From positions 1,971,501 through 2,035,500 of the forward strand of contig NZ_CP038255.1 of the NCBI RefSeq assembly GCF_004564135.1: 64,000 nucleotides of DNA, given 5' to 3'. This DNA comes from Terasakiella sp. SH-1 (lineage in GTDB: Bacteria > Pseudomonadota > Alphaproteobacteria > Rhodospirillales > Terasakiellaceae). The notes beneath the pieces are model-generated. The model was not told the DNA's origin, did not search any database, and saw nothing but the letters and a program-made list of their open reading frames with translations. This document shows positions 1 through 64,000 of this stretch, piece after piece (position 1 is the first letter of the stretch; each line of letters starts with the position of its first letter). A program made the translations under genes and the position numbers.

Positions 1-1
1 A

Positions 2-202
2 CTCATTCTAAATATGACCTGTGGTCCTTATGAATATGGTTCCCCCCTCAATGCCGCAACCATGGCCCTGCGCACCTGCGGAGCAATCAAACGCCAATTA
101 ACAGATCGCGGCCTGAAATTAAATGTCCAGTTTGACCCGGAAGGGCCAAAGGGTAAGGCAATCCTCATCCCCGTTACAATGCGTGAGGGTAATGATGCGT
201 AA
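2..202 (+). CDS. C-terminal end of an unrecognised protein (partial)
   Basis: The frame is open from the first bases of the window to the TAA at 200-202, so this is the tail of a gene that starts upstream. I do not recognise the family from the 66 visible residues. They include a CGPYEYGSPLNAA segment and a basic stretch, with no membrane segment or obvious motif. The stop overlaps the start region of the Wzz-like gene that follows, so the two are probably cotranscribed and the missing gene probably belongs to the polysaccharide locus. Confidence 0.5.
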   Translation, partial: LILNMTCGPYEYGSPLNAATMALRTCGAIKRQLTDRGLKLNVQFDPEGPKGKAILIPVTMREGNDA

Positions 203-1631
203 AGAACTTGTTCGTCATATTGCCATCATTTTATGGGCGGCCTGGAGACGTAGATATCTGATCTGCATGCCTATCCTGATCATGCCATTTTTAGGATTGG
301 CCGTTGGTATTTTGTCCCCCAAGAAATATGAAACCTACACCACCATTCTTATTCAGGAAACCGCCAAGCAAAACCCGTTTTTGGAAGATTTGGCTGTGGC
401 GACCAACTTGAAATCCCGAATGGAAGCTTTGAATGCCTTGCTCCACAGCCGCCATATCCTGACCGAGGTTGCCTTCAAGCTGGGGCTGATTAACAAGGAA
501 ATGGATGAAACCCAGCGCCGCCGTGAAATTGCCCAACTTTCAAAAGCCCTAAGAAGCCGCTTGGTTGGCGAAGACCTGATTAAAATCACCTATACCTCCA
601 ATACCCCCAAAGGGATGGCAGAAACACTCCAACTGGTCAGTCTGCGCTTTGTAGAACGGGTCATCGCCCCACAGCGTTCGTCCATTATGCAATCTGAAAC
701 TTTTCTACAAAGCGAACTTGAAAAACGTCGTACTGACCTGAATGAAGCAGAAGCCCAACTCGCCGAATATAAAAGCAAATTCGCCAGTGAATTACCCGAA
801 CTTCACAGCGCAAATGTCACACGTTTAAGTCATCTTCGCGCCCTTTTGGCAGAACGACGCACGGCCTTGGAAGGGGCACGGGCCGAAGAACAAAAGGTGC
901 GTGAACGCTTATCCCTCACCAATCCGGTTGTGGGAAAGATTGAGGAAGCCATCGTTGAATTGATGGCGGAACTCACCACCTTGCGCGCACGCTATACAGA
1001 TCGCCATACCAGAATCCAAGCGGCCCTTCGTCGCCTTAAGGCCCTGGAAAACGAACGCACAAAAGTCATGAGTCAAACTCCTAAACTGGAGGGACAGAAT
1101 CTTGACCGTCTGTGGAATATGGCGACCTCCAACGGCTTTCAAAATCAAAATGGCGTACAACCCCTTCTCGTTTCCCAACTGGAACGCCTACAAGATGCCC
1201 AAAACAAAAATGATCGGTTGGAAGAAGAAATCACCAGCCTTGAAAGAGAACTTGAAACGTTAAGCGAAAAAGTCAACGGCTTTGGTGAACATGAACGGCG
1301 CCTCAATGAACTGCACCGTGAAATTGAAGTACGCCGTAAAATTTATGCAGACCTGGCCGAACGCCATCAATTAGCCCGCGTCACAGGCGCTTTGGGGAAG
1401 TCTGAGGAAAGTGAGCGGGTGAAGCTCATTGACCCGCCTTTCACCCCATTGGCCCCCAGTAACCTGCCGCTTATTTTCTTTGTCGCAGCAGGGGTTATCG
1501 GTGGGATTTGTTTTGGGATTGGTCTCGCTTTCATCATTGAAATGATCGACACATCAGTGCGACGCAAAGACACCCTATCGCAAATTATCAACGCCCCTGT
1601 TTTCATCCGTATCCCCCCCTTGAAGGAATGA
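195..1631 (+). CDS. Wzz/PCP-type polysaccharide chain-length protein
   Basis: About 478 residues. There is an N-terminal transmembrane segment (roughly residues 14-38), a long charged periplasmic region rich in heptad-like Leu/Glu/Arg (about 170-400, predicted coiled coil), and a second transmembrane segment near the C-terminus (about 430-455), followed by a short cytoplasmic tail. This is the layout of polysaccharide co-polymerases (Wzz, GumC-like), which set chain length and couple polymerisation to export at the inner membrane. I chose ATG 195 because GAGGG at 185-189 is correctly spaced. ATG 192 is one codon earlier, and upstream codons overlap the previous gene. No kinase domain is fused; a separate P-loop protein lies at 8377-9084. 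Confidence 0.85.
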   Translation: MRKELVRHIAIILWAAWRRRYLICMPILIMPFLGLAVGILSPKKYETYTTILIQETAKQNPFLEDLAVATNLKSRMEALNALLHSRHILTEVAFKLGLINKEMDETQRRREIAQLSKALRSRLVGEDLIKITYTSNTPKGMAETLQLVSLRFVERVIAPQRSSIMQSETFLQSELEKRRTDLNEAEAQLAEYKSKFASELPELHSANVTRLSHLRALLAERRTALEGARAEEQKVRERLSLTNPVVGKIEEAIVELMAELTTLRARYTDRHTRIQAALRRLKALENERTKVMSQTPKLEGQNLDRLWNMATSNGFQNQNGVQPLLVSQLERLQDAQNKNDRLEEEITSLERELETLSEKVNGFGEHERRLNELHREIEVRRKIYADLAERHQLARVTGALGKSEESERVKLIDPPFTPLAPSNLPLIFFVAAGVIGGICFGIGLAFIIEMIDTSVRRKDTLSQIINAPVFIRIPPLKE

Positions 1632-1636
1632 ATAAA

Positions 1637-2716
1637 ATGACAAAAACCGTTTTACAAATCGTCCAGCATCTTAAACCCGGTGGCATTGAAACCATGGCTT
1701 TGGACCTGCAACAGCATTTGGGTAACTGCCATGTTCATATTGTCAGCCTTGAAGGTACAAAAACGCAAGCCTTGCGCAACTGGCCCCGTTTAAAAACACG
1801 CAAAGAGCAGCTACATTTTCTCAATAAAAAACCGGGTTTCAGTCTTACGACAGTTTTTAAACTGATGGGGCTGATGAAAAAGCTAAAGGTCGATGCGGTT
1901 CACACCCATCATATTGGCCCCTTAACCTATGGTGGGACAGCCGCCCGGCTTTGTCGGATCAAACATCTGGTGCATACTGAACATGACGCCTGGCATTTGG
2001 AGAATACCAGAGCCGCCAAACTGGAAGGCCGGTTGCTGCGTCACCTAAAACCCGAACTGGTTGCCGACTGCATGCTTGTTGCTCAAAAGCTGCAAAAACT
2101 CACAAAAACAGCAGTTCCTTATGTCATCTACAATGGCATTGACACCCAACGTTTTTGCCCAGCGACACAACATGAAAAAGTCAACGCTCGCCGCCACTTT
2201 AGCCTTCCCCAAGGTGTGCCCCTCGTCGGCTGTGCCGCACGCCTGGAGGAAGTCAAAGGTATTTCCTACCTGATCGCAGCCATGTCTTACATGCCGGAAA
2301 ACACCTATCTTGCCATTGCCGGTGAAGGCAGTTTTATGGAACGACTGCAACGTCAAGCCAGTTTCAACCATTGTGAAAATCGTATCTTGTTCCTGGGTCG
2401 TCTGGAGCAAATGGACCTTTTTTATAAGGCTATTGATGTCTTCTGCCTCCCCTCCCTAAACGAGGGTTTCCCTCTCTCCCCACTAGAAGCACAAGCCTGC
2501 AACGTACCAGCCGTTATTACAGATGTCGGCGGGGCTAAAGAAACACTTTGTCCCAAAACAGGTAGCCTCATCCAACCTTACAACGCCCATGAACTTAAAA
2601 CCGCCCTGGAAAAGAAACTTTTTTGCATCAACAAATCTTCTTCCAGCGATTTTGTAAAATCTCGTGCTGATATTCGTTTAATGACAACAGCTTATGCCAA
2701 GCTGCTTGAGGTTTAG
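1637..2716 (+). CDS. GT4-type glycosyltransferase
   Basis: About 359 residues with the GT-B layout. The N-terminal acceptor domain opens with a HLKPGGIE motif. The C-terminal nucleotide-sugar domain carries GEGSFMERLQ, then LPSLNEGFPLSPLEA with the E-x7-E type signature of GT4 retaining enzymes. It is expected to add a sugar to the lipid-linked repeat unit on the cytoplasmic face of the membrane. ATG 1628 overlaps the upstream stop but sits directly against AAGGA (1623-1627). The ATG at 1637 has normal spacing of 9, so I take that as the start. It is translationally coupled to the chain-length gene. The donor and acceptor sugars cannot be read from the sequence. Confidence 0.85.
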   Translation: MTKTVLQIVQHLKPGGIETMALDLQQHLGNCHVHIVSLEGTKTQALRNWPRLKTRKEQLHFLNKKPGFSLTTVFKLMGLMKKLKVDAVHTHHIGPLTYGGTAARLCRIKHLVHTEHDAWHLENTRAAKLEGRLLRHLKPELVADCMLVAQKLQKLTKTAVPYVIYNGIDTQRFCPATQHEKVNARRHFSLPQGVPLVGCAARLEEVKGISYLIAAMSYMPENTYLAIAGEGSFMERLQRQASFNHCENRILFLGRLEQMDLFYKAIDVFCLPSLNEGFPLSPLEAQACNVPAVITDVGGAKETLCPKTGSLIQPYNAHELKTALEKKLFCINKSSSSDFVKSRADIRLMTTAYAKLLEV

Positions 2717-2725
2717 GAGATGACT

Positions 2726-3856
2726 ATGCTTGATCTTTCCATTCTCATATTATCTGCCTTGGCCCTTTATCATCATGGCGTTTTCCCCCTTATTCTTAAA
2801 ATGGTAAGGCCCCAGAAAAGCCCGTTTGAAAGAAAAGAAATTGACTGGCCCAAAATCACTTTAATCGTCCCAGTCTATAATGAAGAAAATACCATTGCCG
2901 AAAAAATCATAAATACAGCCTGTCTGGATTACCCTGCTGATAAACTTAAGCTCCTCATTGCCTGTGATGGTTGCACGGATCAAAGTGTTGAAACAGCTCG
3001 TCACACCCTTGATATGGCAGAAGCGGCTAACCTCAATGCCAATATTCTGGATTTTAAAGAAAATCGTGGCAAAGTCGCCGCACTCAATGACGCGATTGCC
3101 CAAACCAATGGCGACCTTATTGCCTTAAGTGACTGCTCCAGCATCCTCTCATTAGACGCGATTAAACGCATGGCACGTCATTTTGATGATCCCCATATCG
3201 GTGTTGTCGGTGGCACCTATCAATTTGCACAGTGCGGCGATCCAGCCGAACAAAACTATTGGACCTATCAACGTGCCATCAAAAAAGGCGAAGCCCACTT
3301 CGGTGCCCCAATGGGCATGCATGGGGCCTTTTATGGTTTTCGAAAGTCCCTGTCTCGTCCCTTGGCTGCTTATATTATCAATGATGATTTCATCCTGCCC
3401 ATGAAGATCGTCGCCCAAGGCTATCGCGCTATTTATGATGAAAAAATCTGCGCTGTTGAAACGGAACAAACCACAGAGCAAATGAACTGGAAACGCCGTG
3501 TGCGCATTTCAGCCGGTAATGTTCAACAAGCCCTTCTTTGCGCAGACCTGCTCAATCCCAAAAGCCCCGGCATCGCTTTTTGCTTTTTTTCTGGCAAATT
3601 CCTGCGGGCCTGGATGCCGTTTATTCTCTTAAGTGTTTTCCTGCTCAGTGGTTTTGCAGCACTTGAACACACTTTTTATCTTGCCTTTTTCAGCCTACAA
3701 CTGACTGGACTTGGCGTGATCTCTCTTCCGATATTGAAATCAAAGCTCATTCTCACCCTACGTTACATCATCGTTGGTCATCTAGCCGGACTTGTTGGCG
3801 CCCTGAAATATCTCCTCGGTCTGGAGAAAGGCGCCTGGAAACGTGCGTGCTCATAA
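2726..3856 (+). CDS. GT2 family membrane glycosyltransferase
   Basis: About 376 residues. A first hydrophobic segment (1-20) is followed by a GT-A catalytic domain with TLIVPVYNEE, the nucleotide-binding ACDGCTD, and ALSDCSS in place of a textbook DxD motif. The acceptor-side DDF is followed by an MNWKRRVR segment resembling the Q/RxxRW motif of processive GT2 enzymes. Two or three transmembrane segments close the protein (about 295-360). It resembles cellulose/hyaluronan-synthase-like GT2 enzymes that build the repeat unit or polymer. Start 2726 has TAGGAG at a spacing of 6; the earlier in-frame ATG 2720 abuts the ribosome-binding site. Confidence 0.82.
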   Translation: MLDLSILILSALALYHHGVFPLILKMVRPQKSPFERKEIDWPKITLIVPVYNEENTIAEKIINTACLDYPADKLKLLIACDGCTDQSVETARHTLDMAEAANLNANILDFKENRGKVAALNDAIAQTNGDLIALSDCSSILSLDAIKRMARHFDDPHIGVVGGTYQFAQCGDPAEQNYWTYQRAIKKGEAHFGAPMGMHGAFYGFRKSLSRPLAAYIINDDFILPMKIVAQGYRAIYDEKICAVETEQTTEQMNWKRRVRISAGNVQQALLCADLLNPKSPGIAFCFFSGKFLRAWMPFILLSVFLLSGFAALEHTFYLAFFSLQLTGLGVISLPILKSKLILTLRYIIVGHLAGLVGALKYLLGLEKGAWKRACS

Positions 3857-3868
3857 GGAGTCTCCCCC

Positions 3869-4510
3869 ATGCAACAAACCTTTTATATCCCCAACAGCGT
3901 TTCTTACAGCAAGCGTTTCTTTGATCTGGCTTGTGCCACAATTGGCCTGATCCTTTTAAGCCCCCTCTTTCCCCTTCTCGCTCTTTTGATCAAGCTGGAT
4001 TCACCCGGCCCCATTATTTTCAAACAACTTCGCATTGGCTGCGTGCATGATGACCGGATTGATTTTTTCTGGATGTATAAATTCCGCTCCATGCGCGAAG
4101 ATGCAGAAAAAAAATCAGGCCCCGTCTGGGCCAGTAAAAAAGATCCCCGCGTTACACGTATTGGCATCATTCTACGCAAAACCCGCCTGGATGAACTACC
4201 ACAACTTTTCAATATTCTGAAAGGCGATATGTCTCTGGTTGGCCCCCGCCCGGAACGCCCCAGCATGTATCCCACACTGGAAAAGGAAATCCCTTATTTC
4301 ACCGAAAGAACCTACGGCATTCGCCCTGGTGTAACAGGCGTTGCCCAAGTCTTTCAGGGATATACAGACACTGTTGATCAGGCCCGTGACAAAGTGGCCT
4401 TTGATCATGCCTATTCCTTAAGTCTTTTAAACACATCAAGCTGGTTAAAAATGGACTTACACGTTTTATGGAAAACCGTCAGCGTGGTTATTCTTGGACG
4501 CGGCCAATAA
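3869..4510 (+). CDS. Undecaprenyl-phosphate sugar-phosphate transferase (priming enzyme)
   Basis: 213 residues, the length of the compact PglC-like catalytic core of the WcaJ/PssY superfamily. The features are a hydrophobic N-terminal hairpin (about 15-38) after KRFFDL, then SPGPIIFKQ, the W/Y-rich MYKFRSM motif, RKTRLDELPQL, MSLVGPRPE and RPGVTGVAQV. These are hallmark motifs of enzymes that transfer a sugar-1-phosphate from a UDP-sugar to undecaprenyl phosphate and so start repeat-unit assembly. The first sugar is not deducible. A good AAGGAG precedes ATG 3869. It is the fourth gene of the apparent operon starting with the chain-length gene. Confidence 0.92.
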   Translation: MQQTFYIPNSVSYSKRFFDLACATIGLILLSPLFPLLALLIKLDSPGPIIFKQLRIGCVHDDRIDFFWMYKFRSMREDAEKKSGPVWASKKDPRVTRIGIILRKTRLDELPQLFNILKGDMSLVGPRPERPSMYPTLEKEIPYFTERTYGIRPGVTGVAQVFQGYTDTVDQARDKVAFDHAYSLSLLNTSSWLKMDLHVLWKTVSVVILGRGQ

Positions 4511-4534
4511 TACAGCACCACAAGTGAGGACATC

Positions 4535-5383
4535 ATGAAAAAGAAATTTATCGCTATGCTTTTTAGCTACGTTCTGCTCCTTTCTCCATCCGCTAACGGG
4601 GCAGAAAAAATCACCTTTGCCATTTCCCCTGAACGTAATGTCAGTGAATTGGCCCGCCTTTGGATCCCAGTGCTCAATGAACTGGAAAAGATCAGCGGCC
4701 TAGAGCTTAAATTTGAAACAGCTCCCAATGCAGAACAATTTAATCAGAAACTCAAAAAAGGGGGGAGTACTATTGTTTTTGTCGACCCTTATGCCTTTTC
4801 AAGTTTACTCAGTGACCATTACACAGCCCTTGCTAAACCACAAAACCCAGGAGAAGAAAATGCGCCCTTAGGTCTGGTGGTCGTCCATAAGAAGTCCCCT
4901 TATAAAACGCTGGATGATCTGGGGGGAAAATCATTTTCATTCTCCAGTGCGGAGTCTTTTTCAGCCAGTGTATTGCCACGTTTTCACATGCAGGCCACAG
5001 GCATTCCTTATAAGGCAAGCTTTGCGCGTTCTTCCATGTCATCAGTCCTCGCCGTTTCGCGTGGTTTACAAGATGCCGCAGGTCTGGAAGCCAGTTTTTA
5101 TCATTCCCTGCCTAAATCCCTGAAACGCAATTTACGTATTGTCTGGACTTCAACCCCATCAGATTTATGTCAGGGAATGAAAAACCATCCCTTTGTTTTT
5201 GCCGTCCATAAAACTCTTTCCAATGAAACCGCTGCGAAATTGCAATCTGCACTCCTCAGCCTTAATGACAGCCTTAAAGGGCGCAACTTGATAAAACAAC
5301 TGGGCTTTAACAAAATCCAACTCGCCCACAATCAGGACTGGACAGGTTTAAAACCCATTGCCCTTCGCGTTCTGGCTGAATAG
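4535..5383 (+). CDS. PhnD-like periplasmic phosphate/phosphonate-type binding protein
   Basis: 282 residues with a cleavable signal peptide (MKKKF, hydrophobic core, cleavage near NGA-EK). The mature part has the PhnD family features: FAISPERNVSEL near the start, FVDPYAF, a central GLVVVHKKSPYKTLDDLGGKSF, and an ALLSLND-like stretch toward the C-terminus. No cognate ABC permease or ATPase is nearby. A sensory or accessory role in the polysaccharide locus is therefore as plausible as transport. It sits 24 bp after the priming transferase and ends at a terminator hairpin. Confidence 0.75.
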   Translation: MKKKFIAMLFSYVLLLSPSANGAEKITFAISPERNVSELARLWIPVLNELEKISGLELKFETAPNAEQFNQKLKKGGSTIVFVDPYAFSSLLSDHYTALAKPQNPGEENAPLGLVVVHKKSPYKTLDDLGGKSFSFSSAESFSASVLPRFHMQATGIPYKASFARSSMSSVLAVSRGLQDAAGLEASFYHSLPKSLKRNLRIVWTSTPSDLCQGMKNHPFVFAVHKTLSNETAAKLQSALLSLNDSLKGRNLIKQLGFNKIQLAHNQDWTGLKPIALRVLAE

Positions 5384-5408
5384 CCCGCACATGGCGGGAT
5401 TGCTTTTT
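5384..5408 (+). terminator. Rho-independent terminator after the PhnD-like gene
   Basis: CCCGC (5384-5388) pairs with GCGGG (5394-5398) across a short loop, and a T run follows at 5404-5408. It separates the first polysaccharide operon from the sigma-54-type unit downstream. Confidence 0.65.
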
Positions 5409-5486
5409 GCATCTCATTTTGCGACATCGCCCTATACCCCAAACGAGAAAACAACTTAACCTATTGAAAATAAATATAATATTTTT

Positions 5487-5502
5487 TGGCACAGCTACTG
5501 CA
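5487..5502 (+). promoter_or_regulatory. Sigma-54 promoter of the STAS/export operon
   Basis: TGGCAC-AGCTA-CTGCA matches the -24/-12 consensus TGGCAC-N5-TTGCA with one mismatch and the required GG-N10-GC spacing. It lies 37 bp before the STAS gene start, in an AT-rich gap. A sigma-54 activator is encoded in the same cluster at 9135-10583. Confidence 0.8.
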
Positions 5503-5538
5503 TCTCTTTTTACAAACCTTTTAATCAGGAGATCAGCC

Positions 5539-5853
5539 ATGCAGTTACATTACGCTCCCCCCTGTTTTCAGAAACAAACAATCTTCCTGAGTGGCGCCTT
5601 AAACGCCGTTGCAATGGCCGAATTGCGAAACGTATTTGATATCATTGCCAATTCAGAAGTCACAGACGTCACCATTGATTTTACCCATGTCAGCCGCTTG
5701 GATGCGTCCGGTGTGGGCGCAATTGTCTTCCTATTCAAGCGCCTGAAAAATACACAACGCACTCTCAAAATCACAGGCGTCCACGGTCAGCCTGAAGCCG
5801 TCATCCGGCTCTTGCGCATGGAGAAAGCCATTAACACACAGTTTCTGGATTAA
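5539..5853 (+). CDS. STAS-domain protein (anti-sigma-factor antagonist type)
   Basis: 104 residues, a single STAS domain. It contains FLSGALNAVAMAEL near the start, a central VTIDFTHVSRLDASGVGAIV with the conserved serine of the D-x-S-G loop (phosphorylated by a partner kinase in SpoIIAA-like proteins), and GQPEAVIRLLRM near the end. I chose ATG 5539 because AGGAG lies 7 bp before it; the frame is open further upstream but has no ribosome-binding site. No anti-sigma kinase gene is adjacent. STAS proteins of this size in polysaccharide loci are often regulatory adaptors. It is the first gene under the sigma-54 promoter. Confidence 0.85.
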   Translation: MQLHYAPPCFQKQTIFLSGALNAVAMAELRNVFDIIANSEVTDVTIDFTHVSRLDASGVGAIVFLFKRLKNTQRTLKITGVHGQPEAVIRLLRMEKAINTQFLD

Positions 5854-5863
5854 GGGGAGAAAC

Positions 5864-6271
5864 ATGATGTTGATCAAATCTCTTACCCTAACAGTCTGCG
5901 CCCTTACCCTGACAGCCTGCGCCTATTGGCCACCAGAAGGACAAGGCGGACAGGCCGAAAGTTTTGAAACGGAACCCGCTTATTGGAGCGAACTGCGCCA
6001 AAACAACAAGCGTCTTATTGAATGTTTTGACCGGACGATACAGGGGCTGGCCTCCAGCTCTTATCAGCAGCGCCATCCTGCCAAGTTAAAAGAACTGTCT
6101 ATTGACTGGACACGAGCCATACGCGCCCACAGCGCCCATATGGACCTTGAAGCCCAAAACGATCTCATCACACTGGCACAAAAATTTCGTCAGTTTCACA
6201 AAATACTCCAACGCCAAGGCCACTTTCAACTGATCTCAAACGCCACCACTTCGCAGGAGACGTGCTCATGA
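5864..6271 (+). CDS. Small lipoprotein of unknown function
   Basis: 135 residues. A short signal peptide ends in the lipobox LTAC, predicting a lipid-anchored cysteine. The mature part is hydrophilic, with a Trp-containing N-terminal segment (YWPPEGQ, YWSEL) and a helical remainder. I do not recognise a family. It lies between the STAS gene and the polysaccharide export gene, and its stop overlaps the start of the latter, so an accessory role in the export apparatus is likely. It starts at ATG 5864 or 5867, after GGGGAGA. Confidence 0.7.
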   Translation: MMLIKSLTLTVCALTLTACAYWPPEGQGGQAESFETEPAYWSELRQNNKRLIECFDRTIQGLASSSYQQRHPAKLKELSIDWTRAIRAHSAHMDLEAQNDLITLAQKFRQFHKILQRQGHFQLISNATTSQETCS

Positions 6272-8373
6272 ACTATTTAATCAAGATCACCTTATTCCTC
6301 TTCTCTCTTCTCCTCGGCATGGCAATCGCCCTTGCCGAAGAAACGGCCCCGAAGATTACAGTTGGCGATATCATTGAAATCCGCCTCCCTGGGGAAACAA
6401 GTTTTGAAAAACCATTTCAGGTCAATCGCGAAGGCGTAGTCTCTTTACCGGAAGTCGGTGAGATTGAGCTTTCAGGGCTCACCCTTCAGAAAGCGAAACT
6501 CACTATTCTTGAAAAGCTGGAACCTGTTTTTAAAGACCTCTCACGTCTTGAAATCAATCTGATTGAACGCCGCCTTGCCGTCATGGTTTTGGGCTATGTT
6601 AAAACCCCCGGCCCCGTGGACCTCCCCCATGGGGCAACTGTTCAAATGGCTATTAATTCTGCCGGTGGTCTCGCCCAAGGTGCCCAATTGGACAAGCTTC
6701 AAGTACGTCGCGATGGCAATATTCTCACCTTTGACTATAAAGCCTATCTTGATAGCGGCAATCCAGATCTGATCCCCGAACTGCAAGCCATGGATACCGT
6801 TTTTGTTCCTGCTTCCCCTCTTACAGGGAATGTACAGGTGGAATTTGATGCCCGTACCTTAACTGCTGCTGGCGATGGTGGTGAAGACGGACAGGCTGTC
6901 AAAGTTTTTGGTGAAGTTCACCGCCCCGGCACCTTCGCCTATAAGGGAGAGCCCGATGTCATTGATCTGATCATGCGCGCAGGCGGTGTGACCAGATATG
7001 CCGGAATTGAACAAATTCGGGTCATTTCAAGCGGCACCCCCTTCCCCTTTAACATGCGTGAATATCTAGATACGGGGAATAAGGCCCTGTTACCTGAGCT
7101 TGTGGCCGGGGACACCATCTTCGTTCCCCAAGCCAGTGATCAGGTTAAAGTCGGTGCCCGAACCGTTTATGTGATGGGTGAAGTGTTTAAGCCTGGTGCC
7201 TTTGAAACAAAGGAAGGGGCCAGCTTTTACGATATCCTTGCCAATGCCGGCGGACCAACCCGTTTTGCAGAAACCCGTCAAATCCGCATTTTACGTGCCA
7301 ATGGTTCTGTTATTCCTTTTGATCTTCAAGCCTATGTTGATGGTCCTAGCGCAGGCGCTCTGCCCGAGATCGTCCCCGGTGATGCGATTTTAGTTCCCGA
7401 AAAAGTGGACATGAATGAAAAGTCATGGCTCAAAGTCCCGCCAAGTCGGGCCATTCGCATCATCGGGGCGGTCTATCGACCAGGGCGTTATGAATGGTCA
7501 GATGAAATGTCCATGATGGATTTAATCGCCCATTCCGGTGGCCCACGTGCCGAAGCAGATACCGCCCATGTCCAAGTCATTTCACAAGGTGAAACCACCC
7601 CCTTTGACCTGAAAGACTTCCTGGAAAAAGGGGGCTCTTTAAGCAACCTTCCCCGTCTTAGCGCAGGTGATACAGTTGTTGTACCTGAACTGCCTAAAGA
7701 CCCAAATGACAACCGTTCCCAATGGGTGCGCCAGTCTTCTGAACGTTCCATCTATATTTTTGGTCAGGTTAAGGCACCGGGGCGTTATGCCTTTAACGAA
7801 AACCTGAACTTCCTTGATATTCTTTCTGCTGCCCAAGGACCAACCCAAAGCGCAGATTTACGTAATGTGCGTGTATCTCATCGCAAGGAAACAGGTGCAC
7901 GTGTGACAAAATTGAACCTACATACCTATTTCCAAACCGGAGATGAACACCTGCTGCCAAGCGTTCTGCCCGAAGATGTGATTTACGTGCCGGAACGCCA
8001 AGCCCAGTGGCTAAGTAAGCCCAAGGAAGAAACCGTGCGTGTTCTAGGGGCAATTGGTCGTCCAGGTCGCTATGATTATGAAGATACCATGACCATTCTC
8101 GACCTATTGGCCGAAGCAGGCGGACCAACCGCAGATGCCCTGCCTGATCGCATTGTTGTGGTCAACAAACGTCTGCAAGGCGACCCCCATGCACGTACAT
8201 TTGATCTGGTTGGTTTTGCCAAATCCGGTGATTTTAGAGACCTGCCCGTCCTGCGCGCCGGTGATATGGTCTATATCCCCCATCAAGATCAAAGCGGTTG
8301 GGCGATCTTTTCAAAGGCCATGCGCGATGCTGTATCGGTTCTCTCCCTCGTCACCCTGATTGCAGGAGGATAA
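6268..8373 (+). CDS. Multi-SLBB polysaccharide export protein
   Basis: About 701 residues with a signal peptide cleaved near ALA-EE. A Poly_export domain (about 30-105, beginning ITVGDIIEIRLPGE) is followed by six SLBB-like repeats. Each begins with a V-x-GxVxxPG element and ends with LPxLxxGDxVxVP (approximate starts 110, 210, 300, 395, 490 and 590). Wza-type proteins usually carry two or three SLBB units, so this is a long variant. It probably forms the periplasm-spanning and outer-membrane part of the export channel. A hydrophobic stretch lies at the very C-terminus. ATG 6268 has AGGAGA at the right distance, preferred over GTG 6262. Confidence 0.85.
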   Translation: MNYLIKITLFLFSLLLGMAIALAEETAPKITVGDIIEIRLPGETSFEKPFQVNREGVVSLPEVGEIELSGLTLQKAKLTILEKLEPVFKDLSRLEINLIERRLAVMVLGYVKTPGPVDLPHGATVQMAINSAGGLAQGAQLDKLQVRRDGNILTFDYKAYLDSGNPDLIPELQAMDTVFVPASPLTGNVQVEFDARTLTAAGDGGEDGQAVKVFGEVHRPGTFAYKGEPDVIDLIMRAGGVTRYAGIEQIRVISSGTPFPFNMREYLDTGNKALLPELVAGDTIFVPQASDQVKVGARTVYVMGEVFKPGAFETKEGASFYDILANAGGPTRFAETRQIRILRANGSVIPFDLQAYVDGPSAGALPEIVPGDAILVPEKVDMNEKSWLKVPPSRAIRIIGAVYRPGRYEWSDEMSMMDLIAHSGGPRAEADTAHVQVISQGETTPFDLKDFLEKGGSLSNLPRLSAGDTVVVPELPKDPNDNRSQWVRQSSERSIYIFGQVKAPGRYAFNENLNFLDILSAAQGPTQSADLRNVRVSHRKETGARVTKLNLHTYFQTGDEHLLPSVLPEDVIYVPERQAQWLSKPKEETVRVLGAIGRPGRYDYEDTMTILDLLAEAGGPTADALPDRIVVVNKRLQGDPHARTFDLVGFAKSGDFRDLPVLRAGDMVYIPHQDQSGWAIFSKAMRDAVSVLSLVTLIAGG

Positions 8374-8376
8374 GTT

Positions 8377-9084
8377 ATGGTAACTTTTCCCATTGAATAT
8401 GTTGAAGTCGATCAGCTTTATCATCAAACGATTGCCCAAGGTCTTGGCCTCATTGCGATCACCGGCGTAGAAGGGGCTGAGGGAACAACGACCCTCAGCA
8501 AAACACTGGCAGAACGTACTGCGGCTTCTGGACAAAACACGCTCCTGATTGATCTCAATACCGCTAGTTCTATTTTGCACAAAGCCTATGACCTCCCCCA
8601 AAATGACTGGTATCCACAACAGTCCGCCCCCTTGCCTATACAGCCGACCCAACAGCCCAATCTTTCTCTGCTCAGTTGCCCAAAACAGAGTGCCAGCCGC
8701 TGGGAATTTCGCGATACAGCCAGCCTTTTGGCCTGTTTTAATGACCTGCGAGGAATTTATGAAGTCATTATCGTTGATACGTCCCCGCTTGGCAGGCGCA
8801 ACCAGGGGAATATCCCTCCAGAAAATCTATGTACCTGCGCCGATGGGACATTAATGTGTGTATTAACAGGTGTAAGTAGTGAAACCAAGGTTCGTGATGC
8901 CTATGAACTGCTCAGGTCCGTCAATGCCAATATCCATGGGGCTGTGCTCAATGATCGCTTTGCCCCTTCTCTCGTCTCAGAACTGGTGCGCGAGACCTTT
9001 CGTCTGGATAAGCGCCTGCCGAACCTCATGAAAAAATTAAGGAGTTTTCTGCGCAATTCTACGTTGCTTAACCAAGATATTTAA
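8377..9084 (+). CDS. CpsD/CapB-like P-loop protein with degenerate Walker A
   Basis: 235 residues resembling the kinase module of bacterial tyrosine kinases that pair with Wzz proteins. It has ITGVEGAEGTTTLS where the P-loop should be, LLIDLN at Walker A', and VIIVDTSPLG at Walker B. The P-loop lysine of the usual EGKST/EGKTT is replaced by threonine (codons at 8485-8499), and the C-terminus has no tyrosine cluster. This predicts weak or absent ATP hydrolysis and no autophosphorylation, so a structural or regulatory pseudo-kinase is likely. It follows the SLBB gene by 3 bp. Confidence 0.75.
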   Translation: MVTFPIEYVEVDQLYHQTIAQGLGLIAITGVEGAEGTTTLSKTLAERTAASGQNTLLIDLNTASSILHKAYDLPQNDWYPQQSAPLPIQPTQQPNLSLLSCPKQSASRWEFRDTASLLACFNDLRGIYEVIIVDTSPLGRRNQGNIPPENLCTCADGTLMCVLTGVSSETKVRDAYELLRSVNANIHGAVLNDRFAPSLVSELVRETFRLDKRLPNLMKKLRSFLRNSTLLNQDI

Positions 9085-9134
9085 GAGTACCATATCCATA
9101 ACGATAAAAGATAATATCAAGGGAAACATATGGT

Positions 9135-10583
9135 ATGACACAAAAACGTATTTTAATGGTGGAAGATGACCCCAGTGAAATCGCCCTGTGCAAAGCCTAT
9201 CTTGCCAAAGAACCTTATGACTTTAGCAGTGTAGATCGTGGTGCCAAAGCTATTGAGGCCCTGAATGACAATTGCCCGGATGCGATTATTCTAGACCTCA
9301 AGCTTCCCGATATGAACGGGTTTGATATCCTTAAACATATTGCAGAACAGGAACAGCCCTGTGAAGTTGTCGTGGTCACAGGTAATGGTTCCATGAATGT
9401 GGCAGTGGAAGCCATGCAACTGGGCGCACGTGACTTCATGATGAAGCCCTACAATAAAGAACGGCTGATCACCACCCTTAAGAACACCTTTGAAAATCAG
9501 GCATTAAAGCGCATTGTGCGCACCTACCAAGAAGAAATTGACCGTCATGAATATTGTGGTTTTATCGGGTCAAGCCTTGCCATGCAACGCGTCTATACCA
9601 TCATTGACAGTGCAGCAGACAGTAAGGCCACCGTTTTTATCACAGGGGAAAGCGGAACTGGTAAAGAAGTCTGTGCCGAAGCCATCCATAAAAAATCCAA
9701 CCGGGCCAAGGGGCCGTTTATCGCCATTAACTGTGGCGCTATCCCCAAGGATTTGATTGAAAGTGAACTGTTTGGCCATGTTAAAGGCGCCTTTACCGGC
9801 GCCTTGAAAGATCGTGATGGGTCTGTACGTTCTGCTCATGGGGGCACCTTGTTTCTCGATGAAATTTGTGAAATGGATATGGCACTGCAACCCAAATTGC
9901 TCCGTTTCCTGCAAACCGGTAGCTTCAACAAAGTCGGATCGGACAAGCTGGAGCATGTGGATGTACGTATCGTCTGTGCCACCAACAAAGACCCCTTAAA
10001 ACAAGTCGCTAATGGAAATTTCCGCGAAGACCTTTATTACCGTCTTCATGTTTTGCCCATGATCTTGCCGCCCTTAACTACACGCGACGGTGATGTCATT
10101 GAAATCGCCAACCATTTTCTCAAAACCTATGCTCGCGAAGAAAGCAAGGAATTTGAACGTTTTTCAAACGAAGTCGAAGCCGTTTTTAGCGCCTATAACT
10201 GGCCGGGTAACATTCGACAATTACAAAATGTTGTTCGTAATATTGTGGTGCTCAATAAAGGTGAAATTGTCACTCCAAATATGTTACCTGCCCCTCTTGA
10301 TGATCTGATTGACGAGAACCTGCACGTCGCAACACCGCGGGCCCAAGTCACCATACAACAAATTCCTGCCCACGATCATATTACCCCCTTGCCCCCAACG
10401 ACAGCACCAGCCTCCAGCGCCTTACCGATCAGCGTTGAAGAAATCAGGCCAATGGCAGATGTGGAACGTGAACATATTGAAAATGCCATCAAGCTTTGTG
10501 AGGGTAATATCCCGCAAGCATCCCATTATCTGGGCATAAGTGCCGCCACCATTTATCGCAAAAAAAGTGCATGGAAAGAATAA
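9135..10583 (+). CDS. Sigma-54-dependent response regulator (NtrC family)
   Basis: 482 residues. The receiver domain (about 5-118) has the acidic pair D11/D12, phospho-acceptor D54 (AIILDLKLP) and a conserved Lys in MMKPYN. The AAA+ domain (about 145-375) has Walker A GESGTGKE, the sigma-54 contact loop GAFTGA, Walker B GTLFLDEI and FREDLYYRL. A Fis-type HTH (about 435-482, IENAIKLCEGN and ISAATIYRKK) binds DNA. It resembles PrsR-type regulators of exopolysaccharide/exosortase loci. Five sigma-54-type promoter sites within 10 kb are the obvious targets. Its own start follows AAGGGAA; no sigma-54 site precedes it. Confidence 0.93.
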   Translation: MTQKRILMVEDDPSEIALCKAYLAKEPYDFSSVDRGAKAIEALNDNCPDAIILDLKLPDMNGFDILKHIAEQEQPCEVVVVTGNGSMNVAVEAMQLGARDFMMKPYNKERLITTLKNTFENQALKRIVRTYQEEIDRHEYCGFIGSSLAMQRVYTIIDSAADSKATVFITGESGTGKEVCAEAIHKKSNRAKGPFIAINCGAIPKDLIESELFGHVKGAFTGALKDRDGSVRSAHGGTLFLDEICEMDMALQPKLLRFLQTGSFNKVGSDKLEHVDVRIVCATNKDPLKQVANGNFREDLYYRLHVLPMILPPLTTRDGDVIEIANHFLKTYAREESKEFERFSNEVEAVFSAYNWPGNIRQLQNVVRNIVVLNKGEIVTPNMLPAPLDDLIDENLHVATPRAQVTIQQIPAHDHITPLPPTTAPASSALPISVEEIRPMADVEREHIENAIKLCEGNIPQASHYLGISAATIYRKKSAWKE

Positions 10584-10620
10584 ACAATAAAAGCCGCCCA
10601 ACCAGAGCGGCTTTTATTGT
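10584..10620. terminator. Bidirectional terminator
   Basis: A perfect 14-bp stem, ACAATAAAAGCCGC pairing with GCGGCTTTTATTGT across a 9-base loop. The A/T flanks serve both the sigma-54 regulator gene (plus strand) and the convergent small gene at 10635-10913. Confidence 0.85.
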
Positions 10621-10634
10621 CATGACCTCCTCTT

Positions 10635-10913
10635 TTAAAAATCTGATGCTGCTTTCATTTGCCTGAGTAAGACAAACACCATTACCCCGATAAACAGCAG
10701 TCCAATCAGCCCTCCTCCAATTTCAGGAGCTGGTGCTGCCAATAAGCTGCCGCAACTTTCATGCAAGGCTGAATTACAATTTGAATTTGCAATTCCACTG
10801 CCTGAGGCATTTCCAAAAGCGATGGGGTTGTAGTTATTTTCATCCGCCCATGAAGGACTCGCAAAAAGAGACGAACCCAAAGCAAAAATCGCAAATTGTG
10901 TCATAAAGTTCAT
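10635..10913 (-). CDS. Small secreted protein with a PEP-CTERM-like sorting tail
   Basis: 92 residues. The N-terminal signal peptide is cleaved near SWA-DE. The middle is short and Asn/Ser-rich with two cysteines. The C-terminus reads PAPE, then a 20-residue hydrophobic segment, then RQMK. The order of proline-rich motif, membrane segment and basic residues is that of exosortase (PEP-CTERM-type) sorting signals, although the motif is not the textbook VPEP. No exosortase is visible in the window. GGAG precedes ATG 10913 with a spacing of 6. A sigma-54 promoter on the same strand (10949-10964) lies just upstream. Confidence 0.65.
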   Translation of the reverse strand: MNFMTQFAIFALGSSLFASPSWADENNYNPIAFGNASGSGIANSNCNSALHESCGSLLAAPAPEIGGGLIGLLFIGVMVFVLLRQMKAASDF

Positions 10914-10948
10914 AATGTTCTCCTTTTCGACAATTCATCTAACCACTA

Positions 10949-10964
10949 CGCAATTTTACTGCCA
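10949..10964 (-). promoter_or_regulatory. Sigma-54 promoter of the sorting-tail gene
   Basis: Read on the minus strand, TGGCAG-TAAAA-TTGCG keeps the GG-N10-GC spacing and the conserved TTGC of the -12 element. It lies 36 bp upstream of the gene ending at 10635 and is divergent from another sigma-54 site 60 bp away. Confidence 0.75.
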
Positions 10965-11023
10965 CAAGTAGACGTAACGGGCTGAGAGATAAGGAGATAA
11001 CAAGAGATCCCCCCAGTGAAACA

Positions 11024-11039
11024 TGGCATCATTCTTGCT
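11024..11039 (+). promoter_or_regulatory. Sigma-54 promoter of the 55-aa gene
   Basis: TGGCAT-CATTC-TTGCT fits TGGCAC-N5-TTGCW with one mismatch and correct spacing. It lies 35 bp before ATG 11074. Confidence 0.8.
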
Positions 11040-11073
11040 GTTTATTTCATAGTTATTGAAAAAGGAGAAAATC

Positions 11074-11241
11074 ATGAAAATGCTGCAAACAAGCTATGTT
11101 ATTCGTCGCGATCACACACCTGTTAAAATGATCTTTGGCAGTGAGAAAAAAGCATCTCGCTTTACCCAACGACTACAAAGCCGTTTCCCAAATAACCTGT
11201 GGTCTGTAAGCAACCGCTTCCCGCTGGAAGGGACTGACTAA
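11074..11241 (+). CDS. 55-residue basic protein, unknown
   Basis: 55 residues, basic, with no signal peptide or membrane segment, beginning MKMLQTSYVIRR and ending FPLEGTD. ATG 11074 follows AAGGAG by about 6 bp; a longer TTG-initiated frame from 11056 includes the ribosome-binding site and is unlikely. A clear sigma-54 promoter precedes it and a terminator hairpin follows, so it is its own transcription unit. I do not recognise the family. Its inclusion in the apparent sigma-54 regulon suggests a role in the envelope or polysaccharide programme. Confidence 0.65.
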   Translation: MKMLQTSYVIRRDHTPVKMIFGSEKKASRFTQRLQSRFPNNLWSVSNRFPLEGTD

Positions 11242-11285
11242 TCCAACATCAAGAGGCGTCAAGCCCATGACTTCATTCAAGAATT

Positions 11286-11320
11286 AACCTCCACTTATCA
11301 TTAGGTGGAGGTTTTTCTTT
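11286..11320 (+). terminator. Terminator after the 55-aa gene
   Basis: AACCTCCAC (11286-11294) pairs with GTGGAGGTT (11305-11313), followed by a T-rich run. Confidence 0.8.
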
Positions 11321-11330
11321 ACCCGCCATT

Positions 11331-11346
11331 CGGCCCTGACTTTGCA
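11331..11346 (+). promoter_or_regulatory. Sigma-54-type promoter of the VanZ-like gene
   Basis: CGGCCC-TGACT-TTGCA has an exact -12 element (TTGCA) and GG-N10-GC spacing; the -24 box is weaker. It lies 25 bp upstream of ATG 11372, directly after the terminator of the preceding unit. Confidence 0.65.
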
Positions 11347-11371
11347 ACATTCTCCTTAAAAGGAGAAAAAA

Positions 11372-11740
11372 ATGCATAAAATATCAAAATGCAAATCAGT
11401 TTGGGAAAAACCATGGCAAAAAGCGATAACAGCGGTGGGCTTAACAGCTCTTTTCCTCTCGCCTTTTTTGATCTCCCCACAGATGATTGAACCACTGTTC
11501 ATCACCGGACATGAAGACAAACTCTTTCATGCTGTTTTCTTTGGCCTTTTAGCCTGCCTTATCCTGTCTAAGAAAAACCTGCTCCCTCCTATGATAAGCC
11601 TTATACTTCTTTTCGGCCTTGGGCTGTCTATTGAAGCCCTTCAAGGCTTGCTTCCTCATCGTGGAGCCTGCCTATATGATATCATCGCAAATGGGACTGG
11701 TATGGGAATTGCGGCCTATTTCAAGCTTCGTCTAACCTAA
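11372..11740 (+). CDS. VanZ-like membrane protein
   Basis: 122 residues with about four transmembrane segments. The family signature is present: DKLFHAVFFGLLA (about 47-60), then a membrane segment, SIEALQGLLPHRGACLYDIIANGTG (about 86-110) and a last membrane segment. VanZ-like proteins are frequent in exopolysaccharide and exosortase loci, but their biochemical role is not settled. AAAAGGAG precedes the ATG. The last 20 bp overlap the convergent kinase gene ending at 11721. Confidence 0.8.
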   Translation: MHKISKCKSVWEKPWQKAITAVGLTALFLSPFLISPQMIEPLFITGHEDKLFHAVFFGLLACLILSKKNLLPPMISLILLFGLGLSIEALQGLLPHRGACLYDIIANGTGMGIAAYFKLRLT

Positions 11741-14700
11741 AACCGGCAAGCATAGCCCACGACTCTTCCGCCACAGAAATAAGCTCTTCTGATAGTTGAA
11801 GAGCCTGATTTTCCTTTTTCCCCACACAAGCGGCTTCTGCACGACGCGCCAACTGGTGAAGAGGGATAAGGCCATAATTCGCTGCTGAACTGCCCAAAGT
11901 ATGAGTTTCCAGTTCCAGCATATCAAAATCACCTTCAGCAATCGCGATGCGAACTCTTTCAAGACGTTCTCGCGCATCCTGCAAGTAGATATCAATAAGT
12001 TCAGGAACCATTTCCGGGTCCGTATCTTCGGCCAGTTTCTCCAGATAACTTTTATCCAGTAATTGATCTGTCGTATTAGGCTGGACGTTTTCAAAGTCCA
12101 CAGAAATATCTTCTCCTGACCATTTGGCGATACAGGCCAGGACGGCCTCTTTCTGAATGGGTTTTTGCAAGTAATCATCCATCCCGGCCTCCAGAAACTT
12201 CTCACGATCCCCCTTCATGGCGTGGGCGGTCAAAGCAATGATGGGAATATTTTTAACCTGCCCATCCATCTGGCGAATACGCCGTGTGGCTTCCAAACCG
12301 TCCATTTCCGGCATGGACCCATCCATTAAGATCAAATCCAAGGGAAACTCTTGTGCCATTTGAACAGCTTCAACCCCATCAGCAGCTGCAACGACCTGAT
12401 GGCCCTGTTTTTGTAAAAGCATGCGGGTGATGATCATATTGGTGGGATGGTCTTCTGCGATTAAAATTCGTAAAGGTCGCTGCGTCTTAGTCGAGATTAT
12501 AGTACTCTCAACTGTTTTATCTTTGACGATGAAGCCCGTTTTCAGGTCAAGTTCAACCCAGAAAGTTGATCCCTTGCCTTCTTGGCTCACAAAGCCGATG
12601 TCACCTCCCATGATTTCAACCAGTTTGCGCGTAATCGCAAGCCCCAGCCCCGTCCCACCAAATTTGCGGGCATAAGAAGCATCAATGGTGGAAAACTCTC
12701 CAAAAACCTGATCCTGTAGATTATCTGGAATGCCAATGCCCGTATCTTTAACTTCAAAACGTAAACGATGGCTATCTTCATCCTGCTTGATGGGTAGGGC
12801 CGTAATTTCCACCCCCCCTTTTTCCGTAAACTTAACCGCATTTCCCAAAAGATTAAGCAAGATTTGGCGCAAACGCCCGCCATCACACAGGACACTCCAG
12901 GGAAGAGCAGGGTCAAAAGTCGCACTGAAAGCCAGCCCTTTTGCACGGGCTTGTGAACCCAACAGATCAGTGATAGAGGCCACAAGCGGTTGCAGTTCCA
13001 CATCACTTTCTTCAAACTGCAATTTGCCTGCTTCCATTTTGGAAAAATCAAGGACATCGTTGATAATACTTAACAATGCCTCCCCAGACTCTTTGGCTGT
13101 ACGCACATATCGGCATTGTTCATCATCAAGTCGAGTTTCCGACATTAAGCCCATTACCCCCAATACACCGTTGAGGGGCGTTCTAATTTCATGGCTCATC
13201 ATAGCCAGAAAACCAGCTTTGGCTTCATTGGCAACCTCGGCCCGCTGCTTGGCTTCTTTCAGGTTATTTTCATAAGCCTTCTGTTCGGTAATATCGCGCA
13301 GATAAGAAACAAACAGAACTTCCTCATGATTGCCGGAAGCCATTTCAATGGCCAGTTCAATGGGAAATTCTTCGCCGTTTTTGCGCAAAGCCTGAACCTC
13401 AATACGCTTACCTAAAACCGGTCCCTCCCCCGTCTGGTGATAATGGGCCATCCCTTTGCGATGCGCATCTCGCAAACGTTCAGGAATAATCAAGCTTGCC
13501 ATTTCCTGATCAAGCGCTTCTTCACGGGTGTAGCCAAAGCATTTTTCGGCTGCCGGGTTAAATTCAACGACTTTGCCTTGCCCATCCACACAAATAATAC
13601 AATCAAGGGCAGAATCAATTGTCGCGCGAAAACGGTTTTGACTTTCCAGCAGCGCTTCTTCACGCTTTTTCAATTCAGTGATATCAATGCGGAAACCAAC
13701 GATTGCCCCGGATTCTGTCTTATTTTCCCAAACCCTGATCCAGTTACCATTATCCAGCTTTTGTTCAACCGGACCTTTGGGATGAAGGTGAGCATCCATA
13801 CGCTGGGCAATCCATTCGTCTTCCCGTCCTTTGGCTTCGGGATACTGCCCTCGTTTCACACCTGTTTCAATGATATTGCTAAAGGTGTTGCCAGGATAAA
13901 GTAGATCTGCCGAACTGGCATAAATTTCACGATAACGTTGGTTACAAACCACCAAACGATCATTTTCATCATAGAGAACAAAACCATCGTTGCTGTTTTC
14001 AATCGCATCAACCAAACGCGTTTCAGCATCACGGGCTTCTTTTTGAGCTGTAACTTCCTGAGTTAAGTCGCGCAAGGTCCCTACAAACAGGGTTTCACCT
14101 TCCAGCTCCATCGGGTTAACGGAAAGCTCAAGAGAAACGCTCTCCCCTGCCTTTGTCAGCCCCGTCACACGGCGGCGATTGCCAATAATACGCCCCTGCC
14201 CCGTATTCATATATTTCTGAATATAACCATCATGGCACTTTCGGTCCGGCTGGGGCATTAACATACTAACATTGCGCCCCAGCAACTCTTCCCGACCATA
14301 GCCAAACAAATCAGACACTGCAGGATTAACCGACAGTAATATGCCTTTACTATCAATGGTTAAAATCCCGTCATTTACTGTATTCAAGACCGTACGCAAA
14401 CGCTTTTCATTAACCTGAATCTCTCCATAAAGCTCATTTAAGCGTGAAGACATCCTGTTAAAACTTTTGGCCGTTTCGCCAATTTCATCCTCGCTGGAAA
14501 TCGTAAGCTGTACCCCAAGTTCCCCATCAGCAATTCTTCGTGAGGCTTGGCGTAACTGGTTTAACTCACGGGTCAGATATGTCCCGAGCATGTAAGAAAA
14601 CAGAGCAACCAACATCACTTCGACCATCGCAATCGCAATCATTTGCTGGCGCGCCTTATCACTTGCCGCTTCCACAAAGGAGCGAGACAAGGCAATCTCC

Positions 14701-15059
14701 ACCTGACCAAATTTTTGCCCTTCCAAAGCCACTATCTTCAAACGATTTACAGAAGAAGAGCGTTGTCCTGTTGCCTGATGGTCATAGAGGGTAACTCCGT
14801 TCACATCCATCATCTTGATCGAAGCGATTGCCGGACTTTTAAGAAGATCATTCCCGACTTTATCCAAAGTCTCAAGATCATAAGAAATCAGAGCATCACG
14901 TGTTGCATTAACCAGTAAGGAAATAATCACATCAGCCTGACGCTGCAGCTCTTCCTCATGGGATTTATGCAAAATGTTTAAACTGCTCCAGACCAAAATC
15001 ACCAACAAGGCAATTTCAATTGTGGCGACACCAAGGATGGTTTTTAAGCGAAACGACAT
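11721..15059 (-). CDS. Membrane hybrid histidine kinase with HAMP, three PAS, REC and Hpt
   Basis: 1112 residues. TM1 is at about 8-28, a short periplasmic sensor at about 30-140, TM2 at about 143-165 and HAMP at about 165-218. Three PAS domains follow (about 222-340, 350-460, 470-595). HisKA has the phospho-His in MMSHEIRTPLNG, and the ATPase has DTGIGIPD and GGTGLGLAI. REC has LILMDGSMPEMDG with a conserved Lys in YLQKPI, and the C-terminal Hpt has ETHTLGSSAANYG. The full His-Asp-His phosphorelay in one chain suggests it feeds a separate receiver, such as the CheY-like protein encoded just upstream or the sigma-54 regulator at 9135. It is transcribed after the CheY gene. Confidence 0.92.
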   Translation of the reverse strand: MSFRLKTILGVATIEIALLVILVWSSLNILHKSHEEELQRQADVIISLLVNATRDALISYDLETLDKVGNDLLKSPAIASIKMMDVNGVTLYDHQATGQRSSSVNRLKIVALEGQKFGQVEIALSRSFVEAASDKARQQMIAIAMVEVMLVALFSYMLGTYLTRELNQLRQASRRIADGELGVQLTISSEDEIGETAKSFNRMSSRLNELYGEIQVNEKRLRTVLNTVNDGILTIDSKGILLSVNPAVSDLFGYGREELLGRNVSMLMPQPDRKCHDGYIQKYMNTGQGRIIGNRRRVTGLTKAGESVSLELSVNPMELEGETLFVGTLRDLTQEVTAQKEARDAETRLVDAIENSNDGFVLYDENDRLVVCNQRYREIYASSADLLYPGNTFSNIIETGVKRGQYPEAKGREDEWIAQRMDAHLHPKGPVEQKLDNGNWIRVWENKTESGAIVGFRIDITELKKREEALLESQNRFRATIDSALDCIICVDGQGKVVEFNPAAEKCFGYTREEALDQEMASLIIPERLRDAHRKGMAHYHQTGEGPVLGKRIEVQALRKNGEEFPIELAIEMASGNHEEVLFVSYLRDITEQKAYENNLKEAKQRAEVANEAKAGFLAMMSHEIRTPLNGVLGVMGLMSETRLDDEQCRYVRTAKESGEALLSIINDVLDFSKMEAGKLQFEESDVELQPLVASITDLLGSQARAKGLAFSATFDPALPWSVLCDGGRLRQILLNLLGNAVKFTEKGGVEITALPIKQDEDSHRLRFEVKDTGIGIPDNLQDQVFGEFSTIDASYARKFGGTGLGLAITRKLVEIMGGDIGFVSQEGKGSTFWVELDLKTGFIVKDKTVESTIISTKTQRPLRILIAEDHPTNMIITRMLLQKQGHQVVAAADGVEAVQMAQEFPLDLILMDGSMPEMDGLEATRRIRQMDGQVKNIPIIALTAHAMKGDREKFLEAGMDDYLQKPIQKEAVLACIAKWSGEDISVDFENVQPNTTDQLLDKSYLEKLAEDTDPEMVPELIDIYLQDARERLERVRIAIAEGDFDMLELETHTLGSSAANYGLIPLHQLARRAEAACVGKKENQALQLSEELISVAEESWAMLAGFRLDEA

Positions 15060-15157
15060 AGGCCCCCATATTTTCTTTCTGAGTAGAATACATGGCTATT
15101 TAAGATGTGCGAGTCTCATTTTTACTCGCAAAATGAGAAAAATGCATAGCCAACCAA

Positions 15158-15550
15158 TTACATGGGCATGTAGCTGCTAACTTTTTTACTGATTAAATTC
15201 AAATCCAATGGTTTTGATAAATATTCCAACACCCCCATTTCAAAGGCGAGTTCCACATCGGAAACCAAATTTTTTGACGTCAACATCAACACCGGGATAT
15301 CGCGTGTTTCTTTTTTTGCACGCAGTTCACGAAGAACCTCAATCCCGCTAAAATCAGGCATTTTCCAGTCTAATATAATAACGGCTGGTAATTTGGAAGA
15401 AGCCTCCTGGAGAGCTTCTGCGCCATTCTTTGCCTCATAAACAACATAGCCATCTTTTTTGCCTAAGCGGGCTTTCAACGTAGCACGTGTCGTAATTTCA
15501 TCATCGACAATAAGAACCGAGGGGCCGAGTTTAAACATGTTACCAAACAT
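15158..15550 (-). CDS. Single-domain CheY-like response regulator
   Basis: 130 residues, receiver domain only. It has VLIVDDE, phospho-acceptor Asp in IILDWKMPD, the Thr in MLTSKN and Lys in YLSKPLD. There is no output domain, so it probably relays phosphate or acts by protein contact. AGGAGAT precedes ATG 15550. It is the first gene of a minus-strand unit with the large hybrid kinase 98 bp downstream, and a sigma-54 promoter lies 37 bp upstream. Confidence 0.9.
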   Translation of the reverse strand: MFGNMFKLGPSVLIVDDEITTRATLKARLGKKDGYVVYEAKNGAEALQEASSKLPAVIILDWKMPDFSGIEVLRELRAKKETRDIPVLMLTSKNLVSDVELAFEMGVLEYLSKPLDLNLISKKVSSYMPM

Positions 15551-15586
15551 TTCTTATCTCCTTTTTCTCTAACCAAAAAAGAGATA

Positions 15587-15602
15587 AGCAAAAACACTGC
15601 CA
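15587..15602 (-). promoter_or_regulatory. Sigma-54 promoter of the CheY/hybrid-kinase unit
   Basis: Minus strand TGGCAG-TGTTT-TTGCT matches TGGCAC-N5-TTGCW with one mismatch and perfect spacing. It lies directly upstream of the receiver gene at 15158-15550. Confidence 0.8.
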
Positions 15603-15710
15603 AACTTGAAGAAGAAGAAGGAGGATGGTGGTTTATACTAAAATAACAAGTTATTATATCGTGGCTCAGGACCTATTGACCCAGCTCGCGAAAGTAGTCC
15701 ACAGGAAATT

Positions 15711-16026
15711 GTGGACCCCTTCCGTAAAACCGGAGAGTACCTTCTATTAAACTGAGATTTACAGGAGGAATAAATGAGCCTTAAAAATCAAAAGACTTTA
15801 AACGCAAAGCCGTCCAGCTTACACTGACAAGCAGGCTTTCCCGCAAACAAGTTGCTGCCGACCTTAGCATTGGCATGTCCACCTTGAACAAAAGGGTGTT
15901 CGGACACATCAATCGATTTTATCCCCCTAAACGAAGCCACTCATATCTGGGTAATATAAATCCCATGCCGTTTGAATTGAAAGCCGCCTAAACAGAGAAG
16001 GTGCTCTCCAGTTTCCCACTTTCGTA
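15711..16026 (+). mobile_element. Internally deleted IS3-family relic
   Basis: The inner parts of terminal inverted repeats are visible: AAAACCGGAGAGTACCTTCT (15726-15745) against the reverse complement of 15996-16015, 17 of 20 identical. Between them lies a short transposase remnant. The outer ends are degraded, so the limits are approximate. A full IS3 element is about 1.2-1.5 kb, so roughly 1 kb has been lost. It separates the polysaccharide region from the aldehyde-oxidation island. Confidence 0.7.
15774..15991 (+). pseudogene. IS3 transposase remnant, OrfA start joined to OrfB end
   Basis: ATG 15774 opens an OrfA-like start, but a frameshift occurs before position 15794. From there one frame is open to TAA 15989-15991. 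It reads FKRKAVQLTLTS and SRKQVAADLSIGMSTLNK, typical of the OrfA helix-turn-helix, and then passes directly into INRFYPPKRSHSYLG and NPMPFE, the C-terminal end of an OrfB integrase domain (compare YNxxRxHSxLGYxxPxxFE). The DDE catalytic core is missing, so it cannot transpose by itself. Confidence 0.75.
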
Positions 16027-16046
16027 GGCATAACGGCTTGGCAGCT

Positions 16047-16298
16047 TTATCCACCCGCAACCGGGGGCCAGACGGCGAGATGATCTTTATCATCCAGCTC
16101 TTGTGTGGCACGCTGGCTCGGTTCCACATAGATACCGTTCACCAATACCAAGTGGCAAAACTCTGGCGGCACGCCGTAATCGGCCAACAGCCCTTCAACC
16201 GTCTTCACCCCCTCAACAGTCACCTCAGCCTCATTCCCATTGGCATGTTCGGGCAAATATTTGCCAAGCTGGGCATACAGTTTCAATGTAACATTCAT
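16047..16298 (-). CDS. MoaD/ThiS-family protein with C-terminal Gly-Gly
   Basis: 83 residues with a ubiquitin-like beta-grasp fold pattern. It begins MNVTLKLYAQLGKYLP, has a central LVLVNGIYVEP, and ends HLAVWPPVAGG. The terminal Gly-Gly is what sulfur-carrier proteins need for adenylation and thiocarboxylation. MoaD-like genes often accompany tungsten aldehyde oxidoreductase (AOR) genes, where they are thought to serve the pterin cofactor. Here it is 14 bp downstream of a hybrid kinase gene, and an AOR locus lies a few kb upstream on the same strand. The start ATG 16298 has only a weak ribosome-binding site. Confidence 0.8.
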   Translation of the reverse strand: MNVTLKLYAQLGKYLPEHANGNEAEVTVEGVKTVEGLLADYGVPPEFCHLVLVNGIYVEPSQRATQELDDKDHLAVWPPVAGG

Positions 16299-16312
16299 AA
16301 GTATGGTGCCTT

Positions 16313-18520
16313 TTAAGTCATTGGTGCATTACAGATATGTGAGAGCCAGGCGCGTAGTTTCGCCGGCTTTAACGGCTTGTTCAGCAAGGCATAACCATGA
16401 GACGCAATAGAAGAACGAATTTCATCTGTGCGATCTGCCGTAATCACCATGGCCGGAAACGTCACCTTATGATCCCGCTTCAACCAACTGAGGAAATCAA
16501 GACCTGTTTCCCCGTTATTAAGGTGATAATCGGCAATCACCGCATCGGGGAAACTGGGTAAATCATCAAGCAGGCGCATTGCCTCATTTTGAGAACCAGC
16601 CGTATAAACCGTACAATCCCAATTTTCCAACAGGCTGCGCATTCCCAGCTGGATGTCTGCTTCATTATCAACAATAAGGACTGATAGCCCGTCCAGGCAC
16701 TTCCCTAACTGATCCACAGGCACAGCTTGTGTCTTTTTGCTCTTGCGTGTCACCAGTGGCACACGCACGCTGAAACAGGACCCTTTCCCAACCGCTGAGG
16801 TAACAGAAACCTCATGCCCCAATGTCTGGGCGATGCGTTTGACAATCGCCAAGCCAAGACCCGCCCCTTTTTCTTCGTTAGAAGCGGCATTTTCAAGCTG
16901 GCGGAATTCTTCGAAAATGTGGCGTTGGTCCTGATCTGAAATCCCCGTACCGGTGTCATAGACACTCAGGCACAGTTCTTTGCCCTCTTGCCTTGCCCCA
17001 ACAATGATGCGCCCCTTTTCAGTATAACGCACCGCATTGCTGACAAAATTGCGCAAAATCCGTGACAAGAGCTTGGGATCGCTTGAAACGGTTTTACTGG
17101 AGCCAATCACCTTCAACTCACAACCCTTTTTCTGCGCCAACGGGCCATATTCACGTTGCAGGCGATCAAACAAATCATTGAGGTCATAATCAGACACAAC
17201 AACAGGCACGGCCCCGGCATCCAGCTTGGAAATTTCCAACAAGGCACCAAGCAGGCTTTCCACCCCTTTTAAGGCAAAATCGGCCCGTTCAACCAGTTGA
17301 TGGTTCTTATCTTCCAGCTCTCGGTCCAACAAAGTGGAAATAAATAGGCGTGAGGCATTAAGGGGTTGGAGCAAATCATGACTGGCTGCGGCCAAAAAGC
17401 GGGTTTTACTCAGGTTGGCCTCTTCTGCGGCCTCTTTGGCATAATGCAGCTCATCGGTGCGCTCACGCACACGCTCTTCCAGATTTTCCTTGGCCTCACG
17501 CAATTGCTTGGCTGCACGCAGGCGAGAAGTCACATCGGTATAGGTCGTTACAAAACCGCCTGTGGGCATGGGGTTGCGCTGCACCTCAATTGAGCGACCA
17601 TCAGGGCGGGTATATTCAAGGAACAACGGTTCCATCTTTTCAGCCCGGTCCAGACGCATCTCAAATTCCGCATCATCGGCACTGCCAAATTCACCACGAA
17701 ACACATTATAACGCAGATATCGCGAATAAGACATGCCGTGTTCGACCAACCCTTCGGGCAGTTCCAGCAATTCCACAAAACGTTGGTTCCAGGCAACCAA
17801 TTTCAGATCCTTATCAAATACAGAAACCCCTTGGCGCAGGTTATCCAGCGTGTTTTGCAGCAGGATATTCTGTTCCGCCAGTTCCTTTTCCCGGCGAATA
17901 CGTTCTTGCTGTTTGATATCCGTAATATCGGTGTAAATCCCAACGATCCCGCCATCTTTGGTCGGGCGTTCATTGATCTTGAGCCAACGCCCGTCTTTTA
18001 ACTGAATAACAAAGGCATCTTTGGGATTGCGATGACGCGCCAGACGTTCATCCAGCCAATCCACCGCATCAGAAACTTCCGAAGGCACCACATATTTATG
18101 AACAAAGCGACGGGCCACATCTTCAAAGCGCGTGCCATAAGAGACATCCTTGTCACGCCCGCCCCAGAAATCCCAGAATTTCTGATTACACAAGATCAAA
18201 CGATCTTCACTGTCATAAAGCGCAAACCCTTCTGAAACACTTTCCACAGCCTCAACCAAGCGGATACGGGCAGTTTCAGCCTCCCCTTTGGTACGTGATA
18301 GCTCTTTATTGACCTTTTCCAAAGAATTAAGCGCGGTTTCCAGCTCGGTCGTACGCTCACGTACCTTGTCATCCAGCAAAGTCGCTGTCTGAAACAGGGA
18401 AAATGCCCCGCCCTGTACATCAAGGGTCCGTTCCACCTGCTTCATCAAGGCTGCAATAATTTTGCGCAGTTTGATGGCTTCATCATCAGTGCCTGTTGGA
18501 ATATCTAATGCATCAATCAT
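16313..18520 (-). CDS. Soluble PAS hybrid histidine kinase (NahK/ErcS'-like)
   Basis: About 735 residues with no membrane segments. There is an N-terminal coiled coil (about 25-90) and two PAS domains (about 95-215, ending YTDITDIK; about 230-345, ending YTDVTSR). The HisKA has the distinctive AAASHDLLQPLNA motif, the ATPase has YDTGTGISD and GAGLGLAIV, and the C-terminal receiver has VIADYHL and LLNKPLKPAK. The SHDLLQPL box is characteristic of kinases like Pseudomonas NahK/ErcS'. It overlaps the FIST gene by 8 bp, a classical FIST-kinase pairing. ATG 18520 is chosen over a TTG at 18532. A close paralogue lies at 27895-29592. Confidence 0.85.
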   Translation of the reverse strand: MIDALDIPTGTDDEAIKLRKIIAALMKQVERTLDVQGGAFSLFQTATLLDDKVRERTTELETALNSLEKVNKELSRTKGEAETARIRLVEAVESVSEGFALYDSEDRLILCNQKFWDFWGGRDKDVSYGTRFEDVARRFVHKYVVPSEVSDAVDWLDERLARHRNPKDAFVIQLKDGRWLKINERPTKDGGIVGIYTDITDIKQQERIRREKELAEQNILLQNTLDNLRQGVSVFDKDLKLVAWNQRFVELLELPEGLVEHGMSYSRYLRYNVFRGEFGSADDAEFEMRLDRAEKMEPLFLEYTRPDGRSIEVQRNPMPTGGFVTTYTDVTSRLRAAKQLREAKENLEERVRERTDELHYAKEAAEEANLSKTRFLAAASHDLLQPLNASRLFISTLLDRELEDKNHQLVERADFALKGVESLLGALLEISKLDAGAVPVVVSDYDLNDLFDRLQREYGPLAQKKGCELKVIGSSKTVSSDPKLLSRILRNFVSNAVRYTEKGRIIVGARQEGKELCLSVYDTGTGISDQDQRHIFEEFRQLENAASNEEKGAGLGLAIVKRIAQTLGHEVSVTSAVGKGSCFSVRVPLVTRKSKKTQAVPVDQLGKCLDGLSVLIVDNEADIQLGMRSLLENWDCTVYTAGSQNEAMRLLDDLPSFPDAVIADYHLNNGETGLDFLSWLKRDHKVTFPAMVITADRTDEIRSSIASHGYALLNKPLKPAKLRAWLSHICNAPMT

Positions 18521-19667
18521 CTGACCATCCAATCGCCACGCCTGTGAAAGTCTGGTTTACATGCATTCCATGGAATTGCTCACCAAAGGTATTAAACCCA
18601 ATCACATTATTCTTTTTCAAAATATCAGAAACACCGTCCAGCCGGTTGTCCCCATGTTGTTCCAGCTCCAATTTTCTGAAAATGCAATCACAGCCGATCA
18701 CCAGCTCCGGCACACCAATTTCTTTTTGAATTTCATTCATGGTGTCATTCAGATTTGCGCTTAAATCCCCCCCTTCTGCCAGGGTGAGCACCAGCCCTTC
18801 ATCAATGGCACAGAAAAACTTTAACCCATCGGCCCCTTCCGGACGTTGAATGGAACGCACAAAATACGACCCGCCAACACGCACCATCACCGGATGTTTG
18901 GCAAAGGTTAAGGAGGTCAATTCAGACGGTGCAACCCCGATCAAACGGGCATATTCTTCCGTCGCGGGGGAAGCATTGATTTCTTTGACAATACGTGAAT
19001 GAGGATCGGCCTCTGTGATCACCATCTTGCGTTCTGTTTCCACAAAATGCTGGGTTCTGAACACTTTGAACGGGCATGAGGTATTCACTAAAATAAGGGC
19101 AGCCCCATCACCAACTGTTTGCCCATTAAAGAAGATTTCGGTTTTTTCAAACTTCAAATCATCCCCGGCAGACCCGCCAAATAAGGGAATATCCCCCAGC
19201 TCCGGGCAAATCGCACTCAGCACCGTTTCTTCAGAAAGAGACAGCCCATCAACCAATAAAAAAGCAAAGGTATGATCTGCAACCCGTGTTAAAGAGGTAT
19301 TTTCCAGCTTGTCCAGCAAGTCACGCGTTTGTTTGCGCCAAGCCGTCATATCAAACTGGGAAACCGGCGAAATCAGATCAGTAACCACCGAAAACTGATC
19401 AACAGGCAAACCAAACGCGCAGACACCGGCTTTATTATAGCCTGAATCATCAATCACCCCGGCAGATGTACAGCCAATCAAGGGAACACCGGGATAAGAA
19501 ACAGAAAGAGCCTCCCCGATTTCGGAAAGCTCATAGGCACCTGCGCAAAAATAAAATAAGGCAGAAAATGGTTGTTCACCCAGCTGACTTTTTAAATCAA
19601 AAACGACATTTTCCATCGTCTGGGCCGTTGAACTTGCTTTTGGTATTTTGATTGACTGCTGCAGCAC
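18513..19667 (-). CDS. FIST-domain sensor protein (NosP-like)
   Basis: 384 residues with FIST_N (about 30-220, with PLIGCTSAGVI and PLFGGSAGDD) followed by FIST_C (about 230-370, ending NVIGFNTFGEQFHG). FIST proteins bind small ligands; some, called NosP, bind haem and sense nitric oxide and inhibit a neighbouring NahK-type kinase. The same pair is found in the Pseudomonas ethanol-oxidation gene region. The start is GTG 19667 after AGGG; no ATG start lies close by. Haem binding cannot be judged from the sequence alone. Confidence 0.85.
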   Translation of the reverse strand: MLQQSIKIPKASSTAQTMENVVFDLKSQLGEQPFSALFYFCAGAYELSEIGEALSVSYPGVPLIGCTSAGVIDDSGYNKAGVCAFGLPVDQFSVVTDLISPVSQFDMTAWRKQTRDLLDKLENTSLTRVADHTFAFLLVDGLSLSEETVLSAICPELGDIPLFGGSAGDDLKFEKTEIFFNGQTVGDGAALILVNTSCPFKVFRTQHFVETERKMVITEADPHSRIVKEINASPATEEYARLIGVAPSELTSLTFAKHPVMVRVGGSYFVRSIQRPEGADGLKFFCAIDEGLVLTLAEGGDLSANLNDTMNEIQKEIGVPELVIGCDCIFRKLELEQHGDNRLDGVSDILKKNNVIGFNTFGEQFHGMHVNQTFTGVAIGWSDD

Positions 19668-19703
19668 CCTGTTTCCCTAATCTTCCTTTTTCTTAAAACG
19701 GCC

Positions 19704-19733
19704 AAAGGGGTGATCAAAACCACCCCTTTTTTT
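19704..19733 (-). terminator. Hairpin between pedF and the FIST gene
   Basis: GGGGTG (19707-19712) pairs with CACCCC (19721-19726). The T run is strong on the plus strand (19727-19733) and short on the minus strand, so as a terminator for pedF it is only moderate. Confidence 0.5.
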
Positions 19734-19744
19734 AGCGTTATATA

Positions 19745-20179
19745 TTAATCTTCCGGCTGTTCATCAATATAAGTTCGAATGGCCCATAGCCCTTCTTGAG
19801 AGATCGTACCGACAAATTTGGGCATATAGACTTTCCCATCACGCACCGCACCGTTAGTTACGCGTTCGATAAACCATTCATCGCCTTCGTAATCGGCTTC
19901 AAGATAACGCAAATCCGGGGCAATCCCGCCTGAAATCGCTTGCAATCCATGGCAACGGGCACAGTTTTGGTTATAGGCAGAAGAACCGATTTCAACGGCA
20001 CGGGCCTTATATTTGCCATCTTCGCGAAACGGGTTGGTTTCTTCCCATTCCTCACCCAGCTTTGGCAGGCCGGACGTATCAACAGCCTGCGGTGTCACAT
20101 CACCATGTGCAAGAGCCTGACCTGCAAAAGCAAATGTTGTTCCTGCCACAAGACCGGCCATAAGGAACTTCTTCAACAT
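19745..20179 (-). CDS. pedF: Cytochrome c-550 PedF-like
   Basis: 144 residues with a signal peptide ending QALA-HG. A single class I haem motif CARCH lies in SAYNQNCARCHGLQAISGGIAPDLR-type context, with axial Met in YMPKF. The segments DVTPQAVDTSGLPKLGEEW and RVTNGAVRDGKVYMP are typical of PedF, the periplasmic electron acceptor of PQQ-dependent alcohol dehydrogenases. The alcohol dehydrogenase itself is not in the window, but PQQ biosynthesis is. ATG 20179 follows GGAGG; an upstream in-frame start at 20218 adds a non-signal-like N-terminus. Its promoter region holds a CGAC-N4-GTCG palindrome. Confidence 0.88.
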   Translation of the reverse strand: MLKKFLMAGLVAGTTFAFAGQALAHGDVTPQAVDTSGLPKLGEEWEETNPFREDGKYKARAVEIGSSAYNQNCARCHGLQAISGGIAPDLRYLEADYEGDEWFIERVTNGAVRDGKVYMPKFVGTISQEGLWAIRTYIDEQPED

Positions 20180-20271
20180 GTATTTTTCCTCCAAAGCGTA
20201 GCGCTCGTTTCTCAGCACTATGTTTCATTACCTGTTGTATTTTATACCCAGTTTGGCCCCTTCATTTCTGC

Positions 20272-20285
20272 TCGACTTTGGTCGC
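20272..20285 (-). promoter_or_regulatory. Candidate operator upstream of pedF
   Basis: Minus strand GCGACCAAAGTCGA, an inverted CGAC-CAAA-GTCG, about 93 bp before the pedF start. A near copy lies upstream of pqqA (32311-32328) and a weaker one upstream of the second MoaD-like gene (27451-27466). A second partial copy (TTTCGACCTTTGG, minus strand) lies at about 20296-20308. Confidence 0.45.
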
Positions 20286-20320
20286 ATTTGCCCTATCCAA
20301 AGGTCGAAACAGGCATAAAA

Positions 20321-20346
20321 AAAGCCGTTCCTGAAAAAGGAACGGC
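20321..20346 (-). terminator. Terminator of the aor operon
   Basis: On the minus strand GCCGTTCC pairs with GGAACGGC (20324-20331 and 20339-20346), followed by a run of seven T residues. It lies 26 bp beyond the aorC stop. Confidence 0.9.
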
Positions 20347-20371
20347 CAAGTTAAGTTAGCGGAGAATATCC

Positions 20372-21703
20372 TCAGACCTGAGAAAGGGATACATAAGCAT
20401 CCATAATCAAATGAGGATCTTCTATCAGGCGCTCTTTCCAAACACCTAATTCTGTTTTGCCCTGAATAAGGCCACGCAACACACCCACATGGTCTGTACG
20501 ACCCAGGGTTTGCGCCCCGACCAAAACGTCGCCATCAAATTCAAGACGGATATAGCGATAATTTTCTTCATCAAGGCGTTCCACACTGTCGCCACCGGGA
20601 ACCCCTTCCCACTGACCAAAGGAAGCTGAAATCAGCCCCAGCGTATCCAGCACGTTCATCACCAGCGAGCCTTGATAGGTCGTTTCATGACCACACATAT
20701 TTTTCGCTGCAATGCGCCCATGATCAGCCGCTGTCGGCTGAATGGCATGTACGGACCAGCCCCCTGTGGAGAAATCCGGGCCTTGAGCCACATCGCCTGC
20801 GGCATAGATATTGGGAACAGCAGTTTGCAGATGGGCATCGACACGAATGCCTTCTTCAATTTCAACACCGGAACCTTCCAAAAAGGCCGTGTTGGAACGC
20901 ACACCGGCCGCAACTACCAACAAATGCGCCGGGATTTGTTCACCATTGTCCAGATCAACCAGCAATGTGTCTTCCGGATCGCCTTTATTGGGTTCAACCA
21001 TCGTGATTTTTGTGGAGGTATGGACCGTAATGCCTTTTTCCTCACACCATTTTTTCAGCAAGTTACCACATGTGGGGTTCAACATGCGCGGCACCATACG
21101 GTCGCCCATTTCCACCACAGTCAAATTCACTTTACGAAGGGCAAGGGCTTCGAGAATAATACAGCCGATAAAGCCTGCCCCCATCAAGACCACATGCGCC
21201 TCTTCATGGGCCAGTTCAATGATCTTGCGCGCATCTTCCAGCGTCCAGCAATGGTGAACACCCTTGTTATCCAGCCCTTGGATCGGCGGCTTGATCGGGC
21301 TTGCCCCTGTGGCCAGACACAGTTTGCCATAACCGATGGAAGAGCCATCACTCAGTTTCAGGCTGCTTGCCGCGCTATCAACATGGCTGACCAGCCCTTG
21401 GCAATAATCAATATTCATTTCTGCATAATGAGTATCGTTGCGGCGCAGGTAGGTACCATTTTCTTCGACCTTCCCCACAAGGTAATAGGGAATAGCCATA
21501 CGGGAATAAGGCGGCTCATTTTCACCGCTGATCAAGAGGATCGTGCCGTTTGGGTCTTCCTTGCGCAGGTTTTCAACTGCCTGCACACCCGCAGGCCCGG
21601 CACCAACGACCACATAATCATAATTTGCATTCATGGCTGTTGAGGAAGAGGCAGCCGCCGTTTCTTCACCCATGCCGAAAATTTTTTTAATCAGTCGGAT
21701 CAT
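20372..21703 (-). CDS. aorC: FAD/NAD(P)-dependent oxidoreductase, AorC-like subunit
   Basis: 443 residues of the pyridine nucleotide-disulfide oxidoreductase fold. The FAD Rossmann motif VVVGAGPAGVQA lies after a 30-residue leader, YSRMAIPYYL follows, the NAD motif is VVLMGAGFIGCI, and the second FAD motif is IYAAGDVAQG. No redox-active CxxxxC is present, so it resembles NADH-rubredoxin reductase-like enzymes. With the two genes upstream it reproduces the AorABC set of NAD-dependent tungsten aldehyde oxidoreductases, where this subunit exchanges electrons with NAD. A terminator-like hairpin lies between aorB and this gene. Confidence 0.8.
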   Translation of the reverse strand: MIRLIKKIFGMGEETAAASSSTAMNANYDYVVVGAGPAGVQAVENLRKEDPNGTILLISGENEPPYSRMAIPYYLVGKVEENGTYLRRNDTHYAEMNIDYCQGLVSHVDSAASSLKLSDGSSIGYGKLCLATGASPIKPPIQGLDNKGVHHCWTLEDARKIIELAHEEAHVVLMGAGFIGCIILEALALRKVNLTVVEMGDRMVPRMLNPTCGNLLKKWCEEKGITVHTSTKITMVEPNKGDPEDTLLVDLDNGEQIPAHLLVVAAGVRSNTAFLEGSGVEIEEGIRVDAHLQTAVPNIYAAGDVAQGPDFSTGGWSVHAIQPTAADHGRIAAKNMCGHETTYQGSLVMNVLDTLGLISASFGQWEGVPGGDSVERLDEENYRYIRLEFDGDVLVGAQTLGRTDHVGVLRGLIQGKTELGVWKERLIEDPHLIMDAYVSLSQV

Positions 21704-21721
21704 ATTCTTTAATTCCTGAAT

Positions 21722-21762
21722 AAAAAAGGCGGACCTTCTGCGTTAAATACAGAAAGTCCGCC
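21722..21762 (-). terminator. Intercistronic terminator/attenuator between aorB and aorC
   Basis: On the minus strand a 13-bp stem (12 pairs) formed by 21750-21762 and 21728-21740 is followed by TTTTTT (21722-21727). It lies 16 bp after the aorB stop and before the aorC start, and would reduce aorC transcription relative to aorAB. Confidence 0.8.
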
Positions 21763-21777
21763 CATTTATAACGAGAC

Positions 21778-23625
21778 TTAGGACAGTCCCAGACGGTTCA
21801 GCGTATCACCAGTCGGCACACCTTCGGCGTCCCAACCACGAAGCTGATAATATTCCGGCAACATTTTGCCTAGCTCGTTCACCTTGCCCTTGGCCGGGCC
21901 GGTTTTCGCAGCATCTTTCAACAAACGTTGCGGCAATGTATCGTCTTTACCTGTGAACCCGGCAGCCAGATTGTACTGACGTTCCATGTTCCAGATACGC
22001 TCGCCAACTTCGAGCATTTTCTCAACAGACCAGTCGCCTTCACAAGCGGCATTCACTTGCGGTGCGATATCTTCCAGAGACCATGCAAAAGTGGTGAAGA
22101 TACACAGACCAGAAGAGTCAACAGCAGCTGTTGCATCCTGGAAAGCCATAACCAGACCTGCCTTGCCGTCTGTCACCAGCGGATCAGTCTTTTCTGGAAT
22201 ACCCAGAACTTCAGATGCGATAGTGTAAGAACGCAAGTGACAAGCACCACGGTTTGATGTGGCATAAGTCAGGCCCATACCTTGAACACCACGGGCGTCA
22301 TAAGCCGGGAATTCTTGTTTCTTCACAGACATGGACAGTTCCGGGTGACCGTATTTTTCACAAAGACGGGCAGAACCCAAACCGATTTCCAGACCGAAGC
22401 CTTCGCCACGACCAACCATCTCGGCCAAATCAGTCAATGCTTTTGCATTACCGAATTTCAGCTCGATACCGCCTGTTTGTTCAGTGGTCAATGCACCGAT
22501 TTCAAACAGTTCCATGGCTGCACCAACTGTAGCACCGAACGAAATTGGGTCATAGCCCTGTTCGTTACAGATGAAGTTGGCAAATGTCAGGGCTTCAATG
22601 TCATCAATCCCACATTCAGAACCAAGTGACCATGCAGCTTCATATTCCAGACCACCAGAAGCACCTTGATACTCAGGGCGATCTTTTACGGTGTAGTGGG
22701 TACGCTCAACAGTGGAAACACGCTGACAAGCAATTGTACAACCGTAACAAGCGGCATTTGTTGTCAGGTTCTTGGTGCCGTCTGCACGAACTTCGTGCAT
22801 TTTCTCACCAGAAATATTGGCGGCGCCTTCAAACTGAACTTCACGGAAGTTACGTGTCGGCATGGCACCGATTTCGTTGATCACATTCATCAGAACCTGT
22901 GTACCGTAAGTCGGCAGGCCCTGACCTGTAACCGGGTTTTCAGCCAGAACAGCTTTACCCGCATTTGTCGCTTCAAGGAATTGTGCCGGGTCTTCAACGC
23001 GCACACCTTTTGTCCCGCGAATGGCAACCGCTTTCAGGTTCTTGGAACCCATCACCGTACCTACGCCAGAACGACCTGCTGCACGGTCCATGTCGTTTAC
23101 GACACAGGCATAAAGCACGCCTTTTTCACCGGAAACACCAATGGAGGCAACGCGGACTTGCGGGTCTTGCAGGTCAGCCTTAATGCCTTCTTCCGTATCC
23201 CAGCAGGACTTACCCCAATAATTAGAGGCATCCACCAGCTCAGCTTCATCATTGGTGATGCTCAGATAAACCGGCTTGTCCGATTTACCTTCAAAAATCA
23301 CCATATCCCAGCCAGCGTTCTTCATTTCGTTACCGAAGAAACCACCGGAGTTGGAACAAGCGATCGCACCCGTCAGCGCACCTTTTGTCACAACGGTGTA
23401 ACGACCGGATGTGGAGGCACAAGTGCCTGTCAGCGGGCCGGTTGCCATGATCAGTTTGTTTTCAGGAGAAAGCGGGTCCACCTTCGGGTCCGTTTCTTCG
23501 ATGAAATATTTTGTCGCCAGACCGCGTGAGCCCAGATATTCCTGTGCCCATGCCATATTCAGGTCTTCAGACGTACAAGTGCCTTTAGAAAGGTTCACCC
23601 GCAGCAATTTACGTGTCCAAGCCAT
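21778..23625 (-). CDS. aorB: Tungsten-type aldehyde ferredoxin oxidoreductase, large subunit
   Basis: 615 residues, the normal length for the AOR family. The N-terminal domain carries GPLTGT and GRYTVVTKGALTG. GVGTVMGSKNLKAVA is the pterin-binding segment. The [4Fe-4S] ligands are CYGCTIAC (CxxCxxxC) plus a distal Cys in SSGLCIF. These hold a bis-pterin tungsten centre next to the cluster; the enzyme oxidises aldehydes to acids, or the reverse with low-potential electrons. GGAGG precedes ATG 23625. The context (ferredoxin subunit, FAD subunit, MoaD-like genes, TupA) supports tungsten rather than molybdenum. The natural aldehyde is unknown; PQQ alcohol oxidation nearby suggests it removes product aldehydes. 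Confidence 0.93.
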   Translation of the reverse strand: MAWTRKLLRVNLSKGTCTSEDLNMAWAQEYLGSRGLATKYFIEETDPKVDPLSPENKLIMATGPLTGTCASTSGRYTVVTKGALTGAIACSNSGGFFGNEMKNAGWDMVIFEGKSDKPVYLSITNDEAELVDASNYWGKSCWDTEEGIKADLQDPQVRVASIGVSGEKGVLYACVVNDMDRAAGRSGVGTVMGSKNLKAVAIRGTKGVRVEDPAQFLEATNAGKAVLAENPVTGQGLPTYGTQVLMNVINEIGAMPTRNFREVQFEGAANISGEKMHEVRADGTKNLTTNAACYGCTIACQRVSTVERTHYTVKDRPEYQGASGGLEYEAAWSLGSECGIDDIEALTFANFICNEQGYDPISFGATVGAAMELFEIGALTTEQTGGIELKFGNAKALTDLAEMVGRGEGFGLEIGLGSARLCEKYGHPELSMSVKKQEFPAYDARGVQGMGLTYATSNRGACHLRSYTIASEVLGIPEKTDPLVTDGKAGLVMAFQDATAAVDSSGLCIFTTFAWSLEDIAPQVNAACEGDWSVEKMLEVGERIWNMERQYNLAAGFTGKDDTLPQRLLKDAAKTGPAKGKVNELGKMLPEYYQLRGWDAEGVPTGDTLNRLGLS

Positions 23626-23637
23626 CAGGTAACCTCC

Positions 23638-24117
23638 TTATGCTTCTGTTGCTGTGCCGGTGTCGGTCTTGGCCGCCCATGCACGCATTTTTTCAAGACC
23701 AGTGGCTTCGGCATCAACGAATGTAATCGCGCCTGTTGGACAAGCGGACGCACATTTCGGATCACCACCACACAGGTCACATTTCGCAACCTTGCCAGTA
23801 TCCGGCACATAGTTGACTGTGCCAAACGGACAAGAAATTGTACAAACCTTACAGCCTACACAAGCTGAATCGGCAACAACTTTTGCCCCTGTTTCTGCAT
23901 CAACAGTAATCGCTTCCACCGGGCAAGAACGCATACACCATGCTTCAGAACATTGTGTACATGTGTAAGGCACAAAGCGGCCTTCGTGGTGAAATTTGAA
24001 TACTTTGATGCGAGATTTTGAAGGGTTAAACTCCCCAACATGTTCCATCGAACAAGCGACTTCACATTGCAGACATCCGGTACATTTATCCGGATTGATA
24101 TTTAGCGCTTTCTGCAT
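23638..24117 (-). CDS. aorA: Polyferredoxin-like electron-transfer subunit of AOR
   Basis: 159 residues with sixteen cysteines in four [4Fe-4S] motifs: CTGCLQCEVAC, CTQCSEAWCMRSCP, CVGCKVCTISCP and CDLCGG-x-PKCASACP. This is the HycB/DmsB-like layout that passes electrons between a pterin subunit and a flavin subunit. The start at ATG 24117 is chosen because the sequence then begins KALNINPDKCTGC as in homologues; the frame is open upstream to 24177. It is the first gene of the minus-strand aorABC operon, 12 bp before aorB. Confidence 0.9.
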   Translation of the reverse strand: MQKALNINPDKCTGCLQCEVACSMEHVGEFNPSKSRIKVFKFHHEGRFVPYTCTQCSEAWCMRSCPVEAITVDAETGAKVVADSACVGCKVCTISCPFGTVNYVPDTGKVAKCDLCGGDPKCASACPTGAITFVDAEATGLEKMRAWAAKTDTGTATEA

Positions 24118-24258
24118 CTTCCCGTTCCTTAAGTCAGCACTCTGTCTCAGATTTATCAGCAGTCTGGCCCCTGCCAAGAAACCAGCCCAACAGGAGCTAC
24201 TTTCATTTATGGTTTAAGATAGTGAAGGAGTGTCCACGATGTGCGCCTTATCCGCAAT

Positions 24259-24924
24259 TCAACTAAAGGCGAATACGGTTTCATTTTCCTGTAAAAACTG
24301 AAGGACAAAAGTCGTATTGAAGCGTTCTTCCCTTGTAAGGGGCACCTCCAATACCGGACCTTTCAGCACCTGAATACGTGATCCTAACTGAATGGCTTCA
24401 CTGGGGATGTGAGTGACAAACAGGGCCTTAAGCTGATATTTCTGCACTGTCTCAAACACAAGCCTACGCAAAGCCTCTGCCCGATCAGGGTCAAGGGAGA
24501 CAAAAGGCTCATCCAAAATCAGGACATCGGGTTTCACCGCCAAGGCCCGTGCCAAGGACACACGGCGTGCCATGCCGAGGGAGAGTTTTGATGCCATCCG
24601 GTCTTTAACCGCGCCAAGGCCAACTTCCTCTAACAAACCATCAACTTGGCTGTCCTCATTCGGGCATACAAGGGCGACATTGTCACGCACCGTGCGCCAT
24701 GGCAGAAGACGTGGTTCCTGAAAGACAAAGCCAACTTTTTCGGCCTTTGGCGTGACGTGGCCGTCAAAGTCTTCATCTAGTCCTGCCACAATGCGTAACA
24801 GTGTACTTTTCCCGGCCCCCGATGGGCCGCAGATCACCTGAATTTCACCGGGATGCAAATCCAGCTCAATATCTTTTAAAATGGTTTGGCCGTCATAGGC
24901 TTTATGGGCAATGGAGATTTTCAT
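24259..24924 (-). CDS. ABC transporter ATPase (NitT/TauT type)
   Basis: 221 residues. Walker A is GPSGAGKST, the Q-loop is FVFQEPRLLPW, the signature is LSLGMARR, Walker B is VLILDEPF and the switch His is in FVTHI. Family comparisons favour SsuB/TauB-like importers of organic anions or sulfonates. ATG 24924 overlaps the permease stop as ATGA, so the two are coupled; the longer in-frame starts lie inside the permease gene. The substrate is not known. The operon (cytochrome c, binding protein, permease, ATPase) sits within the alcohol/aldehyde oxidation island. Confidence 0.88.
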   Translation of the reverse strand: MKISIAHKAYDGQTILKDIELDLHPGEIQVICGPSGAGKSTLLRIVAGLDEDFDGHVTPKAEKVGFVFQEPRLLPWRTVRDNVALVCPNEDSQVDGLLEEVGLGAVKDRMASKLSLGMARRVSLARALAVKPDVLILDEPFVSLDPDRAEALRRLVFETVQKYQLKALFVTHIPSEAIQLGSRIQVLKGPVLEVPLTREERFNTTFVLQFLQENETVFAFS

Positions 24925-25670
24925 GAGCCCACCCGCCATGCGGTCACTCGTTTTTCCCACGGACGGATCAGGCCATATTCAATGGTCCAGATGATGACAA
25001 TAAAGGCAATGGAATAAGCCAGAATCCCCGTCACATCAAACATCTGGAAAAACAGGTGGAGCTGAAAGCCCACCCCATCACTGCGTCCCAACAGTTCCAC
25101 CACCAAGACGATTTTCCAGATCAAGGCAAGGCCAGAGCGTGCTGCCGCTGCAAAATAAGGGGTCAGCTGGGGCAAGATCACATTTTTCACCAAGCTCATG
25201 GGCGATAAGCGATAAATCTTCGCCATTTCCGCCAAGTCCCGGTCCAGTGCCTTCGCCCCTTCACGCAGGGTGACGGCCACATTGGGGATTTTATTAATCG
25301 CCACCGCCAAAACAGCTGCAACTTCATCCAAACCGATCCAGAGATAACACAGGATAATGACCACCAAGGCCGGAAGGTTAAGTAAAAACAAAAGCCAGCT
25401 GTCAAAAAACAGGCCCAGCTTTTTATGCATCCCCATCACCAATCCGATAAAACTGCCAAGTCCCATGGCAAGAATAAAGGCGGCAATCACCCGCCACAAG
25501 GTTGCCAGACAATGGATCAACAGTTCCCCACTTTGGAGCTCTGCGCCCATGCGCACCAAGACCTCTTGAGGTGGGGGCAAAAGCTCCGTCTGTGAGAAAA
25601 AAGCAAATCCAGCCCATAGCCCCACCAAGGAAGCGATCGACAGGGACTGGATGACAATGCTTCTGGGCAT
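24921..25670 (-). CDS. ABC transporter permease (NitT/TauT type)
   Basis: 249 residues with about six transmembrane segments. The cytoplasmic EAA loop reads REGAKALDRDLAEMAKIYRLSP (about 135-156), where the ATPase docks. It matches SsuC/TauC-like permeases. Its start lies 3 bp after the binding-protein stop and its stop overlaps the ATPase start. Confidence 0.88.
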   Translation of the reverse strand: MPRSIVIQSLSIASLVGLWAGFAFFSQTELLPPPQEVLVRMGAELQSGELLIHCLATLWRVIAAFILAMGLGSFIGLVMGMHKKLGLFFDSWLLFLLNLPALVVIILCYLWIGLDEVAAVLAVAINKIPNVAVTLREGAKALDRDLAEMAKIYRLSPMSLVKNVILPQLTPYFAAAARSGLALIWKIVLVVELLGRSDGVGFQLHLFFQMFDVTGILAYSIAFIVIIWTIEYGLIRPWEKRVTAWRVGS

Positions 25671-25673
25671 GGA

Positions 25674-26645
25674 TTAATAGGAAACGTCTTTAACAAACGT
25701 GCCTTGCGGGATGGTTTTGGCCTTTCCCACAAGCTTGGTCCCCCCCAGTTGGGACAACAGTTCAAACAAGGAACTGGCACCTGCGCGTTCCCCCTGCCCC
25801 CATTTGGAGGGCACACCGTTTAAGAACCCCGTTTTCAGGGCTTGGTAGGTTGCCTCATTCTTTGCTTTCATCAGCGGTTTGATCTTGGCCCAGGCTTGCT
25901 CATCTGTAGCAAGAATTTCTTTGGCTTTACGCGACGCCCGTGACAGGGCCTGCTTCAATTTCATATTCTGTTCAAAGCGTGGACCAAAGACATAACCAAT
26001 CATCGGGACATTTTCATCCAGTCCCATGACTTGTAAGGCATCAGCTACATTGAGTACACGTTCGAACCCTTTGGCTTCCAGCTTGGCCGCAAAATGCCAA
26101 AAGTTGATCACCGCATCCAGCTCGCCACTTTCCAGCTTTTTTGATAATAACGGCGGGGCACCAAAAACCGTTTCAACATTTTTTGCCAGATCAAATCCAT
26201 GTTCTTTCAAGGCCACAGCCTGAAACAGCAACCAGCTTTTATCAACCGGGCCACCTGCAATCCCGATTTTCTTGCCCGTCAAGTCAGGCAAACTTTTAAT
26301 CTGGTCTTTCGGGTCAGCCATCATGGCCCCGACCATGCGTGAATACGGGATAAAGCTGAAATGGCGACCTTCATGACGTTGGCGTGCCACCCAAATCCAG
26401 TCATTCACAATCACATCAACCGCATCCCCATAAAGTGCGGTGACAGACGCCTGCTTGCCAGCAAAGGGAACGATTTCCAGATTAAAGCCTTCTGCCTTAT
26501 CCAGGCCATACGCCTTAATGGTTTGGAGTTCCCAATTCACCGTACCGAACTTCAACACCCCTGCTCGCAAAGAGGGGACTTGTGCCGATGCGTTATGAAC
26601 CGCAAACGCAACAAAAAAAACAAACATGGCAAATAGTTTTTTCAT
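25674..26645 (-). CDS. ABC transporter periplasmic binding protein (SsuA/NrtA-like)
   Basis: 323 residues with a signal peptide cleaved near ASA-QV. It contains LRAGVLKFGTVNWEL, a PFAGKQASVTALYGDAVDVIVNDW segment (the usual ligand-binding stretch of TauA-like proteins) and GKKIGIAGGPVDKSW. ATG 26645 follows GGAGGG with a spacing of about 9; the GTG at 26663 is upstream of that ribosome-binding site. The ligand cannot be assigned. The position beside a c-type cytochrome, pedF and PQQ genes links it to alcohol oxidation. Confidence 0.85.
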   Translation of the reverse strand: MKKLFAMFVFFVAFAVHNASAQVPSLRAGVLKFGTVNWELQTIKAYGLDKAEGFNLEIVPFAGKQASVTALYGDAVDVIVNDWIWVARQRHEGRHFSFIPYSRMVGAMMADPKDQIKSLPDLTGKKIGIAGGPVDKSWLLFQAVALKEHGFDLAKNVETVFGAPPLLSKKLESGELDAVINFWHFAAKLEAKGFERVLNVADALQVMGLDENVPMIGYVFGPRFEQNMKLKQALSRASRKAKEILATDEQAWAKIKPLMKAKNEATYQALKTGFLNGVPSKWGQGERAGASSLFELLSQLGGTKLVGKAKTIPQGTFVKDVSY

Positions 26646-26671
26646 CACAAGTCCCTCCTTCACCTCAGGGG

Positions 26672-27076
26672 TTACTTAAATGTTTTCAGAAATTCGATCA
26701 GGAAATCCTGTTCAGCTGGGTCCGTGATCTGCACATGGCGCATACGTGTCCCAGCAACCACCAGTGTGTTACCTTCAATCCAGGCACGCAGGAAATCTTC
26801 ATCCCATGTGATATCGGATTTTTTCAAGTCTGCAGAATATTCAAAACGGGGCTGGCTGGCGGCTTTGCGCATATACACACCACGCAGGTTGGGGCCGAAC
26901 GTATTTTTCGCCGGGTCCATGGAATGGCATTTCATACATTTCTGAAACACCTGTACCCCTGCAGCTGCTTTTGAATTTGGCGGGGTATAGCCAAACATGT
27001 CTTCTGCTTGTGCATCCGTATTAGCAAAAGTTACAGCACCCAGCGCCAAAGCTGCTGCCATCAATGATTTAAACAT
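26672..27076 (-). CDS. Class I cytochrome c
   Basis: 134 residues with a signal peptide cleaved near AQA-ED. The haem motif is CMKCH, NTFGPNLRGV follows, and a distal Met in RMRHVQI or MRH is the likely sixth ligand. It is a c550-type electron carrier in the periplasm. ATG 27076 is the start that gives a clean signal peptide. It is the first gene of the unit continuing into the binding protein, permease and ATPase. Confidence 0.85.
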   Translation of the reverse strand: MFKSLMAAALALGAVTFANTDAQAEDMFGYTPPNSKAAAGVQVFQKCMKCHSMDPAKNTFGPNLRGVYMRKAASQPRFEYSADLKKSDITWDEDFLRAWIEGNTLVVAGTRMRHVQITDPAEQDFLIEFLKTFK

Positions 27077-27112
27077 TTTGTCTCTCTTTCTAAACAATTG
27101 ATCAAATTCAAT

Positions 27113-27383
27113 TAGGGCGTAAACTCATAAAATAGACTTGTTTAGCGGAGATGTATTTGAGGATAGACAAGGCATGAAACCCGCAGAAGTGCAAGCACTT
27201 TAAGGGTTTTATAACGCAGCTCTATCCTCAAATACATCCCGTCCCTTACGGGATTTCCCCAAAATATAGGCATTACTGCGTTAAAGTCTTTTGAAAGTAC
27301 AAGTACTTCCTGCAAGCCTTTGCCTTGTCTTGCCTATATTTTGGGGAAACCAAAGCAAGTCTATTTTATGAGTTTACACCCTA
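27113..27383. repeat. Three-stem palindromic element, copy 1
   Basis: 271 bp between divergent genes. The closing stem is 27113-27140 with 27356-27383 (27 of 28 pairs, ends TAGGG and CCCTA). Arm A is 27150-27167 with 27221-27238 (18 of 18). Its loop holds a nested AAACCC/GGGTTT and AAGTGC/GCACTT hairpin. The central palindrome CCCGT-CCCTT-ACGGG is at 27238-27252. Arm B is 27254-27272 with 27331-27349 (19 of 19), with a loop hairpin AAGTAC/GTACTT. There is no open reading frame. It is homologous to 49162-49429 in reverse orientation. Confidence 0.9.
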
Positions 27384-27450
27384 GGTTCAGCATAAGCAGG
27401 CTCAATCGTTTTTTCATTTCGACTTTCGACCAATGAAAAACCCTGCCACA

Positions 27451-27466
27451 TTCGCCAAAAGTCGTA
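27451..27466 (+). promoter_or_regulatory. Candidate operator upstream of the second MoaD-like gene
   Basis: TTCGCCAAAAGTCGTA resembles the pedF (GCGACCAAAGTCGA) and pqqA (TTCGACCAAAGGCGAA) sites. Additional TTTCGAC repeats lie at about 27417-27430. It is weaker than the other two and could serve either divergent unit. Confidence 0.3.
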
Positions 27467-27555
27467 TTTCAAAATTGTCGAAAATCAAATTCATTGCGCC
27501 CCAAACGTCTTAAAATTTCAAAGATCAAGAGCAAACCACAAACAGGCACAATTAA

Positions 27556-27885
27556 ATGACAAAACAATCACCCATGATCGGTCATAATTCAGGTGGAGCA
27601 ACCGTCACAATTGAAGTCCGCCTGTTTAACTCCATGCATACAAAGGGCAATCCTGAGGCCGTAAAGGAACCGCTTGAATACCCTGCGGGTACAACGGTGG
27701 GGGATGTTTTTCGCGACCTGAAACTGCCCCGCGAAGAACTTTTTCTCATTTTGGTCAACGGACGTGATATCTCCCCCGGTTTGGTTGGCGATGTGCGTTT
27801 TGCCCATGAACTCGAAGAAGGTGATATCCTTGCTTTTTCAGGCCCTGTCCCCTACAGTTTCGGATATGGTGCCCCGGTTGTTTAG
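27556..27885 (+). CDS. MoaD/ThiS-like protein lacking terminal Gly-Gly
   Basis: 109 residues. After a variable N-terminus (MTKQSPMIGHNSGG), a beta-grasp domain begins VTIEVRLFNSM, with AGTTVGDVF, LFLILVNGRDI and FAHELEEGDILAFSGPV. It ends GYGAPVV rather than Gly-Gly, so it is unlikely to act as a sulfur carrier unless processed. It lies 9 bp before a hybrid kinase gene. The MoaD-like gene at 16047 also adjoins a closely related kinase. Confidence 0.75.
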   Translation: MTKQSPMIGHNSGGATVTIEVRLFNSMHTKGNPEAVKEPLEYPAGTTVGDVFRDLKLPREELFLILVNGRDISPGLVGDVRFAHELEEGDILAFSGPVPYSFGYGAPVV

Positions 27886-27894
27886 AGCAGGTTA

Positions 27895-29592
27895 ATGGAT
27901 GAACGTCTAAAATCGCTTCAGGAAGAAAATGAAGCCTTAAAACAGCGGGTATCCGAACTCGAACAACGAGATGAGCTTTACACACTGGCGATGGAAGTCC
28001 CCAACGAAGGGTTGTGGGACTGGAACCCGGTGACAAAAGAGCTGCTTATTTCCTCACGCCTGATGGAAACTTTAGGCCATACAGGTGAATCAAAGTTCAC
28101 AACAACCTATGAATGGCTGGACTGGGTTCATCCCGAAGATATTGCAGGCTATGAACAAAAAGTCACCGAGCACCTTAAGGGGCTGACCGACTTTTTTGAA
28201 TGGGAATACCGTGTTTGCGATACCAAAGGCCAATATCACTGGGTCTTGGCACGAGGCAAAGCCTTACGCGATGAAAATGGCATCGCCTATCGCATGGTAG
28301 GTTCTGTTGGTGACATCACCAAACGACATATCGCAGAAGAACAATTACAACAAGCCCATGACCTGCTGGAAGACCGTGTGGCGAAACGAACTTCCGAACT
28401 TACACGGGTTAATAAGGTTCTGAACGAGGAAATCAATGAACGTAAAATCATTGAAAAAGAACTTAAACTTGCCAAAGAAGAAGCTGAACGCGCCCATCAA
28501 AGTAAAAATAAATATCTCGCAGCGGCCAGCCACGACCTGCTGCAACCCCTTAATGCCGCCCGTATTTTAATTGCAACCTTACAGGAACGCCCGCTGACCC
28601 CAGACAATATGTCACTGGTTAATCGCACCCATATTGCCATGGAAGCTGCTGAAGAACTGCTGATTGATCTGCTGGACATTGCCAAGCTGGATGCCCATAA
28701 AATGTCTGTCGATCTGCAAAAAAGTGCTGCCAGCCGTTTACTGAACTCTCTTTATGATGAATTAAAACCCATCGCCAAGCGATCCAATGTCAGCTTAAAA
28801 ATTATACCTTGTTCTGCGGGGTATTTCAGCGACACCCGTCTGCTGGGGCGTATTTTGCGCAATTTCCTGAACAACGCCATTCGTCATGCCAGCGGTGGCC
28901 GGGTGTTATTGGGCTGTCGCCGTTACGGTGATTTCTTGCGTTTTGAAGTCTGGGATACGGGCTGCGGTATTCCGCAAAATAAATTACATGAGATTTTCCA
29001 GGAATTTCACCAGCTCAAGGCGCATCCCCATGAGATCAGTGAAACAGGCGTCGGGCTCGGCCTCGCCATCGTTGAGCGAATTGCCAAAATGCTGGACCTC
29101 AAGATCAATGTACGCTCCCAACTGGGCAAAGGATCAGTCTTCAGTGTTGAAGTCCCTTATTGCCCGGTTGAACCCCAAAGCGCCCCTGCAATCCCGGTTG
29201 ATGTGGTGAGCGACTTATCCGGTAAAGAATTTCTGGTGGTTGATAATGAAAGCGCGATCACCCATTCCATGTCAGACTTGCTGCATCAATGGGGGGCTGT
29301 GCCTTATTGCGCCTTGTCTTTACGCACAGCCCTGACGGAACTGGATCATAACCGCCTGAAACCAGATGCCCTTTTAGTTGACTATCACCTAGAAGATAAC
29401 GAAACGGGCATTGAAGTCATTGACGCAATCAAGAAACGTTTGGGGCATGATATCCCCGCCGCCCTGATCACGGCGGATCGTTCTCCGGAACTGGCAAACC
29501 TGTGTAAGGAACTCGGTGTGCGCTTGCTCAACAAACCGATTAAACCTGCGAAACTTCGTGCGCTGTTGTCTTATCTGGTAAAAGACGCCTGA
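27895..29592 (+). CDS. PAS hybrid histidine kinase (ErcS/NahK-like)
   Basis: 565 residues, soluble. There is an N-terminal coiled coil (1-25) and a PAS/PAC domain (about 28-145, with WDWNPVTKELL and GSVGDITKR). A linker coil leads to HisKA with AAASHDLLQPLNA, the ATPase with WDTGCGIPQ and GVGLGLAIV, and a receiver (about 440-560) with FLVVDNE, ALLVDYHLEDN and LLNKPIKPAK. The HisKA, ATPase and receiver parts are close to the kinase at 16313-18520, so the two are paralogues. It has one PAS domain instead of two. Its last 53 bp overlap the convergent peptidase gene. Confidence 0.88.
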   Translation: MDERLKSLQEENEALKQRVSELEQRDELYTLAMEVPNEGLWDWNPVTKELLISSRLMETLGHTGESKFTTTYEWLDWVHPEDIAGYEQKVTEHLKGLTDFFEWEYRVCDTKGQYHWVLARGKALRDENGIAYRMVGSVGDITKRHIAEEQLQQAHDLLEDRVAKRTSELTRVNKVLNEEINERKIIEKELKLAKEEAERAHQSKNKYLAAASHDLLQPLNAARILIATLQERPLTPDNMSLVNRTHIAMEAAEELLIDLLDIAKLDAHKMSVDLQKSAASRLLNSLYDELKPIAKRSNVSLKIIPCSAGYFSDTRLLGRILRNFLNNAIRHASGGRVLLGCRRYGDFLRFEVWDTGCGIPQNKLHEIFQEFHQLKAHPHEISETGVGLGLAIVERIAKMLDLKINVRSQLGKGSVFSVEVPYCPVEPQSAPAIPVDVVSDLSGKEFLVVDNESAITHSMSDLLHQWGAVPYCALSLRTALTELDHNRLKPDALLVDYHLEDNETGIEVIDAIKKRLGHDIPAALITADRSPELANLCKELGVRLLNKPIKPAKLRALLSYLVKDA

Positions 29593-30655
29593 TACGGTCC
29601 TGTGCACTGGGATGAGTACTGTAAAACAGGGAATAAAGCGGATCATCACGCATGGGGGTCAAATTCTGGCCGATAATTTTCCTTAAGGCGTCAACAAAAA
29701 CCCCAGCCCCCATATCGCAAGCCGCCTGATCATCCGCCTGAAACTCAAAACGGTGCATTAATCGGCTGGAAAATGGCATCAGTAAAAAGTCCACATATGA
29801 ATAGCCCACAATCGCCAACAAAATCGGAGAAGAGCTGTTAATCTCCCAACCGGTCATCTTCACCAATGTGATAAACATTAAAAAAGACAGGCACAAACAA
29901 GCCCCCTGATAGGCAACCCATTTGAGGTGATGGTGATGAAGAATATGACCTTTTTCATGGGCGAGAACCGATAGGAATTCCTCCTTTTCCAATAAGGCTT
30001 TCAAGCCGTGGGTATAAACAACAAACGGCTCTTTAAAACCTGCATGGGCACGGGCATTGGCATGGGTGTTATTGCGGCTTTCAATATCTTCAAAAACTTG
30101 AATGCCTCCCAAAGGCTGTTCCTGTGCAGGTAAAAGTTCACTAAACACACGGGCCTTAAACAATGGCCCCACAATCTGCTGTGCCCAAAGCGAAAAAAAG
30201 ATAAAGAAACATAAAACCGCATAAGATTGCTGTTCAATCAACAGCAAGGCAACCAGTAAAACAGGCGCAGCCACCATCATAGCCCGCCCCATACGTTGGG
30301 CTGATTTATAGCTATAATGGGCAAAACTGTCTTTGGCCTGTCCTTGCTTTTTCATCAACAGCCATAGACGCAGATCAAACATCACCCATCGAATAAAACC
30401 AACACCACAGGCAAGCCCAAGCGTGATCAGCCCCCCTTCCAAAAGAGGTTTACGGGCTAACATATCCAACATAAACAGCAGGCAAAACGTAAAAAGAATA
30501 AAATCCGTACATTCCCGCCCCAGCAATATTTTCAGGCGAGCCACCGCCATGACGCTTTCATCAGGGCGCTGTGCGAGCTGTTGGTTTTGGCGAAAAATCA
30601 GATAGAGTTTCAGGGCGAAGACACAAAAGGCCGCGATGAGAAACGTGGCGTTCAT
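29540..30655 (-). CDS. M48-family membrane metallopeptidase
   Basis: 371 residues with several transmembrane segments (about 4-22, 55-75, 80-98, 130-170, 265-310). The zinc-binding HExxH is present as LAHEKGH (about 240), and the third ligand is probably the Glu of RFEFQADDQA. This is the HtpX/Ste24-like fold with the catalytic face in the cytoplasm. It starts 3 bp after pqqE, so it is the last gene of the pqq operon. No M16-type PqqF is seen in the window, so a role in PqqA-derived peptide cleavage is conceivable but unproven; general membrane protein quality control is the alternative. Confidence 0.82.
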   Translation of the reverse strand: MNATFLIAAFCVFALKLYLIFRQNQQLAQRPDESVMAVARLKILLGRECTDFILFTFCLLFMLDMLARKPLLEGGLITLGLACGVGFIRWVMFDLRLWLLMKKQGQAKDSFAHYSYKSAQRMGRAMMVAAPVLLVALLLIEQQSYAVLCFFIFFSLWAQQIVGPLFKARVFSELLPAQEQPLGGIQVFEDIESRNNTHANARAHAGFKEPFVVYTHGLKALLEKEEFLSVLAHEKGHILHHHHLKWVAYQGACLCLSFLMFITLVKMTGWEINSSSPILLAIVGYSYVDFLLMPFSSRLMHRFEFQADDQAACDMGAGVFVDALRKIIGQNLTPMRDDPLYSLFYSTHPSAQDRIRRLLPDKTTAHEVSQV

Positions 30656-30658
30656 ACC

Positions 30659-31807
30659 CTAAATTAACTCAATCAATTTCGTACTCACGGCCCCTTTGGC
30701 ACGCATGACCAGCGGCATGCGCGGCCCCGATGTGATTTTAGCGTTTTCAATGGCCGACTGGATCACATCAAAATGTTCAGACTTAGAACAAGCCGGATCA
30801 GCATTTTTCGCATCACCACTGAGCAAATAAGCCTGACAACGACAGCCGCCGAAATCCTTTTTCTTATCTTCGCAAGACCCGCAAGGCTCTTTCATCCAGC
30901 TATCACCACGAAATTCATTAAAGGCAGGCGATTCATTCCAAATCCATTCCAGATCATGATCTTTGACAGATGGATACTCAATGCCGGGGATTACCTTGGC
31001 TTCATGACAGGGCAAAGCTGCGCCATCTGGCGCGATGGAGAGATGAATTGAGCCCCAGCCATTCATACACGCCTTGGGGCGACCGTCATAATAATCCGGG
31101 ATGACAAAGAAAATCTGCACCTTATTGCCCAACCGTTCACGGGCACGTTCGACCTTTTCTTCAGCGATATCTAACTGCTCTTTGGTTGGCAGCAAGCCAT
31201 CACGGTTCAGCAATGCCCAGGCATAATATTGGATATTAGCCAGTTCCAAAAACTCAACGCCATGTTCTTCACACAGGTCAATCAGGTCTTCCACCGCATC
31301 AATATTGAGGCGCGAAACAGGCACATTTAACACCATGGGAAACTCATGGCGCTTGATCATTTTCAGCACTTCAATCTTTTTATTAAAAGACGCTGCCCCG
31401 ACCATCAGATCGTTTTTGTCACGATCAGAATGCTGGAAGCTCAGCTGGATTTGTTTCAGCCCTACCTCTTTTAATTTCACCAACCGTTCTTCGGTCAGCC
31501 CCATGCCCGATGTGATCAGGTTGGTGTAATAGCCCATCTTGTCAGCTTCTTCGACCAGGATTTCCAAATCCTTACGCGCCATAGGCTCCCCACCGGAAAA
31601 ACCCAATTGCATGGCCCCCAGATCACGGGCTTGGCGCAGGGCACGCAGCCAGTCTTCGGTACTGAGTTCCTGATCATAGTCTTCAAAATCAAGGGGGTTG
31701 GTACACCACGGGCATTTCAGCGGGCATTTATAGGTAAGTTCGGCAACCACCCACAGCGGCTTGCCGCAGTCTGAGAGCTGCTCAAACTTTGATCCATCCT
31801 TTGTCAA
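30659..31807 (-). CDS. pqqE: PqqE, radical SAM PqqA peptide cyclase
   Basis: 382 residues with the radical SAM motif CPLKCPWC (CxxxCxxC) near residue 28, FSGGEPM, and a C-terminal SPASM domain with cysteines in KACMNGWG, PCHEAK and PCGSCEDKKKDFGGCRC. It forms the C-C bond between Glu and Tyr of PqqA, presented by PqqD, as the first PQQ step. I take TTG 31807 as the start because GGAGA lies 6-7 bp before it and the N-terminus then matches the usual length. ATG 31858 would add 17 residues read from inside pqqD. It overlaps pqqD by 26 bp. Confidence 0.92.
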   Translation of the reverse strand: MTKDGSKFEQLSDCGKPLWVVAELTYKCPLKCPWCTNPLDFEDYDQELSTEDWLRALRQARDLGAMQLGFSGGEPMARKDLEILVEEADKMGYYTNLITSGMGLTEERLVKLKEVGLKQIQLSFQHSDRDKNDLMVGAASFNKKIEVLKMIKRHEFPMVLNVPVSRLNIDAVEDLIDLCEEHGVEFLELANIQYYAWALLNRDGLLPTKEQLDIAEEKVERARERLGNKVQIFFVIPDYYDGRPKACMNGWGSIHLSIAPDGAALPCHEAKVIPGIEYPSVKDHDLEWIWNESPAFNEFRGDSWMKEPCGSCEDKKKDFGGCRCQAYLLSGDAKNADPACSKSEHFDVIQSAIENAKITSGPRMPLVMRAKGAVSTKLIELI

Positions 31808-32063
31808 GGGCCGTCTCCATAAAGGCAAACACATCATCGGCCAGCTCATCACTGGCATTAAATTGTTCTTTTAAACGTAGCACAATTTCTTCAACCGTGC
31901 GCTTTCCATCCACCAAATTCATGATGTAGCCAGCCGGGCCGTTCAATTTAATCAGACCTTCGGGATATAACAGCATATGCGCCTGTTGGGACTCTTCCCA
32001 GCGAAAAATATAAACCGGGTTAATCGCCGGACAATCACTTAAATTAATCGGGCTGTTTTGCAA
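31782..32063 (-). CDS. pqqD: PqqD, PqqA-binding chaperone
   Basis: 93 residues of the RiPP-recognition-element fold, with YPEGLIKLNGPAGYIMNLVDGKRTVEEIV typical of PqqD (middle third). It hands PqqA to PqqE. The start is TTG 32063, with AGGAG seven bases upstream; a longer TTG start at 32081 lies upstream of the ribosome-binding site. No ATG is available. It is preceded by a hairpin that separates it from pqqA. Confidence 0.9.
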   Translation of the reverse strand: MQNSPINLSDCPAINPVYIFRWEESQQAHMLLYPEGLIKLNGPAGYIMNLVDGKRTVEEIVLRLKEQFNASDELADDVFAFMETALDKGWIKV

Positions 32064-32110
32064 CGTACTTCTCCTGGCCAAAGAATATATTGTTGTTTTT
32101 CTTAAAAATA

Positions 32111-32137
32111 AAAAGGGAAGGAGATACCTCTCCTCCC
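32111..32137 (-). terminator. Terminator/attenuator between pqqA and pqqD
   Basis: On the minus strand GGGAGGAGA (32129-32137) pairs with TCTCCTTCCC (32115-32124), followed by TTTTTATTTTT. It follows pqqA by about 30 bp and would leave pqqA transcripts in excess over pqqDE. Confidence 0.85.
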
Positions 32138-32167
32138 CTCTTTGGAATTGGAACCTTTTATAAGGTC

Positions 32168-32242
32168 TTAGCGTACGTTGATGTAAGCTGTAACTTCAAA
32201 GCCCAAACGCAGGTCGCAGTAAGCCGGTGTTTCCCACTTCAT
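32168..32242 (-). CDS. pqqA: PqqA, PQQ precursor peptide
   Basis: 24 residues, MKWETPAYCDLRLGFEVTAY plus four more. The conserved EVTxY holds the Glu and Tyr that become PQQ. AAGGAG lies 6 bp before ATG 32242. It is shorter than the usual ORF cutoffs. It lies between pqqC and pqqD rather than at the head of the operon, and has its own upstream palindrome. Confidence 0.95.
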   Translation of the reverse strand: MKWETPAYCDLRLGFEVTAYINVR

Positions 32243-32310
32243 GTCAGTCTCCTTGATGACAGTTTTTCTAACTTGTGGCACTAGTGTGCCGTTCTTCATA
32301 AATATCTTCA

Positions 32311-32328
32311 ATTCGCCTTTGGTCGAAT
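32311..32328 (-). promoter_or_regulatory. Candidate operator upstream of pqqA
   Basis: Minus strand ATTCGACCAAAGGCGAAT, an inverted repeat ATTCG-N8-CGAAT that contains CGACCAAAG as in the pedF site. It ends at the last base of pqqC, 69 bp before the pqqA start, and could control a pqqA-specific promoter. Confidence 0.45.
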
Positions 32329-33089
32329 TACTCAGCTGCCGCTTGTTCAAACCCTTCGGGCACAAAGCAGCCCGGTGGGATCATGCCCGGTGAAACGTAA
32401 GATAAATAAAGCGCATCCAGCTGTGCCCACAGCACGCCCGTCTTCATGTACAGCGCATCAATCACAGCCTGTTGCTCTTTGATCGTTGTGGCATTTTCCT
32501 TAACGTATTTCAGGGCAAAATCCACATCACGCGGGGCTTGAGTCAAACGTTCGCGGAAATAAGCGGTCATTTCTTCGCTGACAAAATCATAGTTTTCCAG
32601 CATGCCCGCAATACGTTCCTTATGGATTTTCGGCGCAAACAATTCTGTCAAACATGAAGCAAAACCGATCAACAACGGTGCACGACGACAGAAGTTAATA
32701 TAGGTGTCGACCGCATGTTTACTGGCCGGGTGAACCCCTTCCATGGATTTGACATATTCACGATCGAGTCCAAGGGCCTCACACAGGCGCAGCCAACGTT
32801 CAATCCCGCCGATATCATCGCCCTGACCGTCATGATCAAAGATCCGCTGACGCCAAATGTTGCGCAGTTCCTTATCTTCACAATTAGCCAGGATCGCGTA
32901 ATCCTTAATCGGAATACCTTGCTGATAGACATAGCGGTTCAAGGCCCAGGCTTGAACCTGACCCAAATTCATTTCCCCACCATGGAGCATTTTGTGAAAC
33001 GGGTGCAGGTTGTGATAACGTTCTGCACCGATTGAGCGAAGTGCCGCCTCCAGTTCATCTGGGGACAAAACCTTCTCGACTTTAATCAT
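32328..33089 (-). CDS. pqqC: PqqC, pyrroloquinoline-quinone synthase
   Basis: 253 residues of the haem-oxygenase-like PqqC fold. It contains YHNLHPFHKMLHGGE near the start and, downstream, GGIERWLRLCEALG. It catalyses the final cyclisation and eight-electron oxidation giving PQQ. ATGA overlap with pqqB shows coupling. Its length matches family members. Confidence 0.95.
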   Translation of the reverse strand: MIKVEKVLSPDELEAALRSIGAERYHNLHPFHKMLHGGEMNLGQVQAWALNRYVYQQGIPIKDYAILANCEDKELRNIWRQRIFDHDGQGDDIGGIERWLRLCEALGLDREYVKSMEGVHPASKHAVDTYINFCRRAPLLIGFASCLTELFAPKIHKERIAGMLENYDFVSEEMTAYFRERLTQAPRDVDFALKYVKENATTIKEQQAVIDALYMKTGVLWAQLDALYLSYVSPGMIPPGCFVPEGFEQAAAE

Positions 33090-34018
33090 AAGAGTACCTC
33101 CATACCGTCAAAGCCAATTTCCCAGCCTGCTTCTTCCGTTTGCGCCCGTTCAGAGGAACTGTTTAAAAGTGCAGGGTTCGTATTATTGATATGAATAAAA
33201 ATTTTGCGTTTTACATTCAGGTCTTTAAACGCCTCAATGCTGCCCTCTGGCCCATCCATACACATATGGCCCATACGTTGTCCGGTCTTGACCCCACAGC
33301 CTGTCTTGATCATTTCCTCATCAATCCAGGTAGTGCCATCAAAAAAGACCACATCCGCATCGCGCACACGATCACATAACTCGTCTGGCATGGCTGAACA
33401 GCCCGGCAGGTAATAGAAATGCTGACCTGTTTTTTTAGATGAAATGCATAACCCCACCGTATCTTCGGGCACAGAGCCGAAATTATCGCCCTTGCTTTCA
33501 TCTTCCAAATAAAGGGCGATCTTGCCAGGAACGGGGAAAAGCTCGACCTCAATCCCGCTGGCTGTCCCATCCTTGAACAAAAGCTCTGTTTTTTGATGAA
33601 CAGGCAGATCGCGACGATCCACAAATTCAGGGTTCAGGATATTAAACAGGCTATTGCCGCCCAACACACCCATCACCCGCTTGGTCGCATAAATGGCCAA
33701 GGGATGGCTTTCACGTAAAGTCAGCAAACCACCGATATGATCCACATCCGCATTGGTCAAAATCGCCCCAACGATCGGGCTATGGCGCTTGCCGTGCTTG
33801 GGGTGCAAACACGGGTTATCTTGAATTTGCTGACGGATATCGGGCGATGCATTCAGCAAAAACCAGTTTTCATCATCCACAGTGACAGCCAATGAAGACT
33901 GTGTGCGCGCAACCGCATCATCATCACCAGCCCAAATTTTGGAACAACAATCACAATTACAGTTCCATTGCGGGAAACCGCCCCCGGCAGCCGACCCTAG
34001 AATCTTTACTTTCAGCAT
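33086..34018 (-). CDS. pqqB: PqqB, metallo-beta-lactamase-fold hydroxylase
   Basis: 310 residues. KILGSAAGGGFPQWNCNC is the family N-terminus. Metal-binding residues follow in TNADVDHIGGLLTLR, with further His in MGHMCMDG and IFIHINNTN. PqqB hydroxylates the Tyr-derived part of the precursor. ATG 34018 follows AAGGA; the TTG at 34021 is one codon earlier. It heads the pqqBC part of the operon. Confidence 0.95.
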   Translation of the reverse strand: MLKVKILGSAAGGGFPQWNCNCDCCSKIWAGDDDAVARTQSSLAVTVDDENWFLLNASPDIRQQIQDNPCLHPKHGKRHSPIVGAILTNADVDHIGGLLTLRESHPLAIYATKRVMGVLGGNSLFNILNPEFVDRRDLPVHQKTELLFKDGTASGIEVELFPVPGKIALYLEDESKGDNFGSVPEDTVGLCISSKKTGQHFYYLPGCSAMPDELCDRVRDADVVFFDGTTWIDEEMIKTGCGVKTGQRMGHMCMDGPEGSIEAFKDLNVKRKIFIHINNTNPALLNSSSERAQTEEAGWEIGFDGMEVLL

Positions 34019-34195
34019 CAAGATAATCCTTCACAACGTTGTATTCAGGCTATCTGATCTGCTGTCTATGCGAAATTAGACTAAGGTGGGGGAGAATTTA
34101 AATGGTTCAAAAATCTGCTTCAAGCCACCACTCTCCGACAAAGGTCTAAGAAAAAAGCCTCTTGACCCTTCTTAAGAGACATGACAGTTTTCTAT

Positions 34196-34219
34196 CGCTA
34201 TGTCGTTGGTGACATAACG
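34196..34219. promoter_or_regulatory. Palindrome upstream of tupA, candidate Mo/W operator
   Basis: CGCTATGTC-GTTGGT-GACATAACG, with TATGTC/GACATA flanked by CG on both sides, about 33 bp before ATG 34252. The half-site form CGNTAT/ATANCG is reminiscent of ModE-type operators; this is recalled knowledge and not tested. Confidence 0.4.
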
Positions 34220-34251
34220 CATTTTTATTTAAGCTGAAGGTCACAAATCAA

Positions 34252-35061
34252 ATGATCCGTCTTTCAAAATTCCTTGTTGCTGGTGCGCTCCTGGCAATGA
34301 CAAGTGTTAGCGCCTTGGCACAAAAGCCTTTTATCTCTGTTGCTTCGACAACTTCAACAGCCAACTCTGGCCTGTTTGATTATCTTTTGACAAAATTCAC
34401 CGATGAAAGCGGCATTGAAGTCCGTGTGATTGCTGTTGGCACCGGCCAAGCCATCCGTTTGGCACGTAAAGGGGATGCTGATGTCCTGTTTGTCCATCAC
34501 CGCCCTTCTGAAGAAAAGTTTGTCAAAGATGGTTTTGGCGATAAACGTTATGACGTCATGTATAATGATTTCGTCATTGTCGGTCCCAAATCCGACCCTG
34601 CCAAGGTGAAAGGCTGTGCCTCGCCCAATGAAGCCCTGGGCAAAATCAAATCTTCCGGTGCATCTTTCGCCTCACGCGGGGATGACAGTGGTACGCACAA
34701 GCGTGAACTTTCCCTTTGGAAAGCCGCTGGGGTAACACCAGATGGCACATGGTATCGTGCAACGGGGTCCGGCATGGGCGCAACATTGAATGTCGCAGCC
34801 GGTATGGGGGCTTATGCGTTATCTGATCGCGGAACATGGATCAGCTTTAAAAATAAAAAGGATATGGAAATTGTCTGCGAAGGCGATGCCTCCCTCTTTA
34901 ACCCTTACGGTGTGATTGCCGTCAGCAAAGAAAAATTCGATCATATTAAAGAAAAAGAAGCCAAACAATTTGTACACTGGCTGGTATCAAGCAAAGGGCA
35001 AAAACTCATCAATGACTTTCGCGTAAACGGTCAGCAGCTCTTCATAGGCAATGCCAAGTAG
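34252..35061 (+). CDS. tupA: TupA, tungstate-binding periplasmic protein
   Basis: 269 residues with a signal peptide cleaved near ALA-QK. TupA hallmarks are present: VASTTSTANSGLFDYLL, VGTGQAIRLARKGDADVLFVHH, YNDFVIVGPKSDP, and SRGDDSGTHKRELSLW. The TTST and SRGDDSGTH segments contact tungstate in this family. No tupB or tupC follows; a terminator ends the unit, so the permease and ATPase must be elsewhere or another system is used. It fits the tungsten-type AOR 12 kb away. Confidence 0.92.
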   Translation: MIRLSKFLVAGALLAMTSVSALAQKPFISVASTTSTANSGLFDYLLTKFTDESGIEVRVIAVGTGQAIRLARKGDADVLFVHHRPSEEKFVKDGFGDKRYDVMYNDFVIVGPKSDPAKVKGCASPNEALGKIKSSGASFASRGDDSGTHKRELSLWKAAGVTPDGTWYRATGSGMGATLNVAAGMGAYALSDRGTWISFKNKKDMEIVCEGDASLFNPYGVIAVSKEKFDHIKEKEAKQFVHWLVSSKGQKLINDFRVNGQQLFIGNAK

Positions 35062-35089
35062 AGTTTATCTTCTCTCGTTCCGACTTTTC

Positions 35090-35118
35090 AGCCTCCCATT
35101 TTTGGGAGGCTTTTTTTT
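35090..35118 (+). terminator. Terminator of tupA
   Basis: AGCCTCCCA pairs with TGGGAGGCT across a TTTT loop, followed by eight T residues (35111-35118). Confidence 0.9.
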
Positions 35119-35378
35119 CACCCAAATCACACCCATCATGTTTCACAAATGTAAACGCTCGCCATCTTGAATGAAATATTTTAATAATACTAAATAATTA
35201 AATAACTATATGTTTTATAAAAACAAAAAGAATACAAATTAAACAAGAAAACCTCTTATTTTACCCTTAAAACTCTAAAAAACCCCTTGATTGAACCACT
35301 GGTATTTTCTTTCCGATTTAACCCAGAAGTTGGAATTGATATAAGCAAATAAAGACACGCAAAGAAAAATATCTAAAA
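35119..35378 (+). other. AT-rich gap before the OmpR-type regulator gene
   Basis: No gene is visible. The stretch at 35170-35270 is strongly AT-rich, with runs of A and TAAATAA-like repeats, as expected of a promoter region. I see no sigma-54 site and no convincing operator. Confidence 0.5.
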
Positions 35379-36086
35379 ATGACTGCATATTTATCAGTAC
35401 ATGTTCCTCAACTTTTAATCATCGAAGATGACGAATTTGCTTCTATGCTTTTAACGCAGTTCTTTGAAAATGAAGGATTTGAAGTCAAAGCGGCCCTCAA
35501 TGCACAAGAAGCGCGCAAACTCTTCCAACAACAACGCTTCCACCTTTGTTTCCTTGACCTTGATTTGCCGGATGAAGACGGACTTGTTCTTTTGCGTCAA
35601 TTTATGGCTGAAACCAAAACACCCTTTTTTGTTCTCACCGGGCGCAATAACAAAGGCGATGAACTCATCGCCCTTGAACTTGGGGCCATTGAATATTTAA
35701 TCAAACCTGTTGCCCCACAAGAATTGCTGTTGCGCGTACAGAACCTGATCAAGCTGATGTATCAGTCAAGCGACCTGCTTCACCGCAACATCACAATTGG
35801 CGGCTGGACTTTAATCAAGGAAGCCCAGTGCATTACCAATACCAAAGGACAACCGACCAACCTGACACCGGGGGAATTTAAGGTTTTAAGTGCGATGTTT
35901 AATGAACCCAACAAAGTCCTGTCACGTGATTTTCTTTTAGATACCCTGAACAGTGCTGGCAATATTGCAGGTTCTCGTTCCATTGACGTCATCATCAGCC
36001 GCTTGCGCAAAAAAGTTGAAAAGGACCCTGCACAGCCAGAAGTTATCAAAACCGTTGCCGGGGCTGGTTATATGGTCAAAAATTGA
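35379..36086 (+). CDS. OmpR/PhoB-family response regulator
   Basis: 235 residues. The receiver domain (about 10-125) has LLIIEDDE, phospho-Asp in LCFLDLDLPDEDG and Lys in YLIKPV. The winged helix (about 135-233) has LTPGEFKVL and SRSIDVIISRLRKKVE. No partner kinase is adjacent. It lies 102 bp before hoxF on the same strand, so it is a candidate regulator of the hydrogenase operon, but it could act elsewhere. The ribosome-binding site is weak. Confidence 0.88.
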   Translation: MTAYLSVHVPQLLIIEDDEFASMLLTQFFENEGFEVKAALNAQEARKLFQQQRFHLCFLDLDLPDEDGLVLLRQFMAETKTPFFVLTGRNNKGDELIALELGAIEYLIKPVAPQELLLRVQNLIKLMYQSSDLLHRNITIGGWTLIKEAQCITNTKGQPTNLTPGEFKVLSAMFNEPNKVLSRDFLLDTLNSAGNIAGSRSIDVIISRLRKKVEKDPAQPEVIKTVAGAGYMVKN

Positions 36087-36188
36087 CCTCCTTCCCCCTG
36101 TTTAAAACTATCTCAAATTGAAAAAATATGGTAGTTTAACTCAATGACTTCTGCTTTGCGTCTAATCCAAAAATAGGGGGATGGAGAT

Positions 36189-38000
36189 ATGGCGACATAT
36201 GAAGTTCAAAATAGCAACACACCGTTAAATGGCCGGGTGCGTGAACAGATTTTGGAAGAAATCTGCACAAACTTTGACAATGATAAACATCGCCTGATGG
36301 ATATCCTGATCGAAACCCAGCGCCGTTTCCGCACCATCGATTCTCACGCGATGGCCTTTATTGCCAAACAGATTGGCAGCACCCGCATAGAAGTCGAAGG
36401 GCTTGTCAGCTTTTACGCGTTCTTTTCTGATCAGCCGAAAGGCAAATTCACCATTCGCCTGTGTGACGACATTATTGACCGTTTCGCCGGCTCTAAAAAA
36501 GTGGCACAAGCCTTTGAAGATGAACTGGGCATTACTTTCGGTGAAACCTGCGAAGATGGAAGCTTTTCACTGGATTACACCCCTTGCATTGGCATGAGTG
36601 ATCAAGCCCCTGCCGCTATGATCAATGATGTTGTGCTGACACATCTCAACGCTGATGATGCCCGCAAAATTATCCATGCCTTACGAGAGGACCAGCCACT
36701 TATAGACATCGCTCGAAACTATTCTGTTCAAAACAACATCCGACAATCCGGTGATATACTGTTAAAAGATGTGGCCCAGAATAAGGGATTGGAAAAGGCC
36801 CTGAAACTTTCCCCCGCTGATATTATCGACATCATCAAAAAATCAGGTTTGCGCGGGTGTGGTGGCGCAGGGTTTCCCACCGGACAAAAATGGCAGTTTG
36901 CGGCCCAGACAGATGCCCCAAAACGTTATGTTTTTTGCAATGCCGATGAAGGCGAACCCGGCACCTTTAAGGACCGTGTTCTCTTAACCAAACGGGCCAA
37001 CCTGTTATTTGAAGGCATGACCATTGCCGCACGCGCCATTGGCGCAGACGAAGGGATCCTTTATCTGCGCGGTGAATATGAATATCTTCTCTCTCCCCTT
37101 ACAGAAACGCTGCAAAGACGTCGCGATAAGGGCCTCTTGGGTAAAAGTTTTGATATCCGTATCCAGCTTGGGGCCGGGGCCTATATCTGCGGGGAAGAAA
37201 GTGCGCTCATCAGTTCGTGTGAGGGGCTGCCCGGTGTCCCAAAGACCCGCCCACCTTTCCCGGTTCAAAGCGGTTATCTCGGTTTCCCCACCATCGTCAA
37301 TAATGTGGAAACCTTCTGCCATGTGGCCCGAATTCTGGATCAAGGAAGCGATTGGTTTAAAGCAATCGGCACCGAACAAAGTCCCGGCACGAAGCTGTTA
37401 AGCATCTCTGGTGACTGTGAATTCCCCGGTGTTTATGAAACCCCTTATGGCTTGAGCCTGAATGAACTGATTAAGCTGGCCGGAGGTCAAGACATCGCTG
37501 CCATTCAGGTCGGTGGCCCCAGTGGTGAACTGGTCGGGCGCAACGGCTTTGAACGTCGCCTCTGTTTTGAAGACCTGCCTACAGGTGGATCTATCATGAT
37601 GTTTTCAACCAAGCGCAATATCATTGAAATTGTTGATTATTTCCTTGAATTCTTTGTTGATGAAAGCTGTGGTTTTTGCACACCCTGTCGGGTCGGCAAT
37701 GTGTTCCTGAAAGAACGCATAGAAAAAATCCGCACGGGCAAGGCCGTGCCGGAAGATATCGACTATCTGAAAGAACTCAGCAACACCATCATGAAAACCA
37801 GTCGCTGTGGTTTGGGACAGACCTCGCCTAATCCGGTGCTTAGCAGCCTGAAAAATTTCCCACTGATTTACGCTGCCTTGGTTAAGGAAAATGAAGACGG
37901 GTTTAAAACCAACTTCGACATTCAAAACGCCTTGGAAGAATCACGCAGGCTCGCCAAGCACCGTTCTTATATCTATGACCCGGATTTTGAGCAGGAGTAA
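36189..38000 (+). CDS. hoxF: HoxF, NAD-reducing hydrogenase diaphorase subunit (NuoE-NuoF fusion)
   Basis: 603 residues, the usual HoxF size. The NuoE-like domain (about 15-165) is followed by a NuoF-like domain: GLRGCGGAGFPTGQKW (FMN/NAD site), FCNADEGEPGTFKDR, LGAGAYICGEESAL, and the [4Fe-4S] ligands SCGFCTPCRVG plus a later Cys in SRCGLGQ. In the NuoE part only two of the four usual cysteines are recognisable (RLCDD and TPCIGMS), so its [2Fe-2S] cluster is probably lost. It exchanges electrons between NAD(H) and the hydrogenase. First gene of hoxF-UY-H-W. Confidence 0.93.
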   Translation: MATYEVQNSNTPLNGRVREQILEEICTNFDNDKHRLMDILIETQRRFRTIDSHAMAFIAKQIGSTRIEVEGLVSFYAFFSDQPKGKFTIRLCDDIIDRFAGSKKVAQAFEDELGITFGETCEDGSFSLDYTPCIGMSDQAPAAMINDVVLTHLNADDARKIIHALREDQPLIDIARNYSVQNNIRQSGDILLKDVAQNKGLEKALKLSPADIIDIIKKSGLRGCGGAGFPTGQKWQFAAQTDAPKRYVFCNADEGEPGTFKDRVLLTKRANLLFEGMTIAARAIGADEGILYLRGEYEYLLSPLTETLQRRRDKGLLGKSFDIRIQLGAGAYICGEESALISSCEGLPGVPKTRPPFPVQSGYLGFPTIVNNVETFCHVARILDQGSDWFKAIGTEQSPGTKLLSISGDCEFPGVYETPYGLSLNELIKLAGGQDIAAIQVGGPSGELVGRNGFERRLCFEDLPTGGSIMMFSTKRNIIEIVDYFLEFFVDESCGFCTPCRVGNVFLKERIEKIRTGKAVPEDIDYLKELSNTIMKTSRCGLGQTSPNPVLSSLKNFPLIYAALVKENEDGFKTNFDIQNALEESRRLAKHRSYIYDPDFEQE

Positions 38001-38005
38001 GGACC

Positions 38006-39289
38006 ATGAGTGATAAAAAATGCACCTTTACTCTGGACGGAAAAGAAATCACCTCCCAACCTGGTCAAACCATTATGGAGGCTTGTGATGACGCAGGTAT
38101 CCATATCCCGCGCCTGTGTGATGTAGAAGGTTTGCGCCATCAGGGCAGTTGCCGGGTCTGTACGGTCAAGGTTAATGGCTGCACTACCTCATCTTGCACC
38201 CAACCTGCCGAAGAGGGATTGGTCGTGGAAAGTGAAACCGAAGAGATCATCAATCTGCGCCGCGATGTGGTGCGGATGCTCTTTCACGAAGGCAATCACC
38301 TCTGCCCCATTTGTGAAGCCAGCGGCAATTGTGAACTGCAAGCCACCGCGTATGATCTTGGCATTACCCAGCCGACCAAGTTCCCTTACCTCCAACCTGT
38401 GCGCTCCCTAGATGCCAGCCATCCTGATATTGCACTGGATACCAACCGTTGTATTCGTTGTGGACGCTGCATCCGGGCCTCCCAAGATGTGGATGATAAA
38501 GGCATCTTTGGCTATACGGGCCGGGGCATTCATCGCAATGTGGCGGTGAATGGGGACAATCTGGCCGATACCAATGCCAGCCTTGAAGATGTCGCCTTTT
38601 CCCCGGAGATTTGCCCGGTGGGCTGTATCATTCGCAAAAAAGTCGGTTTTTCCACCCCCATTGGCAAGCGAGAATTTGATGACCCCATGCCTGAAGGCAA
38701 CGGCAAACAAAAAAACATCAAACCAACAGCACAGAAAAAACGCATCGCCACCACATCACTAGCCGGATGTTTTGGTTGTCATATGTCCTTGCTGGATATT
38801 GATGAACGGGTGCTCGACCTGATGAAAGTGGCGGAATTTGACCGTTCCCCCTTAAATGATATCAAAAAATTCACCACCCGCTGTGATATCGGCTTGATTG
38901 AGGGCGGGTGTTGTAACGAAGAAAACGTCCATGTCCTTCAGGAATTCAGGAAAAACTGTGATATTCTGGTCGCGGTTGGACAATGCGCCATCATGGGCGG
39001 CTTGCCTGTGATGCGCAATGCCATCATGCATTCAGATGACCCGCTCAAAGATTGTTTTGACGAGGCTTATATCAACAGCCCCTATATCCAAAACGACCGC
39101 CACCGCATCCCTGATGACCCCGCCCTGCCACTGATTTTGGACTCGGTTTATTCCACCGTGGATGTGGTGAAGGTTGACTATCAAATACCGGGCTGTCCCC
39201 CTTCAGGGGACATGTTGTGGCAGACCTTATCGGCCCTGATTGCCGGGGAGCCGGAAAGCCTGCCCAAAGAACTGATTAAATACGATTAA
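38006..39289 (+). CDS. HoxU-HoxY fusion protein of NAD-reducing hydrogenase
   Basis: 427 residues in one open frame. Residues 1 to about 225 are HoxU: a ferredoxin-type [2Fe-2S] domain (LCDVEGLRHQGSCRVC), a NuoG-like His/Cys motif (HLCPICEASGNCELQ), CIRCGRC and EICPVGC. A lysine-rich linker (about 228-245) leads into HoxY: SLAGCFGCHMSLLDID, GCCNEEN and GCPPSGD, the [4Fe-4S] ligands of the small hydrogenase subunit. These are separate genes in classical hoxFUYH operons. It follows hoxF by 5 bp. The continuous frame and intact motifs argue for a true fusion. Confidence 0.9.
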   Translation: MSDKKCTFTLDGKEITSQPGQTIMEACDDAGIHIPRLCDVEGLRHQGSCRVCTVKVNGCTTSSCTQPAEEGLVVESETEEIINLRRDVVRMLFHEGNHLCPICEASGNCELQATAYDLGITQPTKFPYLQPVRSLDASHPDIALDTNRCIRCGRCIRASQDVDDKGIFGYTGRGIHRNVAVNGDNLADTNASLEDVAFSPEICPVGCIIRKKVGFSTPIGKREFDDPMPEGNGKQKNIKPTAQKKRIATTSLAGCFGCHMSLLDIDERVLDLMKVAEFDRSPLNDIKKFTTRCDIGLIEGGCCNEENVHVLQEFRKNCDILVAVGQCAIMGGLPVMRNAIMHSDDPLKDCFDEAYINSPYIQNDRHRIPDDPALPLILDSVYSTVDVVKVDYQIPGCPPSGDMLWQTLSALIAGEPESLPKELIKYD

Positions 39290-39301
39290 GGGGTGCGAAA
39301 C

Positions 39302-40741
39302 ATGTCCAAACATAAAATCGTCGAAATCTCGCCTCTCACCCGCGTGGAAGGTCACGGTAAGGTTACCATTCATCTCAATGAAGAAAACGAGGTGCAGGAC
39401 GCCCGCCTTCATATCGTTGAATTTCGCGGCTTTGAACGGTTCATTCAGGGGCGCCTTTTATGGGAAGTCCCCGTTATTGTGCAGCGCCTGTGTGGCATCT
39501 GCCCAGTCAGTCACCATTTGGCTGCGGCTAAGGCGATGGATCAAATTGTTGGGGCCAAACAACTCACGCCAACGGCTGAAAAAATGCGTCGCCTGATGCA
39601 TTATGGGCAGGTGATGCAAAGCCATGTGCTGCATTTTTTCCATCTTTGTTCACCAGACCTGCTGTTTGGTTTTGATGCGCCGGTGGAAAAGCGTAATATC
39701 TTCGGCATTATCAATGAATATCCCGAACTGGCTGTCCAAGCGGTCAAAATGCGCAAATATGGGCAGGAGATCATTGAAAAGACTGCGGGTAAGAAAATCC
39801 ATGGCACAGGGGCCATTGCGGGCGGGATCAATAAAAACCTGTCTGTTGAAGAACGCGATCACTTGCGCCAAGACATTGATGAAATGATCCCCTGGGCGCA
39901 AGAAGCCCTGGAGCTGGCAAAAAACTATACACTGGATAATCTGGACTATATCAAAGGGTTCGGCAGCTTCCCCTCAAACCATATGTCCTTGGTGCGCGAA
40001 GATGGGGCCTTGGACCTGTATCATGGCAACCTGCGTGCCTTGGATCATAAGGGAGAGGCTATTTTCGATCAGGTGGATTATCGCAGCTATCACGAACGCC
40101 TTGTGGAAGAAGTTCGATCCTGGTCCTACATGAAATTCCCTTTCATCAAGGATTTGGGCACGCAGGACGGCTGGTATCGTGTCGGCCCGCTGGCACGCAT
40201 GAATACCGCCAGCTTTATTGATACCCCGCTTGCCAATAAAGCCCATCAAGAACTCATGGCCGTATCCGATGGCAAGCCCAATCCAACAACCTTAGCCAAT
40301 CATTGGGCACGCATGATTGAGGTGCTTCACTGTGTAGAAAAAATCCGTGAACTGCTTTACGATGATGACCTGCAAGGCACGGACCTGATTATTAAAGGGG
40401 ACCGCCAAGACGAAGGCATTGGGGTAATTGAGGCCCCACGCGGTAATTTGATCCATCACTACCGGGTGGATGAAAACGATCAGGTGCAATTCTGTAACCT
40501 GATTGTGTCGACCACCCATAATAACGAGGCCATGAACCGAGCGATTGGTGGGGTGGCGCGGAAATTCATTTCAAAAGAGCCTAAAATCACCGAAGGGATG
40601 TTGAACCATGTGGAAGTTGCCGTGCGTGCCTATGATCCTTGCCTGTCTTGCGCCACCCATGCCTTGGGCCAAATGCCGCTGGAGATCGAACTGCTGGATC
40701 ACACCGGGGTCCTGATGGATAAGAAGGCGAAAGACCTGTGA
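39302..40741 (+). CDS. hoxH: HoxH, [NiFe]-hydrogenase large subunit
   Basis: 479 residues. The N-terminal nickel ligands are in RLCGICPVSHH and the C-terminal ones in DPCLSCATH. The latter is followed by an extension of about 25 residues (ALGQMPLE onward) that a maturation protease should remove. SPLTRVEGHG is the family start. This is group 3d, the cytosolic bidirectional NAD-linked type, judged by partners. ATG 39302 follows AAGGGG; GTG 39293 is too close to it. hyp genes for cofactor assembly are not in the window. Confidence 0.95.
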   Translation: MSKHKIVEISPLTRVEGHGKVTIHLNEENEVQDARLHIVEFRGFERFIQGRLLWEVPVIVQRLCGICPVSHHLAAAKAMDQIVGAKQLTPTAEKMRRLMHYGQVMQSHVLHFFHLCSPDLLFGFDAPVEKRNIFGIINEYPELAVQAVKMRKYGQEIIEKTAGKKIHGTGAIAGGINKNLSVEERDHLRQDIDEMIPWAQEALELAKNYTLDNLDYIKGFGSFPSNHMSLVREDGALDLYHGNLRALDHKGEAIFDQVDYRSYHERLVEEVRSWSYMKFPFIKDLGTQDGWYRVGPLARMNTASFIDTPLANKAHQELMAVSDGKPNPTTLANHWARMIEVLHCVEKIRELLYDDDLQGTDLIIKGDRQDEGIGVIEAPRGNLIHHYRVDENDQVQFCNLIVSTTHNNEAMNRAIGGVARKFISKEPKITEGMLNHVEVAVRAYDPCLSCATHALGQMPLEIELLDHTGVLMDKKAKDL

Positions 40742-41169
40742 AGACGTTGATCATCGGCTATGGCAATCCGGGTCGCCAAGACGATGGCCTTGGCCCTGCC
40801 CTTGCCCAATATATTGAGGACCTGAAACTGCCAAACATCAGCGTCGATATTGATTACCAGCTTAATATCGAACATGCCCACGACTTAATGGGATATGAAC
40901 GTGTGATTTTTGTGGATGCTGCGCTTAAAGGGCCGGAACCTTACGACTTCCAGCCCCTGAATGCCGGAAACCCGACAAGTTTCACCAGCCACAGCGTTTC
41001 CCCACAAGCCATCCTGCGCCTTGCAAAAGACTTATTCCAGATTGAGATTAAGGCCTTTACGCTGGCGATCCGGGGGTATGAGTTTGAGATTATTGAAGAA
41101 GAACTGAGCCCTAAGGCCGCAGAAAACCTGAAAGAGGCCCAGTCGTTTCTTCTGTCTTATTTAAAATAA
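40738..41169 (+). CDS. hoxW: HoxW-type hydrogenase maturation protease
   Basis: 143 residues of the HyaD/HybD peptidase family. It contains IGYGNPGRQDDGLGP with the first metal-binding Asp, VDAALKGP with the second, and TSHSVSP with the His. It should clip the HoxH C-terminal extension after nickel insertion. The start is GTG 40738, overlapping the hoxH stop as GTGA. Confidence 0.9.
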   Translation: MKTLIIGYGNPGRQDDGLGPALAQYIEDLKLPNISVDIDYQLNIEHAHDLMGYERVIFVDAALKGPEPYDFQPLNAGNPTSFTSHSVSPQAILRLAKDLFQIEIKAFTLAIRGYEFEIIEEELSPKAAENLKEAQSFLLSYLK

Positions 41170-41240
41170 GTCTGTCATTTCCAACTTGATTGGAAATCTC
41201 CTTACCACCAAAAGGTCCCCGCATGCGCGAGGACGACATT

Positions 41241-42026
41241 TTATATCAACGTCTCAATCACCTGAACAACAGCCGCACATTTCTGCGCATCCAATCCATC
41301 TGGGTGCGGCGGACCGAAACGTTTGGCATCATTGTCGTAATATTTACCCGATGCATCCGCAAATTCATCAGACAAGGCGGCACGCACCAGAATATCTGCG
41401 CCAATGCGGATATCACTGCCTTCCACACCGAAGCCTTCCTTCACCATTTTACTGGCAAGAAGCGAGCCCGGATTGACAGACACCACCATGGGGGCAACCT
41501 TGCCTGCCAAATGATTGGTCCACATGGTGATCGCCAATTTGCTTTGGGCATAAGCAGGCATATCTTCCAGCCTTGTCTTTCCAGCCAAGGCATCCACATC
41601 CACCGGGGCTTGGGCCGCAGAAGACAAATTCACAACACGGGCCTCATTCCCCAGCAAATCCAACAACTCTTTGGTCAACAGGTAAGGTGCAATGGTATTC
41701 ACAACAAAGCGCACATCCATCCCCTCTTTGGTGCGAGGCTGTGACGTTTTGTAAATCCCGGCATTGTTAATCAAAACATCCAGCTTGTCATGTTTGGCAC
41801 GAACATCCTTTGCCAGTTGGCCCACATCCTCAAGGTTTGATAAATCCGCCACATAGCTTTCAATCTGTGCATTCGACGCGGTGCTTTTCAACGAAGCTTC
41901 AACATCTGCCAGTTTTTGGGCATTACGACCATGAATCAAAAGCCGATGGCCTTTACCAGCCAGCATTTTTGCGGTTTCCAAACCAATACCATCGGTGGCA
42001 CCTGTTAAAAGAATAGTTTTTTGCAT
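41241..42026 (-). CDS. Short-chain dehydrogenase/reductase
   Basis: 261 residues with TGATDGIG (NAD(P) binding), NNAG, catalytic Ser in NLSSAAQ and YAQSK. It resembles retinol-dehydrogenase-like SDRs of unknown substrate. It lies downstream of an LLM flavoprotein gene by 11 bp, probably in one operon, divergent from a LysR regulator at 43092. Confidence 0.9.
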   Translation of the reverse strand: MQKTILLTGATDGIGLETAKMLAGKGHRLLIHGRNAQKLADVEASLKSTASNAQIESYVADLSNLEDVGQLAKDVRAKHDKLDVLINNAGIYKTSQPRTKEGMDVRFVVNTIAPYLLTKELLDLLGNEARVVNLSSAAQAPVDVDALAGKTRLEDMPAYAQSKLAITMWTNHLAGKVAPMVVSVNPGSLLASKMVKEGFGVEGSDIRIGADILVRAALSDEFADASGKYYDNDAKRFGPPHPDGLDAQKCAAVVQVIETLI

Positions 42027-42037
42027 GTTAAAGCTCC

Positions 42038-42985
42038 TTAAGCTGTGAAATCTGGCAGGATTTCATCAGCCAGACGTTTTAATGTATCTTCAATATCATT
42101 CTGGTTAAAGCGCAGGTTCAAGGCGACATGGTTGATACCGATTTCCTCAATGGATTTCAGATATTCGCGCACATATTTTGTCCCGGAACGAAAGCCAAGG
42201 TGAATGGGTGATGGCGGCGTATCCGCATCATCCGTTAAATCAATATAAAGTGACTGGGATGCGGGCTTGATCGAACGTCCAGCGGCCTCGGTATTGGCAC
42301 GCCATTCCCCGATAATACGCTCTTGCACCGCCACATTGCGCGGATAAGTGATCCATCCATCACCATTGCCCCCTAACCATTCCGGTGATTGTTGACTTGC
42401 CCCGGTAATCATCAGGGGCAAGCGACCAGAAACAGGTTTAGGTAACATATCCATTCCACCATAAGGACTGCCATAGGGGTTTTCAAAACTCGCCCCCTCT
42501 TCCCACATACGTTGGATATAATCAAAACTGTGGCGAAACCGTTCCCCACGATTTTCAAAAGGCTGATTCAAAGCCGGATATTCCTCAGGCCGATCGCCAG
42601 AGGCCACACCCAAAATCAAACGCCCATTGCTCAGCACATCGGCACTAGCTGCTGCCTTTGCCACATGGGCAGGATGGCGCAACGGTAAAACAATACTGCC
42701 AACCCCCAGTGCAATGCGATGCGTATGGGCAGCAAGATAACCGAGATAAACAAAGGGGTCATACATCTGCCCTGCATCCCCAAAAGTTGGCACATTAAAA
42801 GGCACATCACGTAACCAGATCGAGGAAAAACCAAGTTCTTCCACCAATTTAATTCGCTCAATATGATCTTTCATACTCGGAACAGGGCCATCGGGGTAAT
42901 GTTCCAACGGGACCACAACACCAAGGCTAAGCTTTTCAGGTTTATAAACACTGTTATACCCTGCGTTAATCTGGTCAAATTCCAT
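42038..42985 (-). CDS. LLM-class flavin-dependent oxidoreductase
   Basis: 315 residues with a luciferase-like TIM barrel. It contains SSIWLRDVPF, VYLGYLAAHT, GVGSIVLPLRHP, and GVASGDRPEEYPA. F420 or FMN dependence cannot be told from sequence alone; in Alphaproteobacteria FMN is usual. The substrate is unknown. Divergent from the LysR gene at 43092, which probably regulates it. Confidence 0.87.
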   Translation of the reverse strand: MEFDQINAGYNSVYKPEKLSLGVVVPLEHYPDGPVPSMKDHIERIKLVEELGFSSIWLRDVPFNVPTFGDAGQMYDPFVYLGYLAAHTHRIALGVGSIVLPLRHPAHVAKAAASADVLSNGRLILGVASGDRPEEYPALNQPFENRGERFRHSFDYIQRMWEEGASFENPYGSPYGGMDMLPKPVSGRLPLMITGASQQSPEWLGGNGDGWITYPRNVAVQERIIGEWRANTEAAGRSIKPASQSLYIDLTDDADTPPSPIHLGFRSGTKYVREYLKSIEEIGINHVALNLRFNQNDIEDTLKRLADEILPDFTA

Positions 42986-43091
42986 TTTTTGCGGCCTTTT
43001 TTGTGAATGGCAATGGCCTTAATATATTATTTGAACAAGATAAATAAATGCCGTAATTTTAAATTTATAATTTATTTTTTGGATATAATTT

Positions 43092-43997
43092 ATGGATACA
43101 GAAAGTGTACGGCTGTTTGTTCTGGCCGCAGAAAAGCTAAACATCAGTGCAGCAGGCCAAGAGTTGGGCATGGCCCCTGCTGTAGCCAGTAACCGTTTGG
43201 CGAAACTGGAACATATTTTAGGCGCAGACCTGCTGCATCGCTCCACCCGTAAAGTTTCCCTCTCCCTTGAAGGCGCAGAATTCCTGCCCTATGCCAAGGA
43301 AATGTTGGCTCAAGAACGTGCCGGTCTTGCCGCCCTTGGTCATGGAAGTGAAACAATCACAGGCACCTTGCGCTTTACCGCCCCGTCCACCTTTGCCCAG
43401 CTTTATATCGCCCCGATTTTACCGGAATTCATGGCCCGTCATCCCGGTATTAATCTGGAACTCCAACTTTCAGATTCACAATACGACCTGATTGAAGGCA
43501 GCTTCGACCTTGCCTTGCGCAATTCTGCCATTCAAGACAGCAGCCTGATGGGGCGTAAACTTGCCAATGACCGTCGTCTTTTATGTGCCTCCCCCGCCTA
43601 TCTGGAAAAACACCCTCTCCCTCAAAGTCCGAAAGACTTAGACCAACATCAACTGATTGGCTTTAAAGATATGGCACCGCGCTCACTGCTTGGTCCTGAC
43701 GGTCAAACGGGTCAGTTCAATCCACAAAAAGCAAAACGCCGCTTAAGCCTTGATGATGGCATGAATGCCAAACTGACCACCATGGCCGGAGCAGGTATTT
43801 CTCTCAATTCCCTGTGGGTTGTGCATGAAGAATTAAAAAACGGCACCCTTCTTGAAATTCTGCCCGGCTATCAGGTCGATGACCAGTCAGCCCTCTGGTT
43901 GCTTTATCCAAAATCCAATGTGCTGACGGCCAAAGTGCGCGTTTTCATTGATTTTTTGATTGAAAAAATCGGTAAATCCCCGGCATGGGAACAATGA
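43092..43997 (+). CDS. LysR-family transcriptional regulator
   Basis: 301 residues. There is an N-terminal winged helix-turn-helix (about 3-62, LFVLAAEKLNISAAGQELGMAPAVASNRLAKLE in the recognition region) and a LysR substrate-binding domain (about 90-295). It is closest to the AaeR/DmlR type by general layout. It is divergent from the LLM flavoprotein and SDR genes, with a strongly AT-rich gap between, so it is their likely regulator. A long hairpin ends the gene. Confidence 0.9.
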   Translation: MDTESVRLFVLAAEKLNISAAGQELGMAPAVASNRLAKLEHILGADLLHRSTRKVSLSLEGAEFLPYAKEMLAQERAGLAALGHGSETITGTLRFTAPSTFAQLYIAPILPEFMARHPGINLELQLSDSQYDLIEGSFDLALRNSAIQDSSLMGRKLANDRRLLCASPAYLEKHPLPQSPKDLDQHQLIGFKDMAPRSLLGPDGQTGQFNPQKAKRRLSLDDGMNAKLTTMAGAGISLNSLWVVHEELKNGTLLEILPGYQVDDQSALWLLYPKSNVLTAKVRVFIDFLIEKIGKSPAWEQ

Positions 43998-44112
43998 TAC
44001 GTTTCTGAAAGGTAACTGACAGCTTTACCCCCTATAATCATGTTCATAGGCCATCAGGTCTATCACTCATATGCGAAGTCATCTCCCTAAGCTCGAATTC
44101 GCATGACTTGAT

Positions 44113-44163
44113 AAGTGTCGGACCTCACCCGTGCCCTCGAAACTGGTCCGACACTTTATTTTA
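44113..44163 (+). terminator. Terminator-like hairpin after the LysR gene, hit by an IS
   Basis: AAGTGTCGGACC (44113-44124) pairs with GGTCCGACACTT (44145-44156) across a 20-base loop. The T-rich tail TTATTTTA is the 8-bp target duplicated by the IS1595-type element that follows. Confidence 0.65.
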
Positions 44164-44883
44164 GGGGCTGAAGTAGCTAAGGGTTAATGTTTAGCCTGTT
44201 TATACCATATTTTCAGCTGCTTTAGGAGGTCTGCGTGGTTGCCTCCATTGAAACGCCATTCACACTCCTTGAGAAACCAGTAGAAATGGTCAGGTTTGAT
44301 ACCATTGAATCTTCGCATATGCCGCTTTGCCTGATTCCAGAAATTCTCAATGCCATTGATGTGATTTTGTTTGTCTGCAAAGAGTTTGGAATGGTTGATG
44401 CGACGGTGATGGAAGTCTGAAACATCCAGTGCGTTGTAGGCACCGAACGTATCGGTATAGACGATACTGTCAGGCTCGACCTTCTCCTGAATAATCGGTA
44501 ACAGCGTCTCTGTCTTTGCATTGGGAATGATTGCCGTATAGACCTTGCCACCCCGCTTTAAAAGGCCAAACACAGCCACTTTGCCGCCAGCACCACGACC
44601 TCGTTTTCCTTTACGGACACCGCCAAAATAACTTTCATCAGCTTCAATCTCGCCTTGCAAACGATAGCTCGGCAACTTGCTGGCAATCAATTGGCGAAGC
44701 CGCATGAAGAAGCGGATCGCCATGTTCGCCTGCACGCCAACAATCTCAGCAGTCGCTCGGGCAGTGCTGCCTGCGACAAAATGCTCAATAAGCTTGCTTT
44801 GCTGACGTGATGTCAGGCGACTTTTTCGAGTGTACATCGTAGCCATTATAGAACCTCTTTCAGTTCTTAGCTACTTCAGCCCC
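44164..44883 (-). mobile_element. IS1595-family insertion sequence, apparently intact
   Basis: 720 bp. Terminal inverted repeats GGGGCTGAAGTAGCTAAG (44164-44181) and its exact complement (44866-44883). Perfect 8-bp target duplications TTATTTTA flank it (44156-44163 and 44884-44891), the length typical of this family. It contains a single full-length transposase gene. The intact duplication suggests a recent insertion. Confidence 0.95.
44184..44846 (-). CDS. IS1595-family transposase
   Basis: 220 residues. An N-terminal zinc-free helix-turn-helix region is followed by a DDE domain: EADESYFGG (first acidic residue), YTDTFGAYN (second Asp) and NHINGIENFWNQAKRHMRRFNG (third, Asn/Glu region). These are hallmarks of the IS1595 / ISXO2-like superfamily. 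No frameshift is seen, so it should be functional. The gene occupies nearly the whole element. Confidence 0.95.
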   Translation of the reverse strand: MATMYTRKSRLTSRQQSKLIEHFVAGSTARATAEIVGVQANMAIRFFMRLRQLIASKLPSYRLQGEIEADESYFGGVRKGKRGRGAGGKVAVFGLLKRGGKVYTAIIPNAKTETLLPIIQEKVEPDSIVYTDTFGAYNALDVSDFHHRRINHSKLFADKQNHINGIENFWNQAKRHMRRFNGIKPDHFYWFLKECEWRFNGGNHADLLKQLKIWYKQAKH

Positions 44884-44888
44884 TTATT

Positions 44889-45815
44889 TTATGTCATCAC
44901 TGTCAGTGTTTCCCCTGCTAAGTATCGCCGCACAATATCAACCGTTTCCCCATAAAATACCTCATAGGTTTCTTTGGTGACATACCCCACATGGGGGGTC
45001 AGGATGCAGTTTGGTGCAGACCTTAAGGGATGACCTTTGGGCAAAGGCTCAATATCATATACATCCAGTCCTGCCCCTGCAATTTCCTGACTGTTTAACG
45101 CTGAAATCAAGGCAGTCGTGTCAATAATCGGGGCACGTGATGTATTGATCAAATAAGCCGTTTTCTTCATCAAAGCGAATTCAGCCTCCCCGACAAGGTG
45201 CTGAATGGAGGGGCCGTATTTCATATGGATAGAAATGATATCAGCCTGTTTGAACAAATCTTCCTTTTCCACCCGTTTCACATCCTGTTCTGCCGCTTGG
45301 CTATCCGTCAGGTTCCGGCTCCAAGCGATCACATCCATACCGAAAGCCTGAGCAATCCTTGCAACCTGACTTCCCATGCGTCCCAAACCAATCACCGCCA
45401 AGGTCTTGCCACGTAGATCACAGCCCAATCCAAGCTGCCAGCCCCCCTCCTGAACATTCCTGAATTGTGCTGGAATTTGACGGGTTAAAGATAAGATAAG
45501 CCCCCATGTCAATTCAGCTGTTGCATGACCGGGTGAGCGTGTTCCACAAACGATCACGCCGCATTCTTTAGCCGCCTTTTTATCAATGGCAGCATTGCGT
45601 TTCCCAGATGTCACAAGCAGCTTTAAATTAGGGAGCTGTTCAATTAATTCACGGGGGAAAGGGGTACGTTCGCGCATGATACAGATTATTTCAAACGCTT
45701 TTAACGACATGGCCGGGTCTTCCAACGGCTCATTAAACACCGTCACGTCCAGCCCGGACCAGTCGGCAATTTCAGTCGCAACATTTTGGTAGTCATCAAG
45801 AATGGCAATACGCAT
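44889..45815 (-). CDS. D-2-hydroxyacid dehydrogenase
   Basis: 308 residues. A NAD-binding Rossmann motif VIGLGRMGSQVA lies in the centre. The catalytic Arg is in TSRAPI, Glu in GAGLDVYDIEP and His in LTPHVGY. The substrate is unknown (glycerate or hydroxypyruvate-like acids in the family). The IS lies 5 bp beyond its stop. It lies 15 bp after the tctE-like kinase gene and may be the last gene of that unit. Confidence 0.9.
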   Translation of the reverse strand: MRIAILDDYQNVATEIADWSGLDVTVFNEPLEDPAMSLKAFEIICIMRERTPFPRELIEQLPNLKLLVTSGKRNAAIDKKAAKECGVIVCGTRSPGHATAELTWGLILSLTRQIPAQFRNVQEGGWQLGLGCDLRGKTLAVIGLGRMGSQVARIAQAFGMDVIAWSRNLTDSQAAEQDVKRVEKEDLFKQADIISIHMKYGPSIQHLVGEAEFALMKKTAYLINTSRAPIIDTTALISALNSQEIAGAGLDVYDIEPLPKGHPLRSAPNCILTPHVGYVTKETYEVFYGETVDIVRRYLAGETLTVMT

Positions 45816-45830
45816 GTTTTATTCTCCGGT

Positions 45831-47198
45831 TTAGGGGAATAGGATACGCACCAAAAGGCCCTGATCGCCTTCCCCGTCTAAGAGTTCAATTGTCCCGTCA
45901 TGACCTTTGGCAATTTCTTTGACGATATCCATGCCAAGACCACAACCTTCTCCCGCACGTTCATCTAATCGCACGAACCTTTCAAAAACCTGTCCACGCA
46001 AATCAACGGGAATGCCCGCACCATTATCTTCAACTTCCAGAGCCAGTTTTTCATCGACATAATGCACCCGCACCGAAATGATATCCCCCCCATATTTCAG
46101 GGCGTTATCAATAAGGTTGGTCAGCATTTCACGAATTTGAACCTCACTGCCACTAAAACTCACTTCTTTTAGGTCTGTTTCAAACCCAAGGTCTTTATTG
46201 GCCTGAATAGCGCGTTTCACCCATTCCATGGTCAAATCACGTGACAGAGAAACCAGATCAAATTCGCTTTCATGCATCCCGCCTTTGGGATTGCCACGCA
46301 CCCGCGTCAGGCTCAAAAGCTGTTTGGCCAGGCGGGAAGTTTGCTTGGTCCCTTCCAAAATACTGCCCAAGGCTTCCAAAGACTTGGGGTCATCAACTTC
46401 GCGCAAGGCAAGTTCAGCTTCGGCCTGCAAAACGGCCAGGGGGGTGCGCAGCTGATGAGACGCATTGGAAATAAAGCGGCGTTGGTTCTCAATACTATCT
46501 TCCAGACGTACCAACAGTGCGTTTAATGCCTCCACCACCTGGCGGATTTCCATCGGCATTTCTTTATCAATGGGACGCAGATCATGATAAGAGCGTTTTT
46601 GAATAGCAGCTTGTAACTTGACCAAAGGCTCCAGCCCCCGGTCCACACCAATGAGTGCCAGTAAAGACGCCAGACCGATTACCAGCAAAATACGCACTGC
46701 TGATTGAAGAACTGCCTTTTTCAACAGGTTCTCACGTTCGGTCAATGTTTGGGCAACCAGCACCTGCACCCAGCCATTAATATCGCGCCCTTCCACCAAA
46801 AAACGCATGGCCATCATGCGGACCTGCTGCCCATCATATTTTGTATCGTAGAAATAGGGTTCACCGCGCAGAAAAGCTTTTGTTTTCCTTGGCTTGGGCA
46901 AGTCCGTATGCCCGGTAATATAACTATTATCCGGACCAATCACCTGATAATAAAGCTTTTCATTAGAAGATAGGCTGAGCAAGGCACGGGCTTCTTCTGA
47001 CAGCAAATCCCCGCCACTTTCCATAACGTTTTCAGAGACCAGCAAAGCCATGGAAACCATCATGCGGTCATGGATTTCTTCAATTGACTTTTTAGAGCTG
47101 ACATAAGATTCCAAAACCAGTGCCAGCGCCATCACGACCAAAGGGATCAACAGCCAGGAAAGCAAACGCCGTTTTAAGGAATTCAGCGCTGATTTCAT
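45831..47198 (-). CDS. tctE: TctE-like sensor histidine kinase
   Basis: 455 residues. TM1 is at about 12-32, a periplasmic 2CSK_N-type sensor at about 33-160 and TM2 at about 165-185. A HAMP-like linker leads to HisKA with SNASHQLRTPLAVLQAEAEL, and the ATPase has DNALKYGG, EDNGAGIP and GCGLGMDI. The sensor type is shared with TctE and QseC. TctDE sense external tricarboxylates and induce tct uptake genes; tctC and tctA lie 2.4 kb away in divergent orientation. ATGA overlap with the upstream regulator gene. Confidence 0.85.
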   Translation of the reverse strand: MKSALNSLKRRLLSWLLIPLVVMALALVLESYVSSKKSIEEIHDRMMVSMALLVSENVMESGGDLLSEEARALLSLSSNEKLYYQVIGPDNSYITGHTDLPKPRKTKAFLRGEPYFYDTKYDGQQVRMMAMRFLVEGRDINGWVQVLVAQTLTERENLLKKAVLQSAVRILLVIGLASLLALIGVDRGLEPLVKLQAAIQKRSYHDLRPIDKEMPMEIRQVVEALNALLVRLEDSIENQRRFISNASHQLRTPLAVLQAEAELALREVDDPKSLEALGSILEGTKQTSRLAKQLLSLTRVRGNPKGGMHESEFDLVSLSRDLTMEWVKRAIQANKDLGFETDLKEVSFSGSEVQIREMLTNLIDNALKYGGDIISVRVHYVDEKLALEVEDNGAGIPVDLRGQVFERFVRLDERAGEGCGLGMDIVKEIAKGHDGTIELLDGEGDQGLLVRILFP

Positions 47199-47860
47199 TC
47201 AGCCTCCAGCATATAGCCAATGCCGCGAATGGTGCGGATCATCACCTCATGACCTTTAAGCTTTTTGCGCAGACGTGAAATATAAATTTCAATGGCAGAT
47301 AAATCAGCCTCGTCATCAAAACCGAAAATATGTTCAAAAATCTGGTCTTTAGGCACCACATTGCCATGAGTGCGGATCAAAACCTCCAACACACCGCGCT
47401 CTCGTGGGGTCAGGGCCAGTTCATCACCACCAGCGCGAAAGGCACGAGTATTGGTGTCAAAGATAAGAGGGCCTGCTTCAATCACCGTACTGCGCTTACT
47501 TTGATGGCGACGAAGCAAAGCACGAACGCGAGCTTCCAGTTCCACCACTTCAAACGGTTTGGTCAGATAATCATCAGCCCCAAGGTCCAGTCCACTGACC
47601 CGATCTTCGATTTCTGCACGTGCGGTTAAAATCAACACCGGGGAAACACCACCGCGTTCCCGAAAATGCTTTAAAATATCCAGACCATCCATTCCCGGCA
47701 GGTTTAAATCCAAGACCAGCAGATCATATTTTTCCGTTTTTAAAACATCATTGGCAAGTTCACCATCATCCAGCATATCAACCGCATGGCCCATTTGTTT
47801 AATGGAACGGGAAATGGAGCGCGCTAAATCCGCGTGATCTTCAACAACCAAAATTCTCAT
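47195..47860 (-). CDS. tctD: TctD-like OmpR-family response regulator
   Basis: 221 residues. The receiver domain has ILVVEDH, phospho-Asp in LLVLDLNLPGMDG and Lys in YLTKPF. The winged helix has LTPRERGVLEVL and SAIEIYISRLRKKL. ATG 47860 is chosen as the N-terminus typical of the family; the frame is open to 47995 but adds unrelated residues. It pairs with the overlapping kinase gene. Candidate binding repeats ACTGAAAG lie at 49431-49468 before tctC. Confidence 0.87.
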   Translation of the reverse strand: MRILVVEDHADLARSISRSIKQMGHAVDMLDDGELANDVLKTEKYDLLVLDLNLPGMDGLDILKHFRERGGVSPVLILTARAEIEDRVSGLDLGADDYLTKPFEVVELEARVRALLRRHQSKRSTVIEAGPLIFDTNTRAFRAGGDELALTPRERGVLEVLIRTHGNVVPKDQIFEHIFGFDDEADLSAIEIYISRLRKKLKGHEVMIRTIRGIGYMLEAE

Positions 47861-47895
47861 CTCTGAATAATACGTCAGATCGTCTTTTTGGGAAC

Positions 47896-48801
47896 TTATT
47901 TTTGATAATGGGTCATACATTCTATAAATTTCGCAATTACAGGGGCTTCGACCTGTCCTTTGGGGACAACACAAATCAGTTCCCGTTTTGCCCATTCATC
48001 AGATAAAGGACGTCCATCCAAATCCGTATTTTTCAAAAAAGGTCTGGCAAGGCTTTCACGAATGAACCCCAGCCCAAGGCCAGCTTGCGCACAATTTCGA
48101 AGCGAGCCAAAACGCATCACTTTTGTTTTATAAGATGGGACCCGTCCGGCCTTACGACTGGCTTCGGCCACCAATTCATCCAGCACACCGCCTTCATGAA
48201 ACGAAATATGTTCATAATCCAGCGTGTCAGCAAAGGAGACCGGGGTCATTTTGGCCCTTTTCTCAAAAACAGGATGGCCTTTCTGGCCGATCACCCAAAC
48301 CGGATCATGGTCAAACTCAACCGTATCAAATCCTTTGGTCACAGCCGTATCGGAAATAACAATAAGATCGGCTAAATCTTCACGCAGATAACGGATCCCT
48401 TCCTGTGAAAAAATTTCACGCAAATGTATCGTAAGCTGTGGGTTTTCTTCCTTGAACCGTGCAACAATATGAGGCAATCGCCCATTCATAACCGATGTAA
48501 TGGCCGCAATCCTGAATTCCCCGCCCTCGCCTTGGGAAAAGCGCTTTAGATCAGCACGAATATCAGCATATTGGGACAGAAGCGTTTCGCAATGGGTCGC
48601 AAATGTCTTCCCCGCCGCTGTCAGGCTGGCCCCTGTGGGGGTACGCTTTATAAGGACTGTATCCAGATCATGTTCCAGATCACTAATCCGGCGAGAGGCC
48701 GCAGAGGCGGCAATATGTTCATTTCTGGCCGCAGCGCCGATACTTCCCAAACGCGCAACCCCTAAGAACACCCTGAGGGTAACAATATCAAAACTCTGCA
48801 T
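47896..48801 (-). CDS. LysR-family transcriptional regulator
   Basis: 301 residues. The helix-turn-helix (about 3-62) contains RLGSIGAAARNEHIAASAAS, followed by a LysR substrate-binding domain (about 90-295) with RLPHIVARFKEENPQL. It lies 35 bp upstream of the tctD-like gene on the same strand. Its target could be the tricarboxylate genes or the dehydrogenase downstream. ATG 48801 is preceded by a purine-rich stretch. Confidence 0.88.
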   Translation of the reverse strand: MQSFDIVTLRVFLGVARLGSIGAAARNEHIAASAASRRISDLEHDLDTVLIKRTPTGASLTAAGKTFATHCETLLSQYADIRADLKRFSQGEGGEFRIAAITSVMNGRLPHIVARFKEENPQLTIHLREIFSQEGIRYLREDLADLIVISDTAVTKGFDTVEFDHDPVWVIGQKGHPVFEKRAKMTPVSFADTLDYEHISFHEGGVLDELVAEASRKAGRVPSYKTKVMRFGSLRNCAQAGLGLGFIRESLARPFLKNTDLDGRPLSDEWAKRELICVVPKGQVEAPVIAKFIECMTHYQK

Positions 48802-48815
48802 GAAGCCTCTCTTTA

Positions 48816-48989
48816 TTATTTTTCAATCATGACCTTAAGTAGTTTCTCACGTAAATCTTTCGGATTACTTTCAACCAGATCAGCTGCGTGTTTTGCTTTC
48901 CCTAAAAGTACAAGGCATTCATTTACGCGTTGAACAATGACAGTCATCAGGTTGGTATGTTGGGCTTGGTCATGATGTAGAGCAATCAT
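48816..48989 (-). CDS. 57-residue hypothetical protein
   Basis: 57 residues, below most ORF cutoffs: MIALHHDQAQHTNLMTVI, then a helical part with KAKHAADL and a charged C-terminus ending KVMIEK. GGAGAT lies 5-6 bp before ATG 48989, and the stop lies 14 bp before the LysR gene start, so cotranscription is likely. I do not recognise the family. It is His-rich at the N-terminus. Coding status rests on the ribosome-binding site and spacing only. Confidence 0.5.
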   Translation of the reverse strand: MIALHHDQAQHTNLMTVIVQRVNECLVLLGKAKHAADLVESNPKDLREKLLKVMIEK

Positions 48990-49161
48990 TTTCTATCTCC
49001 ATTTCATCTCGTTGTCTGTTGGGCACAGTATAGGGAAACGGGAAAAAAGGAGGTAATGCTGGCTCAACAGCCAAGTCATCGCATTTGAGCATGACTGATT
49101 TTGGCATCCCCCACATCGCGCAATAGCATGACCTGCTTTGAAAATTTCTGCTATGATACCT

Positions 49162-49429
49162 AGGGTCTGGACCGATTAGTTTATTGTGTTTGGTTTGTAA
49201 AAAATGCCGCAAGGCAAGAAAATGACTTGCAGGAAGAGTATTCTCTTTCAAAAGTTATTGACGTGGCCCTTGCGTCATTTTCTACAAATCCCGGAGGGAC
49301 GGGCTAAAAATAAAGGTGGCTCGCGTTATAAAACTCTTGCAGTGGAAGGCACTGCGGCGAGTTTCATGCCTAATCCACCTTTATTTTTAGCTCCGCCAAA
49401 CTCAGTAAACTAATCGGTCCAGACCCTAA
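49162..49429. repeat. Three-stem palindromic element, copy 2
   Basis: 268 bp. The closing stem is 49162-49184 with 49407-49429 (23 of 23 pairs; ends TAGGG and CCCTA). Arm B is 49195-49215 with 49269-49289 (19 of 21), loop hairpin AAGAG/CTCTT. The central segment CCCGGAGGGACGGG is at 49291-49304. Arm A is 49304-49320 with 49376-49392 (17 of 17), with nested AAACTC/GAGTTT and GCAGTG/CACTGC. It is inverted relative to 27113-27383. Loops and junctions are conserved between the copies and the stems are not. Confidence 0.9.
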
Positions 49430-49430
49430 A

Positions 49431-49468
49431 CTGAAAGAAAACGATCAAAACTGAAAGCTGACTGAAAG
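49431..49468 (+). promoter_or_regulatory. Three ACTGAAAG direct repeats before tctC
   Basis: ACTGAAAG occurs at 49431, 49450 and 49461; the last two are 11 bp apart, about one helical turn, as expected of an OmpR-family binding site. The TctD-like regulator at 47195 is the obvious candidate. Confidence 0.4.
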
Positions 49469-49602
49469 GTAGCGCACGTAATGTCTCCTTAAGGACGGGT
49501 TGAACAACCTGTTTGGAGCGGGAGAAAGCCGGGGATCACTTCAAGAATCCCCCAAAAAGAAAAAGCCACTCTCGACAGTGTTTCTTAATGGAGGTTTTAG
49601 TA

Positions 49603-50691
49603 ATGTTTCCGAAGACGTTTAAAAAGTTTTCTATGATGCTAGCAGGTATCGCTGGCGCTGCAACAATCGCAGGGGCGGCTGAGGCTGCTGATTTTTCCGG
49701 CAAGCGTATCGAATGGATCATCCCTTTTAAAGAAGGTGGCGGGTCAGACCGCTGGGCACGTTTTTACGCGCCACTTCTCAGTGAAGCCCTGCCCGGCAAG
49801 CCTGTCGTTGTTGTGAAAAATGTCCCAGGTGGTGGGTCGACAAAAGGGGCAAACCAGTTTGCCATGCGTGCCAAGACAGATGGTACACAAATTCTGGGCA
49901 CATCCGGTTCCACACAGTTCCCTTACCTGTTAGGTGATAAGCGCGTCCAGTATGATTATAAAGACTGGAACGTCGTTCTGGCTTCTGCAACAGGCGGTGT
50001 GTTCTACGTAAACCCGAAACTGGGCGTTACATCAGCCAAAGATATCGGCAAACTGCGCAGTCAGGATCTGAAATATGGTTCACAACGCGCAACCTCACTG
50101 GATCTGATCCCGATCCTGTCCATGAAAATGCTCGACATTGATGTGAAAGTCGTCTTCGGCATGAAAGGTCGCGGCGCGGGCCGTCTGGCGTTTGAACGCG
50201 GCGAAGTCAACACCGATTATCAAACCTCTTCTGCTTACCTGAAAAAATCCATGCCTTTGGTGAAAGAGGGTAAAGCCGTTCCCCTGATGGCATGGGGCGC
50301 ACTGGATGAAAACGGTCATGTTGTACGTGATCCAAACTTCCCCAACCTGCCAAGCTTCCCTGAAGTCTATGAAATGGTTCATGGTGAAAAGCCATCCGGT
50401 GAAGAATGGGATGCGTGGAAAGCCTTTTTCACAGCAGGTTTCCCTGGTCAAAAAATGGTCTTCCTGCCTAAAGGTGCCTCACAAGACGTGATCGACACCT
50501 ACACAGAAGCCTTCCGCAAAATCGTAACAGCCCCGGATTTTGCACAAAAAGCACAAAAGACATTGGGCACATACCCGCAATCAACGGGTAAAGATGCACA
50601 AGCTGTCAAAGATATCGCAACGACTGTACCTGCCAAGGCACAAAACTTTGTACGCGGCTGGCTGACTGACGCTTACCAAGTCAAATTCTAA
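49603..50691 (+). CDS. tctC: TctC-like tricarboxylate-binding protein
   Basis: 362 residues with a signal peptide (MFPKTFKKF, cleavage near AEA-AD). Bug/TctC family motifs are IEWIIPFKEGGGSDRWAR, VVVKNVPGGGSTKGAN and a later KGRGAGRLAFERGE. It delivers a carboxylate to the TctAB membrane complex. GGAGG lies 8 bp before ATG 49603; the longer in-frame start at 49513 gives a non-signal-like extension. The ligand class (tricarboxylate) is inferred from the neighbours tcuA and tcuB. Confidence 0.88.
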   Translation: MFPKTFKKFSMMLAGIAGAATIAGAAEAADFSGKRIEWIIPFKEGGGSDRWARFYAPLLSEALPGKPVVVVKNVPGGGSTKGANQFAMRAKTDGTQILGTSGSTQFPYLLGDKRVQYDYKDWNVVLASATGGVFYVNPKLGVTSAKDIGKLRSQDLKYGSQRATSLDLIPILSMKMLDIDVKVVFGMKGRGAGRLAFERGEVNTDYQTSSAYLKKSMPLVKEGKAVPLMAWGALDENGHVVRDPNFPNLPSFPEVYEMVHGEKPSGEEWDAWKAFFTAGFPGQKMVFLPKGASQDVIDTYTEAFRKIVTAPDFAQKAQKTLGTYPQSTGKDAQAVKDIATTVPAKAQNFVRGWLTDAYQVKF

Positions 50692-50697
50692 CCAGAC

Positions 50698-50733
50698 TTC
50701 GGGCGGGTTCACCACGGCGTGTTCCCGCCCGAA
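50698..50733 (+). terminator. Hairpin between tctC and tctA
   Basis: TTCGGGCGGG (50698-50707) pairs with CCCGCCCGAA (50724-50733), a perfect 10-bp GC-rich stem with a poor T tail. It probably stabilises or partly terminates the binding-protein transcript so that tctC is made in excess. Confidence 0.65.
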
Positions 50734-50826
50734 TTGTATCTAAATCAAACTTTTAAAAAGTATTACTGAGCGTTTCCCCCTCAAACGCGCAAACGCTCCG
50801 ACTCACCTTATTTTTAGGATTTCACC

Positions 50827-52806
50827 ATGTTAGACGCTTTAATGATGGCCTTAACGACCGTCGCAAGCGGCACCCATTTACTTTACCTTGTCGGTGGCGT
50901 TTTGCTCGGTCTGACCGTAGGCATTTTCCCAGGGTTAGGCGGTATTGTCGGCCTGTCCCTCTGTCTTCCCTTCCTGTACGGAATGGACCCTATTTCCGCC
51001 CTTGCCATGTTGATTGGCCTGGTCGCAGTTATCCCGACATCTGATACCTTTACCTCTGTCTTGATGGGTATTCCCGGTTCTTCGGCCTCCCAAGCCACCG
51101 TTCTGGATGGCTTTCCACTGGCAAAAAAAGGCCACGCGGCCCGCGCTCTTGGCGCGGCTTTCACAGCATCACTTTTCGGCGGTCTGTTCGGGGCTGTTGT
51201 TCTGACAGGTTTTGTCCTGATCGCCCGCCCGGTGATCCTTGCCTTTGGTTCTGCTGAACTCTTCATGCTGGCTGTTCTTGGCCTGTCCATGGTCGGTGTT
51301 CTGGCAGGTAACAGCCTGTCAAAAGGTTTAGCGGCCTGTGGCATGGGCTTGTTACTTGGTTCCATCGGTGGTGCCCCTGCCACAGGTGAATACCGCATGA
51401 CCATGGATGTGTTTTACCTGATGGATGGTCTCAAGCTGGTGATCGTTGGCCTTGGTATCTTTGCGATCCCTGAGATTATCGATCTTGCGCGTCAAAACCG
51501 GGCAATTTCCAAGTCTGCCTCTCTTGGGTCTGGCTGGCTTGATGGAGCCAAAGACATGATCCGTCACAAATGGCTGTGCCTGCGTTGTGCCGTTGCGGGC
51601 TGTCTTGTCGGTGCCCTGCCCGGCCTTGGTGGTTCCGTTGTGGACTGGATTGCCTATGGTCACGCCGTTCAATCCACCAAAGACAAATCCAACTTTGGTA
51701 AAGGTGAAATCCGTGGTGTTCTCGCCCCGGAAAGTGCCAATAACGCCAAAGAAGGCGGTGGCCTGATCCCCACCTTGTTATTTGGGATTCCGGGCTCTGG
51801 CTCCATGGCAGTTTTCATTGGCGGCATGATCCTGATCGGTATGGAACCCGGCCCAGCCCTTGTTGGGAGCGAACTGAACATCACCTACACAATCGTTTGG
51901 TCTTTGGCCTTGGCAAACGTGGTTGGGGCGGGCCTGTGTCTTTTCCTTTCCCCGGCTGTGGCACGCCTGACAACCATTCCTTATTCCTATCTTGCACCGT
52001 TCATGATCACGGTCATTTGTTTTGCCGCTTTTCAGGCCACACGTGACCTGAATGACCTGCTCGCCCTGCTGGGTGTCAGCTTGCTCGGTATCGCGATGAA
52101 ACGTTTTGGCTGGCCGCGTCCGGCTTTCCTGATCGGTTTCGTTCTGGCAGGTACGGCAGAAACTTATCTCTATCAAGCCATTCAGTTCTATGGTTGGGAA
52201 TTCCTGAGCCGGCCCGGCGTCATGATCATCGGTGGTTTGATTGCCCTGTCTCTGTGGGTCAGCATGCGCAAGAAACCGGAAAACCCCGTCGAAGAAGAAG
52301 ACGAAAAAGTATCCCATGCGACAAACCTGAAACCACAAGCGATCTTTGCCGGTCTGGTCGTGCTGTTCTTCGCCTTTGGTTTGCTGGATGCCACCAATCA
52401 GTCATTCCTTGGTGGTGTGTTTAGCGGTGGCGTCTCTGCCGTCATGCTGATCTTTAGTGGGATTGTTTTCTACAAACTTGCCACCAATCAGGTCGATGAC
52501 CCGGCCAACTACGATCACGAACATGTCGGTGAGCATGTCGGCATGGAAGATGTGCAAAGCACCAGCCATTACCTGTTCTGGTTTGTCGGCTTCATCGCCG
52601 GGATCGCCCTGCTTGGCTTCCTGCCAGCCCTTGCGATTTTCATGTCCGCCTATCTGCGTACCAAGGCCAAAGCTTCCTGGGGGCGTGTCGCCCTGTTGGT
52701 TGCCTGCACATTAGGTGGCCTGAGCGCCCTTGCCCATATCATGGTTCTGGATTTCCCGCGTGGATACCTCCAGCACCTGATCGAACTGCCCTGGCCGATT
52801 GGATAA
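50827..52806 (+). CDS. tctA: TctA-TctB fusion, tricarboxylate transporter membrane protein
   Basis: 659 residues. Residues 1 to about 480 are TctA with 10-12 membrane segments and the family motifs GIFPGLGG (about 35) and GALPGLGG (about 260). After a charged linker (about 490-505), the remaining part has four membrane segments and corresponds to TctB, normally a separate gene of about 150 residues. AGGAT precedes ATG 50827. It completes a TctCBA-type uptake system with the tctC gene 135 bp upstream. Confidence 0.85.
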   Translation: MLDALMMALTTVASGTHLLYLVGGVLLGLTVGIFPGLGGIVGLSLCLPFLYGMDPISALAMLIGLVAVIPTSDTFTSVLMGIPGSSASQATVLDGFPLAKKGHAARALGAAFTASLFGGLFGAVVLTGFVLIARPVILAFGSAELFMLAVLGLSMVGVLAGNSLSKGLAACGMGLLLGSIGGAPATGEYRMTMDVFYLMDGLKLVIVGLGIFAIPEIIDLARQNRAISKSASLGSGWLDGAKDMIRHKWLCLRCAVAGCLVGALPGLGGSVVDWIAYGHAVQSTKDKSNFGKGEIRGVLAPESANNAKEGGGLIPTLLFGIPGSGSMAVFIGGMILIGMEPGPALVGSELNITYTIVWSLALANVVGAGLCLFLSPAVARLTTIPYSYLAPFMITVICFAAFQATRDLNDLLALLGVSLLGIAMKRFGWPRPAFLIGFVLAGTAETYLYQAIQFYGWEFLSRPGVMIIGGLIALSLWVSMRKKPENPVEEEDEKVSHATNLKPQAIFAGLVVLFFAFGLLDATNQSFLGGVFSGGVSAVMLIFSGIVFYKLATNQVDDPANYDHEHVGEHVGMEDVQSTSHYLFWFVGFIAGIALLGFLPALAIFMSAYLRTKAKASWGRVALLVACTLGGLSALAHIMVLDFPRGYLQHLIELPWPIG

Positions 52807-52819
52807 GGAGAATCATATC

Positions 52820-53914
52820 ATGACAAAACAACGTGCTATCCCCTGCGTACTTATGCGCGGGGGGACTTCGAAAGCTCCTTTTTTCAAGCTGGGCGACCTG
52901 CCCCAAAAAGAAGAACGCCGTGATGCCATCTTACTTGCAGCCATGGGATCGCCAGACCCACTGCAAATCAATGGGGTTGGCGGGGCGCAGGCTGTCACCA
53001 GCAAGGTTGCCATGATTTCCCCCTCCCCTGTTGAAGGGGTTGATGTGGATTATCTATTCGCCCAAGTCTCCATTGATCAGGGGGTTGTCGATACCAGTCC
53101 TTCCTGTGGCAACATTCTGTCCGGTGTCGGCCCCTTTGCCATTGAAGAAGGGCTGGTGATGCCCAAAGACGGGGAAACCATGGTGCGCATTCGCAATGTC
53201 AATACCGACAGCCGCATTGATGCCGTGATCCAAACCCCCGATGGACAAGTTGAATATGATGGGGAGGCATCCATTGACGGTGTACCGGGAACAGCCGCCC
53301 CAATCATGTTGCGTTTCATGGGGGTTGATGGTTCAAAAACCGGGGCCATTCTGCCCACAGGTAAAGTCAAGGAAGAAATCAACGGTATTGAGGTCACTTG
53401 CCTTGATGTTGCCGTCCCCATGGTGATGATGCGGGCAACCGATTTTGGCCTGAAAGGGAATGAAACCAAGGCAGAACTGGATGGAAATGCCGACCTGCTG
53501 GAAAAAATCGAAGCCATTCGCCGGATTGCAGGGGAACGTATGGGACTGGGCGATGTCACCAACAAAGTCATCCCTAAAATTGGCCTCCTGTCACAACCGA
53601 CACAAGGCGGGGCAATTACCTCGCGCTATTTTGTTCCCCAAAACTGTCACCCGACCCATGCGGTTACAGGGGCACAATGTGTTGCTGTTTGCGCTGTCAT
53701 GAAAGGCAGTATCGCAGAAGGTTTCAGTCAGGTGGAGCGCCGTGATGTGGAAAACATCATCATTGAGCATCCATCAGGCAAGATTGATGTGGAACTGTCC
53801 GTAACCGGTCATAACACTGACATGCGCTTCAATTATGCAGGTATTCTGCGCACAGCACGCCGCCTTTTCCAGGGTGAAGTCCTTGTCTCAGAAGATATCT
53901 GGAGCAAACACTGA
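52820..53914 (+). CDS. PrpF-family tricarboxylate isomerase/tautomerase
   Basis: 364 residues of the diaminopimelate-epimerase-like PrpF fold. It has LMRGGTSKAPFF at the N-terminus, VDTSPSCGNILSGVGPFA with the catalytic Cys, and VNTDSRI. Family members isomerise aconitate double bonds (PrpF) or act on 4-oxalomesaconate (GalD). With tcuA/tcuB nearby, the likely job is to convert cis- and trans-aconitate-like acids. AAGGAG lies 8 bp before ATG 52820; a GTG-type start at 52799 is inside the tctA stop region and rejected. Confidence 0.85.
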   Translation: MTKQRAIPCVLMRGGTSKAPFFKLGDLPQKEERRDAILLAAMGSPDPLQINGVGGAQAVTSKVAMISPSPVEGVDVDYLFAQVSIDQGVVDTSPSCGNILSGVGPFAIEEGLVMPKDGETMVRIRNVNTDSRIDAVIQTPDGQVEYDGEASIDGVPGTAAPIMLRFMGVDGSKTGAILPTGKVKEEINGIEVTCLDVAVPMVMMRATDFGLKGNETKAELDGNADLLEKIEAIRRIAGERMGLGDVTNKVIPKIGLLSQPTQGGAITSRYFVPQNCHPTHAVTGAQCVAVCAVMKGSIAEGFSQVERRDVENIIIEHPSGKIDVELSVTGHNTDMRFNYAGILRTARRLFQGEVLVSEDIWSKH

Positions 53915-54942
53915 TCAAGCACCATCTGCAAAAACTCCCGGCTCTTTTACTGGGATGTGTCGGCGGTTCCTCCTTTGCCTGTATGGGGGTGCCGCTGGCA
54001 TGGCTTTTAGGGGCAATGACCATCTGCCTGATTGCCACTTTTGCAGGAATGAAACTAAGCAAACCCGGCGCCATCACCCTTGCCATGCGCGCCATTTTAG
54101 GCGTTGCTGTGGGCAGTGCCTTCACACCAGAACTGAATGAGCGCCTGATCGGGCTATCTTTCAGTCTGGCTTTCTTGTTGCCTTATTGCCTGATCACAGC
54201 CTTATGTGGCTATTATTTTTTCAAAAAAATCGGCCGATTTGATAGGCCAACCGCCTTTTATTCTGCCATGCCCGGCGGCTTTCAGGATATGGTGGCCTTT
54301 GGTGAAGAGGCCGGGGCAAAACTCCAGCCCCTTGCCCTTGTCCATGCCACCCGCATTATCATACTTGTCTTCACCCTGCCCTTTTTAGTCAGCTGGATTG
54401 AAGGTTTTTCCGTTGATCGAAACGCCCCTTATACCTGGCCTGCCCATCAGGATTTAGCCATCCTGTTTGCCTGCGGTGCGGGCGGCTGGTTTATTGCCAA
54501 AATGCTACGTATCAGCGGGGCGGCCATCGTCGGCCCCATGATTGCCAGCGGTATTGTCCATTATCTTGGCATCACCGAGGCAACAGCCCCCCGGCTTTTC
54601 ATGGAACTGGCCCAGCTTATCATCGGTGTCCATATCGGCTGTCAATATCAAGGCATGAAGCTGAAAGAAATGGGCTATGTCATGGCCTTGTCTTTGGCGT
54701 ATTTATGTGTACTGGGCATTATTACGGTCTTTTTTGTTTTCTGTGCCTCTTTTTTTGCTACAGCCGATCCAATCGCCGCTCTTCTGGCCTTTTCACCGGG
54801 GGGACAGGCCGAAATGAACCTGATTGCCTTTGCCATGGATATAGATATGACCTACGTCGCCCTGCATCACCTGATACGTATGGTCATTGTCATTGTTGGT
54901 GCCCAAGTGATGTTTAAACTCCTGACATCTTTTATCAAATAA
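53911..54942 (+). CDS. AbrB-family membrane protein, probable non-AUG start
   Basis: About 343 residues if started at 53911. The AbrB/PF05145 fold has two repeats of about five membrane segments, with PLAWLLGAM in the first and AAIVGPMIASG in the second, plus SAMPGGFQDM and SPGGQAEM. The first ATG (53983) would cut off the first half of TM1 (LPALLLGCVGGSSF). Upstream there is no ATG, GTG or TTG in frame, but CTG 53911 has GGAG six bases before it and overlaps the PrpF stop. Transport function in this family is not settled. Cotranscribed with PrpF. Confidence 0.75.
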   Translation: MIKHHLQKLPALLLGCVGGSSFACMGVPLAWLLGAMTICLIATFAGMKLSKPGAITLAMRAILGVAVGSAFTPELNERLIGLSFSLAFLLPYCLITALCGYYFFKKIGRFDRPTAFYSAMPGGFQDMVAFGEEAGAKLQPLALVHATRIIILVFTLPFLVSWIEGFSVDRNAPYTWPAHQDLAILFACGAGGWFIAKMLRISGAAIVGPMIASGIVHYLGITEATAPRLFMELAQLIIGVHIGCQYQGMKLKEMGYVMALSLAYLCVLGIITVFFVFCASFFATADPIAALLAFSPGGQAEMNLIAFAMDIDMTYVALHHLIRMVIVIVGAQVMFKLLTSFIK

Positions 54943-54950
54943 AAAGAAAG

Positions 54951-54983
54951 AGGCCCCTTTCCAATAGATAGGAAAGAGGGCCT
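54951..54983. terminator. Bidirectional terminator between abrB-like and tcuB
   Basis: AGGCCCCTTTCC (54951-54962) pairs with GGAAAGAGGGCCT (54971-54983) with one bulge. A-rich and T-rich flanks serve the convergent genes. Confidence 0.85.
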
Positions 54984-54990
54984 TGTTTCT

Positions 54991-56103
54991 TTATTCAGTA
55001 CCGACAACAGGCTTATGACGTTGTTTTTCCACAGCAAATGCGATCAAAGCGATCAGGCGATAAAAGCCATGGACAAATTTGCCATAAGGCATAGATAAAA
55101 ACAGCGTCATGACAATACCAAGATGAAGACTCAAAACCGGACCGACATAGACTGTCTTGCTGACAAACATCAAAACCAATCCGCTCAGGCTTGTAAAAAA
55201 CAACAGCATCAGAAATGTCACATCCATCCCCTTGTTGCTTTTGCCTTTCACATCAGCAGTCGCGCCAACTTTAATCCCCAACAATCCTGCCGGACCAATC
55301 AACAGGCCAAGCCCACCCAGCGTGCCAAGAATTTTGGGCAAGGTGATAAAGTCATACGGCGCTTCCATGGCAAACCCATAGTGCATAACCGTCCCCACAG
55401 AGGTTGCTGCAAAACACAGCATAAATCCCCAGAATGTCAACTGATGGAACCAACGCCGTGCCATGGATGGGGTTTCATTGGGATAAGAACAGCCTTGTCC
55501 GTTCCCACCATCCAGGTATTTCAAGGTCAGGGCATCTTTCACCCCTTGCAAGACACGTCCCCAGTCCAGTGCCAGCGGATTGCCAAGCTGCATGGTTTTC
55601 CAGAATTTTATCACAGACATCAACAAGGCCAACGCGACAAATCCGCCAACAAGGCCAAAGATTGCGGCCAGATCATTATGGGAAAGAACACCATAAAAAC
55701 CATTTTCATGGGCCAGCATGAAATTCTCCCCCGCTTTCATAGACGTCATCAGGAAAAAGCCTGCAATAACCAGAATGGAAAGAAGGCTGACCCACAGGCC
55801 ATTATTGGCAAACAATTTCCCCATAAAACCCGGCCATGCAAAAATACCGTAATTTTCCTGGCGCAATTCAGCCATTGCTGCGGGGACATTCAAGTTAAAC
55901 TCGTGAGGGGGGGCATATTGGCAATTGTGATAACAAGCCCCACAATTGTGACACAGGTTCGCCATGTAATCGAGATTATCGGCATTAAATTCAAGGCGAA
56001 GTTCCATAGCCTGAAACACGGCACAATGACCTTCACAATAGCGACACGCATTACAAATCGTTAGTACACGTGCGGCTTCTTCTACTTTATCTGTTAAGCG
56101 CAT
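54991..56103 (-). CDS. tcuB: TcuB-like membrane iron-sulfur/cytochrome b protein
   Basis: 370 residues. The N-terminal cytoplasmic part has CNACRYCEGHC and CHNCGACYHNCQYAPP, two [4Fe-4S] motifs. It is followed by about six membrane segments with histidines that could bind haem (WFHQLTFWGF, HYGFAM, LSLHLGI). TcuB reoxidises the flavin of TcuA by passing electrons to the quinone pool. ATG 56103 overlaps the tcuA end by 17 bp; ATG 56136 is inside tcuA and adds unrelated residues. Confidence 0.88.
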   Translation of the reverse strand: MRLTDKVEEAARVLTICNACRYCEGHCAVFQAMELRLEFNADNLDYMANLCHNCGACYHNCQYAPPHEFNLNVPAAMAELRQENYGIFAWPGFMGKLFANNGLWVSLLSILVIAGFFLMTSMKAGENFMLAHENGFYGVLSHNDLAAIFGLVGGFVALALLMSVIKFWKTMQLGNPLALDWGRVLQGVKDALTLKYLDGGNGQGCSYPNETPSMARRWFHQLTFWGFMLCFAATSVGTVMHYGFAMEAPYDFITLPKILGTLGGLGLLIGPAGLLGIKVGATADVKGKSNKGMDVTFLMLLFFTSLSGLVLMFVSKTVYVGPVLSLHLGIVMTLFLSMPYGKFVHGFYRLIALIAFAVEKQRHKPVVGTE

Positions 56104-57478
56104 GGTCTGCTGCCTCACTTCCTGCAATTCTTCCAAAAATATTTCCGATCGTCATGCCAATTCCGGCCAGATAGCCTTGGCCCAACACGTTGCCAGCCAT
56201 AATCTCACCAGCAGCAAAAACGTTAGGAGCAAGACGACCATCAGCCATTTTCATCTGTGCCTGATCGGTGACTTCCACCCCAAGATAGGTAAAGGTAATT
56301 CCCGGACGCAGGCAGTAGGCCCGAAATGGCGCTTTATCAATAGTTCGCGCCCAATTGGTTTTATTCACCTCAAGGCCATCTGTATGCACGCCATCCAGTT
56401 CAGTATGATCAAACTCACCGGGCTGTACGGCCGCGTTATAGTCATTAATCGTTGTCTCTAAGACTGTTGGGTCAAGGCCAATTTTGCGGGCGAGTTCAGG
56501 AATGGTATCGGCTGTTTCTGCCGGGAAAACAGGCGGCATGAAAGAGCCAATCGCCTTGTCATCAATAATCACATGGGCCACCTGGTCAGGCTGACCGGCA
56601 ACCAAACGCCCCCAGATGGCATATCGTTTCGGCCAGAAGTCTTCACCTTCATCATAAAAACGTTCTGCATTCTTATTGACCACCACGCCCAGAGATACGC
56701 AATCCACACGGGTGCAAATGCCACCGTCATATTTAGGCGCACGCCCATCAATCGCCACAGCATGACATTGATCCGGCTCACCAATTTTTTGTGCACCATT
56801 ATTCAGCAAAAGCTTCAACAACCCGCCTTTGTTATAAGGGGTACCGCGAATAAGGAAATTTTCAGCAATCTCCCCCCAGCCTTCTTTCAGCCATTCAATA
56901 TTGGCTTCAAAACCACCGGCTGCGGCCACAAAAGATTTGGCAGCAAAGATACGGCCATCAGAAATGGTCACATTCTTGAAATGCCCGTCCTCAAACTCAA
57001 TATCTTCGACCATGGCATCATAATGGATTTCGATCCCCAGCTTTTCAGCATGACGATAGAGCGCATTGAGCAACTGCTTGCCCCCGCCCATGAAAAAGGC
57101 ATTGGTACGCCCTAAATGCAGGGTTCCCCCCAATGGGGGCTGAAACTGCACGCCGCGTTCTTCAAGCCAGCCAACAGCCTCCGTCGATTTACGAAGGGTC
57201 ATACGAGCCAGATGCTCGTTTGTCTTGCCCTTGGTAACGCGCATCAAATCATCCCAATATTCCTCTTCATCATAGGTTCCGCTGAGAACCGACAGTGGCC
57301 CAACATGCATGGGGCGAAGGTTGCGGGTATGACGGGTGTTACCGCCCCGATGTGTTCTGGGTGCCCCTTCCAACACACAGGTACGGGCACCTTTTTCAGC
57401 GGCAACAATCGCGGCAATGATACCAGCCTGTCCGCCACCTGCGACGAGAACGTCAAATTCTTTCTGGTCTGTAGACAT
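56087..57478 (-). CDS. tcuA: TcuA-like FAD-dependent tricarballylate dehydrogenase
   Basis: 463 residues of the fumarate-reductase/succinate-dehydrogenase flavoprotein family. The FAD motif VLVAGGGQAGIIAAI is followed by RGGNTRHTRN, VAAAGGFEAN and a C-terminal FAAGEIMAGNVLGQGY. TcuA oxidises tricarballylate to cis-aconitate in Salmonella. Together with the TctC/TctAB uptake genes and PrpF this locus looks like tricarboxylate import and oxidation. Divergent from the GntR gene at 57582, with a TTGTATACAA palindrome between. Confidence 0.88.
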   Translation of the reverse strand: MSTDQKEFDVLVAGGGQAGIIAAIVAAEKGARTCVLEGAPRTHRGGNTRHTRNLRPMHVGPLSVLSGTYDEEEYWDDLMRVTKGKTNEHLARMTLRKSTEAVGWLEERGVQFQPPLGGTLHLGRTNAFFMGGGKQLLNALYRHAEKLGIEIHYDAMVEDIEFEDGHFKNVTISDGRIFAAKSFVAAAGGFEANIEWLKEGWGEIAENFLIRGTPYNKGGLLKLLLNNGAQKIGEPDQCHAVAIDGRAPKYDGGICTRVDCVSLGVVVNKNAERFYDEGEDFWPKRYAIWGRLVAGQPDQVAHVIIDDKAIGSFMPPVFPAETADTIPELARKIGLDPTVLETTINDYNAAVQPGEFDHTELDGVHTDGLEVNKTNWARTIDKAPFRAYCLRPGITFTYLGVEVTDQAQMKMADGRLAPNVFAAGEIMAGNVLGQGYLAGIGMTIGNIFGRIAGSEAADHALNR

Positions 57479-57513
57479 TGAAGAAAATCCTTAATGTATA
57501 TTATTGCGTACTT

Positions 57514-57523
57514 TTGTATACAA
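57514..57523. promoter_or_regulatory. Palindromic GntR-type operator
   Basis: TTGTATACAA, a perfect palindrome of the form bound by FCD-type GntR regulators, lies between the divergent tcuA and GntR genes. Confidence 0.6.
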
Positions 57524-57581
57524 TTGTTCTTTACCTTGCCTACACGTTTGTTTTATGTCAAGGTCCAGACAAGAAAAAATA

Positions 57582-58265
57582 ATGAAAGCGTGCCTAATGA
57601 CTAAGGATTCCAAGGAAAACCAGCCCCGTGGTGAAGTTGCCTATCAGAAACTTCTCAGCGCGATTCAACATGGGGAACTCAAACCGGGAACACGAATCAG
57701 GGAGGTCGAAGTTGCCGAAAAATTCGGAATTAGCCGCACGCCTGTACGTGATGCCATCCGTCGACTGGAAAGTGATGGGCTGCTGATCCATATCCCCCGT
57801 CAAGGGGCGGTTATCAAAAAACTTGACCACCGTGAAGTCATCGAACTTTATGAAATTCGTGAAGTGCTGGAAGGCACCGCAGCCCGTTATGCCGCCCGTC
57901 ATGCCTCCGAACTGGAAATATTGGAACTGGAAGACCTCAATGAAATCATGTTGAAGCATCATGATGACCCGGTCAAAGTGGCCGAAGCCAACAAGCTGTT
58001 TCACAAGTCCCTTTATCGGTCTGCCAACAACCGTTATTTGATTGATGCCTTGAATAATCTGGCAAATTCCATGGCCTTACTTGGGGGCACAACATTAAAA
58101 GTCGATGACCGCACCGATACGGCCTATCAGGAACATCAAGAAATTATCGCAGGGATCAGAGAACCAGATGCCGAACGTGCCGATCGCGCCGCACGCAACC
58201 ATATCCGCAGTGCCCAACGCATCCGCATCCGCCTGTTCCGCGAAGCCCAACAGGATGACGCCTGA
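57582..58265 (+). CDS. GntR-family (FCD type) transcriptional regulator
   Basis: 227 residues. The winged helix-turn-helix (about 15-80) has LKPGTRIREVEVAEKFGISRTPVRDAIRRLE with its recognition helix, followed by an FCD ligand-binding domain (about 90-215) with ELYEIREVLEGTAARYAA and FHKSLYRSANN. It probably represses the divergent tcuA-tcuB unit in the absence of a tricarboxylate inducer. ATG 57582 is preferred; ATG 57597 is possible, and the frame is open to 57504 without a ribosome-binding site. Confidence 0.88.
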   Translation: MKACLMTKDSKENQPRGEVAYQKLLSAIQHGELKPGTRIREVEVAEKFGISRTPVRDAIRRLESDGLLIHIPRQGAVIKKLDHREVIELYEIREVLEGTAARYAARHASELEILELEDLNEIMLKHHDDPVKVAEANKLFHKSLYRSANNRYLIDALNNLANSMALLGGTTLKVDDRTDTAYQEHQEIIAGIREPDAERADRAARNHIRSAQRIRIRLFREAQQDDA

Positions 58266-58376
58266 ACAATTATATACATTTTATAAAAACTGATTTCACT
58301 TATAAGCCATTTATATATTTTTTAAATAACATATCTTCAAAGGCAAGCAACACTTTACCCCTTTAGGAGATATCTT

Positions 58377-59360
58377 ATGAAAGCCGTCACATTAAACGCC
58401 TATGGTGAAAATGCAGAATTTCAGGTCAGCGAAATGGCACAACCAGAAACCAAAGCTGGTCATGTACTGATTCGCATTGCCGCCAGCAGCGTAAATACCG
58501 TCGACACGATGATCAAAAACATGGGCAAAGACTTACCACTTTCCCCAGACCTGCCTGCTGTTCTGGGTATGGATTTCGCTGGAACCGTTGAAGCCATTGG
58601 CGAAGGGGTGACTGATTTTTCAATTGGTGATGAGGTCTTTGGTTGTGCTGGTGGACTGGCCGACCTTCAAGGGGCCTTGGCTGAATATATGGTTGCCGAT
58701 GCCAAACTCATTGCCAAAAAACCGAAAAACCTGACCATGCGCGAAGCTGCGGCCCTCCCCCTTGTTGGGATTACCGCTTATGAAGGGCTGCAACGTGCCC
58801 AAGTCACCTCAGGCCAAAAAGTGCTGGTGCATGGCGGGGCTGGCGGTGTTGGCCATGTAGCTGTTCAACTGGCCAAACATTTTGGTGCCCAGGTTTATTC
58901 TACGGGGTCAACCAAACAGCAAGAGATCCTGACAGGCTATGGCGCCACGGCCATTGATTATACGACAGAAGCGGTCTCAGATTATGTCGCCCAACATACA
59001 GATGGTGCTGGTTTTGATGTGGTCTTTGACTCAGTTGGCGGTGCGAATATGACCAATTCTTTTGAAGCTGCGGCTTTAAACGGGCATGTTGCCTCTACCG
59101 TTTCATTGGTTGAACTGGATCTGAGCACAGCCCATTTTAAAGGACTTTCACTTCATGTGGTCTTCATGCTTATCCCCATGCTTTATGACCATAAACGCGA
59201 AGAACACGGTGCCATTTTGGCAAAACTTGCCGAAATCGCAGAAGCAGGAGCCCTTACCCCTCTCGTTGATGAACGCAAATTCACCATGGATAATGTAGAC
59301 GAAGCCTATACTCTGCTCAGCACTGGTCAGGCCATTGGTAAAGTTGTTATCGAAATCTAA
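58377..59360 (+). CDS. Zinc-free MDR oxidoreductase (quinone reductase-like)
   Basis: 327 residues of the medium-chain dehydrogenase fold. It contains AASSVNTVDTMI, PAVLGMDFAGTVEAIGEGV, HGGAGGVGHVAVQLAKHFGA (NADP binding) and FDSVGGANM. Zinc ligands are absent, as in quinone oxidoreductases (QOR). AGGAG precedes ATG 58377. It is a single gene ending in a terminator; the substrate is not known. Confidence 0.87.
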   Translation: MKAVTLNAYGENAEFQVSEMAQPETKAGHVLIRIAASSVNTVDTMIKNMGKDLPLSPDLPAVLGMDFAGTVEAIGEGVTDFSIGDEVFGCAGGLADLQGALAEYMVADAKLIAKKPKNLTMREAAALPLVGITAYEGLQRAQVTSGQKVLVHGGAGGVGHVAVQLAKHFGAQVYSTGSTKQQEILTGYGATAIDYTTEAVSDYVAQHTDGAGFDVVFDSVGGANMTNSFEAAALNGHVASTVSLVELDLSTAHFKGLSLHVVFMLIPMLYDHKREEHGAILAKLAEIAEAGALTPLVDERKFTMDNVDEAYTLLSTGQAIGKVVIEI

Positions 59361-59386
59361 AATCTGTTCCCTACCAATTGCAATAA

Positions 59387-59419
59387 AGAGGCAAGGCGAT
59401 CTATTCACCTTGCCTCTTC
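59387..59419. terminator. Terminator between convergent genes
   Basis: AAGAGGCAAGG (59387-59397) pairs with CCTTGCCTCTT (59409-59419). It lies between the MDR gene and the convergent transketolase-C gene. Confidence 0.8.
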
Positions 59420-59424
59420 CTACA

Positions 59425-60447
59425 TTAAAGCCACGCTTTAATTTGTGTACAAATCGCCTCAACAGACAAGCCATATCGGTTATGCAAAGTCTGAAGGGTT
59501 CCAGCATCGACAAAAAGGTCAGGTATACCAATTTTGCGAAAACCATTGGGCATCACTTGATTTTCCATAAGGGCAGAAGCAACCGCATCACCCAGCCCGC
59601 CAATAACCGTATGGTTTTCAGCCGTGACAACCATGCGCCCTGATTTGCGACATGCCTCGACAATTGTTTCCGTATCAAGCGGTTTAATGGTCGGGACATG
59701 CAAAACAGCACAATCAATGTTCTCTTTTTCCAAAGCTTGCGCGGCCAAAAGGGCACGGGTTGTCATTAAGCCTGTGGAAATGAAAAGAACATCATTCCCC
59801 TCACGGATCATTTTGGCTTTTCCAAGCTCAAACTCATAGCCATAGTCATCAAGGATGACAGGGGCATGAAAGCGCGGGATGCGCATATAGACCGGACCTT
59901 TATATTCAGCAATTGCCCTGGTTGCCTGTTCCGTATCCAGCGCATCGCATGGGTCAACGATTGTAAAATCGGGAATGGCACGAAAGGCAGCAATGTCTTC
60001 CGCCGCCATATGGGTGGGGCCATACCCGGTTGTAAGGCCCGGTACCGCACCAATGATTTTCACATCCAATTGTTCTTCAACAACGGCCTGATAAATAAAG
60101 TCATAGGCACGACGCGATGCAAAAGCAGCATAGGTGGTGGCAAAAACCGTATCCCCTTCCCGCGCCATACCGGCTGCTGCACAGGCCATGGCTTGTTCAG
60201 AAATACCCATTTGATGGAAACGGTCCGGAAATTCTTCAACAAATTGATTAAGGTCCGTCACGTTATAAAGGTCAGCAGTTACCGCAACGACATTTTCACG
60301 CTGACGCGCAATTTCACATAGGGCACGACCAAGGGGGGCTGGTCTTGTCGGCAAGCCTTCAGATTCAAATTCTTCCAGCGACATGGTGGACAGGCCCGGC
60401 CCTGGGATGCGTTTTTGGTAAACGGATTGTTGTCTTGCGGGTCTCAT
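59425..60447 (-). CDS. Transketolase, C-terminal subunit
   Basis: 340 residues. It covers the pyrimidine-binding and C-terminal transketolase domains (about 40-200 and 215-330), with FHQMGISEQAMACAAAGMA holding the conserved catalytic Glu and FATTYAAF. This is the beta half of a split transketolase as in DXS-like and sugar-degrading two-gene enzymes. It overlaps the N-terminal subunit gene by one base (TAATG). TRAP transporter genes lie upstream on the same strand. Confidence 0.88.
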   Translation of the reverse strand: MRPARQQSVYQKRIPGPGLSTMSLEEFESEGLPTRPAPLGRALCEIARQRENVVAVTADLYNVTDLNQFVEEFPDRFHQMGISEQAMACAAAGMAREGDTVFATTYAAFASRRAYDFIYQAVVEEQLDVKIIGAVPGLTTGYGPTHMAAEDIAAFRAIPDFTIVDPCDALDTEQATRAIAEYKGPVYMRIPRFHAPVILDDYGYEFELGKAKMIREGNDVLFISTGLMTTRALLAAQALEKENIDCAVLHVPTIKPLDTETIVEACRKSGRMVVTAENHTVIGGLGDAVASALMENQVMPNGFRKIGIPDLFVDAGTLQTLHNRYGLSVEAICTQIKAWL

Positions 60448-61298
60448 TATTCGCTCCTGTAACCTAGTTCTTCATAAGCCTTGGCAAAATCATCTGGTGT
60501 CCAGGCTGTCATATGTGTTTGTTTTTCGCGATGTTCGATAAAGGACACGCCCTTGCCCATTTGCGTATCACAAATAATCATGCGGGGTTTATCGACAGTG
60601 GAGTTGCGGGCATTGTCAAAAGCTTCGCAAAGGGCATCCAGATCGTTGCCATCTATGCGCTGCACCGACCAGCCAAAGGCTTCCCATTTTTCGAACATAG
60701 GCTCCGGATCACTGACTTCACGTGACGGGCCGTCATTCTGCATATTATTGTTATCCAGAATGCCAATGATATTACTTAGTTTCTGCGTACCGGCAATCAT
60801 CGCAGCTTCCCAGGTTGAGCCTTCGTTCATCTCCCCATCAGAAACCACACAATAGACAAAGGAGTCTTTCTTTTGTCGGCGCATGGAAATCGCAGACCCC
60901 ACAGCAATGCCCAAACCATGCCCCAAAGACCCGCCTGAAATTTCAATACCGGGTGTATAGGCCGGTTGCGCTGAAATCGGAAAACGGCTGTCATCAAGTC
61001 CATACGTCCCGATTTCATCTTCCGGTAGGACGCCAGCTTCAATCAACGCACCATACTGCGCACATCCAAGATGCCCTGGTGACAGGAAGAAGCGGTCACG
61101 CCCATCCCATTCCAGATCATTCACCTTATAGTTCAGTGCGTAAAAATAAACGACAGCCAGCCAATCTGCCATAGCAAGCGTTTGACCAATATAGCCTTTT
61201 CCCGGTGTTTCCAGAATTCTGAGGCCATTAATGCGTATTCGCCTTGCACGTTCTTTGAGCGATACATTCGAAAGCTCATGTTGTTTTTGTTCAGACAT
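60447..61298 (-). CDS. Transketolase, N-terminal subunit (TPP-binding)
   Basis: 283 residues. The thiamine diphosphate motif reads SDGEMNEGSTWEA followed by ILDNNNMQ (G of the usual GDG replaced by S). FLSPGHLGCAQYGAL and GSLGHGLGIAVG are also present. It forms the first half of a split transketolase. The TRAP genes upstream suggest a carbon source whose breakdown needs a two-carbon transfer. The stop overlaps the next gene start by one base. Confidence 0.88.
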   Translation of the reverse strand: MSEQKQHELSNVSLKERARRIRINGLRILETPGKGYIGQTLAMADWLAVVYFYALNYKVNDLEWDGRDRFFLSPGHLGCAQYGALIEAGVLPEDEIGTYGLDDSRFPISAQPAYTPGIEISGGSLGHGLGIAVGSAISMRRQKKDSFVYCVVSDGEMNEGSTWEAAMIAGTQKLSNIIGILDNNNMQNDGPSREVSDPEPMFEKWEAFGWSVQRIDGNDLDALCEAFDNARNSTVDKPRMIICDTQMGKGVSFIEHREKQTHMTAWTPDDFAKAYEELGYRSE

Positions 61299-61342
61299 TC
61301 ATTTTACTCCATTATTGTACTTATTGAGCGCACTTCCCCTGC

Positions 61343-61374
61343 CTGTAGAAAATCTGAGAACAGATTTCCTACAG
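61343..61374. other. Stem-loop between dctM and the transketolase genes
   Basis: CTGTAG-AAAATCTG pairs with CAGATTTC-CTACAG in a stem of about 13 pairs around AGAA. No T run follows on the minus strand, so it is more likely an mRNA-stability or processing hairpin than a terminator. Confidence 0.45.
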
Positions 61375-61397
61375 TTTCTAGCTCGGAAAAATCAGGG

Positions 61398-62666
61398 TTA
61401 GAGGAATATGGTTGTAACTGCGGGGAAATAACTGACCAGTCCTAATACGGCCAAGGCAACCAGATAAAATGGCATGAGATACAAGACCACTTTCCCCATA
61501 GGTACCCGTTCAATTGCGACCGAAACAAACAAGGTTGTTCCAACAGGCGGGGTGTAAAGGCCAATCGCCAGATTGACGACCATCATGACACCAAGCTGGA
61601 CTTCGTTTAGTCCTACCTGGGTTGCGACCCCTAAAAAGATCGGTGCCAAAAGAAGAACCGCTGCAGGCAAGTCCAAAAAGGTCCCAATCATGATCATCAC
61701 AAGGTTCATCGCCAAAATAATGAGCCAGGGTGATTCAAGGGTTGTCAGCAACCATGTTGCAAGATTTTCCGGAACACTTTCCGCAGATAAAATCCATTGC
61801 AGAACACTTGACCCCATAATGACCATCATAATCACACCAGTCATCATGCCGGTTGTCAGGATACAGCGCGCAATGATTTGAAAATTCAAGTCACGATAAA
61901 TAGCAAAACCAACCAACAAGGCATAACAAACAGCAAAAACACTGATCTCAGTCGGCGTTACCACACCACCACGGGCCATGACAACAACAAGAACAGGCAT
62001 TAATAAAGCTGGAAATGCATGAAGAAGCTGGGATTTGAAGGCACTAAACCCACCCGGAAGCGGGGAACGTTGCAAATTCAGTCGACGACCAATTGTATAG
62101 GTCAAAACAAACATACTAACCGTCAGCATGACACCCGGCACAATCCCGGCAAGGAAAAGCTTAGGAATTGATGCTTCCGTCACCAAACCATACAAAATCA
62201 GCGGAATGGATGGTGGGATCAGAACTGAGATTGTCGAAGAAGCTGCGTTAACTGCAGCTGAATAGCCATCAGGATAGTTTTCTTTTTTCTGTACAGGGAT
62301 CAACGCATTACCGACGGCAGACGCATCCGCCACGGCAGAACCGGATACCCCGCCAAAAAAGAGAGAACCAAGTACACTCACTTGTGACAGGCCACCCTTC
62401 ATGCGCCCGACAAGAAGCTTGGTAAATGAGATAAGATATTCCCCAAAGCGCCCAGACATCATCAGGTCGCCAGCTAAAATAAAAAAGGGAATTGCCAACA
62501 TCGGGAAACTTTGTGTTGGATCGTAAAGTGAAATAATGGTTTGGCCTAGCAGGTATGATTTATCCGACGCAATCATGGAAGCGCCACCTGCAACAAAAAG
62601 GGCATGGGCAACCGGTGTTGCCAGTAATAACAAACCAATAAAGAATAATGCAGCGAGTGCAGACAT
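61398..62666 (-). CDS. dctM: TRAP transporter large permease (DctM)
   Basis: 422 residues with about 12 membrane segments. Family motifs are FILAGDLMMSGR, SGSAVADASAVGNALIP, SSTISVLIPPSIPLILYG and VVNLAIGLYTPPVGT. It forms the Na+-driven channel with the small subunit encoded 27 bp upstream. The substrate is not deducible. Confidence 0.93.
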   Translation of the reverse strand: MSALAALFFIGLLLLATPVAHALFVAGGASMIASDKSYLLGQTIISLYDPTQSFPMLAIPFFILAGDLMMSGRFGEYLISFTKLLVGRMKGGLSQVSVLGSLFFGGVSGSAVADASAVGNALIPVQKKENYPDGYSAAVNAASSTISVLIPPSIPLILYGLVTEASIPKLFLAGIVPGVMLTVSMFVLTYTIGRRLNLQRSPLPGGFSAFKSQLLHAFPALLMPVLVVVMARGGVVTPTEISVFAVCYALLVGFAIYRDLNFQIIARCILTTGMMTGVIMMVIMGSSVLQWILSAESVPENLATWLLTTLESPWLIILAMNLVMIMIGTFLDLPAAVLLLAPIFLGVATQVGLNEVQLGVMMVVNLAIGLYTPPVGTTLFVSVAIERVPMGKVVLYLMPFYLVALAVLGLVSYFPAVTTIFL

Positions 62667-62693
62667 TCGAACCTCCCGTTCGATAGAGGGAGC

Positions 62694-63275
62694 CTAAAGC
62701 TCTTCTTTTTTATTGCTTACAATAACTTCGTCTTCGAGACCTTCTACACTTACGGGAAGGACTTCCCCCATGTAGAGGCGGTAAAGGGTGGTGAGTGCCG
62801 TAATCGCCAAGAGGCTATAGCCCACAACGAGTGAGGCATAACTAACAGCCTGAGAGACACCGATCAGGGTAAAATAGGTCCCCCGTTCAAACATGGTCAC
62901 TTCATATCCGTACCAAACGACAATCACACATGCCGCAATAACAATTAACTGTACGACCCCCTTAAGGGCTTTGGCTACGCTATCAGGCAACAAGGAGACA
63001 AACAGTTCGACACCAATATGTCGATTGTGTTGTGCCGCCAGAACCGCACCTGCCATAATAAACCAGGGAAAGACCAGTTGAATGACTTGCTCAGACCAGA
63101 CAAGGCTACTGTCCGTTGTATATCGTAAAAAAGCATTCAAAAACGTGGGAATCAGCATGGCCGCAAAAACACCCCACAAAACGACAGCGCTCGCATAACG
63201 AATAACTGTGTCGGTAAGGGTAACTACGGGACCCAATGGCCCCGTAGCTTTGTTTGCGCTAAGTAAATGGCGCAT
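62694..63275 (-). CDS. dctQ: TRAP transporter small permease (DctQ)
   Basis: 193 residues with four membrane segments. It has LRYTTDSSLVWSEQVIQLVFPWFIMAGA, the typical DctQ signature E near the second segment, followed by QHNRHIGVELF. It ends in a charged tail. It follows the binding-protein gene by 11 bp. Confidence 0.9.
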   Translation of the reverse strand: MRHLLSANKATGPLGPVVTLTDTVIRYASAVVLWGVFAAMLIPTFLNAFLRYTTDSSLVWSEQVIQLVFPWFIMAGAVLAAQHNRHIGVELFVSLLPDSVAKALKGVVQLIVIAACVIVVWYGYEVTMFERGTYFTLIGVSQAVSYASLVVGYSLLAITALTTLYRLYMGEVLPVSVEGLEDEVIVSNKKEEL

Positions 63276-63286
63276 CGCAATTACCC

Positions 63287-64000
63287 CTATTTGCCAGAGG
63301 CTGCAGCAGCAGCTTTCTGGATTTGCGGGACGATATCACCGATTTGCTTGGCCCATTTGTCATACACACCAGCCGTTGCTTTCTTAAAGGCAGCAGAGTC
63401 AACTTCGTTGAGTTTTGCACCTTCTTCTTTCAATGTCTGCTCCAGTTGAACATCATTGATCAGGAAAAGACCGCGGTTATACCATGTGGCTGCATCCGCA
63501 GCGTCTTGGATGATCTTTTTGTCAGCATCAGACAGCGCATCAAACCAACGTTTAGAAGCCAGTACAGGCGTCATTTCGTATTTGTGGTTTGACTTGGCAA
63601 TGTAGGGTGTCAGCTCGTGAAGCTTGGAAGAATAGATGTTTGCCAGCGGGTTTTCCTGACCTTCAAACACGCCACTTTGCAAGGCAGCTGGAAGCTCAGA
63701 GAATGCTAGAGGAGCCGGGTTTGCACCAAGTGCCTGGAATGCATCAATTGTCACTTGAGACTGCGGTGTACGAATTTTCATACCCTTGATATCAGCAGGT
63801 GTTTTGATCGGCTTGGATGTGTGGGTAATTTTACGGATACCGTTGTCCCACCATGCCAGTACTTTGTAGCCTTTAGCTTCCAGTTTCTTAGCAAGGTCGT
63901 CGCCGATCGGGCCATCCAGCACTTCCCAGGCAGCAGGCAGATTATCGAACAGGTAAGGGAGGCCGAAGGCGTTCAAATCAGGGAGGATTTCAGCAACCGG
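63287..64000 (-). CDS. dctP: TRAP transporter substrate-binding protein (DctP), partial
   Basis: The frame is open to the window edge; about 237 C-terminal residues are visible, and the signal peptide and N-terminal lobe are missing. It has GMKIRTPQSQVTIDAFQALGANPAPLAFSELPAALQSGVFEGQENP (middle region; the Arg-Thr pair anchors a carboxylate in this family) and WFDALSDADKK. The first gene of the TRAP unit, followed by dctQ and dctM. The substrate is not deducible but is probably an organic acid. Confidence 0.9.
   Translation of the reverse strand, partial: PVAEILPDLNAFGLPYLFDNLPAAWEVLDGPIGDDLAKKLEAKGYKVLAWWDNGIRKITHTSKPIKTPADIKGMKIRTPQSQVTIDAFQALGANPAPLAFSELPAALQSGVFEGQENPLANIYSSKLHELTPYIAKSNHKYEMTPVLASKRWFDALSDADKKIIQDAADAATWYNRGLFLINDVQLEQTLKEEGAKLNEVDSAAFKKATAGVYDKWAKQIGDIVPQIQKAAAAASGK

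Follow-up and report, generated by a model that had tools for sequence, protein, structure and literature searches.

The tungstopterin aldehyde oxidoreductase AorABC of Aromatoleum aromaticum EbN1, a class III WOR (8c0z), forms filaments of AorAB protomers with AorC as end cap and nucleator. According to the structural report, the C-terminal helix of AorA mediates filament formation, and each AorC of the purified enzyme is accompanied by two to four AorAB; the preparation was also rich in free AorAB, which the authors explain by dissociation from longer filaments, and they describe the degree of AorABC oligomerisation in the cell as unknown (PMC10413684). A proteomic AorAB:AorC ratio for A. 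aromaticum was sought in the main text of PMC9765128, where the enzyme is named in the reference list only.

The aorABC locus of Terasakiella sp. SH-1

We analysed a window of 64,000 nucleotides (the whole stretch of DNA under study) from Terasakiella sp. SH-1. It contains three adjoining genes:

24117-23638, minus strand: aorA, 159 aa, polyferredoxin-like small subunit; best PDB match 8c0z_C (E 1.7e-75)
23625-21778, minus strand: aorB, 615 aa, tungstopterin catalytic subunit; best PDB match 8c0z_A (E 3.7e-299)
21703-20372, minus strand: aorC, 443 aa, FAD/NAD(H) subunit; best PDB match 8c0z_E (E 1.1e-132)

The best PDB matches of all three products are chains of the A. aromaticum complex, which bears out the earlier note's identification of an AorABC-type operon. 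AorA contains 16 Cys in four groups, corresponding to four [4Fe-4S] sites, and matched Fer4 families. AorB carries both AFOR domains (AFOR_N, 259.7 bits; AFOR_C, 468.7 bits), and AorC matched Pyr_redox_2 at 190 bits. An AFOR-type AorB adjoined by a four-[4Fe-4S] small subunit and by an FAD/NAD(H) subunit is the subunit make-up of class III of the WOR family, to which the enzyme would belong by sequence. The subunits and the gene order are common to Terasakiella and A. aromaticum, and AorA has a tail in both. The Terasakiella tail comprises the 28 residues after the last Cys motif (TFVDAEATGLEKMRAWAAKTDTGTATEA, with GLEKMRAWA), and the alignment to 8c0z_C runs through it. Judged from sequence, and as to its presence only, this tail is a filament-type extension.

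Terasakiella sp. SH-1 differs from the A. aromaticum system in several features. Its genome has a further copy of aorAB and a further aorC that is unlinked, and AorC of the operon begins with additional residues:

21617-21703, minus strand: AorC N-terminal extension of 29 residues, MIRLIKKIFGMGEE..., without counterpart in the A. aromaticum-type AorC of locus L277

The extension is amphipathic by sequence, with a hydrophobic moment of 0.71 here and 0.37-0.59 in seven others. A membrane-anchor reading of this N-terminus was kept as a lead only, given these lower moments and an AF2 model of AorC in which residues 1-23 fall under pLDDT 50 and the extension is not resolved.

The region around the aorB-aorC junction and the end of aorC contains the following elements:

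21727-21763, minus strand: intercistronic hairpin with a 15-bp stem (8 G-C) and a 7-nt loop, beginning 14 nt past the aorB stop codon
21722-21727, minus strand: six consecutive T (a U tract once transcribed) abutting the stem, the first T doubling as the last stem base
21713-21717, minus strand: weak aorC Shine-Dalgarno site AGGAA; anti-SD duplex -4.3 kcal/mol vs -11.5 for aorB
20323-20347, minus strand: terminator-like hairpin after aorC, 10 bp, with a T-rich tail

A strong hairpin with six T residues had been claimed between aorB and aorC at 21722-21762; it is real, and its stem reaches 21763. The layout is that of an intrinsic terminator, with a G+C-rich stem of 15 pairs, a 7-nt loop and six T directly 3', and the sequence directly after the 21763-21727 stem is TTTTTATTCA. 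The local fold has an energy of -26.1 kcal/mol, which none of 500 dinucleotide shuffles equalled. For the whole 74-nt gap the energy is -28.6 kcal/mol (z -5.2), and 0 of 200 shuffles were as good.

Hairpins after aorB in Pseudomonadota

We compared this junction with other aorB 3' ends. The main set was built from tblastn aorB matches of at least 600 bits that reached residue 600, and merging of identical 900-nt 3' ends reduced 297 of these to 250 distinct aorB 3' ends, all from Pseudomonadota. Sampling was non-random: it drew on 317 genomes of the order (with some of their hits left out), 199 from a family, 369 from a class, 60 relatives, and the 80 best-scoring loci from a single capped collection scan, with loci taken for 70 of 80 places in the family draw and 50 of 51 in the class draw. 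Gaps were scored only if 25-250 nt long, so that 7 of the 228 loci with a downstream aorC, lying beyond 250 nt, are unscored. A strong local hairpin was defined by z < -2; note that the 46-nt fold span misses longer hairpins, such as that of L057 (z -0.6). A first, smaller pass over 94 loci had found 55 of 70 scored gaps with z < -2 and strict T-tailed hairpins in 15 of 90; that pass omitted L104 at one step, and L104 and L128 are unscored.

The aorC gene lay within 250 nt of aorB in 221 of the 250 3' ends, and 172 of these gaps were at least 25 nt long. A strong hairpin was found in 129 of the 172 (75%) vs 51 of 282 other same-strand gaps at the same loci (18%), the control genes being taken from a crude longest-ORF caller; the remaining 43 aorB-aorC gaps had no hairpin under z -2. 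Strong hairpins were likewise scored in 29 of the 135 convergent control gaps and in 12 of the 92 divergent ones. With fixed 90-nt windows the counts were 123/172 vs 30/172 (odds ratio 11.9; p 1e-24 by Fisher's test, which takes no account of relatedness). When one locus was drawn per aorB cluster (108 clusters), the mean hairpin fraction was 0.70, and by majority within 161 aorB clusters, 79 had a hairpin, 26 a gap without hairpin, 31 no gap, 13 no aorC, and 12 were cut or of other kinds. The gap comparison that the earlier note had called for thus finds a hairpin after aorB in most operons, the A. aromaticum type included. In L277, an A. aromaticum-type operon whose AorC matches 8c0z, the aorB-aorC gap also contains a hairpin (local fold, 0/500 shuffles as good), although the whole gap is not clearly better than shuffles (z -1.4, 17/200 as good), and the U tract of the Terasakiella hairpin is missing.

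The enrichment is specific to the aorB junction. Hairpins occurred in 60% of the 90-nt windows past the aorB stop codon, in 5% of those past aorA (13/244) and in 14% of those past aorC (27/200), as well as in 14 of 248 windows inside aorB; there is no enrichment after aorA, nor after aorC beyond the control level. The 129 hairpins start a median of 17 nt past the aorB stop codon and end a median of 33 nt ahead of the aorC match. The hairpin sequences vary among lineages. Some gaps contain long G+C-rich palindromic tracts, for example those of L097 and L089.

In the other linked Terasakiella operon, L135, the hairpin is kept: 10 of the 15 stem pairs are unchanged, 3 show one-sided and 2 double changes, and 0 are broken. 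A pooled test for compensatory change over 28 sister pairs gave 8 double changes, and of the 72 changed pairs 33 were kept (46%), vs 1-5 and 35-47% in slid controls; the gaps align poorly in this comparison because they turn over too fast.

The conserved element follows the gene whose product would be needed in excess and precedes the next cistron. Of the 221 linked operons, 49 have a gap below 25 nt or an overlap and hence lack the space for it; within 90 nt past the aorB stop codon, a hairpin was seen in just 11 of them. The idea that hairpin-less operons lack the AorA filament tail was ruled out, as all 48 no-gap loci in which aorA was matched keep the tail (at least 21 residues; recognised from the motif in 33 and by visual inspection of the C-terminal ends in 15). 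The hairpin is therefore not required. Among 12 aorA-bearing loci without adjacent aorC, the tail is absent only in L308 and L309, both hairpin-less (z 0.8 and 0.3).

The gapless operons, together with the palindromic tracts, would fit a different reading, in which the hairpin shields aorC translation from ribosomes ending aorB, or is a neutral palindrome, and is not there to affect the AorAB:AorC ratio. We consider this quite unlikely. The enrichment at aorB argues against it, and a hairpin was also found in 10 of 14 aorB loci without adjoining aorC, which a role in aorC translation would not predict. A dispersed repeat was rejected as a candidate, the 74-nt gap having one full-length match in the genome, besides which seven partial ones reach no more than 25 nt (E at least 0.86). 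A search of 19000-25000 against Rfam gave five weak matches only, all under gathering scores.

Termination, mRNA protection and the ratio of AorAB to AorC

The reading we prefer, at a probability of about 0.5, is that aorA, aorB and aorC form a single operon, transcribed from upstream of aorA, with a leaky terminator after aorB such that AorAB is made above AorC. The hairpin and U tract past the aorB stop codon would serve as a leaky intrinsic terminator. The majority of transcripts would stop there, giving a stable mRNA of aorA and aorB alone, with the hairpin also guarding its 3' end, and a minority would read through into aorC, itself preceded by a weak ribosome-binding site. Leaky termination and weak initiation at aorC would together lead cells to make more AorAB than AorC, as needed by a filament of several AorAB protomers per AorC cap. 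In GC-rich relatives, where the U tract is often missing, the hairpin would probably be more a protector of the aorAB segment.

The difference in ribosome-binding sites extends to the survey, in which the aorB Shine-Dalgarno site was stronger than that of aorC in 195 of 227 loci and weaker in 28; the aorC starts were picked by a rule favouring good Shine-Dalgarno sites. From the conserved hairpin after aorB and the weaker aorC ribosome-binding site, an excess of AorAB over AorC appears well motivated, and the hairpin probably raises the number of wire units over caps in cells.

The earlier note had attributed such an excess to partial termination. The excess fits the hairpin, the weaker aorC site and the free AorAB of the A. 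aromaticum preparation; against the last stand the dissociation invoked by its authors and the purification tag that the recombinant enzyme had on AorA (PMC9295118). The mechanism has to be widened, since just 34 of the 129 strong hairpins are followed by eight bases that include five or more T. This makes termination one of two likely mechanisms, and the scarcity of T tails renders 3'-end protection at least as likely in many species. Strict T-tailed hairpins were found in 41 of 172 aorB-aorC gaps vs 2.2 expected from shuffles (same-strand controls, 14/282 vs 1.8 expected), distributed by gap G+C as 14 of 24 below 50%, 14 of 38 at 50-60% and 13 of 110 above 60%. Both their low number and their scarcity in high-G+C gaps favour a post-transcriptional version, for which work on coli operons may also be cited (PMC5927463). 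By this account the transcript extends fully to aorC, the intercistronic mRNA is cut, and the hairpin shields the aorAB 3' end from exonucleases in a puf-like manner, so that AorAB would still be in excess. We regard it as possible, at rather low probability, because the operon of Terasakiella sp. SH-1 has a good U tract and because a like hairpin stands after the Terasakiella aorAB copies that are unlinked, whose transcripts would be expected to terminate in the ordinary way: it is strong in all five, and in four of them 6-9 consecutive T lie within 110 nt.

The unlinked genes also bear on an arrangement in which the hairpin is the plain end of an aorAB unit, aorC is transcribed from its own promoter concealed towards the 3' end of aorB, and the ratio is set by two promoters. 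Such an arrangement would account for the strong hairpin at 10 of the 14 loci without adjoining aorC, for three Terasakiella genomes that have one aorAB and one aorC each, unlinked, and for 5 of 8 further genomes queried, in which one aorC lies outside the examined stretch around aorB. We nevertheless hold it to be unlikely. A separate promoter before aorC, which if strong would by the earlier note count against partial termination, was not found: a scan of 21600-22400 gave no sigma70-like match on either strand to an E. coli-type consensus, which alphaproteobacterial promoters can escape. The hairpin lies close to both the aorB stop codon and aorC, leaving little room for a promoter (23 nt from stem to aorC ATG in Terasakiella; an aorC match beginning at most 60 nt from the hairpin in 106 of 129 hairpin operons), and this tight spacing makes a promoter inside aorB less likely as well. 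In the A. aromaticum literature, aorABC is treated as sharing a single operon with aorD and aorE (PMC6365974).

A leaky terminator within a single aorABC operon thus remains our preferred reading. A conserved element between the wire-unit and cap genes would constitute genetic evidence that cells make units in excess of caps. As to the filament stoichiometry for which the hairpin had been offered as evidence, excess AorAB mRNA would fit it and would not prove it. We offer more tentatively, as a rather unlikely extension, that the strength of read-through or protection at the conserved hairpin sets the number of AorAB per cap and hence nanowire length, which would vary among species and be readable from the gap; that lineages unlinking aorC have solved the same problem; and that in Terasakiella sp. 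SH-1 the AorC N-terminus binds the membrane, with the wire growing from it.

Relation to known intercistronic hairpins

If the preferred reading is correct, the principle of a hairpin that sets stoichiometry would reach an electron-conducting enzyme filament. The hairpin would also offer an easy genetic means of probing wire length, as it can be deleted or swapped. It may be relevant to recombinant AorABC production: the aor genes of the reported plasmids were amplified from the chromosome (PMC9295118), so that the native gap may persist in them.

Hairpins between genes needed in unequal amounts have precedents in other operons, among them the Rhodobacter puf operon (PMC6238624, which lists Klug et al. 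1987). Like the Terasakiella operon it is alphaproteobacterial, with the hairpin between pufBA and pufLMX; the puf hairpin has been studied and acts via mRNA stability (PMC6238624), whereas that of Terasakiella has a U tract. In the ABC-importer operons of cellulolytic Clostridia, a stem-loop likewise separates the gene required in larger amount from those downstream of it, with a U tract that may be good or not; reporters and Northern blots showed that these internal stem-loops terminate 20.7-96.1% of transcription and so set transcript ratios (PMC9045158). They belong, however, to another protein system and another phylum than Terasakiella AorABC. In Pyrococcus furiosus a putative terminator follows arlB0, the gene for the major archaellin and thus for a repeating subunit, ahead of the remaining operon; here the elements are archaeal poly(T) sequences, the filament is extracellular, and the word hairpin is absent from the text of the report (PMC10665913). 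By analogy, the closest known kinds to the Terasakiella hairpin would be the puf-type hairpins and the terminators found within ABC-importer operons and archaellum operons.

The aor operon of Terasakiella sp. SH-1 and its intergenic hairpin

The genome of Terasakiella sp. SH-1 (3.83 Mb, a single contig) carries an aorABC operon for a predicted tungsten aldehyde oxidoreductase, set among alcohol-oxidation genes at 18513-32081. The best PDB matches of AorA, AorB and AorC are the three chains of the Aromatoleum aromaticum complex 8c0z; among the NCBIfam matches listed for the three proteins, none reached its own cut-off.

Table. Genes of the operon and its surroundings (window positions)
24117-23638, minus strand: aorA; best PDB match a chain of 8c0z; 16 Cys
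23625-21778, minus strand: aorB; best PDB match a chain of 8c0z; both AFOR domains
21703-20372, minus strand: aorC; best PDB match a chain of 8c0z; Pyr_redox_2 protein
24259-26663: ABC-importer genes directly upstream of aorA; SsuA-like binding protein under cut-off
19745-20218: PedF cytochrome c-550, above NCBIfam cut-off
18513-19667: NosP-like protein, 444.0 bits (cut-off 450)
30659-31858: PqqE, above NCBIfam cut-off
16047-16298: small ORF of the ThiS/MoaD family (Pfam ThiS); product a possible AorD counterpart
27556-27885: small ORF without a Pfam or NCBIfam match, MoaD-like by eye

The hairpin with a T tract that an earlier note placed between aorB and aorC is real. In the 74-nt spacing, a stem of 15 bp closed by a loop of 7 nt begins 14 nt past the aorB stop codon and is followed directly on its 3' side by the T tract; none of 500 shuffles folded as low as its local structure (-26.1 kcal/mol). 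The 23 nt from the hairpin to the aorC ATG contain a weak AGGAA ribosome-binding site. The same note had named a separate strong promoter in front of aorC as evidence against its reading, and no promoter-like match was found on either strand of 21600-22400. The gap was not found as a repeat within its own genome, nor did any Rfam family match it at the gathering score. Comparison of the stem with that of the other linked Terasakiella operon (L135) revealed two double changes and no broken pairs; a pooled comparison of 28 sister pairs did not demonstrate compensatory changes.

A structural element on the 3' side of aorB

We surveyed 297 aorB matches from Alpha-, Beta- and Gammaproteobacteria, representing 250 distinct 3' ends. 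An aorC gene was found downstream on the same strand in 228 of the 250 loci and at a distance of no more than 250 nt in 221; 49 of these linked gaps were shorter than 25 nt or overlapping, leaving 172 that could be scored by comparing the best 46-nt local hairpin with 40 dinucleotide shuffles. This comparison, which the earlier note had proposed, favored a hairpin in most of the scored gaps. A hairpin with z < -2 was present in 129 of 172 aorB-aorC gaps (75%; z < -3 in 95), versus 51/282 (18%) of the other same-strand gaps at the same loci, 29/135 convergent gaps and 12/92 divergent gaps. Only 30 of 244 aorA-aorB gaps were long enough to score, six of them with a hairpin. When fixed windows of 90 nt past the stop codon were used, hairpins were found after aorB in 149/247, after aorA in 13/244 and after aorC in 27/200, and windows inside aorB gave 14/248. 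Restricted to genes with a gap, the fixed windows gave 123/172 for aorB versus 30/172 for other same-strand genes (Fisher p 1e-24, kinship ignored).

When one locus was drawn from each of 108 aorB clusters, the mean hairpin fraction was 0.70. Scored by majority state, 161 clusters comprised 79 with a hairpin, 26 with a gap lacking one, 31 without a gap, 13 without aorC and 12 that were cut or otherwise classified. The hairpin varies in sequence even inside a single aorB cluster and is steady in position, starting 12-23 nt past aorB in the middle half of loci and ending a median of 33 nt before the aorC match. The new result is the specificity of this element for the 3' side of aorB, together with its frequent occurrence among the sampled Pseudomonadota.

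The hairpin is dispensable, because 49 of the 221 linked operons have no gap; this, like the pooled sister-pair result, counts against its proposed role. A hairpin was still found in the 90 nt after aorB in 11 of these 49, and the AorA filament tail was kept in all 48 that had an aorA match. In one linked operon with the hairpin (L301), the aorA frame stops after 91 amino acids, reflecting either a truncated gene or an assembly error.

Possible signals for unequal expression and the unlinked gene copies

Within the eight bases that follow the 129 strong hairpins, at least five T were found in 34 and at least four in 54. Hairpins with a T-rich tail, strictly defined, occurred in 41/172 aorB-aorC gaps (2.2 expected) and in 14/282 same-strand controls (1.8 expected). 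The T-tailed share drops as the G+C content of the gap rises (14/24 below 50%, 14/38 at 50-60%, 13/110 above), indicating that the hairpin is the common feature and that the U tract belongs mainly to the A+T-richer gaps, that of the window included. Termination and 3' protection alike would yield more aorAB than aorC mRNA. Shine-Dalgarno energies were stronger for aorB than for aorC in 195 of 227 loci and weaker in 28 (-11.5 and -4.3 in the window), so that the predicted translation signals point the same way as the hairpin, favoring aorB over aorC. The earlier proposal that the hairpin serves an excess of AorAB was a good guess at its likely purpose, whether by termination or by protection, with a possible effect on filament length.

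The genome also contains a second aorAB (AorB 89% identical) with no adjoining aorC. An additional aorC (66% identical) is unlinked; at L133 (4767-8089, minus strand) it is followed by a 103-amino-acid protein that matches no Pfam or NCBIfam family, a permease resembling TupB (170 bits, under the cut-off of 320) and an ABC ATPase, so that this cap gene stands beside a possible tungstate importer. Among the relatives, all three pieces recur in G001, where the match to the unlinked aorC spans residues 29-352; G002, G004 and G005 each combine a single aorAB with a single unlinked aorC, and at the thresholds used neither of the two was found in G003. A strong hairpin ends all five unlinked Terasakiella aorAB copies. 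Eight further genomes were considered: in five without an adjacent aorC, one aorC lay outside the stretch around aorB; G055 had no aorC, G009 had three matches, and G330 had aorC about 2 kb downstream of aorB. Overall, a hairpin followed aorB in 10 of 14 loci without an adjacent aorC. Two loci (L308 and L309) hold paralogous aorAB-like pairs, in which AorA has no filament tail, aorC is absent downstream and no hairpin follows aorB.

The AorC tree places the proteins of the two linked Terasakiella operons together with those of L057 (Sedimenticola hydrogenitrophicus) and L058 (94/84), and the unlinked Terasakiella AorC proteins are separate from the linked ones (100/100). Residues 1-29 of the window AorC (21617-21703) consist of a short hydrophobic and basic stretch followed by a linker. 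A similar N-terminus occurs in L135, L057, L058, L079, L065, L090, L207 and L278; across the whole set, the window included, the stretches include MIRLIKKIFG, MFGLLKKVFA, LIGLLKRVFG and MWKLIKKLFG, and the linkers have about 20 to 260 residues. A motif search matched 9 of 228 aorC loci, of which L125 is probably spurious; L207 was found apart from the search. The stretch, left unresolved in the AF2 model, resembles the membrane-targeting tail of MinD.

Comparison with A. aromaticum and other operons

The main texts of three papers on the AorABC enzyme (PMC10413684, PMC12096430, PMC6365974) do not contain the words 'hairpin' or 'terminator', and among the open-access papers listed in a search on tungsten aldehyde oxidoreductase no title or abstract opening indicated a paper on the aorB-aorC gap. 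According to PMC10413684, purified A. aromaticum AorABC has two to four AorAB per AorC, the degree in vivo being called unknown, and free AorAB is abundant, which its authors ascribe to the dissociation of longer filaments. Production of AorAB in excess over AorC would equally yield abundant free AorAB.

AorC of locus L277 is identical to that of 8c0z over 68 compared residues, so that L277 belongs to A. aromaticum EbN1 itself or to a very close relative. Its gap, 120 nt from the aorB stop codon to the aorC match, also contains a local hairpin (-37.1 kcal/mol; 0/500 shuffles as low) but has no U tract, unlike that of the window; the whole gap is not clearly better folded than shuffles (17/200 as good). 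The principle of an element between genes setting stoichiometry is already known, as described in PMC9045158 and, for the puf operon, the archaellum operon and decay in E. coli, in PMC6238624, PMC10665913 and PMC5927463, respectively.
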